Assembly (NCBI GenBank): GCA_009829735.1
Contig: CM020618.1
Span: 32,216,894-32,280,893 of the forward strand
From: Pyropia yezoensis
Lineage: Eukaryota > Rhodophyta > Bangiophyceae > Bangiales > Bangiaceae
Direction: 5' to 3'
DNA: 64,000 bases
Position 1 is the first letter of the stretch. Each line of letters begins with the position of its first letter. The translations under genes and the position numbers were made by a program. This document shows, piece after piece, positions 1-64,000 of this stretch. Under the pieces are notes generated by a model. That model worked only from the letters and a program-made list of their open reading frames with translations. It was not told the origin of the DNA and searched no databases.

Positions 1-2
1 TC

Positions 3-385
3 CACCAAGTTGGTGGCAACGGTGAGGGTGCCTCTCGCAACGTTGAGAACCGGAAGAAGTGCAAGTCGCACACACGCTGTCTCTGTTGTGGGGCAATGCC
101 CCTACCAGTGAACAATGAGATGGTGTGTGGGCCAACAGTTTCTTGGTCGGGACGGGGAAGCGAGGCCAAGCCCCGCGGTCCCTCCCCTTATCCCTCCAGG
201 GTCCTCTCAGAAGCTCGCCACTCAGAATCTCCCACCCCAGCACCTGCCCACCGGGGCACACGAAAATTCAAGACGATAAAATGCAGAAAACCCTCAAGTC
301 CAAGTTGGACTTACTACTAAGCTAACTATCCCTCCCTTGTATGGCACGTGTTGCCCCCTACCTGGGGTCAATACTGCCACAGCGC
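3..385 (+). repeat. Dispersed repeat, copy 1 (decayed Cys-motif sequence)
   Basis: This stretch aligns with 34230-34680 at roughly 80-90% by eye. It includes a shared NRKKCKSH-encoding segment, a CT/CA-rich stretch ending in 'gacgataaa', and the tail 'tactactaagctaac'. Relative to the partner it lacks about 60 bp near position 331, and the first two cysteine codons of the Cys cluster are not in frame here. It reads as a decayed copy of a once-coding or mobile segment. I cannot see TIRs or a target duplication. Confidence 0.6.
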
Positions 386-991
386 CGTCCTCTTCCCCAG
401 ACCCACCACCGTCACCACCTCCACCCTCTTTCCCGCACCCTATCGCCCTATTGGCTGGCACGGGTCGCTGACACCATCACGAGTACGTTGAGGGCTGCAC
501 AAGTGTGGGTGGTTCCCCACAGAGGGGGACAGAGAGAAAGGCCGGGGGGGGGGGCGGGGGGGGGGGCATGGGGCAGGTCGAAGGGGGCCACGGGGAAGTC
601 AAGGGCCGTTTGGGCACACGGGGAGGATCCTTCGATGCGCTCCCAGCAGCGCTGGGGGGGGGGTACGGAAAAACCGCACCCCCCCACGCGCTGCTGTCCT
701 GCCCCACCCCCCCCCCCCCTTGTCTGCCTGCCGCATTCCCCCCCCTTGTCTGCCGCACCGTCCGAGGGCCCCGTTGGGGGGCCCTTCTCGCGCTTTCAGG
801 AGGCTACCCGGATCCGACCACATGTGAGAAATGCTCTCGACCGTCCTTTGCTCATGTTCTTGTGCCCCGCGGGCGTCTGTACCCTGCGGAAAACTCCTGC
901 AGGATTTTTTTTATCATGAAGGAACCTAACGTTTACTGGACAGCGAGCGGGTTGGCGAGGGCGCTGCCGCCCCCCCCGCCCGCCACGGTGG
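386..991. other. GC-rich low-complexity sequence without a recognised gene
   Basis: Long G and C runs (for example around 543-567 and 704-720) interrupt every reading frame. Several overlapping ORFs on both strands are built of Pro/Gly/Arg only. Nothing recognisable was found. Confidence 0.6.
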
Positions 992-993
992 TA

Positions 994-2351
994 CAGTCGG
1001 TATCCAAATGTAATGGCCGCTGGGAGGTCGCTTTTTGGCACCTAATCGATCATGGACGTGATCCAAAAAACGGCCTCTGCGGCACTGATCTGCAGCATTC
1101 ACGTCACTTGGGCGCAGCGCCTGCCTAGAACCGTGCTACGCCGAAGAGTCCGTAGCTTCGCTGCCCGTGCGAAAAAAAAAAAAGACAGCACGATGGCGAA
1201 GACAAGCAGGACGCGCCTGTGCCCCCAGGAAATCGACGCCATCAAGATGGTGGTGGGGAAAAAGATGTCGAATGGTGCCATCGGCACGGCCCTGGGCCTC
1301 AACAAGAGCACGGTCGCCTACACCGCTGCCATCGCCCGGCGTGCCGGCGCCGACGTCTGCAAGGACGGCAGGGGGCGCCCGAAGCTGCTGAGCCCCTGCG
1401 AGCTGCACGGGCTCCGTCGGCTGGTCGACGAGAACCCATTTGCTTCCATCACTGAAATAACGGAGAAGGTCAACAGCGAGCGCACCAGCTCGACTGGCGG
1501 GCCGGCGCTGCGCAAGATCTCTCCCAGCACGGAGCGGAGGGCGGTCAAGGCGATTGGGCTGTCCTCCTGCACCCCCGCCCAGAAGCCGTTTGTGTCGGCC
1601 GCCAACAAGCGCAAGCGGCTCCAGTGGGGCAAGGACCACCTGAGCTGGTCCTACCAGTGGGCCTGGGTTCTCTTTTCGGACTAGAGCTCCTTCCAGGTCC
1701 GCCAGCCGCAGTCACGCCGTGTGTGGCGCCAGCGCGGCCAGCGCTTCCAGACCAAGACCCTGCGCCCAACGTTCAAGAGCGGCCGGGAAAGTGTAATGGT
1801 GTTCGGCGCGTCCTCAGCGCGTGGGCGGACCCCTCTGGTGCGAGTGGAGGGTTCTATGAATGGGGCATCCTACGTACGTGGAGCTCCTGGAGAATGTCGT
1901 TGAGCACTTCCTCTGCGGGGACTACGGGGCGCCGGATGGGGCGCTCTTTCAAGAGGATCTGGCGCCATGCCACACTGCCAAGGTGGCCAAGACGTGCAAG
2001 GAGGCTCTCGGGATCAAGGTGCTCCCCTGGGTTGGGCAGAGCCCTGGCCTCAACCCCATCGAAAACGCCTGGGCGGACCTCGAGCGCCGCCTGCGTGCCC
2101 GCTCCGTGGCGCCCAAGACAAAGGATGAGCTCTTCGCAGCCCTCCAGGAGGAGTGGACAGCGATACCCGATGCCTATTTCAAGAAGCTCACGGAGAGCAT
2201 GTGCCGACGTGTGCGAGGGGTGGTGGCGGCGAATGGGGCTGGGACAAAGTTCTTGTGCGGTTCTGGCAGTGGAGACGGACGGTTGCATTTCGTCATTAAA
2301 AATGTCAAGATCTGACGGTCGGGGTGGGCCATTAAATTTGGATACCGACTG
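994..2351 (+). mobile_element. Tc1/mariner (Tc1-like, DD34E) DNA transposon
   Basis: The element is bounded by 25-bp terminal inverted repeats at 994-1018 and 2327-2351, starting CAGTCGGTATCC. They differ at one position. A TA target duplication lies at 992-993 and 2352-2353. The 1358-bp length and single transposase gene are typical of Tc1 elements. The near-perfect TIRs suggest a fairly recent insertion, although the transposase is inactivated. Confidence 0.95.
1193..2315 (+). pseudogene. Tc1-like transposase, inactivated
   Basis: Encodes a cut-and-paste transposase of the IS630/Tc1/mariner superfamily. The ATG at 1193 opens a helix-turn-helix region (IDAIKMVVGKKMSNGAIGT) followed by a GRPK minor-groove motif. 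The catalytic domain shows 'VLFSD', 'LFQEDLAPCHTAK' and 'SPGLNPIENAW'. The second Asp and the Glu are 34 residues apart (DD34E). Two lesions are visible: a TAG at 1682-1684, where the family normally has the Glu after the first catalytic Asp, and a 4-bp duplication near 1871-1878 that shifts frame between 'GSMNG' and 'VELLENV'. The rest stays open to a stop at 2313-2315. Gene and TIR integrity suggest a recently dead copy. Confidence 0.92.
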
Positions 2352-2353
2352 TA

Positions 2354-3016
2354 CATAGCAGGGGTGGTGGTTGTGGCGGCGGCGTGGAGCGCGGTGAAGA
2401 GGTCATCCAGCCGAAAGGGGGCGTCCGTCAGCCCCCCCCCCCCCCGGCCCCGCGCCCCCCAACCCCCCCCCCGCCCGCCACCGCCGGCCACCCACACCGC
2501 CACCGCCCAAGCAGCCCCCGCCCAAGGGCGAACGTCCCGGACAGCGTCTTGTGCAGCTGCCGCTGGGAGCGGTAGCTGTCCCCAAACGACACCCGCCGCG
2601 CGGCGCCACCACCCCCCCCCGCACCCCCACCACCACCATCACTGTCCGCCCGCCCCGCCTGCCACCGCCGCGGTGGTGTCGCTGGCGGCTTCGTCGGCCG
2701 CCAACGGGGACAGGGGCAGGAGGCGGGCCGCCCGCCCCCTTCGCGGGGTGGGGGGCCTCGTCAGCGCCGCGGCCGCCGCCGCCGCCGCACCAGGGTGGCT
2801 GCCCCAGCTGCCAGGCGCGCCGGGCACCCCCCGCCGCCGCCCACGCCGCCGCCGCCGCCGCCGCCCATTACCCGGCGGCGGTGGGAGGAGGGGGTGACAA
2901 AGCCGTCTGATCGGGGCGTCCGGCAGCCCTCATCGGCCACGTCGCCGTAGGCCGCCCGTGACGCCACCGGCAGCGGCGGTGACGCCACCGGCGGCGGCGG
3001 CGGCGGCGGCAGGAGC

Positions 3017-3047
<31 letters not shown>

Positions 3048-3390
3048 GCGGCGGCGACGGCGGCGGTGGCAGGAGCGGCGGCGGCGGCGGCGGCGGCAGT
3101 GGCAGCGGCGGCGGCGGCGGCGGCGGCGACGGCGGCGGCGGTGGCGGCGGCGGTGGCGGCGTTGCTGTCGCCGCCGCCCTGCCCCGCAGACGGCTGCGGC
3201 GGGCGCCCGTCGAATGGTCGGGGGGGGGGGGGGGGGGGGCAGCCCGGGGGGGGGGGGGAAGGGTGGGGGGCCGGGGGCCCACCTCGGGGTGGGGCGTTTG
3301 CCGCCTGCCGGCGACGAGGTGGCGTAGGCGGCACCTGGGGGGGGGGGGGGGTGCTCTACTGCTCATGGTGCCAATCCGGCTCAACGTGCG
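2354..3390. repeat. GC-rich low-complexity block with GGC microsatellite
   Basis: Imperfect (GGC)n spans about 2985-3170. Inside it a ~60-bp subunit, 'ggcaggagc' plus GGC repeats, is duplicated. G runs follow at 3218-3240. ORFs on both strands here translate to polyalanine or polyproline and carry no domain; I see no supported gene. Confidence 0.6.
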
Positions 3391-4049
3391 GCCAGGAGCA
3401 ATCTGAAATTACCAATACGTGGACCAACCCCAAAGGGCGTTAGCGCGACAACAAGCGTGGCCGCTTCTTATAGCACGTGCTGGAGGAATGTTGACCACTA
3501 CGTCACCTGCCGTCGTCGACCTTGTCGCTATGAGGGTCAAAAAACACCATAAAAACGCCCTCGCTGTGAGCATCAGAACGCGTTTTTTTTCTTCTCGGTG
3601 ATGTTGCTCTGGCCGAGACACACGCACGAGAAGGTGCTGAATGTGAAAGCGGCAATGTCGACCAGTTGTACGCCAATGACATGGGAGTATACCGGCGCAG
3701 CACCAATCATACGCGGAGGAGAAAGCATTGGAAATACCCTTCTCATCGTCGGGTGACTGGGGGACCTCCTCAGCCCCTGAAAAAGCATACTTCTGGGCAT
3801 AAAACAGACACGGAAGGCAAGAAGCACACGCTTGCAGGCCACAGTTTTTTGTACACGACATGAAGACTCTGTTCTTCGTCGTCTGTGAGAAGCTGATGGT
3901 TGTAGCATCGATAGTGCGTGTGTTGCACTACGTGGAAGAAAGCAAGGAGAACGCTGTGTCAAGACAATCGGCCTCCACGGGGTCACCGTGCGCAATCCGG
4001 GCCCGGTCCACATTGAAAGCATTGGTTAACATTCCACCACCACTTGCTA
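3391..4049. other. Lower-GC intergenic stretch
   Basis: GC drops clearly compared with its surroundings. The longest frame (minus, 3409-3861, about 150 codons) has Cys-rich but unrecognised content. I see no splice structure or homology that would support a gene. Confidence 0.4.
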
Positions 4050-4163
4050 GTGCGTCCCGTAAAAGTGGACGTGCACGTATCGTGATCATGTCAAATATCG
4101 CCCACTGGACCAATCAAACCCACACTGCACGACCTGTGCACGTCCACTATTTACGGGACGCAC
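4050..4163. repeat. Short inverted-repeat (MITE-like or hairpin) element
   Basis: The arms 4050-4076 and 4136-4163 are inverted copies (GTGCGTCCCGTAAA...GTGGACGTGCAC), identical apart from one extra base. They surround a 59-bp AT-richer spacer. No target duplication is obvious. It could be a small non-autonomous transposon or a transcribed hairpin. Confidence 0.6.
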
Positions 4164-4764
4164 AATATGGAGCTTTGCTAATAAATCCGCGGCGACGCCC
4201 GCACCCTCTCCCCCCCCACCCGCTCCCCCCAGTTGTGCCCACCCCACGGCACTCCCCCAGGGGAGGGCAGGGGGGCGGGGACCCCCGCCGGCAGGGGCAG
4301 CAGGGAGGGGAGACCGCCCCCCCCCCCCCCCGCCCCACCCTCAAGCCGTCGCAGGACCGCCGCGACGGCCGCCGCCGCCCCCATCCCCGCGCACCAGCGC
4401 GCGGCGGTGCCCTCCCGTCTAGGCCTCGGCCGGCCGGCACGCGCGCGCCGCAGCAGTGGTCTCCCTAGGGTGGGGGAAGGGCGGACGAGAGGCGCGGCAC
4501 AGGCCGATCCTCCGTGGACGAGTGCCCTCCCTTGTCCCACCCCCCCCCCCTTCCCCCTCCGCACCATTGCCACCGCAACCGCGCGGTGCTGAAATAACAG
4601 GCCTCGTGCTACGCGCACAGCGGCACCACTCCGCCAGCCCAACACGAGACAAGGAAGAATTGCGGAGGCGGCTGTGGCCTATGGTGTTATGTACTCAAGA
4701 CTTTCCTCCCCTCTGCCCCCCACCGACCAACCCCCTCCCCCCTCCGTGCACCTGAACCTCTCCT
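4164..4764. other. GC-rich region downstream of the Hint gene
   Basis: C- and G-run-rich sequence on the 3' side of the minus-strand Hint gene. No domain-bearing ORF was found in any frame. Confidence 0.5.
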
Positions 4765-6111
4765 TTAGGCACTCGCCCGCCCGAGGGGCAGCGCGCGGAG
4801 CAGCGCGCCCGCGAGGCGCCCCTCCCCCCCTGCCTCCAGCCACGACCCGGTAACGCCCAGCCGGTAGAGCGCGCGGAGCGGCGAGAGCAGCGGCCCCGCC
4901 ACGCCCGGCGCCACCGCCGTGGTGTAGGTGCTGGCACGGACGCCGCCAACGACGATATCCCCCTGCAGCGTCTGGGGGTTGTACAACCCCGCCGAGGTGC
5001 CCGTGGAGACGGCGGTCACCACCGACGACGCGGCGTCGGCGGCCACGTCCAGCGCGTCGCCCACCCGCACCGACCGCAGCGGCGCCGCGCGGCCATTGAT
5101 GTACACCAGGTGCCCCGGCGTGGCGGTGAGCGCGTGGCCGCTGCGGGTGGTGGCGGTCACCACCGGGTGGGCGCCGCCGCTCGACCGGTGGGTAAAGGTG
5201 TAGACGGGGGAAAAGGCGGCGGCGCCGGCGCCCGCCGCGACCCGCACCCGGTCGCCGACGGCCAGGTCGGCCATCGCCACCGTCGCGCCCGTGGACAGCT
5301 CCACAGTGGCGGTGGCCGGGAAGCAGGCGGGCTCGTCCACGATCGTCCCATTGCCTCCACCCTCACCGCCGGCGCCTCCCGTAACTTCAGAGCCAGAGTA
5401 GAGGCACAGCGGGTTGTCCGCCTGCGACAGGGGGTTGGACTCGATGGTGTAGGTGATGAGGTGGCGCCCCTCGGGGAGGACCGTCTCGCCTGCAAAGGTC
5501 ACCGACTCGTTAACCTCCATGGCGGCAACAAAGGTGCGGCCTTCCACCTCGCGGTCCCCGCAGGTGCGGTCCTCCTCGGTGGCGACGCCCATGTAGACGG
5601 GCGCGCCGACGATCTTGTTAAAGATGGTGCGCACAAAGCCGGTAAACGCAGAGCCCAGCCCTTCGCTGGCAAGGTACTCCTTTAGCGGGTCGACAAAGTC
5701 GCCCGACAGGTCGTCCAGGTTCTCCAGCACCGCCGGGCTGACGAGCGCAAACTGCCCAGGCCCCGCGCACCGCGCTCCGTCCTGCACGATCGCCGTGTTG
5801 GGCACCAGCCGCACCCCAGGAGAGGCCTCGGTGGCCTCCCCCCACGTCATGGTCATTGGGCACCGGTCATCGTCCGTGTCGTTGGGGTCGGGCTCCCCCG
5901 CCTCGGGGGAGAGGTCCCCGCTGAGCAGGTCCGTCACCTTGTACGACTTGGACAGCTTCCACGTCGACTGCAGAAAGGTGCCGGTGGCCTGCCGCGACGC
6001 AACGGGGGGGAAAGCGCCCGCGGGGGTGCCGACGGTGGGGGTCCCCAGAGCAATCGCCGCCGCAACGGCAAGGAGGGCGGCGGCCACGGCAGGGCGCGGC
6101 ACGGGCGCCAT
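4765..6111 (-). CDS. Secreted protein with Hedgehog-type Hint (Hog) autoprocessing domain
   Basis: A 448-residue intronless protein. The ATG at 6111 is chosen because it opens a hydrophobic signal peptide (about residues 8-33); an upstream non-ATG extension lacks one. Residues 34-262 are an unrecognised ectodomain with scattered Cys (84, 115, 185, 236) and an NES sequon at 201. The Hint domain begins at Cys263 (PACFPATATVELSTG), carries 'ADLAVGDRV', then 'TPGHLVYI' with Thr331 and His334 matching the Hedgehog TxxH catalytic motif, and ends with 'LYNPQTLQGDIVVGGVRAS'. In Hedgehog proteins this fold cleaves before the Cys by N-S acyl shift. Sterol transfer here is unknown; the C-terminal tail is short. 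Predicted to release the N-terminal part outside the cell. Confidence 0.85.
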   Translation of the reverse strand: MAPVPRPAVAAALLAVAAAIALGTPTVGTPAGAFPPVASRQATGTFLQSTWKLSKSYKVTDLLSGDLSPEAGEPDPNDTDDDRCPMTMTWGEATEASPGVRLVPNTAIVQDGARCAGPGQFALVSPAVLENLDDLSGDFVDPLKEYLASEGLGSAFTGFVRTIFNKIVGAPVYMGVATEEDRTCGDREVEGRTFVAAMEVNESVTFAGETVLPEGRHLITYTIESNPLSQADNPLCLYSGSEVTGGAGGEGGGNGTIVDEPACFPATATVELSTGATVAMADLAVGDRVRVAAGAGAAAFSPVYTFTHRSSGGAHPVVTATTRSGHALTATPGHLVYINGRAAPLRSVRVGDALDVAADAASSVVTAVSTGTSAGLYNPQTLQGDIVVGGVRASTYTTAVAPGVAGPLLSPLRALYRLGVTGSWLEAGGEGRLAGALLRALPLGRASA

Positions 6112-6260
6112 GTTGAAGAAGCTCGGGGCGGGGGGGGGGGAGGGGCGGCGAGGATAGGCGGGTGGGGGGGAAAGGGGGGACAAAGAGGGACGGGGGAGGA
6201 AGCAGCGCTGGTCGGTAGGGCTGGGAGACACGGGCACCGTCAGCACTGCGGACGCTACGA

Positions 6261-6270
6261 CCTATTTATG
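6261..6270 (-). promoter_or_regulatory. Candidate TATA box of the Hint gene
   Basis: The minus strand reads CATAAATAGG about 150 bp upstream of the chosen ATG, in an otherwise very GC-rich stretch. The motif is weak on its own, but its position and isolation fit a core promoter. Confidence 0.35.
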
Positions 6271-6271
6271 G

Positions 6272-7110
6272 GCCCGCGTCTCGGGCACGGCGGGCTCCGC
6301 CGTGGCTGCGGCCCCTGCTCGTGTCGTGCGCTCTGGCTACAGCCATGGTGGGGCGGGCCGCTGCCGCCCGCCACGCACGGCCGCCACCGTCAGCGACCCC
6401 AATATCGGCGGAGCGTTGCCGCAGCGCCTCACGCCGGCCTTGACGTGCGGCCGGCGCGCTGCCAGTGTGTGCCGCGGGGCCCGCCCTTTGAGGGTGCACT
6501 CTCCAGTGGGGCGCCTACGTATCCTAGCCTGCTCTACGCTCCCCCTGCATACGGCGGCGGCGTCGCCGACTGCCGCGGGGGGCACGCCTCGTGCCAGCCA
6601 AATTGACGCCCTGCTGGGAAGGGGGATCCCGCTCCCACCACACGGCGTGGGTGGACCAATGGGGGGGCGCCCATTAAGAGTGCTGCTGGCCTCGCCGCCT
6701 GGGCCGGGGCGCCAGCCAATGGTCTCGTCACCCGAGCGGGCCCCGCCCCTGCGGCGGTCGGGGAGGGATCACGATACCGTAGCTGGAGGCGGCGACCGGG
6801 GGGGCTGGCGAGGGAGGACAGGATTCCAAACACATGGGCGGTGTGCACCGCCCCAATCTTGACGCGCCGCTGACCTGGGGGCGGGGGACGTCACACACTG
6901 GCCCCACGGGGGCCATGGGGCCCCCCCCAATGTGGGGGGACCCCATGCGCTGTCGACCCGTCGTCCTTGCTGGACGATGGACGATGAGAGCCCCCTTGAT
7001 TCCTTGCTGTTCCCAAACTCTGCTTGGGGGCGGGCGGCGGACAGTATAGGGCCCCCGCCGGACGCGCGGCAGCGGTCCGCGACCACGTTCTTGACGCCGA
7101 CGCGAGCGCG
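6272..7110. other. GC-rich intergenic sequence
   Basis: Overlapping ORFs occur on both strands but none has recognisable domains or natural composition. Nothing specific is supported. Confidence 0.45.
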
Positions 7111-7123
7111 GGGATTCGAATCC

Positions 7124-7291
7124 CATCGTGGCTAGGGCCCGAATCCGCCTCGCAATCGCTCGTCAGTTATGAGAGCTGCGAGGGCTTTGGGCACCCCCCA
7201 GGGAAGGCCATTCCAGAAGGGTGCCCGAAGCCCTCGCACCCCTCACAACAGGCTAGCGGTTGCGAGGCAGATTCGGGCTCCAGCGACGATG
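7124..7291. repeat. Long imperfect hairpin (about 73-bp arms)
   Basis: The arms 7124-7196 and 7219-7291 are inverted copies of each other with roughly 85% matching by eye. Shared blocks include 'GGGCTT(T/C)GGGCACC' and 'CGAAT(C/T)(T/C)GCCTCGCAA'. A 22-bp loop contains a smaller palindrome (GGAAGGCC). A 14-bp palindrome GGGATTCGAATCCC directly precedes the left arm (7111-7124). It could be a foldback element or a small-RNA precursor. Confidence 0.65.
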
Positions 7292-7402
7292 GCCTTGCGT
7301 CGGAACTCTGCCTCCGCACGACCCTCGGGACCGGCCCTGGAGAATCGAGACGGGAGCCGCCTGCCGACGTCGATCGTGGCCGCCTTTAGCGAAGTCGGGC
7401 CT

Positions 7403-8063
7403 CAGCGCAGCACTGCTAATCCCCTGTCAAGATACAAGCCCGATTTTGGCCAGATCTCTTGCTTCGTTGTGCAAACTCTTGGCCTGCTCGAGCACGAAAA
7501 TGAAGGGCTCGAGCAGAATTTTGCTTTTCTGATCGAGTGGATGGGCTGTGGCCAAAGAATCTCCCCCAGGATGACCGACACGACGGCCGCTGTCGGTGTT
7601 CTGTCAACCAATGACAACAGCGGTGGCGCTGCTGTTTGCTGGACGGAGCGTTCCATTGGTCAAAATTCACGTTACAGATGTCGAGCAAGGCGGAGAGATT
7701 TTTCCGCGCAGACCCTCGAAAGCTGGCGTCGCGCAGGTTTTTGCTTAACCAGTGTGAGAGATTGCGCGGTTTTTAAACGCGTTCGTATAAACATTGCTCC
7801 CGAGCGTAGCGATGGTCGGTCGCTTCTTTGCGCTTCAAGAGAGTGCTCTCCTGCCCCGTTCGCTTCTGGTCATACCAAGGGAGGTGGCGACCACCTATCG
7901 CCCGAGCTGTTATGGGCAGAAAGCAAGAAAAGGGGGGTAAAAGCGGTGTCTATGATGCCTTGAGGGGGGCGCGATGCAGGTTTTATGTTTTATGCAGGTT
8001 TTTGCTCGAGAATTTCTTCAAAAAGCAAGAAAAAGTTGACAGGCGATTAGCAGTGCTGCGCTG
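7403..8063. mobile_element. TIR-flanked segment, candidate non-autonomous DNA transposon
   Basis: Inverted repeats of 28 bp at 7403-7430 and 8036-8063 (CAGCGCAGCACTGC...) differ at one base and enclose about 600 bp of lower-GC, non-coding sequence. The CAGNG start resembles hAT ends, but I find no 8-bp target duplication. Inside is a small hairpin (CTGCTCGAG/CTCGAGCAG near 7482-7515). Confidence 0.5.
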
Positions 8064-8640
8064 CTGCCCGCGCAGCTCTTGCCCCGCTGCACACATTCGC
8101 TGTTTGCATATCCGAGCAAGCCACACCGTTGTTATGCATGGATTGACCGGAGTGTGAGAGCACGTCCACCAACGTCGGATGTCACCATATATTAGCATAT
8201 ATTAGGCAAAATGGACGCCACGTGCACACACGTGGCGCGATCTCCACATTTCGGGCGTGATCTTTCTGTTTCACATCCCCGAGATACAAGAAGGCTTATC
8301 CGAAGTACACAAGAAGTTATGTAAACTCGAAACCTGAATATGAACAGTGGAACCAAGAATGCTCCGGGAACGGTTGCTCCACCCGCAAATCCGGCCCGTT
8401 TGTGGGAGCTGTACCACGTTTGCGGAGTCCGTTTTGTCCTTCTTTCGCTAATTTAAGGACTAAAGACGATCGGCGGACGATCGATGCAATTTTTATCGAC
8501 GATCGCACACGTCGTGTCCACTGCCGGTGACTGTTTCGAAGCCCCATGGTCGGTGTTGTCGGAAAACATTCTTGCCGGGGAGGTATCGCGCGAGGCCGGT
8601 GTCGTCTCGGCTGCGTCATGCAAGACGACGTGTTCATCGG
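8064..8640. other. Lower-GC intergenic region with E-box/G-box palindrome
   Basis: No gene was recognised. The region holds a repeated 'catatattag' (about 8184-8204), an inverted G-box pair at 8216-8237 and a cluster of CGATCG motifs near 8467-8506. Confidence 0.4.
8216..8237. promoter_or_regulatory. Inverted pair of CACGTG G-boxes
   Basis: CGCCACGTG (8216-8224) and CACGTGGCG (8229-8237) form a perfect 9-bp inverted repeat with a 4-bp spacer. Each arm contains the bZIP/bHLH core CACGTG. A regulatory role is inference only. Confidence 0.35.
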
Positions 8641-8641
8641 T

Positions 8642-9505
8642 ACGTAGCTGGACGGCATTTGGTTCGTGGAGTGGGGGAGACCGACGTGGCTGTGCGTACC
8701 ACCCCGGATGTCGGGAGCCTGGTGGTGTGCCAGGGGGACGACACGTATGACCTAGCAAATGCTACGTAGCGTTCGCGCGAGACCGACCCCACGAGGGGCC
8801 GTGGCGGTGTGAGCGGCGTTTTCGGCCATTTAACGGTGGGGATCGGGGGTGGGCTGCCCACTCCGGTCGCGGGGCGAGCCATACCACCTGGTATCCGGTA
8901 CGGAACGCCCGCCGCCACGATGGGTTGCGGCGGTGGGGGTGCATTTTAGGCTCGCGGAAGCTCAGGTGTGAGGGTGTGGGCGGCGGGCTGTGGCCGTCGG
9001 GTCAGACGTACCGCCTGGCTTCTGCCACAGGAAGCCCGCCCCCACGATGGGCTTTTGTTGTGAGGGGGAAGCTTCCAGGCTATTTGATGCTGGGGATCGG
9101 GGGGTGGATGACGCACCTCGGCCCTCTGTCGAGCCGGACCCCTGGCATCTGGTACAGAATGCCCGCCCTCACGACGGGCTGCGGCGGTGAGGGGGCATTC
9201 CAGGCCAGTCGGAGGTCGGATGTGGGGGTGTGGGCGGGGTGCTACGGCCGTCGGGTCAGATATACCACCTGGTATCCGGTACGGAACGCTCGCCGCCACG
9301 ATGGGCTGTGGCCGTGGGGGGGACACTCGAGGCCATCGGAAGGGAGGGGTGGGAGGACGGGGGGGTGGGGCGTTGCGGCCCTCGGCTGAAACGTACCCCC
9401 TGGCTCCTGCCGCGGAACGCACGCGCGGGACCGCCCTCACAGAGGACTGCAGCGGTGGGAGGGTGCGTTTGGGGCCGTTGGAAGCAAGAGATGGGGGGGG
9501 GGGGG
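8642..9505. repeat. Degenerate ~128-bp tandem repeat with higher-order structure
   Basis: Related units begin near 8881, 9008, 9139, 9261 and 9391, at spacings of 122-131 bp. Each carries a 'taccacctgg' to 'cacgatgggct' core followed by 'gcggtgagggggcatt' and 'gtgggggtgtggg'. Units 1 and 4 share 'ggtatccggtacggaacg'; units 2 and 5 share 'ctggctyctgccrcrgaa'. This gives a ~380-bp three-unit period. Weaker units seem to extend left to about 8642 ('tacgtagc' at 8642 and 8763). Confidence 0.7.
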
Positions 9506-9830
9506 GGCGTCGCGCTGCGGTCTGGCAGGCTGGGTGGGTGGTGAGCTTGACAGGGGCTGTGCTGCGGAGGGGCGGGGGAGGTGCGCCTGTTTCTGAGAGC
9601 GGCATGGCGATAGGGTACCGTCGTCCCCCCGCGGCGGCGCTCCACCGTCTTCGCGGGTTCCTCCCCGGTGTCACCGTCTCCGCACCACCTGCCCGTCGAC
9701 ATTCTCCCAGTAGTGGTGGCGAGGACCTTCATCCGTCATCACCGTGTTGGCCACGACGTCCCCGTTCCTGCCGAAGGCTACGCCTTCGTTTTCGCTGTTT
9801 GTGGTGTGTGAGTTCGCGCGGGCGCTCGAC

Positions 9831-10311
9831 ATGGCCACGGACGACGGTGCATCTGCCGCTCTCGCAAGCGTCGACATTTCCCTGCTCCTTGGCGACGGCG
9901 ACGTGATTCCCTCCCCTCCTGAGGATAACTCTGAAGATAACGGCGCTGGCGTAGCCGACGATTCCGACGACGACCTGCTCACGATCGCTCTTGGAAGCGC
10001 GGCCGCGGCGTCGATCGCCGCCCATTGTCGCCATGTGCTGCGGGCTGGGCCGCGCAAGCGACCCGGCTCTCTGCCTGGCAGGAGGAGCAATCGACTGCGG
10101 GACTTCAGCGTCGGCTACAGAGCCATCTTGAGAGACTACTTTGGCATTGACGGTCGGCCGCCGGTCTACTCCGACAAGGACTTTGAGCGGCGCTTCCGTG
10201 TGCCGCGCAGTGTTTTCAATTGCATCTACGAAGCCATCAAGGAAGAGCCTTTTTGGTCACGCAGGATCAACGCTACCGGACAGCCACAGGCTTATCCACT
10301 CCAGAAGCTCG
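9831..10311 (+). pseudogene. PIF/Harbinger transposase, 5' part (split by retroelement)
   Basis: N-terminal part of a PIF/Harbinger-type transposase of the Plant_tran family. The ATG at 9831 follows an upstream non-ATG extension and starts MATDDGASAALASVD. An acidic leader is followed by 'YSDKDFERRFRVPRSVF', typical of the region before the DDE domain, and then 'GQPQAYPLQKLV', where the reading frame meets the LTR of the inserted chromovirus. The 5-bp target duplication GCTCG (10307-10311 and 28206-28210) shows that the two halves were contiguous. I could not find convincing Harbinger TIRs outside the gene. Confidence 0.85.
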
Positions 10312-10674
10312 TGTAGCACAATAGGAATCCGTCGCACGTCCACTCTCAGGGAACACTCACCAAGGGGGATCGGCACCAACGTCACCGGGAGGCCAAGGTT
10401 GCTGTCCTTGGAGCGCAAGCCACGGGACCAAGATGGGAGCCCAAATGGGAGGGGTTTGTTGTTCTACCTTGGCCGGCGGTGGATTCGCCACCGGCCCCCT
10501 CGTTATAAACCCTCGGAGACACTACTAACTACCCTCCACCCCAAGATGCAAGTCCCTCTGGTCATACGTAACTTATAGATACCGTGACCAGTACGAACTA
10601 TCAAATTGAAAGTTAAGGGTTAAAAGTAGCCCCCCTGATATTAGGGTCACAACACGGACAACCATATTGCTACA
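10312..10674 (-). repeat. Chromovirus LTR (3' LTR in coding sense)
   Basis: This 363-bp LTR begins TGTAGCACAATAGG and ends ATTGCTACA in window orientation. The termini are short inverted repeats (TGTAGCA...TGCTACA). It is almost identical to 27843-28205. A TTATAAAC TATA-like motif lies within it. Confidence 0.95.
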
Positions 10675-10675
10675 T

Positions 10676-10687
10676 ATCCCCCCCTTA
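10676..10687 (-). promoter_or_regulatory. Polypurine tract of the chromovirus
   Basis: The minus strand reads AAGGGGGGGATA immediately before the LTR. This is the expected site and composition for plus-strand priming, and it confirms the minus coding sense of the element. Confidence 0.75.
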
Positions 10688-11261
10688 GATTCGGCCCGTC
10701 CTCGGGTCGAGTTGCATTCGGGGTACCGAATGTAAGTGGGTCGCGTGACCGTTTACCCGTCGGGTGGGGCTTTGCGCCCCGTCGCGACAGACACCCCTTT
10801 TCGAGGTTGTCTCAGGGGGGTGCCCCCCTTTGCGTGGTACACACACACGATCCGTTTTCCGGACCGTTAAATTCCCGATGCGGGTTGCTGTTCACGCCCC
10901 CCCTTTCCGAGGGGTGGTGCAAGCGGATCCGCCACCAGGTGCCTGGTGGTAGGGGGGCCCCTCTCGTGTGGACGATTGAGTGGGGGGCGGGGGCTGCCCG
11001 CGTTGCGTGGGGGCGGTTGGGGGTGACCCCCCTTACTTACCCCGTGTGTGGGTGTGGCCCCGTCCCGCCCAGGTGCCTGGGTGGAGCGCGGTCGTAGCCC
11101 CGTGGGGCGCGGGTCGACCCGCGTGCCTGCGGCGCTTCTCGTGGCCGTTTGTGGTCATAAGCGCGGGTGTCCGCGCTTCCCTGGCTCGTCCCGGTTATCC
11201 CACCGTACCGGGTTGTAGCCGTCGACGGCTTGTGGGCGCGGGGGACTCCGCACCCGTTATC

Positions 11262-13709
11262 ATGTCCTATCCCCAGGTGCTTGAAGAGGAGGAAGACCTC
11301 CTGATCGGGGAGGAGATGGAGGACGACGCGCCTGTCGGTCCCGACGCCGCGCGTTACGGGGTGAGCTCGTCTGACGACGACGGGCCTGCGGTGTCCGTCC
11401 GTCTGTCGGCCGGAGGACTGTCGTCCGTGTGCAGCGGCACGACGGTGCCGTCGGCCGGAGGTCAACCCGGCGGTCAACCGCGCGTGGCGGCTTCTACCCC
11501 CTCTCTGCCGGCTGCCCGGATGGGGCCTGGTGCCGGTGCCGGCTCACCGCAGGTACCTCAAGATGGTCCGCCCTGCGGCGGAGGTGGCGACCCGCAGCCG
11601 ACTCCGGCTGGTCAAGGTGGTCCGGGTGTCCGGGCGGTGACCCCTCGAGGCGGTCCCGACGTTGACGCGGGTGGTGGTGGCGGTGCGACACCCGGTGCCG
11701 TGGGTCAAGACGGTGCGGGTGTCCGCACGGCCGGGGCTCCGGCTCCGGAGGCTGTCCAAGTGCCTTCCACTTCCGAGGCGGGGGCTACGCCGACGGGTGG
11801 TGCCGGCGCCGGTACCATACCTGCGGTGCCGCGGGTGTCGAGCGGTCAAGACGCTCCTTCTCCCATGGCGGTTGACACCGGGAGTTACTCCGGGCGGGCG
11901 CCCGCCCTTCTTCTTCCTCCTCGGCCTCGTCCATCTCCGACGTCGGCCCCTCTGCCGGTGGTGCGTCCCCCGGCGCCCCCGATTCTTCCTGGTCCTGCCC
12001 GGGTTGCCCCGTTGGGTGGCGGCGTCGCCGTGGCGGCGGGTCAACCCGCCATGTCGGTGTCCGACTTGGTGGCTCGGGTTCGAGGCCTCACGGTGCAAGA
12101 GTCGATGGAGTCCGATGGGCGTATGCGGGTGGACTTCCACCTGGTGCATCCCCGTGGAGAATCCTCCCGGCGCGTCAAGGTGGACCCGTGCTGGGAGCGG
12201 GAGTTGGTGCGGCTGGTCAACCAGCCGAACGCGGTCCGGGTGGAACACCATTGGATCCTGAGTCAGCCGGACGACCGGCATGCGCAGCTCTGGCGCACCC
12301 GGGTGGGACGGGGTGAGGTCTACCTCGACCCCAACTTCGGGGTCTGCGACTTGATTGCCCCCGCGTTGCCGCGGGAGATTGACTACCCGGCTAGTGCTCG
12401 GGGGATTGCGGCGGCGGCGGAACCGGTTGCGTTCGGGGAGACGGTGAGCCGTACCGGTCGGTATCCCGACTTTGACTACTACCCGGGGGTACCCCCGTAT
12501 CTGTCGTTGACGGCTCCCTACCCGCCCATGGCGGGGTTGAAGTCGGCGTCGAGTTGGCGACGTAACCATGGTGTCATGGCGGATGCGTTCCGCACGGATA
12601 TAACGTGTGCGTTGCAGACCGGCAACGGTCGTGCTCCGGTATACACTCCCGTGCGCCCGCCGCTATGGCAGGAGGGGTGGGAACCCGCCCCTGCTTTCCG
12701 GTTTGACACCGGCTCCTGCCTCCGATACTTCGGGAGTGTGTTGGCCTCCCGGCCGGTCCACCCGTTGCAGGGTACCTTCACCCTTGAGGTTACCCTCGGG
12801 CAGGCTTCATCCTTCTTGCTGTCCGTCCGCCGGCAGGGTCGTCTGTTTCATCTTCCGACGGGTGTCCGTCGGCACATCGCGCAGTTGGGCGTGGATCTGA
12901 TAGCTGCCAAGACCGGGTTGGCCCGGGAGTTCGAAGCCCTGCTGGCTGTTCACGATGCCGTGAACTGGGCTGGGGTGTTGGCCCTTCCCCCGTACCGGGA
13001 CCCGCAGGCTGGGGCTTCCCCCTTGCCTCGTCACTCGTTGCGTGTCCGGCGTACTCAGCCGGGTGAGCCTAGTTGCCATGGGTGGGCGTCCACCGAGGCC
13101 GTTCCTGACCTGGGTATTCCCATGGTTATCCATGACCCTCTTCAGGTCCTTGCTCCGTGGTTCGGTAACCCGATGCCGGCGGCGGTTGGCCGTCGTCCCC
13201 GAGAGTGGGGCTCTGTGGGTGGGGAGCGTGAGGTGTCCCGTCGTCGGGCGGAGTACCGCCGTGGTTACGGTGGAGCCCCTTCGGTAGGGTCCTACCGGGC
13301 CTCGTATCAGGTGCCACCGGCTCCGGTGGTGGCCGTGTCGGCTCCTGTGGCTCCTCTGGCTGCGCCAGTGTCACCTCCCGCCCCTGTCCTACATGACGGG
13401 GGTCCCCGTCTCTGGTATGAAGGCGTTGACGCCCTTGTTACCCGCGCAATGCGTGGGGGTCTCTCTGTTAGCTGGGGGGATATCCCCCCAGGTGCTGCGC
13501 TGGTTGGGTCAGCGCGTTGCTTCGGTGGCGTGCTGGACCGCCTCCAGAAAGCTCTGGAGGACGTGGAGGCTGGCCGCAGCACCCTCGTCCAGCTATGCAC
13601 CGAGGTAACTCGGGTGGTCGACCGTCGTGACATTGCCGACCGGTGGAGCACGGAGGTATACGCGCTTACGCGTGAGTGGCCTCCCTCGGGCAGTGGGTCT
13701 ACCCACTGA
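11262..13709 (+). CDS. Antisense additional ORF of the chromovirus (unknown protein)
   Basis: An 815-residue open frame on the strand opposite gag-pol, between the pol end and the 3' LTR. The ATG at 11262 (MSYPQVLEEEEDLL) is preferred over an in-frame Gly/Arg-rich non-ATG extension back to 10980. Residues 1-60 are acidic. Residues 60-260 are Gly/Pro/Ala low complexity. Residues 264-815 have natural globular composition with evenly placed Trp, Tyr and Cys, ending in a predicted helical tail (LDRLQKALEDVEAG). No signal peptide, membrane segment, zinc knuckle or polymerase motif is visible, and I do not recognise a family. Long antisense ORFs in this location are known in some plant Ty3/gypsy lineages (Tat-type); relatedness is untested. 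Confidence 0.75.
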   Translation: MSYPQVLEEEEDLLIGEEMEDDAPVGPDAARYGVSSSDDDGPAVSVRLSAGGLSSVCSGTTVPSAGGQPGGQPRVAASTPSLPAARMGPGAGAGSPQVPQDGPPCGGGGDPQPTPAGQGGPGVRAVTPRGGPDVDAGGGGGATPGAVGQDGAGVRTAGAPAPEAVQVPSTSEAGATPTGGAGAGTIPAVPRVSSGQDAPSPMAVDTGSYSGRAPALLLPPRPRPSPTSAPLPVVRPPAPPILPGPARVAPLGGGVAVAAGQPAMSVSDLVARVRGLTVQESMESDGRMRVDFHLVHPRGESSRRVKVDPCWERELVRLVNQPNAVRVEHHWILSQPDDRHAQLWRTRVGRGEVYLDPNFGVCDLIAPALPREIDYPASARGIAAAAEPVAFGETVSRTGRYPDFDYYPGVPPYLSLTAPYPPMAGLKSASSWRRNHGVMADAFRTDITCALQTGNGRAPVYTPVRPPLWQEGWEPAPAFRFDTGSCLRYFGSVLASRPVHPLQGTFTLEVTLGQASSFLLSVRRQGRLFHLPTGVRRHIAQLGVDLIAAKTGLAREFEALLAVHDAVNWAGVLALPPYRDPQAGASPLPRHSLRVRRTQPGEPSCHGWASTEAVPDLGIPMVIHDPLQVLAPWFGNPMPAAVGRRPREWGSVGGEREVSRRRAEYRRGYGGAPSVGSYRASYQVPPAPVVAVSAPVAPLAAPVSPPAPVLHDGGPRLWYEGVDALVTRAMRGGLSVSWGDIPPGAALVGSARCFGGVLDRLQKALEDVEAGRSTLVQLCTEVTRVVDRRDIADRWSTEVYALTREWPPSGSGSTH

Positions 13710-14188
13710 GGAGTGCTATTGTTTGTGCGGGAGAGGGCCCCGGCAACCCTTATGGTAGCCGGGTAGTAGTGAGTATAAACTCATCCCCCTTTGGGGGCAT
13801 TGCTTGCCTCTGTTTGCTGCCCTGGGGAGCACCCCTTCTGGCTCAGTGGTGCCTTGCCTCCCGTCCAACTTCTTCCGGTTGGTTCATGCTTGGGGAGGTC
13901 ATCCTCCCTCACTTGGTGTCTTGGCTTGGGGAGGTCATCCTCCCGTGTAAGCCCCCTAGTTACTTCGATATTATCGGAGTTAGCCTTTACCTTTAAGTTA
14001 ACTTATTAAGGTTCAGGTTTTACTTAGTTACCTAAGCTTAGCTCTACTTAGTTACCTAAGCTTGGTTCGACTTAGAAACCTAAGTCTGATTTGACTTAGA
14101 AACCTAAGTCTGCCGTAACCATGTCACACCCTACTTAGTAGGTATAAGCCTCACCCCCCAACAGCGGATGTCGGTGTCGGTTGGGTTG
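13710..14188. repeat. Convergent spacer with palindromic tandem repeats
   Basis: This spacer lies between the 3' end of pol (minus) and the 3' end of the antisense ORF (plus). Four 24-bp units at about 14021-14112 each contain CTTAG-N4-CTAAG, in two pairs of slightly different sequence. A GGAGGTCATCCTCC hairpin unit occurs twice (about 13889 and 13925). This arrangement suits a bidirectional transcription end, which is inference. Confidence 0.55.
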
Positions 14189-17100
14189 TTACAGTAGGCG
14201 TCGTCGCCTCATGTAAGGCATGAGTAGTTGGCGGGGTATATTCGCCGCCTGTTCCCAGGTGGGTGAGTCGTATCCGACCCACATAACCTTGACGTACCAG
14301 GGTCCTGGTATGTCCGGGTCGGTGTGTCCGACCACGCTCTCTACTTGGTATGGAATCCCATCCGGTCCCACCGGGTCATCCGACCGGTGGGTTGTAAGAG
14401 CTTCATGTAGCAACCCAGCCGGTACCGGCTGAGGCTGTTCCGGCTTCGGAGCAGGTGTGACATCATTCATACTGATGCGTTGGATCTCCGTATCGGAGTG
14501 TAAGATAACAGAGTGGTCATCTCTGTGGAGGATCTGGTACGGTCCCTTGACCGGTTGCATAAGCTTGTTTTCTCGGAACTTCTGGTGTCTGATATAGACC
14601 CAGTCACCTGTTACCAGGGTTGCGTTGCGCACCCGTAGTCGGGCGTCGAAGTTCTTCTTATACCGAAGTTGTGTTCTGTCAAGGGCACCCTTGAGCTTAG
14701 GAATCATCCACGATAGCTTGGCCAACCAAGCTAGGTGGATGCGTTCGGCGGGTCGGCCCTTCGGTGTATCATACCGAGTGCACCTGCCGGGTGGCAGCGT
14801 CAGGTTACCGACGCCTAGTGGCACGACCCACTCCAGCGGAGCAATGTTTGTGCTCCGATGTGGCCTGGCATTGTATGCCAGGGTGAATACGGACAGAAGC
14901 CTGTCCCAAGTGTTCGTGTGCTCGGCCACGTAGCACTGTAGCATCTTTACGATGGTGCGGTTGAACCGCTCCACCTGCCCGTTGGACTGCGGGTGGTAGT
15001 CGGATGCCCGACGTGGTTCGATACCGAACATGCCCAGGACCTTAGTGCAGAATGCCGACGTAAGGTTTGCTCCGTTATCGGAGAGGAGTTGCTTCATGAC
15101 TCCGTATGCACTGATCCAGTGGTCAACCACTGCGTTCATGATCGTGTATGCCGTATCATTCGGGATGGCTGCCGCCCTTGACAGCTTAGTGAAGCGGTCA
15201 GACATGACCAGGATGTACCTGTTCCCTTCTTCCGTTACCGGGAGTGGCCCGAGTATGTCGATAGCGACTTGCTCGTTGGGCCCATCGGGTGGGAATAGCT
15301 TCATGGCAGACGCCTGCCTATGTAGACTCATGCGGTTACGCGCACAGGGGTGGCATCCCCTTACGTGGTCGACCACGTCGACGGCCATTGCTGGCCAGTA
15401 GAAGAACCTTCGCATTGCTGCGAACATACGTGAACCCCCCGGGTGTCCGGCTGTAGGGTTCTCATGTTCTCGTTCCATGACGGCTTGCCGTAAGGACACG
15501 GGAACCACGACTTGATGTCGTCCATCGGCGGGTGCCCGCCGGTATATGAGTCCGTCTTCGTTCTCGGAGAAGATGCCGGCCGTACCGGCCAGGAGGTTAG
15601 CACGATGACGTCTACAGTCATCGTCGTTGGCCTGTGCCTCTCGGAAGTCCGCGAGGGTCAACGGGCACGCAAGGTGTGCCATGGTATGGTCAACCATACC
15701 CTGGGTAGCATTACCCACCATGCACACCGGTACTACCGGGATGTCCTCGTCCACCGGGCGGGTATCCCCGCTCGGGGTGTCGAGTCGAGACAACGCGTCT
15801 CCGAGGTGGTGGGTTGACCCAGCCTTATACACCGTGCGGTAGTCGTGCTCGGCCATCTTCAGCCTCCATCGGGCTAGCCTCCCATGGCTATCGGAATCCT
15901 TGTCACCAAGGTTGAGGAGCCATCGTAGGGGTTCGTGGTCGGACCTCACGATGAACCTGGAGCCCTCCAGGTATGGACGGAGCAGTTGCACTGCCCATAT
16001 AACTCCGAGGCATTCACGCTCGGTGGCACTATAGTTCCGCTCAGCCGGGTTGAGTGTCCGGCTGAAGTACCCTACCGGACGTAGGTCCGGGATAACGTTA
16101 TCGGTACCGATCAACGTCTCTCCCTGTAACAGGGTGCATCCCACTTGTGTATCACATGCATCGACATCGATGACGAAGGTACCCCGTCTATGCGGTAACG
16201 CAAGGACGGGTGGGGCTAGTAGGGCTCGCTTCAGCGACTCGAATGCCTCCTCTTCGCTAGGCGAAGGGGGTTGGAGTACCTTGGGTAAGGTACTGCTCGT
16301 AAGAACCGTTAACGGTTTAGCTATCCGAGCGAAGTCCTTGACGAACCGTCGGTATACATTGCACATTCCCAGGAAGCTCTTGAGCTGCGTCTGGGTGTTA
16401 GGGAACCGGGCATCCCGGAGTGCCCGGGTATTGGCTTCGAGTACCCCTAGTTTACCAGGGGTTATCTGGTGGCCCAGATACTCGACCGTCTGTTGGAAGA
16501 AGGCGCACTTCTTCAGACGCAGGGTTACCCCGGCGTTCCTCAAGAGGGTGAGTACCTCGTCAACATGTTGTACATGGTCATCCATGTTACGCGAGAAGAC
16601 GATGACGTCATCGAGGTACACTAGGCAGTTACGCCACTTCACCCCAGACAGTATGATGTCGATAGCCCGCTGGAATGTAGCGGGGGCGTTGGACAATCCG
16701 AAGGGCATCCTTAGGAACTCGTACACTCCACTGTGACAGACGAATGCCGTCTTGGGGATATCCTCGTCCGCCACCGGGATCTGCCAGTATCCGGCATTGC
16801 AGTCGATGGTGGTAAACACCGTAGCCTCCCCCAGGGAGTCGATGCATTCATCCATCCTTGGTAAAGGGTATGAGTCCTTCTTGGTAACCAAGTTGAGGCG
16901 TCGATAATCGATGCAAAACCGAGGGGTTTGATCCTTCTTCGGCACAATAACGACTGGGGCACCCCATTCCGACATCGAAGGTCGGATCACCTTAGCTTCA
17001 CTCATCCTCTTCACTTCTCCATCAACGATCTCTCGTTGCATAGGTCCCGCTCGGTGCGGTTGTGAGCGGGCGGGTCGTGCGCCTGGTACCAGGTCTATAC

Positions 17101-18352
17101 GATGTTGGGTTGCGCCAATGGTCCCCAAGGCCCCGCCTGTCCACATAACGTCATGCTTTCTTAGCATCCGTCGTACCCCTTCGGCTACCGAAGGGGGAAG
17201 GTGGTCGAGGTCAGCCTCGGCCAGTGCCTTCAAGGCCTCTTGGTCCTTTGGCGGCAGGTCCGCCGGAGCCGCCGATGGGTTAGGCTTCCCGTCATCGGGT
17301 TGCTGTCGCTCGGTGGTCTCGGCGACCGCCAGTACTTCAAGTGGTTCCACTTGACCTTCCTTATCAGGGGTAAGGATATCTCCTTCGTAGAGTTCGGCAA
17401 TCCCGAGGATAGTTCCCTTCGGGAGGGTGACTGCCTTACGGCGGTAGTTCGCCATCACTAGGAGGGACGACCCTCCTGCTGGGAGGTCTATGAGACCGTT
17501 GGCCATGGTCAACCCATGGCTCTTGTACGTCCGTAGGTTGGACTGGACTCTGCAGATGCCTGCGAGGTCGCAGTTAACCGGGAGGACTGTCTCTGACAAC
17601 GGCTCAAAGCGAGTTCGCTTGGCCAACCGAAGTGTCTTCGGCTCGACGCTTGCGTACACCTCAGCCACGTTAACGTGGCTTCCTTGTAGCGTCAGGTCCC
17701 TGACGATAGCCGTGTGTCCTCGCTTCGTCCCGTCGGCTTCTTGAAGCTCGACGGTCCTCCGGCCTGGCCGGATTGCATCAACGTGAACGTTGATGAAGGT
17801 GCACCCCAGTATGCAGGGCACCGATAGCGTCTCACATACCAGGAAGTCAACTTCCGTGGTGAGATCCCCGATGGTAACCTGCAGCGACATCGCTGCGGTC
17901 GTACGAATGAGTCGACCATTCGCGTCCTTGATGGTGGGTCCCCGAGTCACTCTGACTCGTGGAAGCCACTTGTCCGGGAGGGTATCCTTCCGGATAAGGT
18001 TGGGTCCAGCCCCTGTGTCCAGTACAGGGTAGTACGATCGTGTCGACTGGGGGTCAACCCCCAGTGTGGCTGATACCTTGAAGTTCTCCAAGGTAAACAA
18101 CAAATGTCCTACACCGATATCCGGTGTAGCTCGGGCATCCTGAACAGGGCCCTTGTCTGGTTCAACGTGACGGGGCTTCCCGTCCTCTCCTCCCAACCTT
18201 GGAGGTTGGTCATCAATCCCCTGACGCCGTGTCGTCGGGGCCGGAAGGTGTACCCGGGGGTTGATGCGGCGTCGGCTCAACCGCGCTCTCCGTGGGGCTT
18301 TCCCCGCGGTACTCCGGGTGGCTTGCTTGGGTGACCCCAGCGCCCCCCGGTC
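14189..18352 (-). CDS. pol: Chromovirus pol, copy A
   Basis: The polyprotein order reads protease (LDTGAGPNLI), reverse transcriptase (RFCIDYRRLN, FTTIDCNAGYW, MPFGLSNAPATFQ, YLDD), RNase H (FVIDVDACDTQVG, RSDHEPLRWLL), integrase zinc domain (H-H-C-C ending GCHPCARNR), integrase core (AIDILGPL, LLSDNGANLTS, YHPQSNGQVERFN), and a C-terminal chromodomain (YQVESVVGHTD...VKVMWVGYDSPTWE). This is the standard Ty3/gypsy chromovirus order. The chromodomain is known in the family to guide integration to chromatin. The frame also stays open upstream into the gag region, to about 18595. Confidence 0.9.
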   Translation of the reverse strand, partial: DRGALGSPKQATRSTAGKAPRRARLSRRRINPRVHLPAPTTRRQGIDDQPPRLGGEDGKPRHVEPDKGPVQDARATPDIGVGHLLFTLENFKVSATLGVDPQSTRSYYPVLDTGAGPNLIRKDTLPDKWLPRVRVTRGPTIKDANGRLIRTTAAMSLQVTIGDLTTEVDFLVCETLSVPCILGCTFINVHVDAIRPGRRTVELQEADGTKRGHTAIVRDLTLQGSHVNVAEVYASVEPKTLRLAKRTRFEPLSETVLPVNCDLAGICRVQSNLRTYKSHGLTMANGLIDLPAGGSSLLVMANYRRKAVTLPKGTILGIAELYEGDILTPDKEGQVEPLEVLAVAETTERQQPDDGKPNPSAAPADLPPKDQEALKALAEADLDHLPPSVAEGVRRMLRKHDVMWTGGALGTIGATQHRIDLVPGARPARSQPHRAGPMQREIVDGEVKRMSEAKVIRPSMSEWGAPVVIVPKKDQTPRFCIDYRRLNLVTKKDSYPLPRMDECIDSLGEATVFTTIDCNAGYWQIPVADEDIPKTAFVCHSGVYEFLRMPFGLSNAPATFQRAIDIILSGVKWRNCLVYLDDVIVFSRNMDDHVQHVDEVLTLLRNAGVTLRLKKCAFFQQTVEYLGHQITPGKLGVLEANTRALRDARFPNTQTQLKSFLGMCNVYRRFVKDFARIAKPLTVLTSSTLPKVLQPPSPSEEEAFESLKRALLAPPVLALPHRRGTFVIDVDACDTQVGCTLLQGETLIGTDNVIPDLRPVGYFSRTLNPAERNYSATERECLGVIWAVQLLRPYLEGSRFIVRSDHEPLRWLLNLGDKDSDSHGRLARWRLKMAEHDYRTVYKAGSTHHLGDALSRLDTPSGDTRPVDEDIPVVPVCMVGNATQGMVDHTMAHLACPLTLADFREAQANDDDCRRHRANLLAGTAGIFSENEDGLIYRRAPADGRHQVVVPVSLRQAVMEREHENPTAGHPGGSRMFAAMRRFFYWPAMAVDVVDHVRGCHPCARNRMSLHRQASAMKLFPPDGPNEQVAIDILGPLPVTEEGNRYILVMSDRFTKLSRAAAIPNDTAYTIMNAVVDHWISAYGVMKQLLSDNGANLTSAFCTKVLGMFGIEPRRASDYHPQSNGQVERFNRTIVKMLQCYVAEHTNTWDRLLSVFTLAYNARPHRSTNIAPLEWVVPLGVGNLTLPPGRCTRYDTPKGRPAERIHLAWLAKLSWMIPKLKGALDRTQLRYKKNFDARLRVRNATLVTGDWVYIRHQKFRENKLMQPVKGPYQILHRDDHSVILHSDTEIQRISMNDVTPAPKPEQPQPVPAGLLHEALTTHRSDDPVGPDGIPYQVESVVGHTDPDIPGPWYVKVMWVGYDSPTWEQAANIPRQLLMPYMRRRRLL

Positions 18353-18360
18353 ATCCTTCC

Positions 18361-20544
18361 TCTTACTCGTTTCCCGCCCTTGGTAGGGTGCTGTCCGCCG
18401 GGACATCCGGCTGAGGAGGTGCCCCCTCGACGGCCAGTACTCCACCTGGAGCTGGCTGCCTACCCGGTGCGGGTCCGGGTGCTCGGGCGGGATACCCCCG
18501 GTGGATGCCTTGCGTTGCGCCGCTGCCCGCCGAGACTCCTCGGGATGAGTGGGCAGGAAGACACCCAGTGCTGGGGATCCCCACACAACATACACCCGGA
18601 CGTGCCGGTCCCCCCTTGAGGTCGCATCGGGGTAGCCCCGTAGCTACGGTTGCCTCCCTCGGGCGACCGGAGTGCCTGCTCCCTGGTAGGCCTTGGGTCC
18701 TTGGGTCAACCGGAACATGGACTCCCCCAACCGGTTGGGTCGGCCCGCAATCTGCGGGGGTGCCTCCGTGCGCACCGCCCATGTTGGCAAGGGTTGGTGA
18801 GGGTTACCCGTCACCGGGGAGTACCCCGTAGTCCGCACATACGGGACGCGCCGTCCCGTTCCTTCGTTGACCTGGAACTGGGTTCCAGCCGGGGCGATGT
18901 ACGCTACCGTACCATGTTCATCAATCACCGGCGTCGCCGGTAGCAACAGGTGGCCCTGTTGGTCGACTAGAGGGTCACCCTCACCAATAGGGGTATGTTC
19001 GGTCGCCACCAGTACTGGTGCGGCCTTACGTTCCACCTTCTCTTGCCTCGGTACCGGGGTAAGACTGGGCTTGCCTCCCTCACCCTTGGGCTTCGGGGCC
19101 AAGGCACACTCCGGGTGTAGAACCCGGTAGGCGTCCCCTAGGGACTTGCACATATGCATCAGTCGACTGAAGTTCGTCCGTGCCGTGTTGGCGCCCCGTG
19201 CGGATATCCGCACGTAGTTGGGTACTCCTGCGAACAGGATGGCCCGTAGCTCCCCTTCTCCGAGGAGCTTCCCCAGCTCGTAGTCGAGCTCTTGGATCCG
19301 GCGTCCAAACATCTCCTCATCCTCCAGGACTGGGCGGTGGCAGTGCGAAGGGCCCGATAGTGGTCCTCGCACTTGTCCTCACTGAGGTAGCTGCTCAGCA
19401 GCTCCTTCAATATCCCACGGTAATCCATGGGGGTGGCCGCGACCCTCATTCCCGGCATCGGGGATGCCTGGCGAAGAATGCCTCGCACCCGTTCATCAAC
19501 AAAGAACGGGAGGATCTCCAGAGCCAGCCCCTCGTTAACGAGCGCCTTGTCTGCGGCTGCCTTGAAGCTAGTCAAGAAGCCGATGACTGCCAACGGGCGT
19601 CCGTTCGGCCCCCCGAACATAGGGACTCCCTTCATAAGGGTCTGCATAGAGCGGATCGCCCGATGCGACGTATTACGCATCGATTCCGATACGGTGGTAG
19701 AGCGGTCCTCCAAACGATAACGTTCCGGAGTAAGAACCGACCGGAAGACCTCGTTGACGATCTCCGTGTCAGCGTCCTGGATATCCAGTCGCTTAGCCAG
19801 TTGATGAGCGAACTCATCGGACTCCATCCGCTTCAGTAGGCTCGCAGTTACCTGCGCGGTCATAGCTTCCACCACTGAAGATGGTACTTCAGGCGTCGGC
19901 ACCTCGGGAACCCGAGTTGCCTGGCCTCCTTCGTCGTGGGGGTACTGCGAGAGGGTACCTCCTCCCCCAATAACCGACTCTCCCCCGGCGTACGTATCCG
20001 CCGGGTCGTGTCCGCGGAGTCCGCTTCGGGTGCTCCGAGCGTATCGCTCCGTGTGACTCCGTTCCAACTCTGCCGACGAGTCGGATCCATACCCCACTGT
20101 GTCCGGGGGTTGTCCAGGAGTAGCAACACCGGGGTTGACCCTGGTGGACTCCGAAAGTAGTCCGGCCGGTTCGAACCGTACCGGTGTGGGAGGAACACGA
20201 CGGGGTCCCGTCGTGTGCCGTGTTGACATCAACACTGCCATTGCGTCCTCCGTCCGATCTTGACGGGCGTCGAGCCCGGAAAACCGGGCCTCGATGCGGG
20301 CCAATGATGCCATCAGGGAATCCCCTGGTGAAGGAGGCGGCGGAGTGAGGTCGGTCGACGACAGTTGAGGCGGGCCCCCGCCTCCTGCCGTCCGAGCCGT
20401 GCCAAACGTCGATCCGGCACCGGAAAGCATTGGCGTCTCAATGTTATCGATCGGGTTCCCGATCCCGGTTCCCGTAGTCACCTCCGGGGTCGGCGTCGAC
20501 GCCGATCCGTCATCTTGAACGTTCCCCGTCTCTTGGGTAGACAT
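18361..20544 (-). CDS. gag: Chromovirus gag, copy A
   Basis: Gag-type polyprotein beginning MSTQETGNVQDDG, with a Ser/Thr/Pro-rich N-terminal third, a helical capsid-like middle (DRSTTVSESMRNTSHRAIRS) and a C-terminal basic part with a zinc knuckle (C-x2-C-x4-H-x4-C). The sequence is nearly identical to copy B at 25435-27618. See the whole-element entry for integrity. Confidence 0.8.
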
Positions 20545-20768
20545 GGTCACAATCAGTCAACCGACGTATCAATCACCACGAACAAGAGAGCGAGGGGGTA
20601 GATTGGGGAGAGTACAGTAGATCACAGTCAAAGGTAAAAACTCAACACAATCGATCAGGTCGCAACACCACGAGTACAAGAAAAGGACCGGATCCCTATC
20701 CGTGTGCCAGGGCCGAAGACGGCGTCACCACAAGGGTGACGGAAACCCGTCCCCTGCTGCTCCACCAA

Positions 20769-20800
20769 TGTAGCACAATAGGAATCCGTCGCACGTCCAC
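20769..20800 (-). repeat. Start of a middle chromovirus LTR, cut by the gap
   Basis: The first 32 bp match the LTR start (TGTAGCACAATAGG) directly before the Ns. The adjacent leader and primer-site sequence (20551-20768) repeats that at 27625-27842. The hidden remainder would include the rest of this LTR. Confidence 0.85.
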
Positions 20801-21300
20801 NNNNNNNNNNNNNNNNNNNNNNNNNNNNNNNNNNNNNNNNNNNNNNNNNNNNNNNNNNNNNNNNNNNNNNNNNNNNNNNNNNNNNNNNNNNNNNNNNNNN
20901 NNNNNNNNNNNNNNNNNNNNNNNNNNNNNNNNNNNNNNNNNNNNNNNNNNNNNNNNNNNNNNNNNNNNNNNNNNNNNNNNNNNNNNNNNNNNNNNNNNNN
21001 NNNNNNNNNNNNNNNNNNNNNNNNNNNNNNNNNNNNNNNNNNNNNNNNNNNNNNNNNNNNNNNNNNNNNNNNNNNNNNNNNNNNNNNNNNNNNNNNNNNN
21101 NNNNNNNNNNNNNNNNNNNNNNNNNNNNNNNNNNNNNNNNNNNNNNNNNNNNNNNNNNNNNNNNNNNNNNNNNNNNNNNNNNNNNNNNNNNNNNNNNNNN
21201 NNNNNNNNNNNNNNNNNNNNNNNNNNNNNNNNNNNNNNNNNNNNNNNNNNNNNNNNNNNNNNNNNNNNNNNNNNNNNNNNNNNNNNNNNNNNNNNNNNNN
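20801..21300. other. Assembly gap of exactly 500 N
   Basis: A run of exactly 500 Ns, which usually marks a gap of unknown size. By comparison with copy A, the missing sequence should hold the rest of an LTR, possibly an antisense-ORF segment like 10675-14188, and the extreme 3' end of pol copy B. Confidence 0.95.
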
Positions 21301-24300
21301 TTGGCGGGGTATATTCGCCGCCTGTTCCCAGGTGGGTGAGTCGTATCCGACCCACATAACCTTGACGTACCAGGTCCTGGTATGTCCGGGTCGGTGTGTC
21401 CGACCACGCTCTCTACTTGGTATGGAATCCCATCCGGTCCCACCGGGTCATCCGACCGGTGGGTTGTAAGAGCTTCATGTAGCAACCCAGCCGGTACCGG
21501 CTGAGGCTGTTCCGGCTTCGGAGCAGGTGTGACATCATTCATACTGATGCGTTGGATCTCCGTATCGGAGTGTAAGATAACAGAGTGGTCATCTCTGTGG
21601 AGGATCTGGTACGGTCCCTTGACCGGTTGCATAAGCTTGTTTTCTCGGAACTTCTGGTGTCTGATATAGACCCAGTCACCTGTTACCAGGGTTGCGTTGC
21701 GCACCCGTAGTCGGGCGTCGAAGTTCTTCTTATACCGAAGTTGTGTTCTGTCAAGGGCACCCTTGAGCTTAGGAATCATCCACGATAGCTTGGCCAACCA
21801 AGCTAGGTGGATGCGTTCGGCGGGTCGGCCCTTCGGTGTATCATACCGAGTGCACCTGCCGGGTGGCAGCGTCAGGTTACCGACGCCTAGTGGCACGACC
21901 CACTCCAGCGGAGCAATGTTTGTGCTCCGATGTGGCCTGGCATTGTATGCCAGGGTGAATACGGACAGAAGCCTGTCCCAAGTGTTCGTGTGCTCGGCCA
22001 CGTAGCACTGTAGCATCTTTACGATGGTGCGGTTGAACCGCTCCACCTGCCCGTTGGACTGCGGGTGGTAGTCGGATGCCCGACGTGGTTCGATACCGAA
22101 CATGCCCAGGACCTTAGTGCAGAATGCCGACGTAAGGTTTGCTCCGTTATCGGAGAGGAGTTGCTTCATGACTCCGTATGCACTGATCCAGTGGTCAACC
22201 ACTGCGTTCATGATCGTGTATGCCGTATCATTCGGGATGGCTGCCGCCCTTGACAGCTTAGTGAAGCGGTCAGACATGACCAGGATGTACCTGTTCCCTT
22301 CTTCCGTTACCGGGAGTGGCCCGAGTATGTCGATAGCGACTTGCTCGTTGGGCCCATCGGGTGGGAATAGCTTCATGGCAGACGCCTGCCTATGTAGACT
22401 CATGCGGTTACGCGCACAGGGGTGGCATCCCCTTACGTGGTCGACCACGTCGACGGCCATTGCTGGCCAGTAGAAGAACCTTCGCATTGCTGCGAACATA
22501 CGTGAACCCCCGGGTGTCCGGCTGTAGGGTTCTCATGTTCTCGTTCCATGACGGCTTGCCGTAAGGACACGGGAACCACGACTTGATGTCGTCCATCGGC
22601 GGGTGCCCGCCGGTATATGAGTCCGTCTTCGTTCTCGGAGAAGATGCCGGCCGTACCGGCCAGGAGGTTAGCACGATGACGTCTACAGTCATCGTCGTTG
22701 GCCTGTGCCTCTCGGAAGTCCGCGAGGGTCAACGGGCACGCAAGGTGTGCCATGGTATGGTCAACCATACCCTGGGTAGCATTACCCACCATGCACACCG
22801 GTACTACCGGGATGTCCTCGTCCACCGGGCGGGTATCCCCGCTCGGGGTGTCGAGTCGAGACAACGCGTCTCCGAGGTGGTGGGTTGACCCAGCCTTATA
22901 CACCGTGCGGTAGTCGTGCTCGGCCATCTTCAGCCTCCATCGGGCTAGCCTCCCATGGCTATCGGAATCCTTGTCACCAAGGTTGAGGAGCCATCGTAGG
23001 GGTTCGTGGTCGGACCTCACGATGAACCTGGAGCCCTCCAGGTATGGACGGAGCAGTTGCACTGCCCATATAACTCCGAGGCATTCACGCTCGGTGGCAC
23101 TATAGTTCCGCTCAGCCGGGTTGAGTGTCCGGCTGAAGTACCCTACCGGACGTAGGTCCGGGATAACGTTATCGGTACCGATCAACGTCTCTCCCTGTAA
23201 CAGGGTGCATCCCACTTGTGTATCACATGCATCGACATCGATGACGAAGGTACCCCGTCTATGCGGTAACGCAAGGACGGGTGGGGCTAGTAGGGCTCGC
23301 TTCAGCGACTCGAATGCCTCCTCTTCGCTAGGCGAAGGGGGTTGGAGTACCTTGGGTAAGGTACTGCTCGTAAGAACCGTTAACGGTTTAGCTATCCGAG
23401 CGAAGTCCTTGACGAACCGTCGGTATACATTGCACATTCCCAGGAAGCTCTTGAGCTGCGTCTGGGTGTTAGGGAACCGGGCATCCCGGAGTGCCCGGGT
23501 ATTGGCTTCGAGTACCCCTAGTTTACCAGGGGTTATCTGGTGGCCCAGATACTCGACCGTCTGTTGGAAGAAGGCGCACTTCTTCAGACGCAGGGTTACC
23601 CCGGCGTTCCTCAAGAGGGTGAGTACCTCGTCAACATGTTGTACATGGTCATCCATGTTACGCGAGAAGACGATGACGTCATCGAGGTACACTAGGCAGT
23701 TACGCCACTTCACCCCAGACAGTATGATGTCGATAGCCCGCTGGAATGTAGCGGGGGCGTTGGACAATCCGAAGGGCATCCTTAGGAACTCGTACACTCC
23801 ACTGTGACAGACGAATGCCGTCTTGGGGATATCCTCGTCCGCCACCGGGATCTGCCAGTATCCGGCATTGCAGTCGATGGTGGTAAACACCGTAGCCTCC
23901 CCCAGGGAGTCGATGCATTCATCCATCCTTGGTAAAGGGTATGAGTCCTTCTTGGTAACCAAGTTGAGGCGTCGATAATCGATGCAAAACCGAGGGGTTT
24001 GATCCTTCTTCGGCACAATAACGACTGGGGCACCCCATTCCGACATCGAAGGTCGGATCACCTTAGCTTCACTCATCCTCTTCACTTCTCCATCAACGAT
24101 CTCTCGTTGCATAGGTCCCGCTCGGTGCGGTTGTGAGCGGGCGGGTCGTGCGCCTGGTACCAGGTCTATACGATGTTGGGTTGCGCCAATGGTCCCCAAG
24201 GCCCCGCCTGTCCACATAACGTCATGCTTTCTTAGCATCCGTCGTACCCCTTCGGCTACCGAAGGGGGAAGGTGGTCGAGGTCAGCCTCGGCCAGTGCCT

Positions 24301-25426
24301 TCAAGGCCTCTTGGTCCTTTGGCGGCAGGTCCGCCGGAGCCGCCGATGGGTTAGGCTTCCCGTCATCGGGTTGCTGTCGCTCGGTGGTCTCGGCGACCGC
24401 CAGTACTTCAAGTGGTTCCACTTGACCTTCCTTATCAGGGGTAAGGATATCTCCTTCGTAGAGTTCGGCAATCCCGAGGATAGTTCCCTTCGGGAGGGTG
24501 ACTGCCTTACGGCGGTAGTTCGCCATCACTAGGAGGGACGACCCTCCTGCTGGGAGGTCTATGAGACCGTTGGCCATGGTCAACCCATGGCTCTTGTACG
24601 TCCGTAGGTTGGACTGGACTCTGCAGATGCCTGCGAGGTCGCAGTTAACCGGGAGGACTGTCTCTGACAACGGCTCAAAGCGAGTTCGCTTGGCCAACCG
24701 AAGTGTCTTCGGCTCGACGCTTGCGTACACCTCAGCCACGTTAACGTGGCTTCCTTGTAGCGTCAGGTCCCTGACGATAGCCGTGTGTCCTCGCTTCGTC
24801 CCGTCGGCTTCTTGAAGCTCGACGGTCCTCCGGCCTGGCCGGATTGCATCAACGTGAACGTTGATGAAGGTGCACCCCAGTATGCAGGGCACCGATAGCG
24901 TCTCACATACCAGGAAGTCAACTTCCGTGGTGAGATCCCCGATGGTAACCTGCAGCGACATCGCTGCGGTCGTACGAATGAGTCGACCATTCGCGTCCTT
25001 GATGGTGGGTCCCCGAGTCACTCTGACTCGTGGAAGCCACTTGTCCGGGAGGGTATCCTTCCGGATAAGGTTGGGTCCAGCCCCTGTGTCCAGTACAGGG
25101 TAGTACGATCGTGTCGACTGGGGGTCAACCCCCAGTGTGGCTGATACCTTGAAGTTCTCCAAGGTAAACAACAAATGTCCTACACCGATATCCGGTGTAG
25201 CTCGGGCATCCTGAACAGGGCCCTTGTCTGGTTCAACGTGACGGGGCTTCCCGTCCTCTCCTCCCAACCTTGGAGGTTGGTCATCAATCCCCTGACGCCG
25301 TGTCGTCGGGGCCGGAAGGTGTACCCGGGGGTTGATGCGGCGTCGGCTCAACCGCGCTCTCCGTGGGGCTTTCCCCGCGGTACTCCGGGGTGGCTTGCTT
25401 GGGTGACCCCAGCGCCCCCCGGTCAT
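21301..25426 (-). CDS. pol: Chromovirus pol, copy B (partial at gap)
   Basis: Same domain order and near-identical sequence as copy A: protease, YLDD reverse transcriptase, RNase H, integrase and the start of the chromodomain region, which reaches the gap. Differences from copy A are few and mostly in homopolymer length, a pattern compatible with sequencing error or very recent duplication. Confidence 0.85.
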
Positions 25427-25434
25427 CCTTCCTC

Positions 25435-27618
25435 TTACTCGTTTCCCGCCCTTGGTAGGGTGCTGTCCGCCGGGACATCCGGCTGAGGAGGTGCCCCCTC
25501 GACGGCCAGTACTCCACCTGGAGCTGGCTGCCTACCCGGTGCGGGTCCGGGTGCTCGGGCGGGATACCCCCCGGTGGATGCCTTGCGTTGCGCCGCTGCC
25601 CGCCGAGACTCCTCGGGGATGAGTGGGCAGGAAGACACCCAGTGCTGGGGATCCCCACACAACATACACCCGGACGTGCCGGTCCCCCCTTGAGGTCGCA
25701 TCGGGGTAGCCCCGTAGCTACGGTTGCCTCCCTCGGGCGACCGAGTGCCTGCTCCCTGGTAGGCCTTGGGTCCTTGGGTCAACCGGAACATGGACTCCCC
25801 CAACCGGTTGGGTCGGCCCGCAATCTGCGGGGGTGCCTCCGTGCGCACCGCCCATGTTGGCAAGGGTTGGTGAGGGTTACCCGTCACCGGGGAGTACCCC
25901 GTAGTCCGCACATACGGGACGCGCCGTCCCGTTCCTTCGTTGACCTGGAACTGGGTTCCAGCCGGGGCGATGTACGCTACCGTACCATGTTCATCAATCA
26001 CCGGCGTCGCCGGTAGCAACAGGTGGCCCTGTTGGTCGACTAGAGGGTCACCCTCACCAATAGGGGTATGTTCGGTCGCCACCAGTACTGGTGCGGCCTT
26101 ACGTTCCACCTTCTCTTGCCTCGGTACCGGGGTAAGACTGGGCTTGCCTCCCTCACCCTTGGGCTTCGGGGCCAAGGCACACTCCGGGTGTAGAACCCGG
26201 TAGGCGTCCCCTAGGGACTTGCACATATGCATCAGTCGACTGAAGTTCGTCCGTGCCGTGTTGGCGCCCCGTGCGGATATCCGCACGTAGTTGGGTACTC
26301 CTGCGAACAGGATGGCCCGTAGCTCCCCTTCTCCGAGGAGCTTCCCCAGCTCGTAGTCGAGCTCTTGGATCCGGCGTCCAAACATCTCCTCATCCTCCCA
26401 GGACTGGGCGGTGGCAGTGCGAAGGGCCCGATAGTGGTCCTCGCACTTGTCCTCACTGAGGTAGCTGCTCAGCAGCTCCTTCAATATCCCACGGTAATCC
26501 ATGGGGGTGGCCGCGACCCTCATTCCCGGCATCGGGGATGCCTGGCGAAGAATGCCTCGCACCCGTTCATCAACAAAGAACGGGAGGATCTCCAGAGCCA
26601 GCCCCTCGTTAACGAGCGCCTTGTCTGCGGCTGCCTTGAAGCTAGTCAAGAAGCCGATGACTGCCAACGGGCGTCCGTTCGGCCCCCCGAACATAGGGAC
26701 TCCCTTCATAAGGGTCTGCATAGAGCGGATCGCCCGATGCGACGTATTACGCATCGATTCCGATACGGTGGTAGAGCGGTCCTCCAAACGATAACGTTCC
26801 GGAGTAAGAACCGACCGGAAGACCTCGTTGACGATCTCCGTGTCAGCGTCCTGGATATCCAGTCGCTTAGCCAGTTGATGAGCGAACTCATCGGACTCCA
26901 TCCGCTTCAGTAGGCTCGCAGTTACCTGCGCGGTCATAGCTTCCACCACTGAAGATGGTACTTCAGGCGTCGGCACCTCGGGAACCCGAGTTGCCTGGCC
27001 TCCTTCGTCGTGGGGGTACTGCGAGAGGGTACCTCCTCCCCCAATAACCGACTCTCCCCCGGCGTACGTATCCGCCGGGTCGTGTCCGCGGAGTCCGCTT
27101 CGGGTGCTCCGAGCGTATCGCTCCGTGTGACTCCGTTCCAACTCTGCCGACGAGTCGGATCCATACCCCACTGTGTCCGGGGGTTGTCCAGGAGTAGCAA
27201 CACCGGGGTTGACCCTGGTGGACTCCGAAAGTAGTCCGGCCGGTTCGAACCGTACCGGTGTGGGAGGAACACGACGGGGTCCCGTCGTGTGCCGTGTTGA
27301 CATCAACACTGCCATTGCGTCCTCCGTCCGATCTTGACGGGCGTCGAGCCCGGAAAACCGGGCCTCGATGCGGGCCAATGATGCCATCAGGGAATCCCCT
27401 GGTGAAGGAGGCGGCGGAGTGAGGTCGGTCGACGACAGTTGAGGCGGGCCCCCGCCTCCTGCCGTCCGAGCCGTGCCAAACGTCGATCCGGCACCGGAAA
27501 GCATTGGCGTCTCAATGTTATCGATCGGGTTCCCGATCCCGGTTCCCGTAGTCACCTCCGGGGTCGGCGTCGACGCCGATCCGTCATCTTGAACGTTCCC
27601 CGTCTCTTGGGTAGACAT
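25435..27618 (-). CDS. gag: Chromovirus gag, copy B
   Basis: 727 residues starting MSTQETGNVQ. Residues 1-230 are disordered and Ser/Thr/Pro/Gly-rich. About 230-430 are helical and capsid-like, and the C-terminal part ends with the CCHC zinc knuckle CMLCGDPQHWVSSC near residue 650. Gag and pol lie in separate frames close together, as is usual for this family. Confidence 0.88.
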   Translation of the reverse strand: MSTQETGNVQDDGSASTPTPEVTTGTGIGNPIDNIETPMLSGAGSTFGTARTAGGGGPPQLSSTDLTPPPPSPGDSLMASLARIEARFSGLDARQDRTEDAMAVLMSTRHTTGPRRVPPTPVRFEPAGLLSESTRVNPGVATPGQPPDTVGYGSDSSAELERSHTERYARSTRSGLRGHDPADTYAGGESVIGGGGTLSQYPHDEGGQATRVPEVPTPEVPSSVVEAMTAQVTASLLKRMESDEFAHQLAKRLDIQDADTEIVNEVFRSVLTPERYRLEDRSTTVSESMRNTSHRAIRSMQTLMKGVPMFGGPNGRPLAVIGFLTSFKAAADKALVNEGLALEILPFFVDERVRGILRQASPMPGMRVAATPMDYRGILKELLSSYLSEDKCEDHYRALRTATAQSWEDEEMFGRRIQELDYELGKLLGEGELRAILFAGVPNYVRISARGANTARTNFSRLMHMCKSLGDAYRVLHPECALAPKPKGEGGKPSLTPVPRQEKVERKAAPVLVATEHTPIGEGDPLVDQQGHLLLPATPVIDEHGTVAYIAPAGTQFQVNEGTGRRVPYVRTTGYSPVTGNPHQPLPTWAVRTEAPPQIAGRPNRLGESMFRLTQGPKAYQGAGTRSPEGGNRSYGATPMRPQGGTGTSGCMLCGDPQHWVSSCPLIPEESRRAAAQRKASTGGYPARAPGPAPGRQPAPGGVLAVEGAPPQPDVPADSTLPRAGNE

Positions 27619-27825
27619 GGTCACAATCAGTCAACCGACGTATCAATCACCACGAACAAGAGAGCGAGGGGGTAGATTGGGGAGAGTACAGTAGATCACA
27701 GTCAAAGGTAAAAACTCAACACAATCGATCAGGTCGCAACACCACGAGTACAAGAAAAGGACCGGATCCCTATCCGTGTGCCAGGGCCGAAGACGGCGTC
27801 ACCACAAGGGTGACGGAAACCCGTC

Positions 27826-27841
27826 CCCTGCTGCTCCACCA
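27826..27841 (-). promoter_or_regulatory. Primer-binding site of the chromovirus
   Basis: Two bases inside the right LTR the minus strand reads TGGTGGAGCAGCAGG, complementary to a tRNA 3' end finishing in CCACCA. The same sequence recurs beside the middle LTR (about 20752-20767). I cannot assign the tRNA identity. Confidence 0.6.
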
Positions 27842-27842
27842 A

Positions 27843-28205
27843 TGTAGCACAATAGGAATCCGTCGCACGTCCACTCTCAGGGAACACTCACCAAGGGGGA
27901 TCGGCACCAACGTCACCGGGAGGCCAAGGTTGCTGTCCTTGGAGCGCAAGCCACGGGACCAAGATGGGAGCCCAAATGGGAGGGGTTTGTTGTTCTACCT
28001 TGGCCGGCGGTGGATTCGCCACCGGCCCCCTCGTTATAAACCCTCGGAGACACTACTAACTACCCTCCACCCCAAGATGCAAGTCCCTCTGGTCATACGT
28101 AACTTATAGATACCGTGACCAGTACGAACTATCAAATTGAAAGTTAAGGGTTAGAAGTAGCCCCCCTGATATTAGGGTCACAATACGGACAACCATATTG
28201 CTACA
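27843..28205 (-). repeat. Chromovirus LTR (5' LTR in coding sense)
   Basis: A 363-bp LTR differing at about two positions from 10312-10674, followed on the right by the GCTCG target duplication. The minus strand carries a TTTATAAC TATA-like motif near 28033-28042, upstream of the gag leader. Confidence 0.95.
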
Positions 28206-29287
28206 GCTCGTCGCTGCCTTTCGAGTGCTGGCATATGGCGAGACCTATGACCGGTCGGACGAGTACACGAGGCTGGCGCGTTCGACTGTCGCTGTCGCCA
28301 CCACCAAGCTCGTCGATTTCATCGTGCACGAGTATGCGCCCATGTATCTGCGACCCCCAAACGATGCGGAGCTGGCTCACATTCTTCATCGTAACGCGCA
28401 GCGCGGCATGCCTGGCTGCATTGGCAGCATCGACTGCTCACATTGGTCCTGGCGGCAGTGCCCGCGGGGCCAGGCCGGCCAGTACCAGGACTACAAAGGC
28501 AGGCGGTCAGTGACCATGGAGACTGTCTGTGACGAGGACCTTTATATTTGGCATTTCTTCATTGGGTGCGCTGGGAGCAACAACGACCTGAACGTGCTCC
28601 GTCAGTCGCCTCTGTACCACAGCATCATGAGCGGGACGTGGCCTCCGGACCGGTTTCAGTACGTTGTCAACGGGCGGTCGCGCAGATTGCTGTACTACCT
28701 CGCCGACGGCATTTACCCCCAATACGCTGTTTTTGCTCGTCCCTACGGGACGGCGATCACGCCACAACAGCGGACGTATAAACGGCTACAGGAAGCGCTG
28801 CGGAAGGACGTAGAACGTGTCTTTGCTGTGATGACGAACCGCTTCCACATTGCCTTGTACCCAGCCCGTTTCTCCACTGTGACCCGACTTATTGCGACGG
28901 GCCGAGCGATCGCATTTTTGCATAATATGGTAATTCGTGAGCGTCGGGACGGGTTTCTTTGGCGAAGGCGCATTGCAGCTGTGGGTGGTGTCCCCGTTGC
29001 CGTTCCACTCGGGACACCTGGCACTGCAGTGGGGGCAGGCAGTGCTGCTGCTGGGAATGTCGGCCCAGCTGGTGGTGTGGCTGTGGTTGGGTGCGGCGCT
29101 GACGGAGAGCGTGGTGATGCTGGCGGTGTTGGTGTCGCCAATGGGGAAGGAGGCCCACTTGGTAGTGTGGCTGCTGCTGGCGCTGCTGGCACTGCTGCTG
29201 GGGCTGGCGGCCCAGCTGGTGGTCTCGCTGGAGCTGGGGAGGCTGCTGCCGGAGAGACAGTGGGCGGTCAAAGTCGCCTGCCCGTAG
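28206..29287 (+). pseudogene. PIF/Harbinger transposase, 3' part
   Basis: Continues the transposase interrupted at 10311. It contains 'FRVLAYGETYDRSDEY', the catalytic block 'GCIGSIDCSHW', then 'FFIGCAGSNNDLNVL' and 'RKDVERVFAVM', which supply the two Asp and the Glu of the Plant_tran/Harbinger DDE domain. The frame remains open past 29287 to a stop near 29445. After the DDE domain comes an unusual Gly/Ala/Val-rich tail of about 90-150 residues, not typical of the family, where the conserved gene may already have ended. No lesion other than the retroelement insertion is obvious, so the disruption is recent. Confidence 0.88.
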
Positions 29288-29445
29288 GGGTTCTTGCGTC
29301 CCATGGGCACCCTCCTGTCGCAATCGCTCCCGCAAGTGCGCCGCCTGAGGGGTGGCTCGCGCGCTCTTTGGTGGGCAGGGCTGCGGCGACGAGCACGTTG
29401 GACCACCAAGCTCTTTGCTATGGCCTTGTGGCGCACATCTGGTAA

Positions 29446-29685
29446 GAGCGCAAGACCTTCCTTGCTCCGTACTTGTAGGCGCGCAAAAGTTTTTTTTCCA
29501 ACTTGCGTGAGGCAGCAGACGCGTACTCTTTGTTTCTATAAAAGTCGTCTGCGAGGAGCGCGCGAGCAAAAGTTGTAGGCCGTTGCCGCGACCACCCCCC
29601 TGCACATCAAGTTCAATCCAGTGGCCGCCGCAGCAGCAGCAGCCGTCACGTGCCGCGGACCGTGCCGGCAGTGCCGGTGGCGGTG
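29446..29685. other. 3' flank of the Harbinger gene
   Basis: Lower-GC sequence with two related direct motifs, 'gcgcgcaaaagtt' (about 29480) and 'gcgcgagcaaaagttgtagg' (about 29560). These may belong to the element's right end, but no matching left inverted repeat was found near 9.6-9.8 kb. Confidence 0.4.
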
Positions 29686-30099
29686 ATGCGCCACTGCCTC
29701 CGCCGGCCCAGCCGGGTGGTGCTGTGGTCGGTGGCGGCGGTGGCGATGGCGGAAGCCGCCGCCTATGCGCTGCCGTCGCCGCCGGGGGGGGAGGGGGCGG
29801 CGGCGGTGGCCGCGCTCGCCGCCGCTGCCGCGGCCGCCGCCGCCGCCACCGCGGCTGGGGACCATCCCGGCGGTGGGGTGCGCGTGGAGGCGCTGGTGCT
29901 GGCGCCGGGCGAGGCCGTGACGGGCAGCGTCAACGTGCTGGCCGCGGGGGAGGTGGCGTGGCCGGGCGGCGGCTGGCGCATCCCGTTTGTGGTGGGCGTC
30001 GGGGGGGCCACAAGGGGGGGCGGCCTCTACTACCTCGACTTGTGGCACGCGTCGCGCCGCGCGCGGCTGCCGTCCGTGGCGCTGGCGTACGCCCACTGA
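29686..30099 (+). CDS. Possible small secreted or membrane-anchored protein
   Basis: 137 codons from an ATG at 29686. A basic start is followed by a hydrophobic segment (VVLWSVAAVAMAEAAAYA), a polyalanine stretch, then a less biased domain (GVRVEALVLAPGEAVTGSVNVLA...WRIPFVVGVGG...LYYLDLWHA). The C-terminal half has natural composition with Trp and Tyr, unlike the neighbouring repeat ORFs, which argues for real coding. No family recognised. It could also be the last exon of a longer gene. Confidence 0.35.
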   Translation: MRHCLRRPSRVVLWSVAAVAMAEAAAYALPSPPGGEGAAAVAALAAAAAAAAAATAAGDHPGGGVRVEALVLAPGEAVTGSVNVLAAGEVAWPGGGWRIPFVVGVGGATRGGGLYYLDLWHASRRARLPSVALAYAH

Positions 30100-30754
30100 C
30101 GAGGCCGCGGTCGGTTGGGTGGGTACTTTTTTCTGGCCGTTTTATTCCCCTCCGCCTCTACGTGTGTGGGGGGGCGGTGTTGGCGGCGGCCCCCGCTGGG
30201 GACGGGAGCGACGAGGACGGCAGCACCGCCGACAGCGACCGCGGCGGCGGCGCCGGTGACAGCGGCAGCGGCGCCGGCGACAGCGGCAGCCGCAGGGCCG
30301 CCAGCGCAGCGTGCGGGGGCGCTGCCGCCGCCGCCACAGCCGCAGCGGTGGCAACGACGCCCAGCGGCGGCCCCGGTGACGGCGGCGGCGGCGGGTGCCC
30401 GGAGTAGCCCCACCCCCAGCCACCACCGACAGCGGCGGCGGCGGCAGCGGCGGCTGCGGCGGCAGCCGCGGCGGCACCCCCCCCCGCCGCGCACACCGAC
30501 GGCGACACGCCCGCGGCCGCGGGGGCGGGGGAGGCGACCGACACGGGCGACGGCGGCGGCGGGGAGCCCAGCGGCGGCTGCGGCAGCGGCAGCGCCCGCA
30601 GCGGCGGCAGGGACGGCTGGCGCGGCTGCCGCCGGCGGTAGAGCGACAGCTGCAGCGGCGGGGGGGGGGGGGCGGCCGCGCCCGCGCCCGTGGCGGCGGC
30701 CGGTGGGCCGGCAGCCGCGTCCGCGTCCGCGGCGGCGACGGCGGTGGCGTCGGC

Positions 30755-30804
<50 letters not shown>

Positions 30805-31563
30805 CAGGGACGACGACGGCGGGGGTGGCGGCGGGGTGCCCACGGGAAAGCTGCCGCCGACGCCCCAGTGCGTGACTGACAGGTGCGCCGCTGCCGCCGT
30901 CACCACCGCCGGTCGAGGAGGGGGCGGCGGGGGCGGCCGCGGCGGTGGCGGGTGCACCACCTCCTCGTCCGCGTCATTGAGGACGCTCGCCCAAGAGGGC
31001 GCCGCCGACGCCGACACGCGGCGCCCCGCGGGGGCGGGCGCCGCGGGCGGCGGTGGCCGCGAGCCGGGGCCCGCCGCCACCCCCCCAGCCGACGATGACA
31101 CGGCCGACGGGGAGGCGGCCGCCGACGGCGGGGTGACGGGGGAGGAGAGGCCCCCGCCGCTGCCGCCGCCGTGCGCGCATGGCGCCGCGTCCACGGGGGG
31201 CATCCGCAGGGGCGGGAGGACGGGCGGCGGACCCGCCGTTGCCGCCGCCGCCGCCGCCGCGGTCACCGCGGTGGTGGCCGACGGTCGGCCACACGGCAGG
31301 CACCGCCGGCCGGGTGGTGGCAGCGCCCCGCCGGCGGCGGCGGCGGCGGCGTGGGGAAGGGGTGGCGGCCGCGTCATGGCCGCCACTGCTGCCGCCGTCG
31401 ACGCCGCCGCGACGGCTGCCGTTGCGCTTGGCCATCGGGGGACGGCGGCGGCGACGAGCGCGGCGGGGGGGGGCAGCCGCGGCGGCGGCGGGGCCATGCA
31501 GCCACCGCCGCTGCCGCCGCCGCCGCCGCGGCTGCGGCTGCCGCCCCTGGCGTCGTCGACGCT

Positions 31564-31594
<31 letters not shown>

Positions 31595-31939
31595 CCGGCA
31601 CAGCCGCCGCTGCCGCCGGCACGCGGCGACAGATCGGCCGGGGCGGCAAGGCCGAGGAGCAACGCCGCGTCGGTCCGCGGCGCCAGCGGCGGAGGCGGCA
31701 GCAGGGGGACCCTCCCGCCGGCGGCGCCACCCCCCCTAGACACCATTCCCGTCCAAGCCGCCGCCGCCGCCGCCGCCGCTGCTGGAAAGGCAGTGGCCGA
31801 GCGCCCACGCGGCCTGCGCGCCCGAATGGCCGGCACAACGCCCACCTGACCGCCACGGGTACGGAGGGGGGGGGGGTGGCGGTGGCGGCGGTGGCACCGG
31901 CGGCCCGCTTGCTGTCGCCGTCCCCCCCCTTTCACTCCT

Positions 31940-31977
<38 letters not shown>

Positions 31978-33434
31978 CGCGGTGGCGGCGGCCGGCGCGC
32001 ACCACCCTTCGGGAGTACGGCGCGGCACACACCCCCACACGCCGACCGGCGGGTTGGCGGGGGGGACGGCGGCGGCGGCGGGCGGGCGGGGGCGGGCGGG
32101 TGGGTGGGCGATGTGCGGCGCCGCCCCTCTGTCCCATCCCCTTGACGGCTCTACCCCCGCGGACGCCACCGCCGCTGCCGTGGGGGGGGGGGGCTGGCGC
32201 CGTCGGTGCACCTTGAAGAGCGCCCGCGGGGCGCGCAGGCCGGGGGCCCGCCCCGTGGGAGCCCGGCGTGTGGGGGGGGGGGGGCGGCGTCGTGGTGACC
32301 GGGCGTGCTCGGCGGCCGGCCGCAGAGCCGCCGCCGCGGCGGGGGCGGCGGCGGGGGCGGCGGCGGGACGTGTGGCCAAGGGGCCCAGGTCACCCCGCGG
32401 CGCGGGCAGCAGCGAGAAAGGATGACAAGGGGGGGGGGCGGGAAGGGCCGCTGGTCTGGGGCGGCCGGCCGGCCGGCCGGGCCCCGGCCAGGACGGGGCG
32501 GCTGGCGGCAACGGACACCACCCCCCCCCCCCCCCCCCCCGCGGCGGCGGCGGCGGAGGCGGCAAAACAGGTAGGCCGCCGCCGTCCTCTCCCCCACCCC
32601 CCCCCCCGCCCGGGCGCTCGCGCATCAATGTCTAGCACAAACGCGGAGGCGGGCGGGCGCGGGGGGGCGGCGTGGTCGCCTCCCTGCACCGCCCGGCCTT
32701 TGGGGGGGGGCTGGCGGCCAACGCCGCCGCCCCTCTGCGCAACGACCAGCCGTTGCAGCCAGCGGCGGCGTCCGCCGCCGCCGCGACGGTACGGGCGGAA
32801 GACGGCTGTGGGTCAGACAGGTGGAGCATGGTCGCGGCGTGGGACGGAGGCGGAGGGGGAGGGGGAAGCGACAGTGGAACCAGATGATGGACAGTCCGAC
32901 CGACGTCAGGTAGACAGCGGCCAGTCCCACACAAGAATGAAAAGAAGATGAAGAAAGAAAGGAGGTCGGGAGTGGGGGGGGGGGGGCTGAGGATGAGGGA
33001 GGAGGTCGGTGTCGCGGTGGGCATGTGGGTGGGGACACGTACGATTGGGGACGTGGCCGGTCGGCGTCGCGGCAAAGGGTGGGGAGGGGGGACGCGTGCT
33101 GCTGGAGACAAGGAGGCAGCGTGGTGTGCGCGCGGGGGGGGAAACGAAATCCCGCCGGCTGGTAGGAGCGGCGGCGCCAATCCGCCGTTCCCATTGGCCT
33201 GCCACTCAATGCTTCTCGCTACGGGCGCTCTCCCTTCGCAGTGGCACCCGCTCGCTGCCCTCGCGGCCACCCTCCCCTCTCCGTCCCCCCGTCCTCCGCC
33301 CATTTCCCCCGCCCCCCCCCCGCATGGCGTACGCGCCGCGTTGCAAAATAATCGGGCCCATGACAGCAGCCGAGGTTCCCCCGCCAGCGGCGGGGAGGGT
33401 GGCGGCGGCGGTGCTGGCGGGGGCAGTGGCGGCC

Positions 33435-33469
<35 letters not shown>

Positions 33470-33480
33470 TTCCTCCCCGC
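30100..33480. repeat. Extreme GC low-complexity block (GGC/GCC arrays, C/G homopolymers)
   Basis: Dense trinucleotide arrays (for example 30740-30805) and a 36-base C run at 31941-31976. Very long ORFs exist on both strands (828 codons on minus at 30142-32628; 484 on plus at 30395-31849), but they are Pro/Gly/Ala/Arg runs produced by GC bias. A short minus-strand stretch near 30970-31010 (SWASVLNDADEEVV) is less biased and might be a coding remnant. Confidence 0.6.
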
Positions 33481-33503
33481 CCTCGGCAACGCCGAAGCGC
33501 TCA

Positions 33504-33880
33504 TCACCGCCCTCCGATGGACACCGCGTCGGCAGCGACGGTCTCCCAGCCGCCATCTATGGCGCCCATGATGTAGACCGGGCGCCGAGGCGCGGCCGCC
33601 GCGGAGCGGCGCAGCGGCGCCGCCGCCGCGGCCGCCGTCCACCCGGCCGCGTCTGCGATGTCGGTGGCGTGGGCGTCGACAGAGTTGGGCGCGGCGGCGG
33701 CGACCAGGAGGGCGACGTAAAGGCCGTCGGGAGAGCGCGTGGCGAGCATGGCGGGCCAGTTGGGCGATCACCACTGCGAATAATCGGGCAGCCGTCCGAT
33801 GTGGGCGGCAAGGACGTGGCAGAAGGCGGCAGCGGTCGCCAACCGCGGTGCCGCGTCGACGCGGGAAGGGAACGGGTTCG
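33504..33880 (-). pseudogene. Coding-like remnant with an in-frame TGA, unrecognised
   Basis: One minus-strand frame has natural composition across this stretch: 'VDAAPRLATAAAFCHVLAAHIGRLPDYSQW', a TGA at 33768-33770, then 'SPNWPAMLATRSPDGLYVALLVAAAAPNSVDAHATD' and 'RRPVYIMGAIDGGWE', ending at 33504. An ATG at 33749 could open the 81-codon downstream part alone. The pattern suggests a degraded gene, a selenocysteine-type recoding (unlikely) or a sequencing error. The domain is not recognised. Confidence 0.35.
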
Positions 33881-34229
33881 TATGAGAGGGAAGGAAGGGT
33901 GCCACTGCCGCGCCCGCCACCACGCCGCTTTCGCCATTGCCCCTCGTGCACCCGCTGTCATCATTGGTGATGAGCCGTGGCCGCCGCCGCCGTCGCCGCC
34001 GCCGACGTCGCCGCCACCGCCGTCGCCGCCGCCGCCGCTACCGTCACCGCCGTTGCCGGCGCCGTTGCCGGCGACGGTGATGCCGTCGCCCGGGTCGATT
34101 GGTGCGGCGACGCTGGTCACGCGCGCCTCGGCCGCCACCGCCCGGGCCGCGGTTGTGTGCCCCCCCACCGCTGCCGCTTGGGCGCCCCTGTCGCCGCCGC
34201 CACTGTGGCAGAAACCACTTGCACACACG

Positions 34230-34680
34230 ACACCCAAGTTGGGGCGGTGTACAAGGGCTGCCTCCCGTGTCGGGGGAACCGGAAGAAGTGCAAGTCGCAC
34301 ACACTCTGTCCCTGTTGGGGGGCAAACCCCCCACTGACAAACAAGAGGATGGTGTGTGGTCCAACAGTTTCTTGTCGGGACGGGGACGCAGGGCCAAGCC
34401 CCGCCGTCCCTCCCCTTATCCCCCCAGGGTCCCCTCAGAATCTCGCCACTCAGAATCTCCCACCCCAGCACCTGCCCACCGGGCCACACGAAAATTCAAG
34501 ACGATAAATGCAGAAAACCCTCAAATCCAAGTTGGATTTACTACTAAGCTAACTATCCCAAACTTAGAGAATACGGACCCAAATGCAGGGGGAGGAACGG
34601 ACCAGGCTAGTGGCCTGCCGCCCCTTGCATGGCACGTGTTGCCCCCGTCCCTGGGGGTCAATACTGCCACAGCCACCGCC
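34230..34680 (+). repeat. Dispersed repeat, copy 2, with zinc-cluster-like Cys motif
   Basis: Better preserved partner of 3-385. One frame reads C-x2-C-x6-C-x5-C-x1-C (CLPCRGNRKKC...C.C) from 34259, preceded by another Cys. It resembles, but does not fully match, a Zn(II)2Cys6 binuclear cluster (which needs C-x2-C in the second half). Pro/Ser-rich sequence follows. The open frame spans 33977-34507. It may be a 5' exon of a zinc-cluster regulator family that has been copied, or part of a mobile element. Confidence 0.5.
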
Positions 34681-34689
34681 GTCGCCGCT

Positions 34690-35970
34690 GACGCCGCGGC
34701 CGTTGCTGTCAAGGCTCTACCAGCACGGGCGGCGGGCGGCCCTGCCCCTACTCCCCCTCCCGCCGCGGGCGTCGGGGCGATCGCCGCGGCGGCCGTCCCG
34801 CCCCGCGCCACACCCCTCCGTGGCCGCTTGGCCGGCGGCCGTGGCGAGGCTGCGGCTGCGGCCGCCGTTCCCTCCCCCCCGCTCTGGGGCCGCCACCCCC
34901 TCCCGCATAACTTCGTCCGCCACGCTCCTCCCTCCCCGAACCCCCCTCCTCCCTTCCACGTCGACTGTCACCCAGCCCCCCCCCCACACACTTCGAGCCA
35001 GCCCGCGTCGTGGTCGATGGCAACGCCGTTGGAGCCAACGACGACGAAAACATTCCCACCCCCCCCTCCACCCCGGGCGTCCCCCCCCCCCACAGGCAGG
35101 GGCGGCGGCGCGGCGGCCATAGATCCGCCTTCAGGGGGAGCAAGGGCGGGGCGCTGCGACGGCAGGCAGCCATCCGTCTCGCCCGCGGGCGGCGGAGGCG
35201 GCGGCTGAGACAGCTGTGGCGCCGCCATCCCGGGCGAAGGGGGATGGGCGGCCACCGCGCGGCGGCCCCGGTCGGCCCCATCCGGTGCCGCCCGCCACGG
35301 CAGAGCCGGCGGTGGTGGGGGCGGCCGAGACGCCCACAGTGAGGGTGGCGTCGTTGGCGGCCGTGTCACGTCCGCGGTGGCGGCGGCGGCCAAGGGGGCG
35401 GCCGTAGGGCAACCAGGCGTGCGCGGATGCGGGGTGGGTGATGGCGCGTCTGCGCCCCCCCAGCAACGCGGCGCCCGGCCCTCCGCGACGGCGGCGGCCG
35501 CTGCTGACGGGGACGACAGCTACGACGGGGAGGCGACTCTGAGAACAGCACCTTGGCCGACGGGGGGGGCGGTGGCGACCGGCGGGCCGCCGCGTCTGAG
35601 GCGTCCTCGTTGTCAGCCGCTGCCGCCGCTGCTGCGGCAACCGCGTCCCTGCCACCAGTGCCCACTCCCACCGCCCGCACCGCCGACGGTGACCCACTTT
35701 GCCTTGCCGGTGAGCTGTGGGGTGCCCCCGCGCACGGCAGCGGCGGCGGGAAGCCGCCGCGGCCCGCCGTCTCGCCGGCCCACCGGCAGGCGCCGTCTCT
35801 GCCGTAGGTCGCCTCTGAGGCGCCAACTTACATCTCGTGCGACTGAGTGGAGCGACTCAGCGGCGTGCCGGCCGAAGGAGAGGGCCCGGCGGGAGAGACG
35901 GGGGACGAGCGGCCGCCTGACCGGCCCACCACTGCGTCTGTCATTGCTGCCGCCACAGCCCACGCTGCCG
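34690..35970. other. GC-rich sequence without recognised gene
   Basis: C-run-rich tracts and Pro/Arg/Ala ORFs on both strands. No domain recognised. Confidence 0.45.
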
Positions 35971-36079
35971 CCGCTACCGCTGAAGACAAGGCATAGTCTT
36001 GAAGTCGTTAGCTGCCGCAGCAGCGGCCGGCGCATCCCCGGATCCTTGATCACAACGACGGCGGCTGCGAACGGAGCAG

Positions 36080-38510
36080 TGGCTGCCGCCTGCAGCGGCC
36101 GCAGCGCTCCACCTTACCCTCTTGTGGCTTCGGATCTGCGAGTACCGCGCCTCTGACGACTGCGGCCGCCGCTGCGCCCGGCGCAGCGGATATTTTCGCA
36201 GGATCACGCGCTCTACCTTGGTAGCTGTAAGGCTGCAGAGAAGGTGGGGCTGTCGCTTCTAGCCTCCCCCCTTTTTCGACACGGCGTCCGGCGTTTGCAC
36301 CACTGGCCGACACATCTGTCAGGGCTCTCAGAGGGGGCTGTGGGGGATGGGTGGCCACTTCACGTGTCGGCTGCCGCTGTGACAGGCTTGCGGCGGACAC
36401 TGCCGCTTGCCGCTGCAGCTGCGGCGAACGCTGCTGTCTATGCTCGGGGAAGAGCGTTCTCGGGCCGCATCTGCTTGTTGCTGCAGATGCAGCCGCCACT
36501 GCTGCGGCAGTCGGTGAGTGGGGCGCGCCCGGGGCCGTTTTCGGTGCAGCGGCCAGCGCTCGCACCAATGGTCACCACCTCTCCGTCAGGGCTCTCAGGG
36601 GGGGCAGTGGGGGAGGCGCTACGTTAACTACCAGGTGGCGCTGCCGGTGTGGCCGGCGTGCGGCGGCCGGTGCGGCAGGCGGCCGGAGCTGAGCCCACCG
36701 CCTATGCAGCAGTAGCTTGGAGCTGGGCGTGCTGGGGCTGCTGCGGCTTGCTGCCGCAGCTGCAGCTGCCCCTGCTGCGGTAGTTGGGCAGAGGGGCGCA
36801 TGGGGTGGCGTTAGGGAGCTGCGGGTGCTGCGCGGGCACTTTAGCATCGGTCGCTGTACCTCGTGGCCCAAACTAAACCCGCCGCTGCTGCGGATTTTGA
36901 AGCGGGGCCCGAGGAGCGGCCGCATGTTGTGGCTGCCGCAGCTGCGGCCGCCGTTGCAGACGTGGTGGTCGGACGGGACATGGCACTGCGTCGCTGCTGG
37001 TGGCGGCCGCTGCCGCAACCGCCGCACCTCTCAATTCTGGAGGAGCAGGCGTTCCGATGCCACTTCGTGTGGCTGCCGTCGCTGCAGCCGCGGCTGCTGA
37101 TGGCATGGCTTTGGAAAGAGCAGGGAGCTTCTACTCTTTTTGTGGTGGCCCCTCTGCTTCGGCCGCCGCAGCTGCCGGTGGTAAGGCTCTCATCGACCTC
37201 CGCTTGTGGCTGAAGAAGCTGCGGCCACCGGTGCTGATGTCGTTGTTGCGAGGGGGGCCAGGAGTCTCCGCTCTGTTGGTGACGTCCTCTTTGCAAAGAC
37301 GGGCGCAGCTGCCGGTGATGGTCCAGAATGTGTTCATCGGCCTCCGCGTGTGGCTGCGGCAGCTGCGGCCACCGGTGCTGATAGGGAGTTGGGGGGGGGG
37401 GATGTGGAACTGCCTCGCGGCCGCTGGCGGCCGCTGCTGTGGCCTCCGGAGCTGCAGGTGCTCGGGGGGGGTGCGTTCAGCGGCCGCTCCTGGTGGCTGC
37501 AGCAGCTAAGGTCTCCGATTTTGAAAAGGTGTTGGAGGTTTTTTTGCGGCCGCTGCTGCGGCGGCCGTTCCTGACAAGGTGTTGGGGGGGGTGGCACGGA
37601 GTCGCGCTCCCAGCTTCTGTCATGTTAGGGGCTGTCCCTCCTGCGTTTCTGAAGGCCGTTCTGCTCGTAGTGGCTGCGTTTCTTGGGGTCGCGGTCACGA
37701 TGGGCCGGAGGCAGGGTGCAGGAGCGGCACCTGGTGGCAGCACTGGTGCGACCGGCCTTGCCATTAACGTGGTAAGGTTGCCGGTGCGGACTGGCGCCTC
37801 CTGACTATGACGGCGGCTGCAGACCAAGTCAGTTGTGCGCAGTCTGTGCTGCTGGCGTTGCTATTGCCGCGGATTTCGTCGCGGTGATGGGAGGGGGTGT
37901 GGTGTGCTGCGGCCACTGCTCATGGAGGCCTCTGCTTGTGGCAGCCACACCCGCGGTTCCGGCAGGCATTTATGCTGGTGGCGGCCGCAGATGCAGCTGC
38001 GTAGTTGTGAAAGGTCGCTGGGGGGGGGGGGGGGGGGGGCTGTGGCCGCTGCTGGTGGAGGCTACTGGTGGAGGCCGCCGCAGCTGCGGCCGCCGAGCCG
38101 GCTAACAGCTGCAGCCGCCGATCCTGTCAAGGTACAGGGGGTGGGGATCTGGGAGTTGGGGCTGGTGCTTGCAAGGGAGGGTGCTGTTGGCGGCCGCATG
38201 TGCGGCCGCTTTCGTTGTCACTGCTGATGGTGGCCGTAGATGCGGCCGCCACATCTGTAAAGGTTGTGGGGGGATGGGTGGGCTGCAGGTGTTTTTTGTG
38301 ACGGCCACCGCAGGCGGTGGCCGCGGCTTCTGCCACCGATCCTATCAAGGGGAGCTGTGGCCGCTGCTCGTTGAGGCCGCTGGTTTGGCCTCTGCTACAG
38401 TGAAGGTTATTTAGGGCTGTAAATGCAGTGGCCGCTGCTCGTAGCGGCCGCTGTTGCGGCCGCCGCACCGTCAACGAGGTTACAAGAGGAAAGGTCGTGC
38501 CCGCCGCTGC
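36080..38510. repeat. NotI-rich degenerate tandem repeat (~140-bp unit)
   Basis: The phrase 'tgtggctgc.gcagctgcggcc.ccg' recurs at about 36923, 37068, 37203, 37348 and (weaker) 37490, a spacing of 135-145 bp. At least fifteen GCGGCCGC octamers are present. Further half-unit echoes (cggccgctgctgg, gatcctgtcaagg) run to about 38500. The ORFs across it follow the repeat phase and are not genes. Confidence 0.6.
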
Positions 38511-38780
38511 TCGTTGACTGCACTCGTCTTTGGCACCCATTGCTTTGGCGCGCCTTTTCTTTTCGACGGGTCCCTCGGATACCGTTCATGAACGCCGCCT
38601 TTTGTTGGTGTGTGCTTTGCCATCTCTGCTTTGGGGCTGCTGTACATCCGAGAACAAGTAGGCAAAGAAAAAAGGCTAGCTTTAGAGGCGCCTGCAAAAG
38701 CCTCCGCCACAAGAACATGCCCACACAAGGCACACACGCATGCATGCACGACGGACAAACCCGAAGAGAATTGAACACCC

Positions 38781-41480
38781 TCACACAGTCATTGGGCCGG
38801 CAGAGCGGCCGTCGTCCTCAGTCTCCTCGTCAGAACTCAGTTCGAGCTTGGTAGGGTCCATACCGGCCACTATTGCGGCCCGCCTCAGCCTCTCTTCAAA
38901 GGCGCTCTGCTTCGTGGACTGCGCCTTCCTGCCCCCTGATGTCTTAAGACCTCGGGGCGGCTGCTGCGGCTTCAGCTGTCTCAGCGGCCGCTTGCGGCCA
39001 CGCGGCCGCGATGCATTGCCGTTGACAACGGCATCGCCGCTGCCTTCGTCATCACCAACCTCCCAACTCACGTAAGCAGGCCCAGCGCTGCCCACCCGCG
39101 CAACGGCAACCGGAAGATCTTCCTCGCTGGCAGCACCTACGGGCACAGCGCCTGCGGCCCGATTCAGCATGTCCAGCGCTTGAGCGGCCGCCTCCTGATA
39201 CAACACCTCAGCGGCCGCAACTTCAGCTCCGGTGTCTTTGTCCATCGACGCGGCCGGCTCATCACCACCCGCGCCCTCTTCCACGAACACTGCCGGAATA
39301 TCAGCGGCGGGGCCCTTGTCGATTGACACGGCTGGACCGTCAGCGGGCTCGTCCGCGTCCGGCAAAGAGGCCGAAAGTAGAGGCGCAACGCGGTCGTTAG
39401 TCACGCCCGCCGGTGGTTCAACAAGGGCTGCGCCCGCCGTCTCCGCAGGCTCTACCCCGTCACTCTCCTCGTCGGTCTCCAAGCAGTGCACAGTCTGAAT
39501 CTCAGGCGCCGTGTAGGGTCGCGCCGGAGGCGCTGCACGACAATGCTGAGACGGCGACCCTGGCGGGGACGGCGCCCCGTCCGCTAACACAGCTCCGTCT
39601 ACTAGTGGGTGCGGGAGGTCCGCAACATGGTCAGTACTGTCCACGTCCTCTGGTGAGGGCCTCGCCCGCGACACAGGCAGATCTTGCATGTCATTGGCAG
39701 GCGGCCTCGTCGGCGTCACGGGCAGGTCTGGAAGGTCAATCGCAGGCGAAGCCGGTACAGGTGAGGCGGCCGCCGCCGCGCCACCCTGCGCAGCCCGCCG
39801 CTCCAAGTACGCCTTGAGGCGATCCTGGGCTTCCAGGCGGCGCCACGTCGCAGCTTCCGGCGTGTGCCGCATATCCGCGCTCGTCCAAAATGCTTGGTCC
39901 ATCTTTTCCTTGCTGTCTCCAAGGGTCTTCTCCAGCACGGCGGTGGTCGCCAGCGCCTGCCGCATCAGCGCCGCTTCCGTCGTCCTCACTTCCTTGGCTG
40001 CCTTGGACCCGGGTGGCCGGCTCTGGAAGCCCCCCGCTGTCTTGGCGGCGTTCATGGCTGGGACCCCCTCGTCATCGGGGATGACGAAGCTGTTGTCCTC
40101 GTTGCAGTTGTTCGGCACAGAGGGGTTACTAGGCGCCAGCCCAGATGCGAGCAGGCCGGCCGCCCCGCTGTACTTGTCCACCACGCGCAGCTCCTTCCAA
40201 CTATTCACCCACGTATCCGCTTGCTCCAGGTAGCTTAACCCCTCAACCACCTCACGCTGGCCCTGTATCGCTTTGTACACGTCCGTCCCCTCAAACTCCG
40301 CTTTTGTAGCTTCAATCAGGTCCTCGTCCGACGGGTTGCCTGTCAAGTGCGTTCTCTTCATCCGCAGCCAGCACTCTCCGAACACCTGGCAGTTCTTGCT
40401 TATGTGCTCCTTGAACTCTCTCTTGATGGCCTTGTCAGGACGCTCCGGTCGTCCAGCACTTGGGCCCCCTCGCGCAGCGTCGCGCCTCAGGGTCCGTCTC
40501 ACGATCTGTCCAACATTGTACCAAAAAATGTCGGTGTTTAGGTCCGTCCCAATGATGGGGTTCTGCCCAACAACCAGCACAGCCTTGCACACGACTACAC
40601 GTTCGTAGTCGGTCCAGTTGGGGCCGCGAACGCCCCCGTCAGACGCGACGCCTCCTCGCCCTCGGGCGACTTCGGCACGGGCTCCTCCACCTCGGCGCCC
40701 TCGGGCGCCAGCGGCGGCGCCCCCACGCCCGCCTCGACCATGGCTGACAGTCGCGGCGCGACTTCCGCGTGCCGAGTGGCCTGCTGCTGCCGCTGCTCAA
40801 CCGGCTGCTGCTGCAGCGGCAAGCTCCGCCGGTGCCGGTGCTCGTCGGACGCCAGAGATGTGCGGTCTGCTCCCCGGGGCGCCTGTCACAGACTCGCCGA
40901 TGGCGCCTCTGCTCGCCGCGCCTGGCGCACCGGCAGGTGCTCCAGGAACACTAGGCCGCCCTGTGCGTACGCATGCTGGCCCGCGTCCACCTGCTGAGCG
41001 CCCACTGCGGGCGCTTGGGAAGCGGCCGGCCATTGCAGTGGATTAAGGTGCCGTACAGGGGCTCTCCGCCCACGTCTGTCCAGCGGGGGCAGATCCTTCA
41101 ATTCGTCAGGGTGGTCGGGTGGCGGCCGTAATGGCTGCCCGGCGCGGAGGGGCGGCGGCTGCTGTGGTGGCCCCCCGCAGTTGAAGCCCCCCTGCGGCTG
41201 AGGCGGCCCCTGGTCGTTGTCGTGCGCCGGCCGCTGTGGCGGCGGGCAAAACAGGTGCGTCGATCGCGCTTGCAGCGCGGGGACAACGAGAGCACAGTCA
41301 CAGCAGACGGCGGAACCTCTGTACGTTCTTCAAGTACTGTCCTGATGGATCCTCAGACGGGCCCCGCGGCGCCGCCCCCCCCCTCCCACATTTTCCTCCC
41401 CCTTGGCCGTGCCCCCGATTAACGCCTCCCTGACCCCTCTGCGGGGGCTCGCTACCAGCTGCACCAGCAAAGGGCGCATC
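38781..41480 (-). pseudogene. Harbinger-type Myb/SANT-like ORF1 protein, decayed
   Basis: PIF/Harbinger elements carry a second gene for a Myb/SANT-like DNA-binding protein needed with the transposase. The frame 40631-38781 reads 'PNWTDYERVVVCKAVLVVG...NPIIGTDLNTDIFWYNVG', then 'FKEHISKNCQVFGECWLRM', 'TGNPSDEDLIEATKAEF' and 'WKELRVVDKYSG'. This matches the trihelix-like region of these proteins. An acidic, Pro-rich tail ends in a basic GRKRPLRQLK stretch. Upstream, coding-like Pro/Gln-rich sequence continues in other frames (about 41100-40886 and 40822-40620, then a likely start near 41484, MDAPFAGAAG), so at least three frameshifts separate the parts. No transposase is adjacent. Confidence 0.7.
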
Positions 41481-41499
41481 CATCGCCGCCAAGAAAAAG

Positions 41500-42800
41500 G
41501 AGGCACGCACCACCTGCCCCACCCATCACACTGAAATCAGGCTGCGAACGGCGCACTCCTCGCCCGATGCACCCTAAAAAAAGATCCCACTCGCGGCGGA
41601 GGGCGAAAAGACGGGTGAAAGAGGCAACGCCGCCACGCCGCCAACGTGCACACGCCCCACGGGCGTAGTCTGACTACAAGTGAGACCCTCCTCCCCCGAG
41701 ACTGAGAGAGGCAGTGTCAAGGCCGCCGCGGTCTCGCGGCCTCCATGGCCGCCGAAGAGCGGTGGCTCCCAGGCGACTGCACAATACAGGCCAGACACAT
41801 GCGGCCAAGCCAGAGAACGACCCCAGAGGTGGCACGGCGTTGTTAGACTGCGGCGTGGGACGGCCGCCGGGCGCACGCGCGGGCTGGACCGGTGCCGAGG
41901 TCGCCGGAGAGGCGCATAGAAGGCGGTCCCGCGTTCGGAGTCCGAGCAAGAGGCCTTGGAAGCCCACGCTCCGCGGAGTGCCCAACCGCGATGGCTCAGA
42001 ACGAGGCACACAGACAACGCCGTCAGGAGGTCCGGCCGCGTCGGGGCGACGGTGCTTGGGTGCGAAATGACGAAGTGCCTCATGGGTGCGTGGGGTGCAG
42101 CTGCGCGCCGGTGGACGGCCACGCCTCATAGACGACACCCGATGCGCCCGGCGGGGTCGCGTCCCAGTCGGCCGGCAAGCCGCCGAAGGGGGCCGAAAGG
42201 CCGACCCCGACCGGCGCGGGGGGGGCCCACCGTGTCGGGGTCGCCCGTGTCCCTTTCCACGGGATGCCACCATTCGCCCTTTCACCACCCGACATAAGCG
42301 TGACTACTCCGCGCCAGGAGAAGAAGGCACGGCCCGCCCGCGCAGGCTCTGGCTGGAGCGAGTTGCGTACAGGTAACCCCCCTCTTACGAACCCCCCCAA
42401 GTCCCCGAAGCCCTCCCTCCTCGCAGTGGACAGTGCTTCGCTCACACACGAAGACGTATACGAATTGCTTTTTAAGCCGCTCCCTCTGCCGCAAACCAGC
42501 GCACGCCAGGCAGTTGGCGTGCACAAAAACCCCTCACACTGATGCGCTACAGGCACCATCTGAGAAAAGAGAACGACAAGCAAGTCCTCATTGCCAGCCC
42601 ACCAAGGCCGCCGCCCATGTTACCAGACTGCTGACCCCACTGTGGAAAGGACGCTCGGGTCCCCCATACCAGTGCTTCGAGGCCCAAGTAGCAGTGTACG
42701 AGCCGTTCTGCATGGGGGAGCTGCAATGGGCAGTGCGCAGTGAATCGACGTGGTGCTGCCGTGTGACTGTAGCCCAATCACATTGATCCACGCCTTTTTC
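41500..42800. other. Intergenic, moderate GC
   Basis: Overlapping ORFs of up to about 200 codons occur on both strands but none shows domains. Nothing specific is supported. Confidence 0.4.
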
Positions 42801-42819
42801 CAGCTCGGTGCCCAGTAGT

Positions 42820-43215
42820 GGGTCAGCCGGTCAGCACACCCGCCCCTGCACCTTTCCTTTGACGCGCGACGCCCAATGCCACCATGCAGCCAAACAGCTC
42901 AGCAGCGTTTCCTCATCTCACCGTGATCTCGTTGCCACGTGAGCGGCCCGAGAGTGCTCCAACGCCATCAGGCTGCCCATGTCGAGGGTCAGCCCGTCAG
43001 CACACCCGCCACCGCATTCCCGTCTCCCATTCCTGCGACGCACACACGCACTGATGCGACCTTTCCTTTGACGCGCGACGCCCTACGCCACCGTGCAGCC
43101 GAACAGCCAAGCAGCGTCTCCCCATCACACCGCGATCTCGTCGCCACGAGAGCGGCCCGAGAGTGCTCCAACGCAATCAAGCTGCCCATGCCGAGCGTGT
43201 CTCCGTCAGATGACG
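42820..43215. repeat. Direct duplication with ~209-bp period
   Basis: The block starting 'acctttcctttgacgcgcgacgcc' at 42850 is repeated from 43059, continuing through 'cggcccgagagtgctccaacg', at about 90% identity. The 'gtcagcacacccgcc' flank is also repeated. Confidence 0.75.
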
Positions 43216-43278
43216 CACGCGCGGGCACGCCGGGCGGCGCATCAGGCCGCAAGAGGACACACACACGAAATAATATCC

Positions 43279-43296
43279 CAATATGAGCTCATATTG
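43279..43296. repeat. Perfect 18-bp palindrome
   Basis: CAATATGAGCTCATATTG is exactly self-complementary and sits in a local AT-rich island. Confidence 0.5.
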
Positions 43297-43818
43297 CGGC
43301 TGTAGTAGGGCACACGTGGCACACTCGATCGATCCACTAACTGTGAATTAGCACAATCGCGCGCATAATGACTCTCTTTCATACAGATTGCAGCCGATTC
43401 AGCGACGATCGCGGGCGATTTATTCGACGATCGATGCATGACCGCTCTATTTTGCGACACTCGGGCCATGGAAATTGGCCCTGCGGGCATCCAATCTGCA
43501 AAATGCAACGTGACGCGGCGAAATCGGCAGCCGTTCGCGCACGTTGTCGGACGAAGCCAACTTTCACGTTCGGGACATCGCGACTCCAGAAGTGCGCAGT
43601 AGCCCCCGTTTCTGCTCAAGTCCTTTGCCGCCGGCTCACCACTCGGCGCTGAGATTGTCCAAGGCGTATGCCCAAGAGCGGCAGCCACTCAGCGCGGCAC
43701 ACGTCACATTCTGAATTGTCGCGGGTTAAGAAATATGGCGCCCGGGTCTGACGTCGGTGGACGTGCTCTGAGGTTGTATGTACGGTGTACGTACTGAATG
43801 TACAAACAGATCACAGGT

Positions 43819-43870
43819 CATGATGATGCAGCGGAGGACCGAAGCTGCGGTCCTCCGCTGCATCATGATG
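43819..43870. repeat. Near-perfect 23-bp-arm hairpin
   Basis: The arms 43819-43841 and 43848-43870 pair at 22 of 23 positions around a 6-base loop (AAGCTG). Antisense frames through this locus mirror each other, and flanking bases (about 43780-43910) show weak extended symmetry. This suggests a decayed foldback transposon or hairpin RNA. Confidence 0.6.
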
Positions 43871-43879
43871 AGGTGCTGC

Positions 43880-44870
43880 CCCCCTATGTACAGTATTGCT
43901 GACGCAGATCCGATACGTGCTGTGCATGATGACGCTTGTTCTCGCAAGCGTGCGCCGTCCTCGTGGCCCGCCTCGCCAATGACGAGCCTGCACCCGCAAG
44001 GCTTCAACGTCTGTGGAGAGACCCTCGACATGACTGTACTGTACTATACATGCGGAGTGCAAAGGTAGCATTACACCAGTAGCGGCTACTCTCGTACGTG
44101 TATGTTGGTATCATAGGTGCAATCTCTCTACTTGTCTGCTTGTGGCACAGCATACCTTCACGCCCAGGCCTGCTTCCCTCTCCAGTGTGGGCACAGCAGC
44201 CTAGCGACCAGTCGCCTCTGTCGTCCGCCGGTCATCGACGGGGGGCCCGGCCACATGCCGCGGGCGAGGTCGCCGATCCTCGTCATCACCCTTCCATGCG
44301 TGACACATGCGCTGGACACCGCGCGCGGTGGGGGCCGACGACACAGGCATGCCTCCCCCCCCCCCCCCCAGGGCCCCACCTGCCCCCCGGCCCCGACCGT
44401 CACCACTCGACAGGCGCGCGGCTCACCGCGAGGTGCGCCTACCAACCAGCAGCTGCCGCCGCTGCCACCGCCCCGCGTCGTCTTGGGCGTGGGAGGCGGC
44501 GGCACAGGCGCCGGTGGCCGGCTGCATTCGTCGTGGCAACGGGTCGGCCGACGCCGCGCCGCCGCCGGCTCGCACCCCACAGCTGCCCCGCTGAAAGGAA
44601 ACGGTGGGGTGTACGGCCGACAGCGCGCACGGCGGCGCCGCCCGTCCTCCCCACCGCTCCCCGCCGCCGTCAGGGACCCGCACCGCCTGGTGTGGGCCCG
44701 TATGTTTGTACTACAGTCCCCAGTTACCACGCGCCACCGCCCCCACACCCTCCACAGCTCCCTCACTCCCGCAACAAGATGATCACCTTCCCCACCCCCC
44801 CACCCTCCCACCCCTGTCGGCTGCACCCATCTCTCTCCCTACAGGAGCAGTCCGCACCCCCCCCCCCGCC
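43880..44870. other. Intergenic, mixed composition
   Basis: No supported gene. Lower-GC sequence runs to about 44160, then GC-rich C-run sequence. Confidence 0.4.
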
Positions 44871-44874
44871 CTCC

Positions 44875-45255
44875 TCACCAAAGGTGGAGGTCCGCCCCCC
44901 CCACTGCACAGCAGCTGAGCAGGCGACCGCCCTCGAGGTCAGCATCGTTGGGGTCCCACCTCCCCCCCCCCCCCCCCCGCCAGCGGGCCCAGGCACCTCT
45001 CCCCGGCCCCTCCTCCGCGGGGCGCTTCCCCCCCCCCCCCCCCCCAACCCCCGTCCACAGCGCCGCCCCCACCAGCGGCAGCAGCACCGCCCCCGTCCCT
45101 GCCGCCGCCGCCACCGCCACCGCCGTGGCAGGCGGGAGGGGCCGCCCGCCGAGGCCGCCCCCCGCGTACGCCTCGGCCGCCACCCCCAGCGCCGCCACCG
45201 ACACGGCCACCGACGCGGCAGCGGCGGCAAGGGCACCCGACACGGCGGACGCCAT
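44875..45255 (-). CDS. Possible small membrane protein, unrecognised
   Basis: 126 codons from an ATG at 45255. Two Ala/Val-rich hydrophobic stretches (residues 1-30 and about 43-70, ending LLPLVGAALWTG) precede a Gly-rich, homopolymer-encoded linker and a short tail (DPNDADLEGGRLL). After the G runs any frame could be right, so the C-terminus is uncertain. The strong GC bias means the hydrophobic stretches could be chance. Confidence 0.25.
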   Translation of the reverse strand: MASAVSGALAAAAASVAVSVAALGVAAEAYAGGGLGGRPLPPATAVAVAAAAGTGAVLLPLVGAALWTGVGGGGGGKRPAEEGPGRGAWARWRGGGGGRWDPNDADLEGGRLLSCCAVGGADLHLW

Positions 45256-45259
45256 GGCA

Positions 45260-46480
45260 AGGTGGGGGTGATCGCCGGGGGGGGAGAAGGGGGAGGTGGC
45301 GGGGATGGGGAGGATCCTTGACGCTTGATGCTTGATGGGAATCCCGTTCTCCAACAGGCGAGGGGGGGGGCGGGGGGTCGTGTAGGTCAAGAAGTTCCCG
45401 CCGGGCTAAAGAGCTCAGGGTGACAGGAGCTGAAGGGGGGGTCTGCCGCCTCAACGGCGTCTGCCTCGGCGGCCGCAGGCGTCGGCAGAGGCACCTCTGC
45501 CACACCGAGCGCGGCAGCAAACAGTCTGGGAGCCACGGGCGTCCGGTGCAGACTGAGGAAGAGGGGTGGGTGGCAGCCGCCTGGACGATGGGGAGGACGC
45601 CGGCAGCAGCGTCAGCAGACAACAGCAGCACCACGACGACCACCACCAGCGGCCGGCGAAGCGGCCGGGTGCTCCTCAACGCAAAAAGGGGGACAGGGTG
45701 GGAGGGGTGCGGCCGCCGTCAGGTAGGGGGGGCGGGGGCAAGACGCCAGCGCGCAGGGTGGCTGCCACGACCGTGACAGACAGACGGCAAACAGGGGAGC
45801 GACGGCGGTCAGAGGCGGCAGCGCGGCGACGCGGACGGGGAGCGCAAGCGGTCGCTGTCGCCCAGCGCCGCCTTTAAAGCCCCCCCCGCACCAGACGGGT
45901 GTGGAAGGGGGGAGCGCAGAGGGGTCTGCGGGGGAGGAGCGCCCCGCCGACGCGCTGCGGCGGGGGCACCCGTCCAAATCCCGCCCCCCCGGCACCGGGA
46001 GCGGCAACGGCGGCGGCAGCGGCGGCAGCGGCAGCGGCAGCGGCAGCGGCAGCAGCGGCTGCCGCCACCCCCACCCGCATCGCTCCCTCCCCACCCGCCC
46101 ACCCGCCCGTCTGCCCGCCGCCGCCCGCCCGCTCGCCAGCGGGCAGCGGGGTCCACGTCACGGCCACGCCCCCGCGCTGGCTGGGGGCAGAGGCGGCGGG
46201 CTGGGTTGGAGGTAGGAGGGTCGAGGGGGGGGGGGGGGAGGGAGGCGCCGCCGCTCGCGGCGGCACCTCCCTCCCCCGTGCAGAGGGTGGACGAGTGAGG
46301 AGGGGTGGGCCCGGGGTGGGCGGGGGGGGGGGGCGGCGTCGGCCGCTGTCGCCACCTCGCTGCGTGAAATGAGGGGGTGGCGACCGCCCTGCGCGTCGGG
46401 AAGGGAGCGGGGCGCGGCTCACGCGCCTGCAAGGGCAGTGCGCGACGCCGAGCTCCGATGACGCGTCGCATCGGTAGACA
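45260..46480. other. GC-rich intergenic sequence
   Basis: Imperfect GGC/GCA arrays near 46004-46068 and G runs near 46226-46240 and 46320-46333. No gene supported. Confidence 0.4.
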
Positions 46481-46642
46481 GTTGGAATTCAACGGGCGGG
46501 GCTCTCTCTCGAGTCACACGAATATGTACTGTGCGTGGAGAGCCAATTGACCCTTGTGAAATTGAAATTGTGATGGAGGCATGAGTAAAAGTATATCTTC
46601 TTCGTGGTGCTCGCCTGCCACGTGGTGAATGTGAACGACTGG

Positions 46643-46677
46643 GGCATGGCGCTTCGGCGCCATGCCGCCGAAGCGCC
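46643..46677. terminator. Compound hairpin with TTCG loop
   Basis: GGCATGGCGC-TTCG-GCGCCATGCC (46643-46666) forms a perfect 10-bp stem with a tetraloop. An overlapping alternative stem pairs 46648-46659 with 46666-46677 (GGCGCTTCGGCG). It may be a structured RNA element, a processing signal or a foldback remnant. A terminator role is only one possibility. Confidence 0.3.
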
Positions 46678-46689
46678 GAGGCAGTGCAC

Positions 46690-47486
46690 TGCGACGCGAC
46701 GGTGGGGGAGCCGCGCCGCGTCTACAGAGGTACCGCGCTGCGACCGATGGGAGCGCCGCCGCGGGCTATGACGGCGGCGTTCACGGCGTGCTGTCGCCTA
46801 CCCGCCGGGAAGCGGGGGGGGGGAGCGGGCTGGTGAGCGTCGGCGGCGGCCGCCACATCTGCAGCTGCCGCGGTGCTGCTGCCGCCGCAACGGCAGTGTC
46901 ACCCACCTTGTGGGCGTCGCCGCGGCCACAGCTGACGCCGCGGCGGCCGCGTGGTGCACGGCGGCGCACAGACTCTTCTGGGTGGGGGGTGCTGGCCGCC
47001 ACCGGTGAGGGGCCCCCCCCGCTGCAGCTGGCGCGGGCGAGGCGGGGGCGAGGCGGGGGCGAGGCTCAGAATGCGGGGGAGAGGGGGGGGAGGGGACGGT
47101 CGCCCCTTGCTGGCGGTGTGGAAAGGCGTTGAGAGCGGGGTGGACGGAAGGAGGAGGAGAAGGGGTGGCGGATGGGGTGGGTGGTGCAACGTGCCGTTGC
47201 TGTCGCGCGCTCGCCGTAGCATCAGCATGCTGAGCGGCGGCTGCAGCGGCGGCTGCTGCGACGGCGAGCGCAGAGGCAGCCGCCTGCTGTCGCGGACTGG
47301 TGCTGCTGCTCGCGTCGCTGCGGCTGGGCACCCCCGCTTCCTGGCACGCACGCCGCCCGGTGGACCGACGGGCGTGCCGGCGGGTCGCAGAGCACCCGCG
47401 TCAGCGCCCGCCGCCGCCGCCGCACGCCAAGCCGGCGTCCACCCCACGGGACCGCGGTGGCGGCGGCGGAGGCGGCGGAAGCAGGA

Positions 47487-47517
<31 letters not shown>

Positions 47518-47552
47518 TCGCAGCGCACGCGGCGGCGGCGGTGGACGGAGCG
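46690..47552. other. GC-rich sequence without recognised gene
   Basis: GGC arrays (47457-47545) and biased ORFs only. Confidence 0.4.
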
Positions 47553-48432
47553 TCAGAGGCGCCTTGGCTCCTCGCCGTTTTCCCCATTCCCACACAGCTG
47601 GTTTCGTTGCCTGCCCCCCCCCTCCCTCCCCCCTCCTCCCGTATCCGCAACCGGCCTACCCCCCCCCCCCCCCCCCTGTGCCGAGCCAACGGCGACCTGG
47701 TCCCCCCCCAGGCTGGGCCACCGCACCGTCACCACCGCGCTGTCCTCCACCGCCACCCACGTGTGGGCCACCCCCGGCGCCCACAGCACATAGTCCCCCT
47801 CCCTGACAAGGTCCACCACCCGGCCGGTCGGCGGGCGCCCCCCCCCCCCCGCCTCGTGCGCTCCCTCCTCCCCCCCCCCCCCCCCTCCCCCCCTCCGACG
47901 CCCCCTCGACGACGGCGGGGAGGCCCGGGAAAAAGAGGCGGTGGTGCCCCCGCACGAGCAGGGCCATGCTCGTCCCCACCCGGTTGGCCGCCACCCCCCC
48001 GCCATTGACCGCCCCCGCCGCGTGCGCCGACCACTTGACCTCCACCGCCGTCGACGCGGCGGGGGTGGCGGGGGGGAAAAAGTGGCCGACCAGCCACCCG
48101 CGGGTGGCGCTCCCGTTGGCCACCGCGTTCCCCACGGCCAGGGGCTCGGTGAGGTGGGGGCCGCCGCCGCCGCTGCCGCCGCCGCCACCGCCGCCACCGC
48201 CGCCGCCACCGCCGCCACTGCCGCCGCCGTTGCCGTCACCGTCACCGTCGGCGCCACCGTCACCGTCGCCGACGGCCGGCGCGGAGTCCCCCACCCGCGC
48301 GGCGGCGGCAGCAAGGGGCGCCGGCCGCACGTCCGCGGTGGACCGCAGCAGCACCGACGCGGCGGTGAGGGCGACCACCGACAGGGCGGTGAGGGCGGTG
48401 AGGCGGGCGCGGCGGCGGCTGGCGCGGGGCAT
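47553..48432 (-). CDS. Membrane-anchored cupin-fold protein (frame disturbed in homopolymers)
   Basis: The ATG at 48432 opens a basic start and a hydrophobic anchor (LTALTALSVVALTAASVLL), then a Gly-rich linker and a cupin-like domain: 'GWLVGHFFPP', 'VEVKWSAHAAG', 'TSMALLVRGHHRLFFPG' and, after a gap, 'DLVREGDYVLWAPGVAHTWVAVEDSAVVTVRWPS'. The EGDYVLW...H.W...DS..TVRWPS pattern is characteristic of a single-domain cupin family of unknown substrate. The last part lies in a different frame from the first. The switch falls within the C runs at about 47841-47890 (including a 13- and a 15-base run), so miscalled homopolymers are more likely than a true lesion. The downstream stop is therefore uncertain (47553 as read). 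Confidence 0.6.
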
Positions 48433-48558
48433 CGTGCCGGGACAGGGTACACCCGGGGGGGAGGGGGGGAACTGTGGGGGGGGGGGGGGGGGGGAGGGAA
48501 GAAGGGGGCGGCGGGCTCGAGTGGGGAGGGGGGAGGGGGTGGGTGCGGAAAGGGATTG

Positions 48559-48601
<43 letters not shown>

Positions 48602-48861
48602 CGGGGAAGGGGGTCGACCGCCGTAGCAGCAAGGTCAGTGTGACGGGGAGGGGAGGGGGAGGGGTGGAGGAGCGGGGGGGGGGTGGCGCGGTGGAGGCAG
48701 CGGCGGGGGGAGAAAAGGGGAGGAATGCGCGCAGGTGGAGGCCGCCGCCCACGTCGACACCCCGGGGGAACGGGCCCCGCCGCGGCGCCGCCACCCCCAC
48801 CCCCCATCGCCGCCACCGCACTGCCGCCACCGACGCTGCTGCCACCGACGCCACCGACGCC

Positions 48862-48899
<38 letters not shown>

Positions 48900-49030
48900 C
48901 GCCGCCGCCGCCACCGCCACCGGCGGTGGTGACCACGGCAGACGGGGCGGGGGGCGGCGCGGCCTGGTGGGCGACCGCCCAGCCGTCGCAGCAGGGGTGG
49001 TGGTCAGCGGGGGTGAAGACCGATGGAGCA

Positions 49031-49061
<31 letters not shown>

Positions 49062-50400
49062 CGGGGGCGGGGGGTGGGGGGTGGGGGGTGGGGGTGGGGG
49101 TGGAGTTGCGCCGACCCGAGGTGGTCGCTGACGCCCCGCCCGCCGGCCGCCTGCGGGCGGCCTCCCCACGCCGGCCGGCCGGCCGCGGCCGCGGCGGGGT
49201 AGGGTATGGACCGGCGGCGACACGGGGTCCCGCCGCCGCCGCGGCTAGCCGCCGCCGCCGCCGCTGCCACCACACACGCCGACGCTGGCAGCAGCAGCGG
49301 CAGCAGCAGCGGCAGCGGCAGCGGCAGCGGCAGCGGCAGCGGCGGCGGCGGCGGCGGCGGCGCGGCGGCGGCGCGGCGCGGCGGCGGCCACATCGCCGCT
49401 GGCGGGGTGGCGGGCGGGGGGGGGGGGTGGAATTTGGCGTCCGCCCCACCCCCCCCCCCCCCCCACCCCCCCCCCCCCACCACAACCCCGGGGGCGGCGG
49501 CGACACGCGCGTGGGTGGGGGGGTGGGGGCGTACGCCGCCGCTGGTGCGGGGGTGCCGCCCCATCCCCGCCCCCCCCGCCGCCCCAGCCACGCCCGCCCG
49601 CCCGGCGGGCGCCCCCGCCACGCCACGCCCGCCCGCCCGCCCGGCGGGCGCCCCCACCCGCCCCCGCCGCCGCCGCCGCCGCCGGCGGCCGCCCCGTGGG
49701 GGGGACTGTCGTCGGCCGGCTGACGCGCCACACGTCGCCGCGCGGGGCACGCGCAGCGGCGGCGGCCGTCGCGGAGGTGGTGGTGGGGTGGCGTTTGTAC
49801 AAGTAGGGGGGGGGGGGGTTGCGCCCGCGCCGTTGCGGTCGCCGCTGGTCGCAGATTTTGGTGGGTGTGGGGGGGGGGGCGGGGGGGGGGGGGGGGGGGG
49901 GGGGGATGGGGTGGGGTGGGGGGGGATGGGGTGGGGGAAAGGAGGCAGGTGGTCGGCGGTTGACCGACGCGTGGCGCGTGACGGATGCGGTGGGAGGGCG
50001 GTGGGGGCTCCGGCACGGCGGCTGCCCCGACGGGCACACCACCCCCCCGCGGGCGTTCCGTCTGGTCGCTGTCACGCTGCGGCTTGAGGGGTACATAGCG
50101 GGGGGGGGGGGGGGGGGGGGGGGGTGGCGGCGGTGACCACCAGGGCGGGGGCACGGGCGGCCGGCCGCGTCGGCGCCGCTGCTCCCCGTCACGCAGTGCG
50201 CCGCCGGCCACAGCGCGCGCCGCCGGTCGGCCGCCCCTGACCGCCGCCGGCGGGGGCGGCTCGCGGGGCAGCCGGCCCTCCCGTTTTCTCGTGGGGGGTG
50301 TGAGAGAGCACCCCCGCCGCAGCAACCGCCTGGTGGGGGCGGTGCGCCTGCTGTGCTCCTCTTCCGCGCCGTCCCCCCTCGCCCCCCCTCGTCAAGGTCT
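48433..50400. repeat. Poly-G and GC-array region
   Basis: Contains a 42-base G run (48560-48601), a 31-base G run (49031-49061) and further runs at 49880-49905 and 50100-50124, plus GGC/GCC and GCGGCA arrays. Very long ORFs (up to 889 codons) here are composition artefacts apart from the embedded cupin gene. Confidence 0.65.
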
Positions 50401-52266
50401 ATCCCTTTCGGAGGGGCCTTTCCAAGCGATTCACAGGGAAAAGAGGGGGACGACCGGCTCAGGCTGACCGGCGTCCCCGCCGGCTGCGGGTGTGGAACGG
50501 GGGCTGGGACGGCAGCGGCCGTGGACGGTCCTTTCAAGCCTGCGGGAGAGGGCGACGGCCGTCTGGGTAGACCTCCCCATGGAGGGATGCTGCACGCAAA
50601 GACCGTATGCACAGCGGGGGTTGCTTCGCGCCACCCGCTGCGCGTCTGGTCTCCCTCCCCCCCTCACTGCGACCAATGGGGAGAGGGGTACAGTCCGCCC
50701 AAAGGTCGACGCAGGTCAGAGGGGGCGGCGGCAGTGGGCCGCCACCGCGTCAAAGAAAGAGCCCCCAACCGCTGGCCCAGACCCTACCACGCCGGAACAT
50801 CCACCCACGTTGGGACGTGGCTGGCCGCCCACGAGGGCGCCGCCGCCGTCTCTTGTGTGGTGGAAGGGCGCGGCCCACCGGCGGTCGTCTGTGGGAGGGA
50901 AGGGGGCGCGGCCCAAGGGTGCCGGAGACCTCCTGTGTTGCCCACACGGGCGGGCTGTCCCCAGCAGGGCGTGCTTGTCCAGCCGGCGACGGCTGCAGGT
51001 CCAGCCCGTCGGTGATCAGCCACCCGCGGTGGGCGGTCCCGGCGGTGGGCGGCCACGTCGGCGCGTCCCGGCGGTCGACCTGGCGGGGGCGCGTCCATCG
51101 TGTCCCGACGGTCGACAGGGCGGGCGTCCATCGGCGGCCACCGCCTTGGTGCCTTCATCGTCGCGCGCCACCGCCTCAAGTGCCCCGTCATCCTGCCGTG
51201 CCATGCCTTGACAGGCCACCACCCTGGCGTCGTTGTGCAGTCCCCTCCAGCTCCCCCCCCTCTCCTCCCCCGCCACGCACGTGGGTTGCCCTTGTCAGTT
51301 CCCGCCTCGCCTCGCCACCCCCTGTCATCGGTGGAAGCCGTGGAAGCCGTGAGCAAGGTGGCACGCTCTGGGATGGCGGGATATGCCTCTGCCGCGCTGC
51401 GGGCGGGTGCTCCCTGTGGAGTGCCGCTCTCTCTCAAAAGGGCCCATCCTGTGGCATGATCAGGATGCCAAGTGCAGTGGGCGATCGAGGGACACGCCTC
51501 AGCGAGGTGGGACGGGTACCCGTCCCCGGGTCCCCCCCCGACGGCGAGCCCCCGCCCCGCCGCCGCCCGACGGACGAGCCGTGGCGGCGGCCGCGGGTCC
51601 AATCGCGTGGCACAGCTGAATACATACCAAATCTCCTCTGGCTGGTGACCGCGGAGATGGAGCGCCGGGCGTCCAATCCAATCTCGGTTGGTTGCTCAGA
51701 AACACGATCCCCGCTCGCTGACGCCATCACCGTGGCGACGGGTGCGTCTGGCTGTGCTCGAGGAAGAGGTGAATCCCGGCGTTGCGCAGCACACTGGCGG
51801 GCGCGGCGGCGACTCCGTTGTCAGATGGCACCCTCATTGGCCAAGCCACCGCGGCAAGTGTCAGGCAAGCCTCATCATGGGCCAACTGACTCAGGATGGG
51901 CTGGATACAGATCCCTGCTTGTCCGGTGGCTCAATGATTTGTGTAGTGATTGGTTCTCAGCGACGACCCCCGAGCCGGGCAGACAGACACGTGCCGCCCA
52001 ACCGTCTTTGTCCCCAACGACGCGCTTGGCCGCGGGGGCCCGGAACCTTGTCCAAGCCAGCAGTCGCAGTGACCCGCACGTGAAGCTTCTTGCCGCCCGG
52101 TCGCGTCGAGGACGAGGGTGGCTGGCGCGGCGGCACACTGCGGCGCGGCCCCCCTTAAGAGGCGAGGCCTTGCTCCCGCAACCACCCCTCGTGGGCGTGG
52201 TACCCCCCCCTCCGCCCACCCCTCCACCCACTTTCTCTCACTGCTCCCGTGTCGTCCCCCGCTGCC
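50401..52266. other. Intergenic region upstream of the alpha-galactosidase
   Basis: No recognised gene. A ~50-bp direct repeat (cgtcccggcggtcgac / gtgtcccgacggtcgac) occurs near 51061-51135. Directly upstream of the GH36 ATG is a pyrimidine-rich stretch (about 52200-52260), a possible initiator or 5' UTR. Confidence 0.4.
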
Positions 52267-55200
52267 ATGTCGACGCCTGCGCACACGGCGCTCCGCGCCG
52301 TTGCGTCGGCGACGGACATGAGCGCCAAGAGCCGCCCCCAACCGACGGTTGGACGATCCCCCGAAGACCCCGGCCCGAGCCGCGGGAGCATGGAGTACCT
52401 GTCGGGCGTGCGCAACGGTGGCGTCGACAGCAACGGCGGCGGCGGCGGTGCCAACAATGTGGTCCCGTCGCGATCCCTCTTTGACGGCCAGCCCGCGAAT
52501 GGGAGCTTTGGGGGCGGCCCCAACCGGGGGCCCGCCGCTCCGCTGCGCATGACCGAGCAGCGCCCAGGCATTTCGTGGGACGCGCGCAAGCGGGTGTTCC
52601 GCCTGCGGGGCAAGGACTCCCTCTACGTCTTCCGGGTGGACGACTCGAAGAACTTGGAGCACCTCTACTGGGGCCCCCCGCTGTTGGTGGAAGATGACCT
52701 GACCTACCTGTCCAAGACCAACGTGCCCGCGCCGTTTGACCCCAAGGGCGTAGTGTCCGTGGCCCGCAAGATGGGCCTGGATGAGCTGGGCGAAATTGCA
52801 GACGAGCACGACCTCTCGGAGCGCTGGAAGGTGTACACCCGCGCCAAGGACACGGCCACGGAGAATGACAGCCGGCCTCGTCGGCTGGAGAACGCGTCGT
52901 GGCGGCTGTGGTCGATGGAGCGCCACCGGGGGGGCGATCTTAACAAGGACCTGTCGGACGGGGTGCTGGCCATGGCCTTGGGCGAGTCGGTGGAAGGGGA
53001 CGTGGCGGCTGTGACCGAGGCCACGGGCGAAGACGCCGTGACGGCGGACGGGGACGAGGCTGTTTCGTCGGCCGGGGCGGCAGACGGGTCGCTCAAGGAC
53101 AGTGCAGCGCGAACCGTGCCCTCCACGGGCGGGCCACCGTCCGACGCGGACGAAACGCCCGCCCCGGCGCTGCCCCGCAGTGCTACTGTTGGCACCCCCG
53201 CGGCCGAGACGTCGTCAGGACGGCCGTCCCCGCCCTTCTCCCCGCGCATGGGCCCTCGCAGCGCGGCGGGTTTCCCCGCACGTATTGGCCAGACGCCCAC
53301 TTTTGGGCCCACCTCCCCTGCCGCCCTGGGTGGCACCACTGCCGGCCTGAGCAGCCTTACCGCCCACGCCGGGTCTTCCATGGGTCTCATGTCCCTGGGT
53401 GGGGCATCCTCCATGGATTTGGGCGCACACCTGTCCTCGTATGAGGCTACCAACTGGTCCAAGCTGGACCCCGAGCTGGTTGGAAAGAACACCAAGCTGC
53501 TGGAGTTTGCGGACCACGGCACAGGCGACTACCGGGAGCCGTCGCTCAAGGTTCGCTACAAGGACGGCTCGACGGTGTCGCCGCTCGAGTACAAGTCCCA
53601 CCGAATTGTGCGGGGGAAGCCTACGCTGGACGACTTCACTCCGGGCGTCTACGTAGAGTCCCCGAACGAGGCCACGACGCTTATTGTGGAGATGGTGGAC
53701 CCCGTGACGAACCTGGTCGTCCTTGTCCACTACACCGTCATGCACGAGTATGACGCGATCATCCGGCGAAACGTGGTGGTCAACTCGTCGTCAGACCTTG
53801 TCACCCTGCTTCACGTTGCGTCGGTCACGCTTGACTACGATGCGGACCAGTACTACATGACGCAGCTGTCGGGCGGCTGGGCTCGGGAGCGGCAGGTTGT
53901 TGTGCGCAAACTGGACGATGGTCTCACGGTTGTCAAGTCCTCTCGCGGCGCATCGAGCCATCAGTTCAATCCTTTCATTGTCATTTCGCCTGGGGGGCCG
54001 CCTGCTGAGGACTCTGGCATTGTCACGTCCTTCACACTGGTGTACAGTGGCAACTTCATGGCGTCGGCTGAGATCTCCGAGTCCCGGCGCCTTCGGGTGA
54101 GCATGGGCCTTAACCCGGAGGGTTTCACTTGGAGCCTGTCACCAGGCGAGAAGTTCAGCTCGCCCGAGGTGATTATGAGCTACTCGGACGAGGGGATGGG
54201 CAAGCTTAGCCGCGGCCTCCACCGCCTGATGCGGCAGCGGTTGGTGCCGCCGCGCTGGCGCGACTACTCGTGCCCGGTCCTCCTGAATACTTGGTACGTC
54301 TTGCGCTGCGAGTGCTCAGAAGGCTTTTTTTTTTTTCTCGTGGGAGTGGTGCCTTGCGGGGGTGATTTTTGGGTCGCTGTCGCTCTGAGAGGGCGCCCCC
54401 ACTGACATGCACTGGATGCTGGTTTCTTATCTGTGTGCTGCGTTTGTTCATCGCTGTTGGCATGCGGGCAGGGAGGCGGCCTACTTCAACGTCACCCACG
54501 AGGTGGTGGTGGAGATTGGGCGTGTGGCGGCCAAGGCGGGCATTGAAATGATTGTGCTTGACGATGGCTGGTTCGGTGAGCGCAACGACACGACTGCCGG
54601 GCTGGGTGACTGGTTCCCCAACCGGACCAAGCTGCCCTACAGCCTCGATGGCCTCGTGCGCGATGTCAACAACTTGGGCCTCAAGTTTGGCATCTGGATG
54701 GAGCCCGAGATGGTTTCTATGGACTCGAAGCTGTACAAGGAGCATCCCGACTGGTGCCTGCACGTGCCTTCGCGGGGACGGACTACCGGCCGCAACCAGC
54801 TCGTGCTGGACTTTTCGCGCGAGTGCGTGCGCGACCACATCTACAACGAGATGGATAAGATTCTCTCCAGCTGCCCCATTGAGTATGTCAAGTGGGACAT
54901 GAACCGTCATCTTACCGAAGTCTTCTCCCAGGACTTCCCGGCAGAGCGCCAGGGGGAGGTGGCCCATCGCTTCCTGATGGGCGTCTATGAGGTGCTGGGC
55001 CGCATCACGCGGCAGCATCCGGACGTGTTGTTTGAGACGTGCTCCGGTGGCGGTGGGCGCTTCGACGCTGGCATGCTTTTCTTTGCACCCCAAATTTGGA
55101 CGTCGGTACGTTGGCCAGGCCGTGTTCGCGAGTGTAGTGCAGCGCTTGCCATGTTGTACCAGCCATGGGCTGGTGTTTACGATGCTTCGCCACTGCTGGC

Positions 55201-56249
55201 GCGCAAGCGTGGTTTCATGTCCTGTTGCGTGCGCACGAGGCGTGGGGCTGTGTCTTTCGAACGACTATACTCACGTGTACTCCTCGTTGCATTGTTGATG
55301 TGTGTGGTATACTTGCCCATTCTACATGGTCTGTTTTTGTTCCTGGCTGTCTTCTTTCGCCTACCCCTTGCACAGGACAACACCGATGCGCTGTCGCGCG
55401 TTCAGATCCAGATGGGCACCAGCTTGGCATACCCCGTCTCGTCGATGGGCTCTCACGTGAGTTCTGTGCCGAACCATCAGACTCTGAGAACGACGTCGAT
55501 GAAGACACGCTCCCTCGTGGCCCTCTGCGGCTCATTTGGCTACGAGCTGGACCCCCGCAATCTGACCACGGAGGAGCTGGCCGAGATTCGGCGGTATATT
55601 GAGCTCCACAAGATGCTCTCCCCCATTGTCATCAAGGGCGATATGTACCGCATGTGGAGTCCGTTCACTTCCGATTCTGCGGCGTGGATGTTCGTGTCAC
55701 AAGACAAGGTGGACGCCGTGGCGATTGCGGTCAACCTTCGCCGCGAGGTCGGCCGCCTGCTCCCCCGCCTCACGCTGCGGGGCCTGTCTCCCAACAAGGT
55801 TTACGAGGTTGAGGAGCTGTGCCCGGGCCACGTTGTCCGCAACATTGACACAGGCGCCATCGACTTCGACTCCAGCGGTGTCTACCAGTTTGGGACGCCG
55901 CTGCGGATGAGCGGCAGGGCGCTGTGTTCTGCGGGGCTGCCGGTACGTCTGGGTACTCCTTCTTGTGGCGGGTTTGTGACACGTGGGTCTTGTCTATGCT
56001 GCTCTTTCTGGCAGGCGATGCGTGGTGCCCGCTGTGGTGGGTGGATGTGTGTTTTATGGGTGCCCTTTGGGCATGTTGCCCCTGTGCGTATCGTAATGCG
56101 GCTTCTAATCCACCGCCCTTCTCCTGTTGACCGGCCGCTCGCTCGGTTCCTCTGCCATGTGCTTACTCGACGGCGCCCCTCTATCTCAGGTCAAGTTCCT
56201 GTTTGACGCCGACAGCGTCATCTACTCGATCAAGGCCATTGCGGGCTAG
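52267..56249 (+). CDS. GH36 alpha-galactosidase (four exons)
   Basis: Exons 52267-54293, 54472-55105, 55376-55942 and 56190-56249 give 1095 residues. Every intron starts GTACGT and ends CAG. Splicing restores 'VLLNTWEAAYFNV', 'PQIWTSDNTDAL' and 'GLPVKFLFDAD'. Visible GH36 features: an N-terminal beta-sandwich (ISWDARKRVFRLRGKDSLYVF, LEHLYWG; later SSRGASSHQFNPF), a catalytic barrel with VLDDGWFG, 'FGIWMEPEM', nucleophile Asp818 in KWDMNR and acid/base Asp888 in SDNTD (70 residues apart, as in characterised members), 'GSHVSSVPNHQ' and 'GSFGYELDP'. An Ala/Ser/Thr-rich insert (about residues 235-385) splits the N-domain, making it longer than the usual ~720. No signal peptide, so probably cytosolic. 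If the host is a red alga, floridoside is the likely substrate. Confidence 0.93.
54294..54471 (+). other. Intron 1 of the GH36 gene
   Basis: 178 bp, GTACGT...GGGCAG. Removing it rebuilds a split Trp codon in LLNTW-EAAYF. Confidence 0.9.
55106..55375 (+). other. Intron 2 of the GH36 gene
   Basis: 270 bp, GTACGT...GCACAG, phase 0. It lies exactly before the codon of the acid/base Asp. Confidence 0.9.
55943..56189 (+). other. Intron 3 of the GH36 gene
   Basis: 247 bp, GTACGT...TCTCAG, phase 0. It is followed by a 60-bp last exon ending in TAG at 56247-56249. Confidence 0.88.
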
Positions 56250-57021
56250 GATGCGCCTGCCAACGGAGGCGGGGCTGGAAACCTGTTCCCCCCACTCTTG
56301 CTGTCTTTCTCTGTGTGAGGCATGTTGCCTTTGCTACCCTAGGTTCTAGATTGGACCGCTGCGCCCGCGCGTAGGAGGCAATGTCAGTTTCCGGACGGGT
56401 TGATGAGCTCTCGTCGGCACGCGTGTCTTCGAGTGACGGCCTGCAACCAGCGCACGTCGACAAAAAGTCTCGCTCTTGTTTTTGGCTGTTGCTCGCGCCG
56501 CCCACTACCTGCCCGTGACAGTGGTGTATGCATGTATGGTGTCCAGAGGTCATGTGCTGGTGACGCATGCACCTGTTGGGCGCGAGAGGCGTGGCGGGCG
56601 GGGGAAGGGGCACCGGCCACCTCTCGGGTGGGGTCCATTGTCGAGGCGAAACGACAGCGGGTCCATTGTCAGGGCGAAGCGACAGTGGGGTCCATTTGTC
56701 GGGGCGAAGCCACAGTGGGGTCCATTGTCGGGGCGAAGCGACAGTGGGGATACGCTGCGGCGACCCGCGCGCCCCCCACCGAGGCCGGTTCCCCCAGAGA
56801 ACAGGGCAGTCAGAGTTTATCGTACAGTACTGTACATACATACATTGAACGCGCGCACGAGGAGCGCCGAGCATACCCAGCACCGCCACGCACACGGAGG
56901 TCAGCCGACACCACCGCCGGCGGCACCCGTCGACCGCCCTGTGTCCGACCTGCGCCCGCCATCCCCGCACCCCGCCCCGTCCTTCTACCACCGACCCATT
57001 GCGCACGGCCGCCCGCCGCGC
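56250..57021. other. Spacer between convergent GH36 and amidase-like genes
   Basis: Contains the GH36 3' flank, a minisatellite at 56632-56748 and lower-GC sequence. No gene recognised. Confidence 0.5.
56632..56748. repeat. Minisatellite, four ~28-30-bp units
   Basis: The unit GGTCCATTGTCGGGGCGAAG plus CGACAGTGG starts near 56632, 56660, 56689 and 56719 with few mismatches. Confidence 0.85.
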
Positions 57022-59691
57022 TCAGGCCGCCTCCAGATCTGGCCCCGACCGGTACGCCGTCGGGATGCGGAGGGCGCGGCGCCAGGCGGTGGCGGCCCAG
57101 GTGAGTAGCTCCTCCCCCGCAGCCTCGTCCACCGACGCGTCCTCGTCGGTGCCACGGCAGACGCGCACCAGCCTGGTGCGCTCGGTGGGGACCGCCGCAG
57201 CCGGCAGTTGGCGCGCAAGGGGGGCGAGGGGCCCTTTCCGCCCGCCGCCTCGACCGTGAGCACTGCCCCTCCCGTCCGCGGCGCCCCCGCAACTGCCATA
57301 CGCCGTCGAGCGGGGCGACACGGGCGACACGGGCGGCGTACCAGCGGCGAGCGGTGGCAGCAGCCCGTCCTCATCGGCGGCAGACAACTCAGCTGCTGCC
57401 CCATCCAGCCCCCTCTCCCCCAACGGGGCGGTCTCCCAACCCCCGCCGCCCGCCCCGCCCCGGGCCGTGCCGCCCACCTCCCCCCGCGGGGACGCAAGCC
57501 CCCCACCCCCCACAGCGAGGCCGTCAAGCGCCACGGGCCGTGCGTCAAACGCAACGGCGGCCTCAACTTCCGCCATGGCCGCCAGGACCGCCTCGTCCCG
57601 CCACGGCCTGCCGGCCAGCTGCACGCCCACCGGCAAGCCCGCGGCGGCGCCCACCGCCCGTGCCGCCGAGCGGTGGAGGGCGTCGGGGCGGCCCCCACGG
57701 CGGCCGCCGCGGCGCATCCCCCACGACGCGGGCGGCGGCGGCGCGTCGGCCGCGACGAGCCGCACCGGTACCACCCCCGACGGCACGTCGAGGAGGGAAA
57801 ATAGGGCGGAAAAGAGGAATGCGCCAAACAGGCCCACCCCGCCGTGGCCCACCCGCGGGGCGGGGATGCCCACGGGGGGGAGGAGCAGCACGTCCACCCG
57901 AGCGGCGGCCATGGCTGCCGCCAGCGCCGACCGCAGGCGGTCGCGGCGGGCGGCGAGCGCGCCCGACCGCGCCTCGTCCAGGCCTGTGTTAAGGCCCTGC
58001 AGCAACAGCGCTGGGGTGGTGCGACGGAGGACATGCCGCAGCGTCCACGCCGCCGCGTGGCGGAGGGGGCGGGGGAGCCGCGCGAGGCCACGGGCGACCA
58101 GGGGGAGCGGCGCCGACGGCGCGCCGCCATTGGCACCGCCGCCCGGCTCGCCGCCCACCCCAGCCGTTGCAGGTGGGGGTAGCGCGGCAGCCCCCACCCC
58201 CCTCTCAGCACTTCGCGGCAGACGCACCCCCCCCGACGCAAGAGCCGACGCGGGCACCCCCCCACCACGGGCGGCTGCCGCGTCGGTAGCGGACGAGCCG
58301 ACCAGCTCCTCCGTCACCTCCTCAACGCCCGCGCTGGTGAGGAGCGACGCGAACAGCGGCACCGCGTCGACCACCCCAAATGGCAGCACAAACGGCACGC
58401 GCTCGTGGCCACGGGCGGCCAAACCGGCGGCCGCATCAGATAGCGCCGCCGCCACCTCGGGGTGGGGAGAGAAGCGCACCACCGTGTCCTCGTCGCCCCG
58501 CAGCAACGCCACGCGCAGTCGGGGTGGGGGGGGGGGACCGCCCCTGCCCGGCGTGCCCCCGCCAACGCGGGAACGGCGGGGGGTACCGCCGCCCGTGGCG
58601 CCGACGCCCGCCCTCCCCTCTCGCTGCCCCTGCTGACGGCTCACACTGCCAGTGGCGTCTGCGTCACCGTCCTCATCGGTGTCGGCGTCAACGTCAGCGT
58701 CCACGCCCGCTTCGTCGGGCCGCCGAAATGGGAGTGGCGGCACCAGCGGGTCCGCCACCCCCACTACCCGCACGTCGGTCATCGCGGCGAGCGCCAGCCG
58801 CAGGTCACCCACCCGACGCGCCACACACCCAACCGCCACTGGGGGCAGCCCGCCCGCGGCGGCCGCGGCAGCCACCCCCCCGCCACCCCCCACCGGGCGG
58901 AGGGCCCCCCGCGCGCTCACCCGCCCGCCCGTCGGCCGAAACGCGGCGACGCCACAAAAGTGGGGCGCCACCCGCAGGGCGCCGCCCACGTCAGCCGCCA
59001 CGTGGAGGCACCCCCCGCCCAGCGCCGCAAGCGCCGCCGCCCCGCCCGCCCCCCCGCCGGCCAGGCGGTCGGGCGCCCACGGGTTGGCGGCTGCCCCCCA
59101 AATGGGCGACACCCCCGTCGCGGGCGCCAGCCCCCCCCCCGCGTCGTTGCTCTTGGCCACCACCACCGCCCCCGCCGCGCGGAGCGCCGCCACCGACGGC
59201 GCGTCAACGGGGGCGGGCGCAAAGCACCGGCGCGCCTGGCCGAGGGTGCTGTCCATGCCCGCCACGCCGACGGCGTCGCCAACGGTGATGGGCACCCCAT
59301 GGAGGGGCCCCACCGTCCGGCCCGTCGCGGCCTGGTACTCGTCGAGGGAACGGGCACGGAGGAGGGCGTCGAGGAAGCACTCGTCCGTCACCGCCCCAGT
59401 CGCGTCGGCCGCCCACCGGGCGCGCACCACCGCCGCCGCGACGGCGGCGGCGGCGGTCAGGCGGCCACCCGCAATCGCCGCGGCGGTCGCCGTCGCCGAC
59501 GCGTCGGCTATCGGCGCCGAGTCGCACAGGGACAGCGGAAAGTCAAGGATGGCCTCGCGGGAGGAGCGGAGCTTGTGACGCAGCAGCCGCCGCCGCCGGG
59601 CAGCGGCGAGGGAGCGCGACGACGCCGCCACCGCCACCGCGATGAGGGTGGGGAGGAGGAAGAGGGCCGCCAGGAGGATCCAGAGGAGCAT
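57022..59691 (-). CDS. FAAH-like amidase-signature protein lacking catalytic residues (pseudoenzyme)
   Basis: 889 residues from the ATG at 59691 (context GCCACCATG). Residues 1-24 form a membrane anchor followed by a basic stretch (ARRRRLLRHK), as in fatty-acid amide hydrolases. The amidase-signature fold is clear: 'GPLHGVPITVGDAVGVAGMDSTLG', 'ANPWAPDRLAGGGAGG', 'ADVGGALRVAPHFCGVAAFRPTGGR', and late 'AAGLPVGVQLAGRPWRDEAVLAAM'. The family's catalytic Lys is Gly138, the cis-Ser pair is Gly214-Ala215, and the Ser nucleophile of GGS is Ala238, so amide hydrolysis is not expected. An acidic insert (about residues 330-370), Gly-rich linkers and a ~170-residue C-terminal extension enlarge it over the usual ~580. 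Role unknown: possibly lipid-amide binding or scaffolding. Confidence 0.8.
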   Translation of the reverse strand: MLLWILLAALFLLPTLIAVAVAASSRSLAAARRRRLLRHKLRSSREAILDFPLSLCDSAPIADASATATAAAIAGGRLTAAAAVAAAVVRARWAADATGAVTDECFLDALLRARSLDEYQAATGRTVGPLHGVPITVGDAVGVAGMDSTLGQARRCFAPAPVDAPSVAALRAAGAVVVAKSNDAGGGLAPATGVSPIWGAAANPWAPDRLAGGGAGGAAALAALGGGCLHVAADVGGALRVAPHFCGVAAFRPTGGRVSARGALRPVGGGGGVAAAAAAGGLPPVAVGCVARRVGDLRLALAAMTDVRVVGVADPLVPPLPFRRPDEAGVDADVDADTDEDGDADATGSVSRQQGQREGRAGVGATGGGTPRRSRVGGGTPGRGGPPPPPRLRVALLRGDEDTVVRFSPHPEVAAALSDAAAGLAARGHERVPFVLPFGVVDAVPLFASLLTSAGVEEVTEELVGSSATDAAAARGGGVPASALASGGVRLPRSAERGVGAAALPPPATAGVGGEPGGGANGGAPSAPLPLVARGLARLPRPLRHAAAWTLRHVLRRTTPALLLQGLNTGLDEARSGALAARRDRLRSALAAAMAAARVDVLLLPPVGIPAPRVGHGGVGLFGAFLFSALFSLLDVPSGVVPVRLVAADAPPPPASWGMRRGGRRGGRPDALHRSAARAVGAAAGLPVGVQLAGRPWRDEAVLAAMAEVEAAVAFDARPVALDGLAVGGGGLASPRGEVGGTARGGAGGGGWETAPLGERGLDGAAAELSAADEDGLLPPLAAGTPPVSPVSPRSTAYGSCGGAADGRGSAHGRGGGRKGPLAPLARQLPAAAVPTERTRLVRVCRGTDEDASVDEAAGEELLTWAATAWRRALRIPTAYRSGPDLEAA

Positions 59692-60426
59692 GGTGGCATG
59701 CCGTGCGGGGGGGAGATAAATGAAGGGGGGGGCGAAGCGGCGCGGGGGCGACGCCGCGGGGAGCGCCGGGCCAGAGGGTGGACGACCGGCAAGGAGAGAG
59801 GACGATTCGGGAGTTGGGCAAGCGCTCCCCTCTTTGAACCACCCGGCGGAACGGTCGACGGTGGCGGCCGGGGACGGCACCGCCGCCAGAGGCGCGCGGC
59901 CGGGAAAGCGATGCGCCGCCGGCGGATGGGCGGAGAGCGACCGCGGGCCCGGCGTCACCCCACGGTGCTCGCCGAGCTCCGCCTCTCGTGGTAGTGGGGG
60001 GGCGGTGGGGTATGGTGGCGAAGACGGCTGGCACCCCCCCACAGGCGCAGGAGGAGGGGCGGCAGCGAGCCGAGGCGCGTGACAAAACGGCACCACGTTT
60101 GCAAAGATTCAAAACGGCTCTCTCATCTAGACGCGACGCTGCAGGCGCCACGTTGCGCTTCCGCCGGTGTCTGCAGTCAGAGACTTCTTTGTTCTCTTTG
60201 TATCTGCGTCTGGTTCGACAAACGCACCTCGTGTACGAGCCTGGGGAGGGAGGCGCGCGCGCGGGTAGGGGCCCGCACATGGACTGTAATCGCCACGTGG
60301 CTCGGATGAGGCAGCAGTCTACAGCCGGCGAGGTGCTGCCGTCGCGGGCCGCGTGCCGCCGGGCGGCCGCCGTGGCCGTCGGCAGCACCCGCCGGTGCCA
60401 ACGGCGGTCGGGGCTGCCCCGGAGAA

Positions 60427-60469
<43 letters not shown>

Positions 60470-61179
60470 CGGTGGGGACGCCCCCGCAAAGACGCCCGCC
60501 CAGGCCACCGACCGCGGCGTGCTCCGCGGGGGGATAGAAAACGGAACCAGTGCGCCCCGAGAGGACAGGTGAGGGAAGGAGTACGCTCTCGCGGCATGGC
60601 CGTCATCACCAGGGCCCAGGAGACCCTGTCGGCGAGAGCGAGAGAAGGGGGAAGACCACCGGGAAAGGGACCCACGTAGAGGAGGGGGCAACTCCCCCCC
60701 ACGGCACGGTCAAAGTGCGCCGCAGTGGCACCGCCACCGGTCCCCCGAGTCTCGTGGTGGCGCGCGGGCCGTCGCGACGAGTGCCGGCAGGCACTGCCCC
60801 CTTCCCCGCTGCCCCAACAGGAGGTCCCGCGCCGTGCCGCCATGCTGCGGTTGGCCCGAAGGGCGCCCCCAACCCCCATGCACTCGACCCCCATCCACAC
60901 GACGACCTCCAAGGCACACCCCTTCCCGAGCAGTTCCCTCACGGCAACGAGCCGGCAACGAGCCGGCACCTCCGGCGCCGCCGCCCACGCCCTGTCCATC
61001 ACAAATGACGCCCCGCCCGCCCCGTGACGCCCCCACAGGACGCGGCGCCCATCTCCAGCGAGGCACAAGCAAAGCAATCAGGAAAACCGCGCCCGTGCCC
61101 CTTCCCCTCCTGCCCCTCCCCTTCCACCCACCCACCCCGCCCGTCAACCCCCCCCGGGGGTGGGGGCCCCCACCCTCCC
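59692..61179. other. Upstream flank of the amidase-like gene
   Basis: A lower-GC island at about 60080-60240, then (GGC)n at 60427-60475 and GC-rich sequence. No gene recognised. Confidence 0.45.
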
Positions 61180-61437
61180 CTACCCCCCCCCCGCGATCAC
61201 CGCCGCCCGCCGTGTCACCTCCCCCACCAGCCACTCAAAGCCGTCGGCCACCCCCTCCCCCGTCAGGCCACTCGCTGCCGTCACGCGGATGGCGCCCCAG
61301 CGGCTGGGCGACGCCGGGGTGCCCCCCCCCCCCCCTGCGCCGCCACCGCCGCCACCGTCCCCACCGTCCCCACCGCCACCGCCGCCAGGCGGGAGGCCCA
61401 GCGCCGCCTCAACGGCGGCAACGCCCCCGCGCCCGGC
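61180..61437 (-). pseudogene. Arf/Arl-type small GTPase, last exon (rest not found)
   Basis: The minus strand reads 'GVAAVEAALGLP', a poly-Gly segment, then 'WGAIRVTAASGLTGEGVADGFEWLVGEV' to a stop at 61180. The W.I...A..LTGEG..DGF.WL signature is the C-terminal G5 region of Arf/Arl GTPases. A 'tgtgtag' acceptor directly precedes the homologous part (about 61438). The poly-Gly insert of about 25 residues sits where Arf proteins have a short loop. I found no GDAAGKT, DVGGQ or NKxD exon on this strand up to the RACK1 gene, so this is either the 3' end of a gene with unrecognised exons or a fragment. Confidence 0.5.
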
Positions 61438-61459
61438 GGCTACACATATATGTTTCACG

Positions 61460-63011
61460 CAGGTGGCGCGCGGATCATCCCGGCAACGACCGCCAGACCG
61501 CGTCGCGTGCAGTCTTTTGCGGAGGCCGCTCCCCGAACCTCACGGCCGCGTGCTCGTCCGGGCGCCGCCCAGCGGATGCGTGTCCCGAGGCGTAGCGCTG
61601 ATCGAGTCCCCAGCCACGCGGGGGTGGCGGGTCGTGTGGGGCGGGGCGTCCCCCCCCCCCCTCCCCTCCCCCTCCCCTATCCCACCCGCCAGGCGATCCC
61701 CCGCCTCCGTCCCGCCCTCTGCCACCAAACGGCGGGCAGCGGAGCGGCCGCTCCGCGCGGGGGGTGGGGACGGGCGTGCGCGGCTGGGGTCGTGGGCTGC
61801 TTGCCATTCCCCTCTGCCCGTTGTCAATCGGTTCTTGGGGGGAGGGGGAAGCGGGGGAGGGGGGTGGGGGTGGTGGCGGGTGTGCAGGCTGGCTGGCAGA
61901 CGCTTTTGCATGCAGGTTGGGGTTGGTAGCGTGGCACGTATCGTAGTGGGTGGCTGTGCTGCAGCCGTGGGGGGAGTGGGTGGGGGGGAGGCGATGCGGG
62001 TGGGGGATGAGGGGGTTGTGGGAGTTGAGGCGGAGGTGGCACGCTCCCCCCCGCCGCTGCTGTGTGTAGAGGTGGTGGTGGTGGTGGTGGTGGTGGCGGT
62101 GGTGCTGGTTCTGGTGGCGGCGGTAGTGGTGGTGGTCACGCCGGCAGGTGGTGGAGGAGCTGGCATTGGGGGGGGAGTTGGGAGGGTGGAGGCATTGACC
62201 GGCAGGTGGGAGAATGGGCAGGTGGACCGAGGCATGGAGGAGGTCAAGGGGGGGGAGATGAGGGACGGTGGTGGCATGGTCCGGCAGCCGGGGTAGACGG
62301 GCAGGTGGTCAGAGGCAGGGGGAGGACAAGGGGTGGGGGAGGGGAGAGGGGAACGCTGCTGTTTTGGGCTGGGGGCCGGCTGGTGGGGCGGGGCACGGCC
62401 ATGCGCCAAAGGCGGGGGGGGAGCCGGTCTGCGCCCCGTTACACGGGGCACCGCTGCGTCAGGGGCAGTGGCCGCGTCTGCCGACTCCGCCTCTGTCCCA
62501 CGGGGGATGTCGGCGGGCGGCGCCGCTGGAGAGACGTCTCAGTCACATCCCCTTCGCGAGCCTACAAGGCGGCGGAGGAGCAACGTCCCTGCGCCCCTGC
62601 CGCGGCCACCGCGCGCGTTGCTGCGCCCGACGCCGCTGCCGCCGTCGGCGGCTGCCTCGTCCGGCGCCCAAGCACCGGTTCTTCTTCTTTGCCTCGTAAT
62701 TTTTGTGCCCCTTGGCCTACCCCACCACCTCTCCCTGCCTCTTCCCTCCCACCCCCGCTCGTCATCTTCGCCACCAAGAGGCACCCCAGCAGCCTCTCTT
62801 CAGTCGGTCCGTGCCCCCCCCGGCGGCGTCGCCCCCCCCCCCCCCCACGCCGCCCGCACCACCCGCGTCAAGCTGGTCACCCCAAACACGTCCGTCACCA
62901 CCGCCTCTCCATGTGCTGCCACCCCGATCTTCACACGCCGCCATTCATCGCCCTGTACCGCCCGCACCAGCCACCGTCTGTTGCCCTCTTTTCCTACCCA
63001 GACTCGCCATC
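61460..63011. other. Upstream flank of RACK1
   Basis: GC-rich sequence with a GTG/GGT repeat at 62069-62135. No gene recognised. The last 300 bp before the RACK1 ATG are pyrimidine-rich, a plausible promoter/5' UTR. Confidence 0.4.
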
Positions 63012-63560
63012 ATGTCGGAGACTCTGGGTCTCCGCGGTTACCTCAAGGGCCATGGCGGGTGGGTGACGTCGCTCGCCACCACCCTGGACAACAGCGACGT
63101 GCTGCTCTCCGCGTCGCGCGACAAGACGGTCATTATGTGGCAGCTGACGCGCGATGGCAAGGACAACTCGTACGGGTACTCCAAGCGGGCCCTCCACGGC
63201 CACTCCCACTTTGTGTCGGACGGCCAGTTTGCGCTGTCTGCGTCGTGGGACCACACGCTGCGGCTGTGGGACCTTGCGACGGGTCTGACGACGCGCCGCT
63301 TTGTGGGCCACACCAAGGATAAGCTGTCGGTGGCCTTCTCTGCGGACAACCGCCAGATCGTGTCGTCGTCGCGGGACAAGACGATCAAGCTGTGGAACAC
63401 CCTCGGCGAGTGCAAGTACTCGATCCAGGAGGAGGACCATACCGAGTGGGTGTCGTGCGTGCGCTTCTCCCCGTCGACGGCCAACCCGCTGATTGTGTCG
63501 TGCGGGTGGGACAAGCTGGTCAAGGTGTGGAACCTGACCAACTGCAAGCTCACCAGCAGG
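63012..63560 (+). pseudogene. RACK1: RACK1-like WD40 protein, truncated
   Basis: RACK1 is the seven-bladed WD40 scaffold on the 40S ribosomal subunit. The ATG at 63012 gives [24 protein letters not shown], '[16 protein letters not shown]', '[12 protein letters not shown]', 'RRFVGHTKD', '[19 protein letters not shown]', '[10 protein letters not shown]' and '[20 protein letters not shown]'. Similarity stops after NCKL (63551) and blades 5-7 are missing; the following sequence instead fits a minus-strand gene. Six residues usual between 'HFVSD' and 'GQFALS' are absent, consistent with an 18-bp deletion between TCGGAC repeats. Normally invariant positions are also altered (GHTKDKL for GHTKDVL, VSSSRD for VSGSRD). 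It is either a broken paralogue or the edge of an assembly chimera. A downstream intron is less likely, as no GT donor sits at the junction. Confidence 0.85.
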
Positions 63561-63561
63561 A

Positions 63562-64000
63562 TGGCCACCGACGAGGCCGCCGTGGGGTGGGCGGCAGCAA
63601 ACGTCGCGGGCAGGCCGCCGGGGTGCGCAATGGCACGGACAAACGCCCACGCGGCCACCTCACCCACCCCCCCCCCCGCCACCGCCGCCGCCACCGCCGC
63701 CACCGCCGCCTCCACCGCGTGGGCGGCGCCAACCACCCGCAAGGCGGCCGCCGACGTTGCGACGGCGGCGGACGCGGGGGGAGGTACGCCGGCAGATGGG
63801 GACGACGCCCACCACGGCCGGCCGCCAAAGACGGCGCCCAGAACTGCTGCGCGGGGGGCGGCCAGGGCGGGTGGGATGGCGGCGGGGGGGGTGACCGTGA
63901 GGGCGGTCCAGATGAGGAGGGTGGCGACGATAATCCACGGCGTTGGGCCCAGTGGGAGGAGGGGGGTGGGTAGGCGGGAGCGCCGGTGGCTGAGGGGGGG
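63562..64000 (-). CDS. Partial membrane protein, tentative TMEM254/DUF4499-like
   Basis: One minus-strand frame reads across the window edge: '[21 protein letters not shown]', then '[53 protein letters not shown]'. The H..E...A pattern followed by a W and a 'GG.P' loop resembles small TMEM254-like membrane proteins, with at least three hydrophobic segments. The 5' end lies beyond the window. The frame runs without a stop into RACK1 antisense, so the natural C-terminus appears lost at about 63552-63565. Confidence 0.4.

What the first reader, a model, noticed from the sequence alone, without database searches (positions are those of the whole stretch)
11262..13709. Long intact antisense ORF inside a young chromovirus
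An 815-codon frame lies opposite to gag-pol between pol and the 3' LTR. Its C-terminal two thirds has natural amino-acid use and no recognisable domain. Insertion is recent by LTR identity, and the ORF is uninterrupted. Antisense ORFs are known in some plant Tat-type elements but not, to my knowledge, as a standard part of chromodomain elements. It could define a new lineage-specific module.
Basis: partly seen in the sequence, partly recalled or inferred. Interest (0 to 1): 0.8.

Follow-up and report, generated by a model that had tools for sequence, protein, structure and literature searches.

The report
Conserved antisense gene in algal retrotransposons
A long gene that runs backwards inside a common jumping element of a red seaweed is not an accident: it sits at the same place in nearly all copies checked, natural selection has kept its protein, and what looks like a distant cousin of it sits at the same place in a second, only remotely related element of the same genome.

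Summary
Confirmed. An 815-codon frame (11262-13709, +) lies antisense to gag-pol between pol and the 3' LTR of a recent Ty3/gypsy insertion (LTRs 361/363 identical, 5-bp TSD). gag-pol appears twice only because overlapping contigs flank a scaffold gap. The frame is a selected gene. The 30 best-scoring copies fetched (29 plus the window's own) carry it in one order. So do 5 of 5 copies picked by pol, where 14 of 16 differences fall at codon position 3. Against 29 further copies its frame has dN/dS 0.09-0.40, while pol is constrained on the opposite strand. Eight Pyropia vietnamensis proteins are 37-53% identical. A second element family here (pol 42% identical, at least 35 copies) also has an antisense frame beside pol (93 listed places, no stops). 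That protein aligns collinearly (hhalign 50.8; best of 318 controls 30.2). I read it as an old module of a red-algal chromovirus clade. Not all copies are intact: 33 of 126 listed hits lie in frames under 700 codons. There is no Pfam or PDB relative; both fold predictions failed. Most likely it is an antisense-transcribed accessory regulator, working like Grande gene23 or Retand's antisense protein. Function is inferred, transcription untested.

The parts
10312..10674 (-). 3' LTR of the element (element reads on -), 363 bp, ends TGTAGCA...TGCTACA
   Evidence: repeat with 27843-28205 at 361/363
27843..28205 (-). 5' LTR
10307..10311 (.). target site duplication GCTCG, left copy
28206..28210 (.). 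target site duplication GCTCG, right copy
10675..11261 (+). 587-bp spacer upstream of the antisense ORF; purine-rich tract on the - strand next to the LTR (candidate PPT, by eye)
   Evidence: sequence; found in all 30 loci L001-L030 (window's own included)
10504..10509 (+). TATAAA in the LTR pointing towards the antisense ORF; weak evidence of an antisense promoter (present by chance in 8% of Markov resamples of the LTR)
11262..13709 (+). antisense ORF, 815 aa, conserved accessory gene
11262..11351 (+). acidic N-terminal peptide (net charge -11 in 30 aa), start of a Gly/Pro/Ala-rich region (aa 1-254)
12282..13181 (+). conserved core, aa 341-640
   Evidence: identity to MMPV_009242 is 83/140 (aa 341-480) and 100/159 (aa 481-640)
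13179..13286 (+). Arg-rich linker, aa 640-675
   Evidence: most basic stretches of 30 aa start at residues 659-660
13710..14188 (.). spacer between the convergent 3' ends of the antisense ORF and pol; about four 24-bp palindromic repeats at 14021-14112
14189..18595 (-). pol, 1468 aa: protease, RT, RNase H, integrase
   Evidence: Pfam
14228..14350 (-). chromodomain-like C-terminus of the integrase (E 0.011, below Pfam's cut-off)
20801..21300 (.). scaffold gap of 500 N; 14228-20800 and 21301-27874 are the same stretch of one element
25435..27624 (-). gag by position, 729 aa, open on this side of the gap (no Pfam match; the same gene is frame-shifted at 18644-20550 on the other side)

Best explanation
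The frame is a protein-coding accessory gene that is a standing part of a clade of red-algal chromovirus-type Ty3/gypsy elements. It is inherited with pol and kept by selection on the protein. Shown here: constant place and antisense orientation in the copies fetched, intactness of most copies listed, frame-specific purifying selection, relatives in another Pyropia species, and a remotely similar ORF at the same place in a second element family. Inferred: it is transcribed from a promoter in or next to the 3' LTR on the strand opposite to the genomic RNA. Its product is a mostly soluble protein with an acidic, probably disordered N-terminus, an Arg-rich linker and a conserved core of about 300 aa, without a membrane segment. 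It acts in trans on the element's own DNA, RNA or chromatin, as a regulator of expression or silencing or as an aid to the nuclear steps of transposition, like the antisense proteins of Grande and Retand or of HTLV. I put 0.93 on 'selected accessory protein gene', 0.85 on 'old module of the clade', and about 0.4 on the regulatory, nucleic-acid-linked role.
For: L001-L030 (29 copies plus the window's own) have LTR, spacer, ORF, spacer and pol in that order. 5 of 5 copies, taken at spaced ranks from 86 pol hits, have the ORF where predicted. NG86 dN/dS of aa 255-815 against 29 copies is 0.09-0.40 (median 0.23) in the ORF frame, lowest of six frames in 27 of 29. The two exceptions (L045, L048) are near-ties with frame -2, which shares wobble sites. 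pol gives 0.05-0.44 in its own frame on the other strand, lowest in 28 of 29. Diverged copies with dS 0.87-1.07 give 0.25-0.29. dS of ORF and of pol correlate (Spearman 0.91, n=29). Eight P. vietnamensis proteins are 37-53% identical. Second family (pol 42%): 93 of 93 listed ORF hits without stops; 15 of 35 pol hits have a listed antisense ORF hit 600-800 bp away; L070 and L071 differ 5, 7 and 37 times at codon positions 1, 2 and 3. hhalign is 50.8 over 204 columns, against at most 30.2 for 150 shuffles, 48 window frames and 120 pol proteins. Best 19-residue hydropathy 1.37; N-terminal charge -11.
Against: No transcript or protein evidence was available. No fold or domain supports the role: both AlphaFold models failed (pLDDT 33 and 31). 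Not every copy is whole: 33 of 126 hits lie in frames under 700 codons; L033 has only 364 bases of the C-terminal part and no pol match in the stretch fetched; L043 lacks the N-terminal part; L034 has three stops. The N-terminal third is poorly conserved and mosaic between subfamilies. L001-L030 were chosen by protein score, so the singleton test leans towards synonymous changes. The link between the two families rests on profile comparison at 27% identity; the session's own hhalign gave only 42% and 36% probability, and tblastn of the window protein against L070 nothing better than E 0.95. The second family's chromodomain is below cut-off (P0014, E 9.6e-4). A regulatory role is an analogy.
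Confidence: 0.72

Rival explanations
1. The protein does not regulate but is a structural or replication cofactor, part of the particle or of the integration complex, made from the antisense strand.
For: Constrained not much less than pol and apparently co-inherited with it; no regulatory domain is recognised.
Against: Antisense placement separates it from Gag-Pol expression; the N-terminus is long and of low complexity; no fold evidence.
Confidence: 0.25
2. A host gene or a second mobile element was captured, and the ORF is carried along as a passenger.
For: The GC content of the ORF (0.678) is closer to the flanks (0.66-0.71) than that of pol (0.583).
Against: Selection seen in the element copies themselves, a remotely similar ORF in a second family, no pair of flanking terminal inverted repeats around it, and no named homologue outside Pyropia in two protein searches (four hits are unnamed). 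A single-copy host gene could not be searched for below the score cap.
Confidence: 0.08
3. The antisense RNA matters, not the protein: it pairs with the genomic RNA and tunes silencing.
For: Antisense transcripts are discussed in this role for some elements (PMC7264820, section 8 read); the genes are convergent.
Against: Constraint is on amino acids in this frame. An RNA role could coexist but does not explain the frame.
Confidence: 0.1
4. A chance open frame in GC-rich DNA, or an env-like gene read on the wrong strand.
For: The N-terminal 254 aa are Gly/Pro/Ala-rich, and the window has many long GC-driven frames.
Against: 0 of 400 Markov resamples at each of three orders reach the length. dN/dS is well below 1 in this frame and its wobble-sharing shadow frame. 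There is no membrane-like segment, and the longest stop-free run on the gag-pol strand is 372 codons.
Confidence: 0.01

Closest known systems
Antisense ORFs between pol and 3' LTR of plant Grande (gene23), RIRE2 and Retand (aORF-3R / eORF-3'R)
   Same: Same place and orientation, long, present in most copies, function unknown (PMC7264820 abstract and sections 5-8; PMC11963269 abstract, background and discussion; all read). In Retand a TRP28 antisense protein is found in 97% of clusters, so a lineage-wide antisense protein is known there.
   Different: Retand is a non-chromovirus lineage of flowering plants. Its Transposase_28 domain is absent here (Pfam); host and protein family differ.
brtn, antisense gene of Boty-like elements of Botrytis
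   Same: Antisense additional gene in a non-plant LTR retrotransposon.
   Different: Known to me only from a title in a reference list and one passage (PMC8365987) and a mention in PMC7264820. No sequence comparison was made.
Red-algal and plant chromoviruses
   Same: Pol order, tree position and chromodomain-like integrase end.
   Different: An antisense gene was not named as a chromovirus feature in the passages I read (PMC6317226). PMC3350952 (passages) reports no retrotransposon chromodomain in the Porphyra yezoensis data of 2012.
HTLV antisense protein HBZ
   Same: Antisense protein of a retrovirus with an antisense promoter in the 3' LTR; regulatory (as described in PMC7264820 and PMC11963269).
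   Different: No sequence relation tested; a retrovirus of another host group.

Membership tests
Ty3/gypsy LTR retrotransposon | RT-RNase H before integrase; LTRs with TG..CA ends; short TSD | tested here: met
   (best PDB match Ty3 Gag-Pol, 7q5b)
Chromovirus | pol falls among chromodomain elements | tested here: met
   (48 of the 120 listed relatives used, no named reference elements): window inside a clade of 36 rows in which 25 of the 35 others carry a precomputed chromodomain; of its six nearest rows (SH-aLRT 99) 2 do and 4 do not
Chromovirus | chromodomain at the integrase C-terminus | tested here: inconclusive
   Chromo E 0.011, 16 bits, cut-off 25.1, in the right place; relatives P0014 E 9.6e-4 (below cut-off) and P0016 E 6.8e-8
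[quoted passage not shown]
Antisense accessory ORF (aORF-3R class, by position) | transcribed from its own antisense promoter | not testable with these tools
   no RNA data; only a TATAAA in the LTR
Retand antisense protein | Transposase_28 (TRP28) domain | tested here: not met
   no such hit in Pfam at E up to 1 for the ORF, 13 aligned members or the second family
Env-like ORF | sense orientation and transmembrane segment | tested here: not met
   antisense; best 19-residue hydropathy 1.37
Grande gene23 | nuclear protein; sequence similarity | not tested
   no gene23 sequence was fetched

The most novel reading that the evidence does not exclude
An antisense accessory gene was present in the common ancestor of a clade of red-algal chromoviruses. 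It has been kept as a selected, trans-acting regulator or counter-silencing factor through divergence to about 42% pol identity. That would be a chromovirus counterpart of the antisense regulators of deltaretroviruses, evolved independently and defining a new protein family.
Probability: 0.35. Interest if true: 0.78.

Novelty: new variant of a known kind. Interest (0 to 1): 0.64.

Why it matters
[quoted passage not shown] Retand's TRP28 protein, found in 97% of clusters (PMC11963269 abstract), is the known exception I saw. Here one antisense protein family is under measured purifying selection, and a remote relative sits in a second, distant family of the same genome. That makes the question of function directly testable in a cultivated red alga. 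It also adds a kind of retrotransposon accessory protein in red algae.

Tried and rejected
Nested DNA transposon as carrier: no pair of terminal inverted repeats flanking the ORF. Two tandem elements: rejected, because the two gag-pol stretches differ by 7 single-base gaps and no mismatch, abut the N gap on both sides, and have one TSD pair. Subfamily with three in-frame TGA: in the four copies fetched, the three TGA lie at or after the natural end of the ORF. Wobble composition as proof of coding: dropped, because the A/T strand bias extends into the non-coding spacers. Singleton test on L001-L030 (48 of 90 synonymous against 28.6 expected): kept out of the main argument because those copies were chosen by protein score. 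A notebook line saying that the ORF frame is lowest in every pair is superseded (27 of 29). Structure prediction: failed twice, so no fold search was run. Linking the P. vietnamensis ORFs to a pol by neighbouring locus tags: no Pyropia-named pol among the 120 of 219 hits listed. Relatives of the ORF in viral, phage and prokaryote collections: none at the sensitivity used; of pol in viral contigs: none. Possible recombinase or nuclease motifs seen by eye: unconvincing, not pursued.

Full report
What is there. The window lies in a genome of 107,475,971 bases whose three large contigs (43.6, 34.3 and 29.4 Mb) match the three scaffolds given for Pyropia yezoensis in PMC7423979 (29.4, 34.3 and 43.6 Mbp; passages read). 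The species is therefore inferred. A Ty3/gypsy element on the - strand interrupts a transposase-like frame: the part right of the element has Pfam Plant_tran (E 8.5e-57) and DDE_Tnp_4. Joining the flanks gives a 600-codon open frame. The LTRs differ at 2 of 363 sites and the TSD is GCTCG.

Assembly. 14228-20800 and 21301-27874 are the same stretch, with 0 mismatches and 7 single-base gaps, on both sides of 500 N. pol is open on one side and gag on the other. By the coordinates the element is one insertion of about 10.8 kb.

More than chance. In 400 Markov resamples of 10675-14188 at each of three orders, the longest stop-free run was 462 codons. Two protein searches found 5 and then 12 relatives. 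8 of the 12 are named Pyropia vietnamensis hypothetical proteins, 37-53% identical to the query over 34-98% of it. The other four are unnamed. Two of them (P0012, P0013) match this same genome at 97 and 99%, so they are not independent species evidence; the other two (P0002, P0003) are 95% identical to the query and may be from it too. Conservation is concentrated in the core. Against MMPV_009242 it is 83/140 in aa 341-480, 100/159 in aa 481-640 and 35/88 in aa 716-815. Against P0003 it is 72/134 in aa 31-200 but 132/140 (aa 341-480) and 108/111 (within aa 481-640) in the core.

Copies. The whole-genome search scored 55 places (the window's own included) with at least 99% identity over all 815 residues; 50 have no stop and 5 have one. 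With P0013 as query 126 places were listed, 9 with stops in the matched part; with P0012 130, 3 with stops. These lists are capped and ranked by score, so they are lower bounds and lean towards intact copies. Stops are counted only in the matched part: of the 126 places, 93 lie in a frame of at least 700 codons and 33 in a shorter one, so broken or cut copies are not rare. The 30 best of the 55 were fetched (L001, the window's own, and 29 others). In all of them LTR, spacer, ORF, spacer and pol follow in the same order; two (L023, L024) have one stop. Among L031-L060 the C-terminal part and the end of pol lie side by side in 29 of 30. The exception, L033, has 364 bases of the C-terminal part and no pol match in the stretch fetched; L043 lacks the N-terminal part, and in L041 an LTR piece follows within pol. 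To avoid choosing by the ORF, 5 of 86 pol hits were followed to the predicted place. All 5 carry it antisense, 98.8-99.4% identical over 663 bases (two with small gaps), and the 16 distinct differences fall 1, 1 and 14 at codon positions 1, 2 and 3.

Selection. For 29 of the 30 loci L031-L060 (L033 had no long enough match), Nei-Gojobori dN/dS of aa 255-815 against the window is 0.09-0.40, median 0.23. It is the lowest of six frames in 27 of 29; in L045 and L048 frame -2, which shares its wobble positions, is lower in the third decimal. For the end of pol the same calculation gives 0.05-0.44, median 0.19, in the pol frame on the opposite strand. That is lowest in 28 of 29; the exception is L035, 0.44 against 0.26 in frame +2, with few differences. 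The strand of constraint thus switches between the two genes. Several of these loci are near-duplicates (L051/L052, L053/L054, L057/L058), so the pairs are not independent. The most diverged pairs give ORF 0.29, 0.28 and 0.25 at dS 0.87-1.07 (L031, L032, L034) and pol 0.09, 0.05 and 0.12, so ORF constraint is weaker than that of pol there. dS of ORF and of pol correlate (Spearman 0.91, n=29). The N-terminal third behaves differently: in L038, L047, L049 and L059 it matches only in part, at 66-75% identity in DNA, while the rest is 92-96%, which points to exchange between subfamilies.

A second family. The pol P0014, 42% identical to the window pol and in the six-row group next to it in the tree, is from this same genome: at least 35 places at 99%. 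Its chromodomain is below Pfam's cut-off (E 9.6e-4). The 3 kb beyond the pol end of one copy (L070) hold an antisense ORF (ATG 944, stop 2312-2314, 456 aa). It has 93 listed places, none with a stop, mostly in frames of 724 codons. 15 of the 35 pol hits have a listed antisense ORF hit 600-800 bp away (690 or 691 by hand); the other 20 were not tested because both lists are capped. L070 and L071 differ 5, 7 and 37 times at codon positions 1, 2 and 3. hhalign of the 13-row alignment against the L071 frame gives score 50.8, E 6.8e-6, probability 85%, 204 columns, 27% identity. With L070 it gives 42.3 in the same set-up, and probability 42% and 36% with the session tool. Controls reach at most 23.8 (150 shuffles), 20.8 (one reversed), 30.2 (48 other window frames) and 27.1 (120 pol proteins). 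Plain tblastn of the window protein against L070 found nothing better than E 0.95, of MMPV_009242 E 0.016 over 422 aa, and of P0013 E 8e-4 over 57 aa. I read this as remote homology of an inherited module. An exchange between families is not excluded, and other families were not looked at.

What it may do. There is no Pfam, NCBIfam, PHROGs or PDB relative by sequence (in one search only an E 0.48 match to GLYR1 for the second family, which I treat as chance). Both fold models failed, so the fold is unknown. The protein has an acidic start (-11 in 30 residues; -5 in the second family), a Gly/Pro/Ala-rich N-terminus (probably disordered, inferred), an Arg-rich linker and no membrane segment. That fits a soluble, possibly nuclear protein better than an envelope. 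By analogy with Grande, Retand and HTLV, reviewed in PMC7264820 (abstract and sections 5-8 read) and PMC11963269 (abstract, background and discussion read), a regulator of the element's expression or of its nuclear steps is the best guess, at about 0.4.

Prior work. PMC6317226 (passages on eORFs read) reports extra ORFs in both orientations, 314 similarity groups in Ty3/gypsy, and no conserved domain common to most elements of a lineage. PMC11963269 reports the TRP28 antisense protein in 97% of Retand clusters. Among the papers listed by the searches (titles and starts of abstracts seen; only part of the matches is listed) none is about an antisense gene in red-algal chromoviruses. The library lacks most subscription journals, including a study of extra ORFs in plant elements by Steinbauerova and co-workers, which I recall and did not see. 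PMC3350952 (passages) found no retrotransposon chromodomain in the P. yezoensis data of 2012.

Noticed in passing
window 14228-27874: Scaffold artefact: 6.57 kb of one retrotransposon shown twice around a 500-N gap; several other pol hits lie in pairs 5-15 kb apart and may be the same artefact.
   Followed up: partly
window 9744-10311 and 28206-29445, +: Transposase frame (Plant_tran / DDE_Tnp_4 in the right part; the label Harbinger-like is recalled) split by the element; its joined flanks read open for 600 codons.
   Followed up: partly
window 1052-2315, +: Tc1/mariner-like transposase pieces: HTH_Tnp_Tc3_2 and a below-cut-off DDE_3 match in two separate frames.
   Followed up: no
window 4765-6246, -: 493-aa ORF with a C-terminal Hint module (E 2.3e-25).
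   Followed up: no
window 52249-56206 and 57022-60096: GH36 melibiase-like gene in two adjoining frames, and an amidase-domain gene.
   Followed up: no
window 14021-14112: About four 24-bp palindromic repeats (CTTAG..ACCTAAG) between the convergent ends of pol and the antisense ORF; role unknown.
   Followed up: no
G000 C2:9880067-9892399: The antisense ORF recurs every 3489 bp four times in tandem, three of the four hits with one TAG.
   Followed up: no
L038, L047, L049, L055, L059: N-terminal third of the ORF strongly diverged or unmatched while the rest is 92-96% identical: mosaic subfamilies.
   Followed up: partly
L070 137-605: A stretch 97% identical to window 34204-34671 sits in the upstream part of this copy of the second family.
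   Followed up: no
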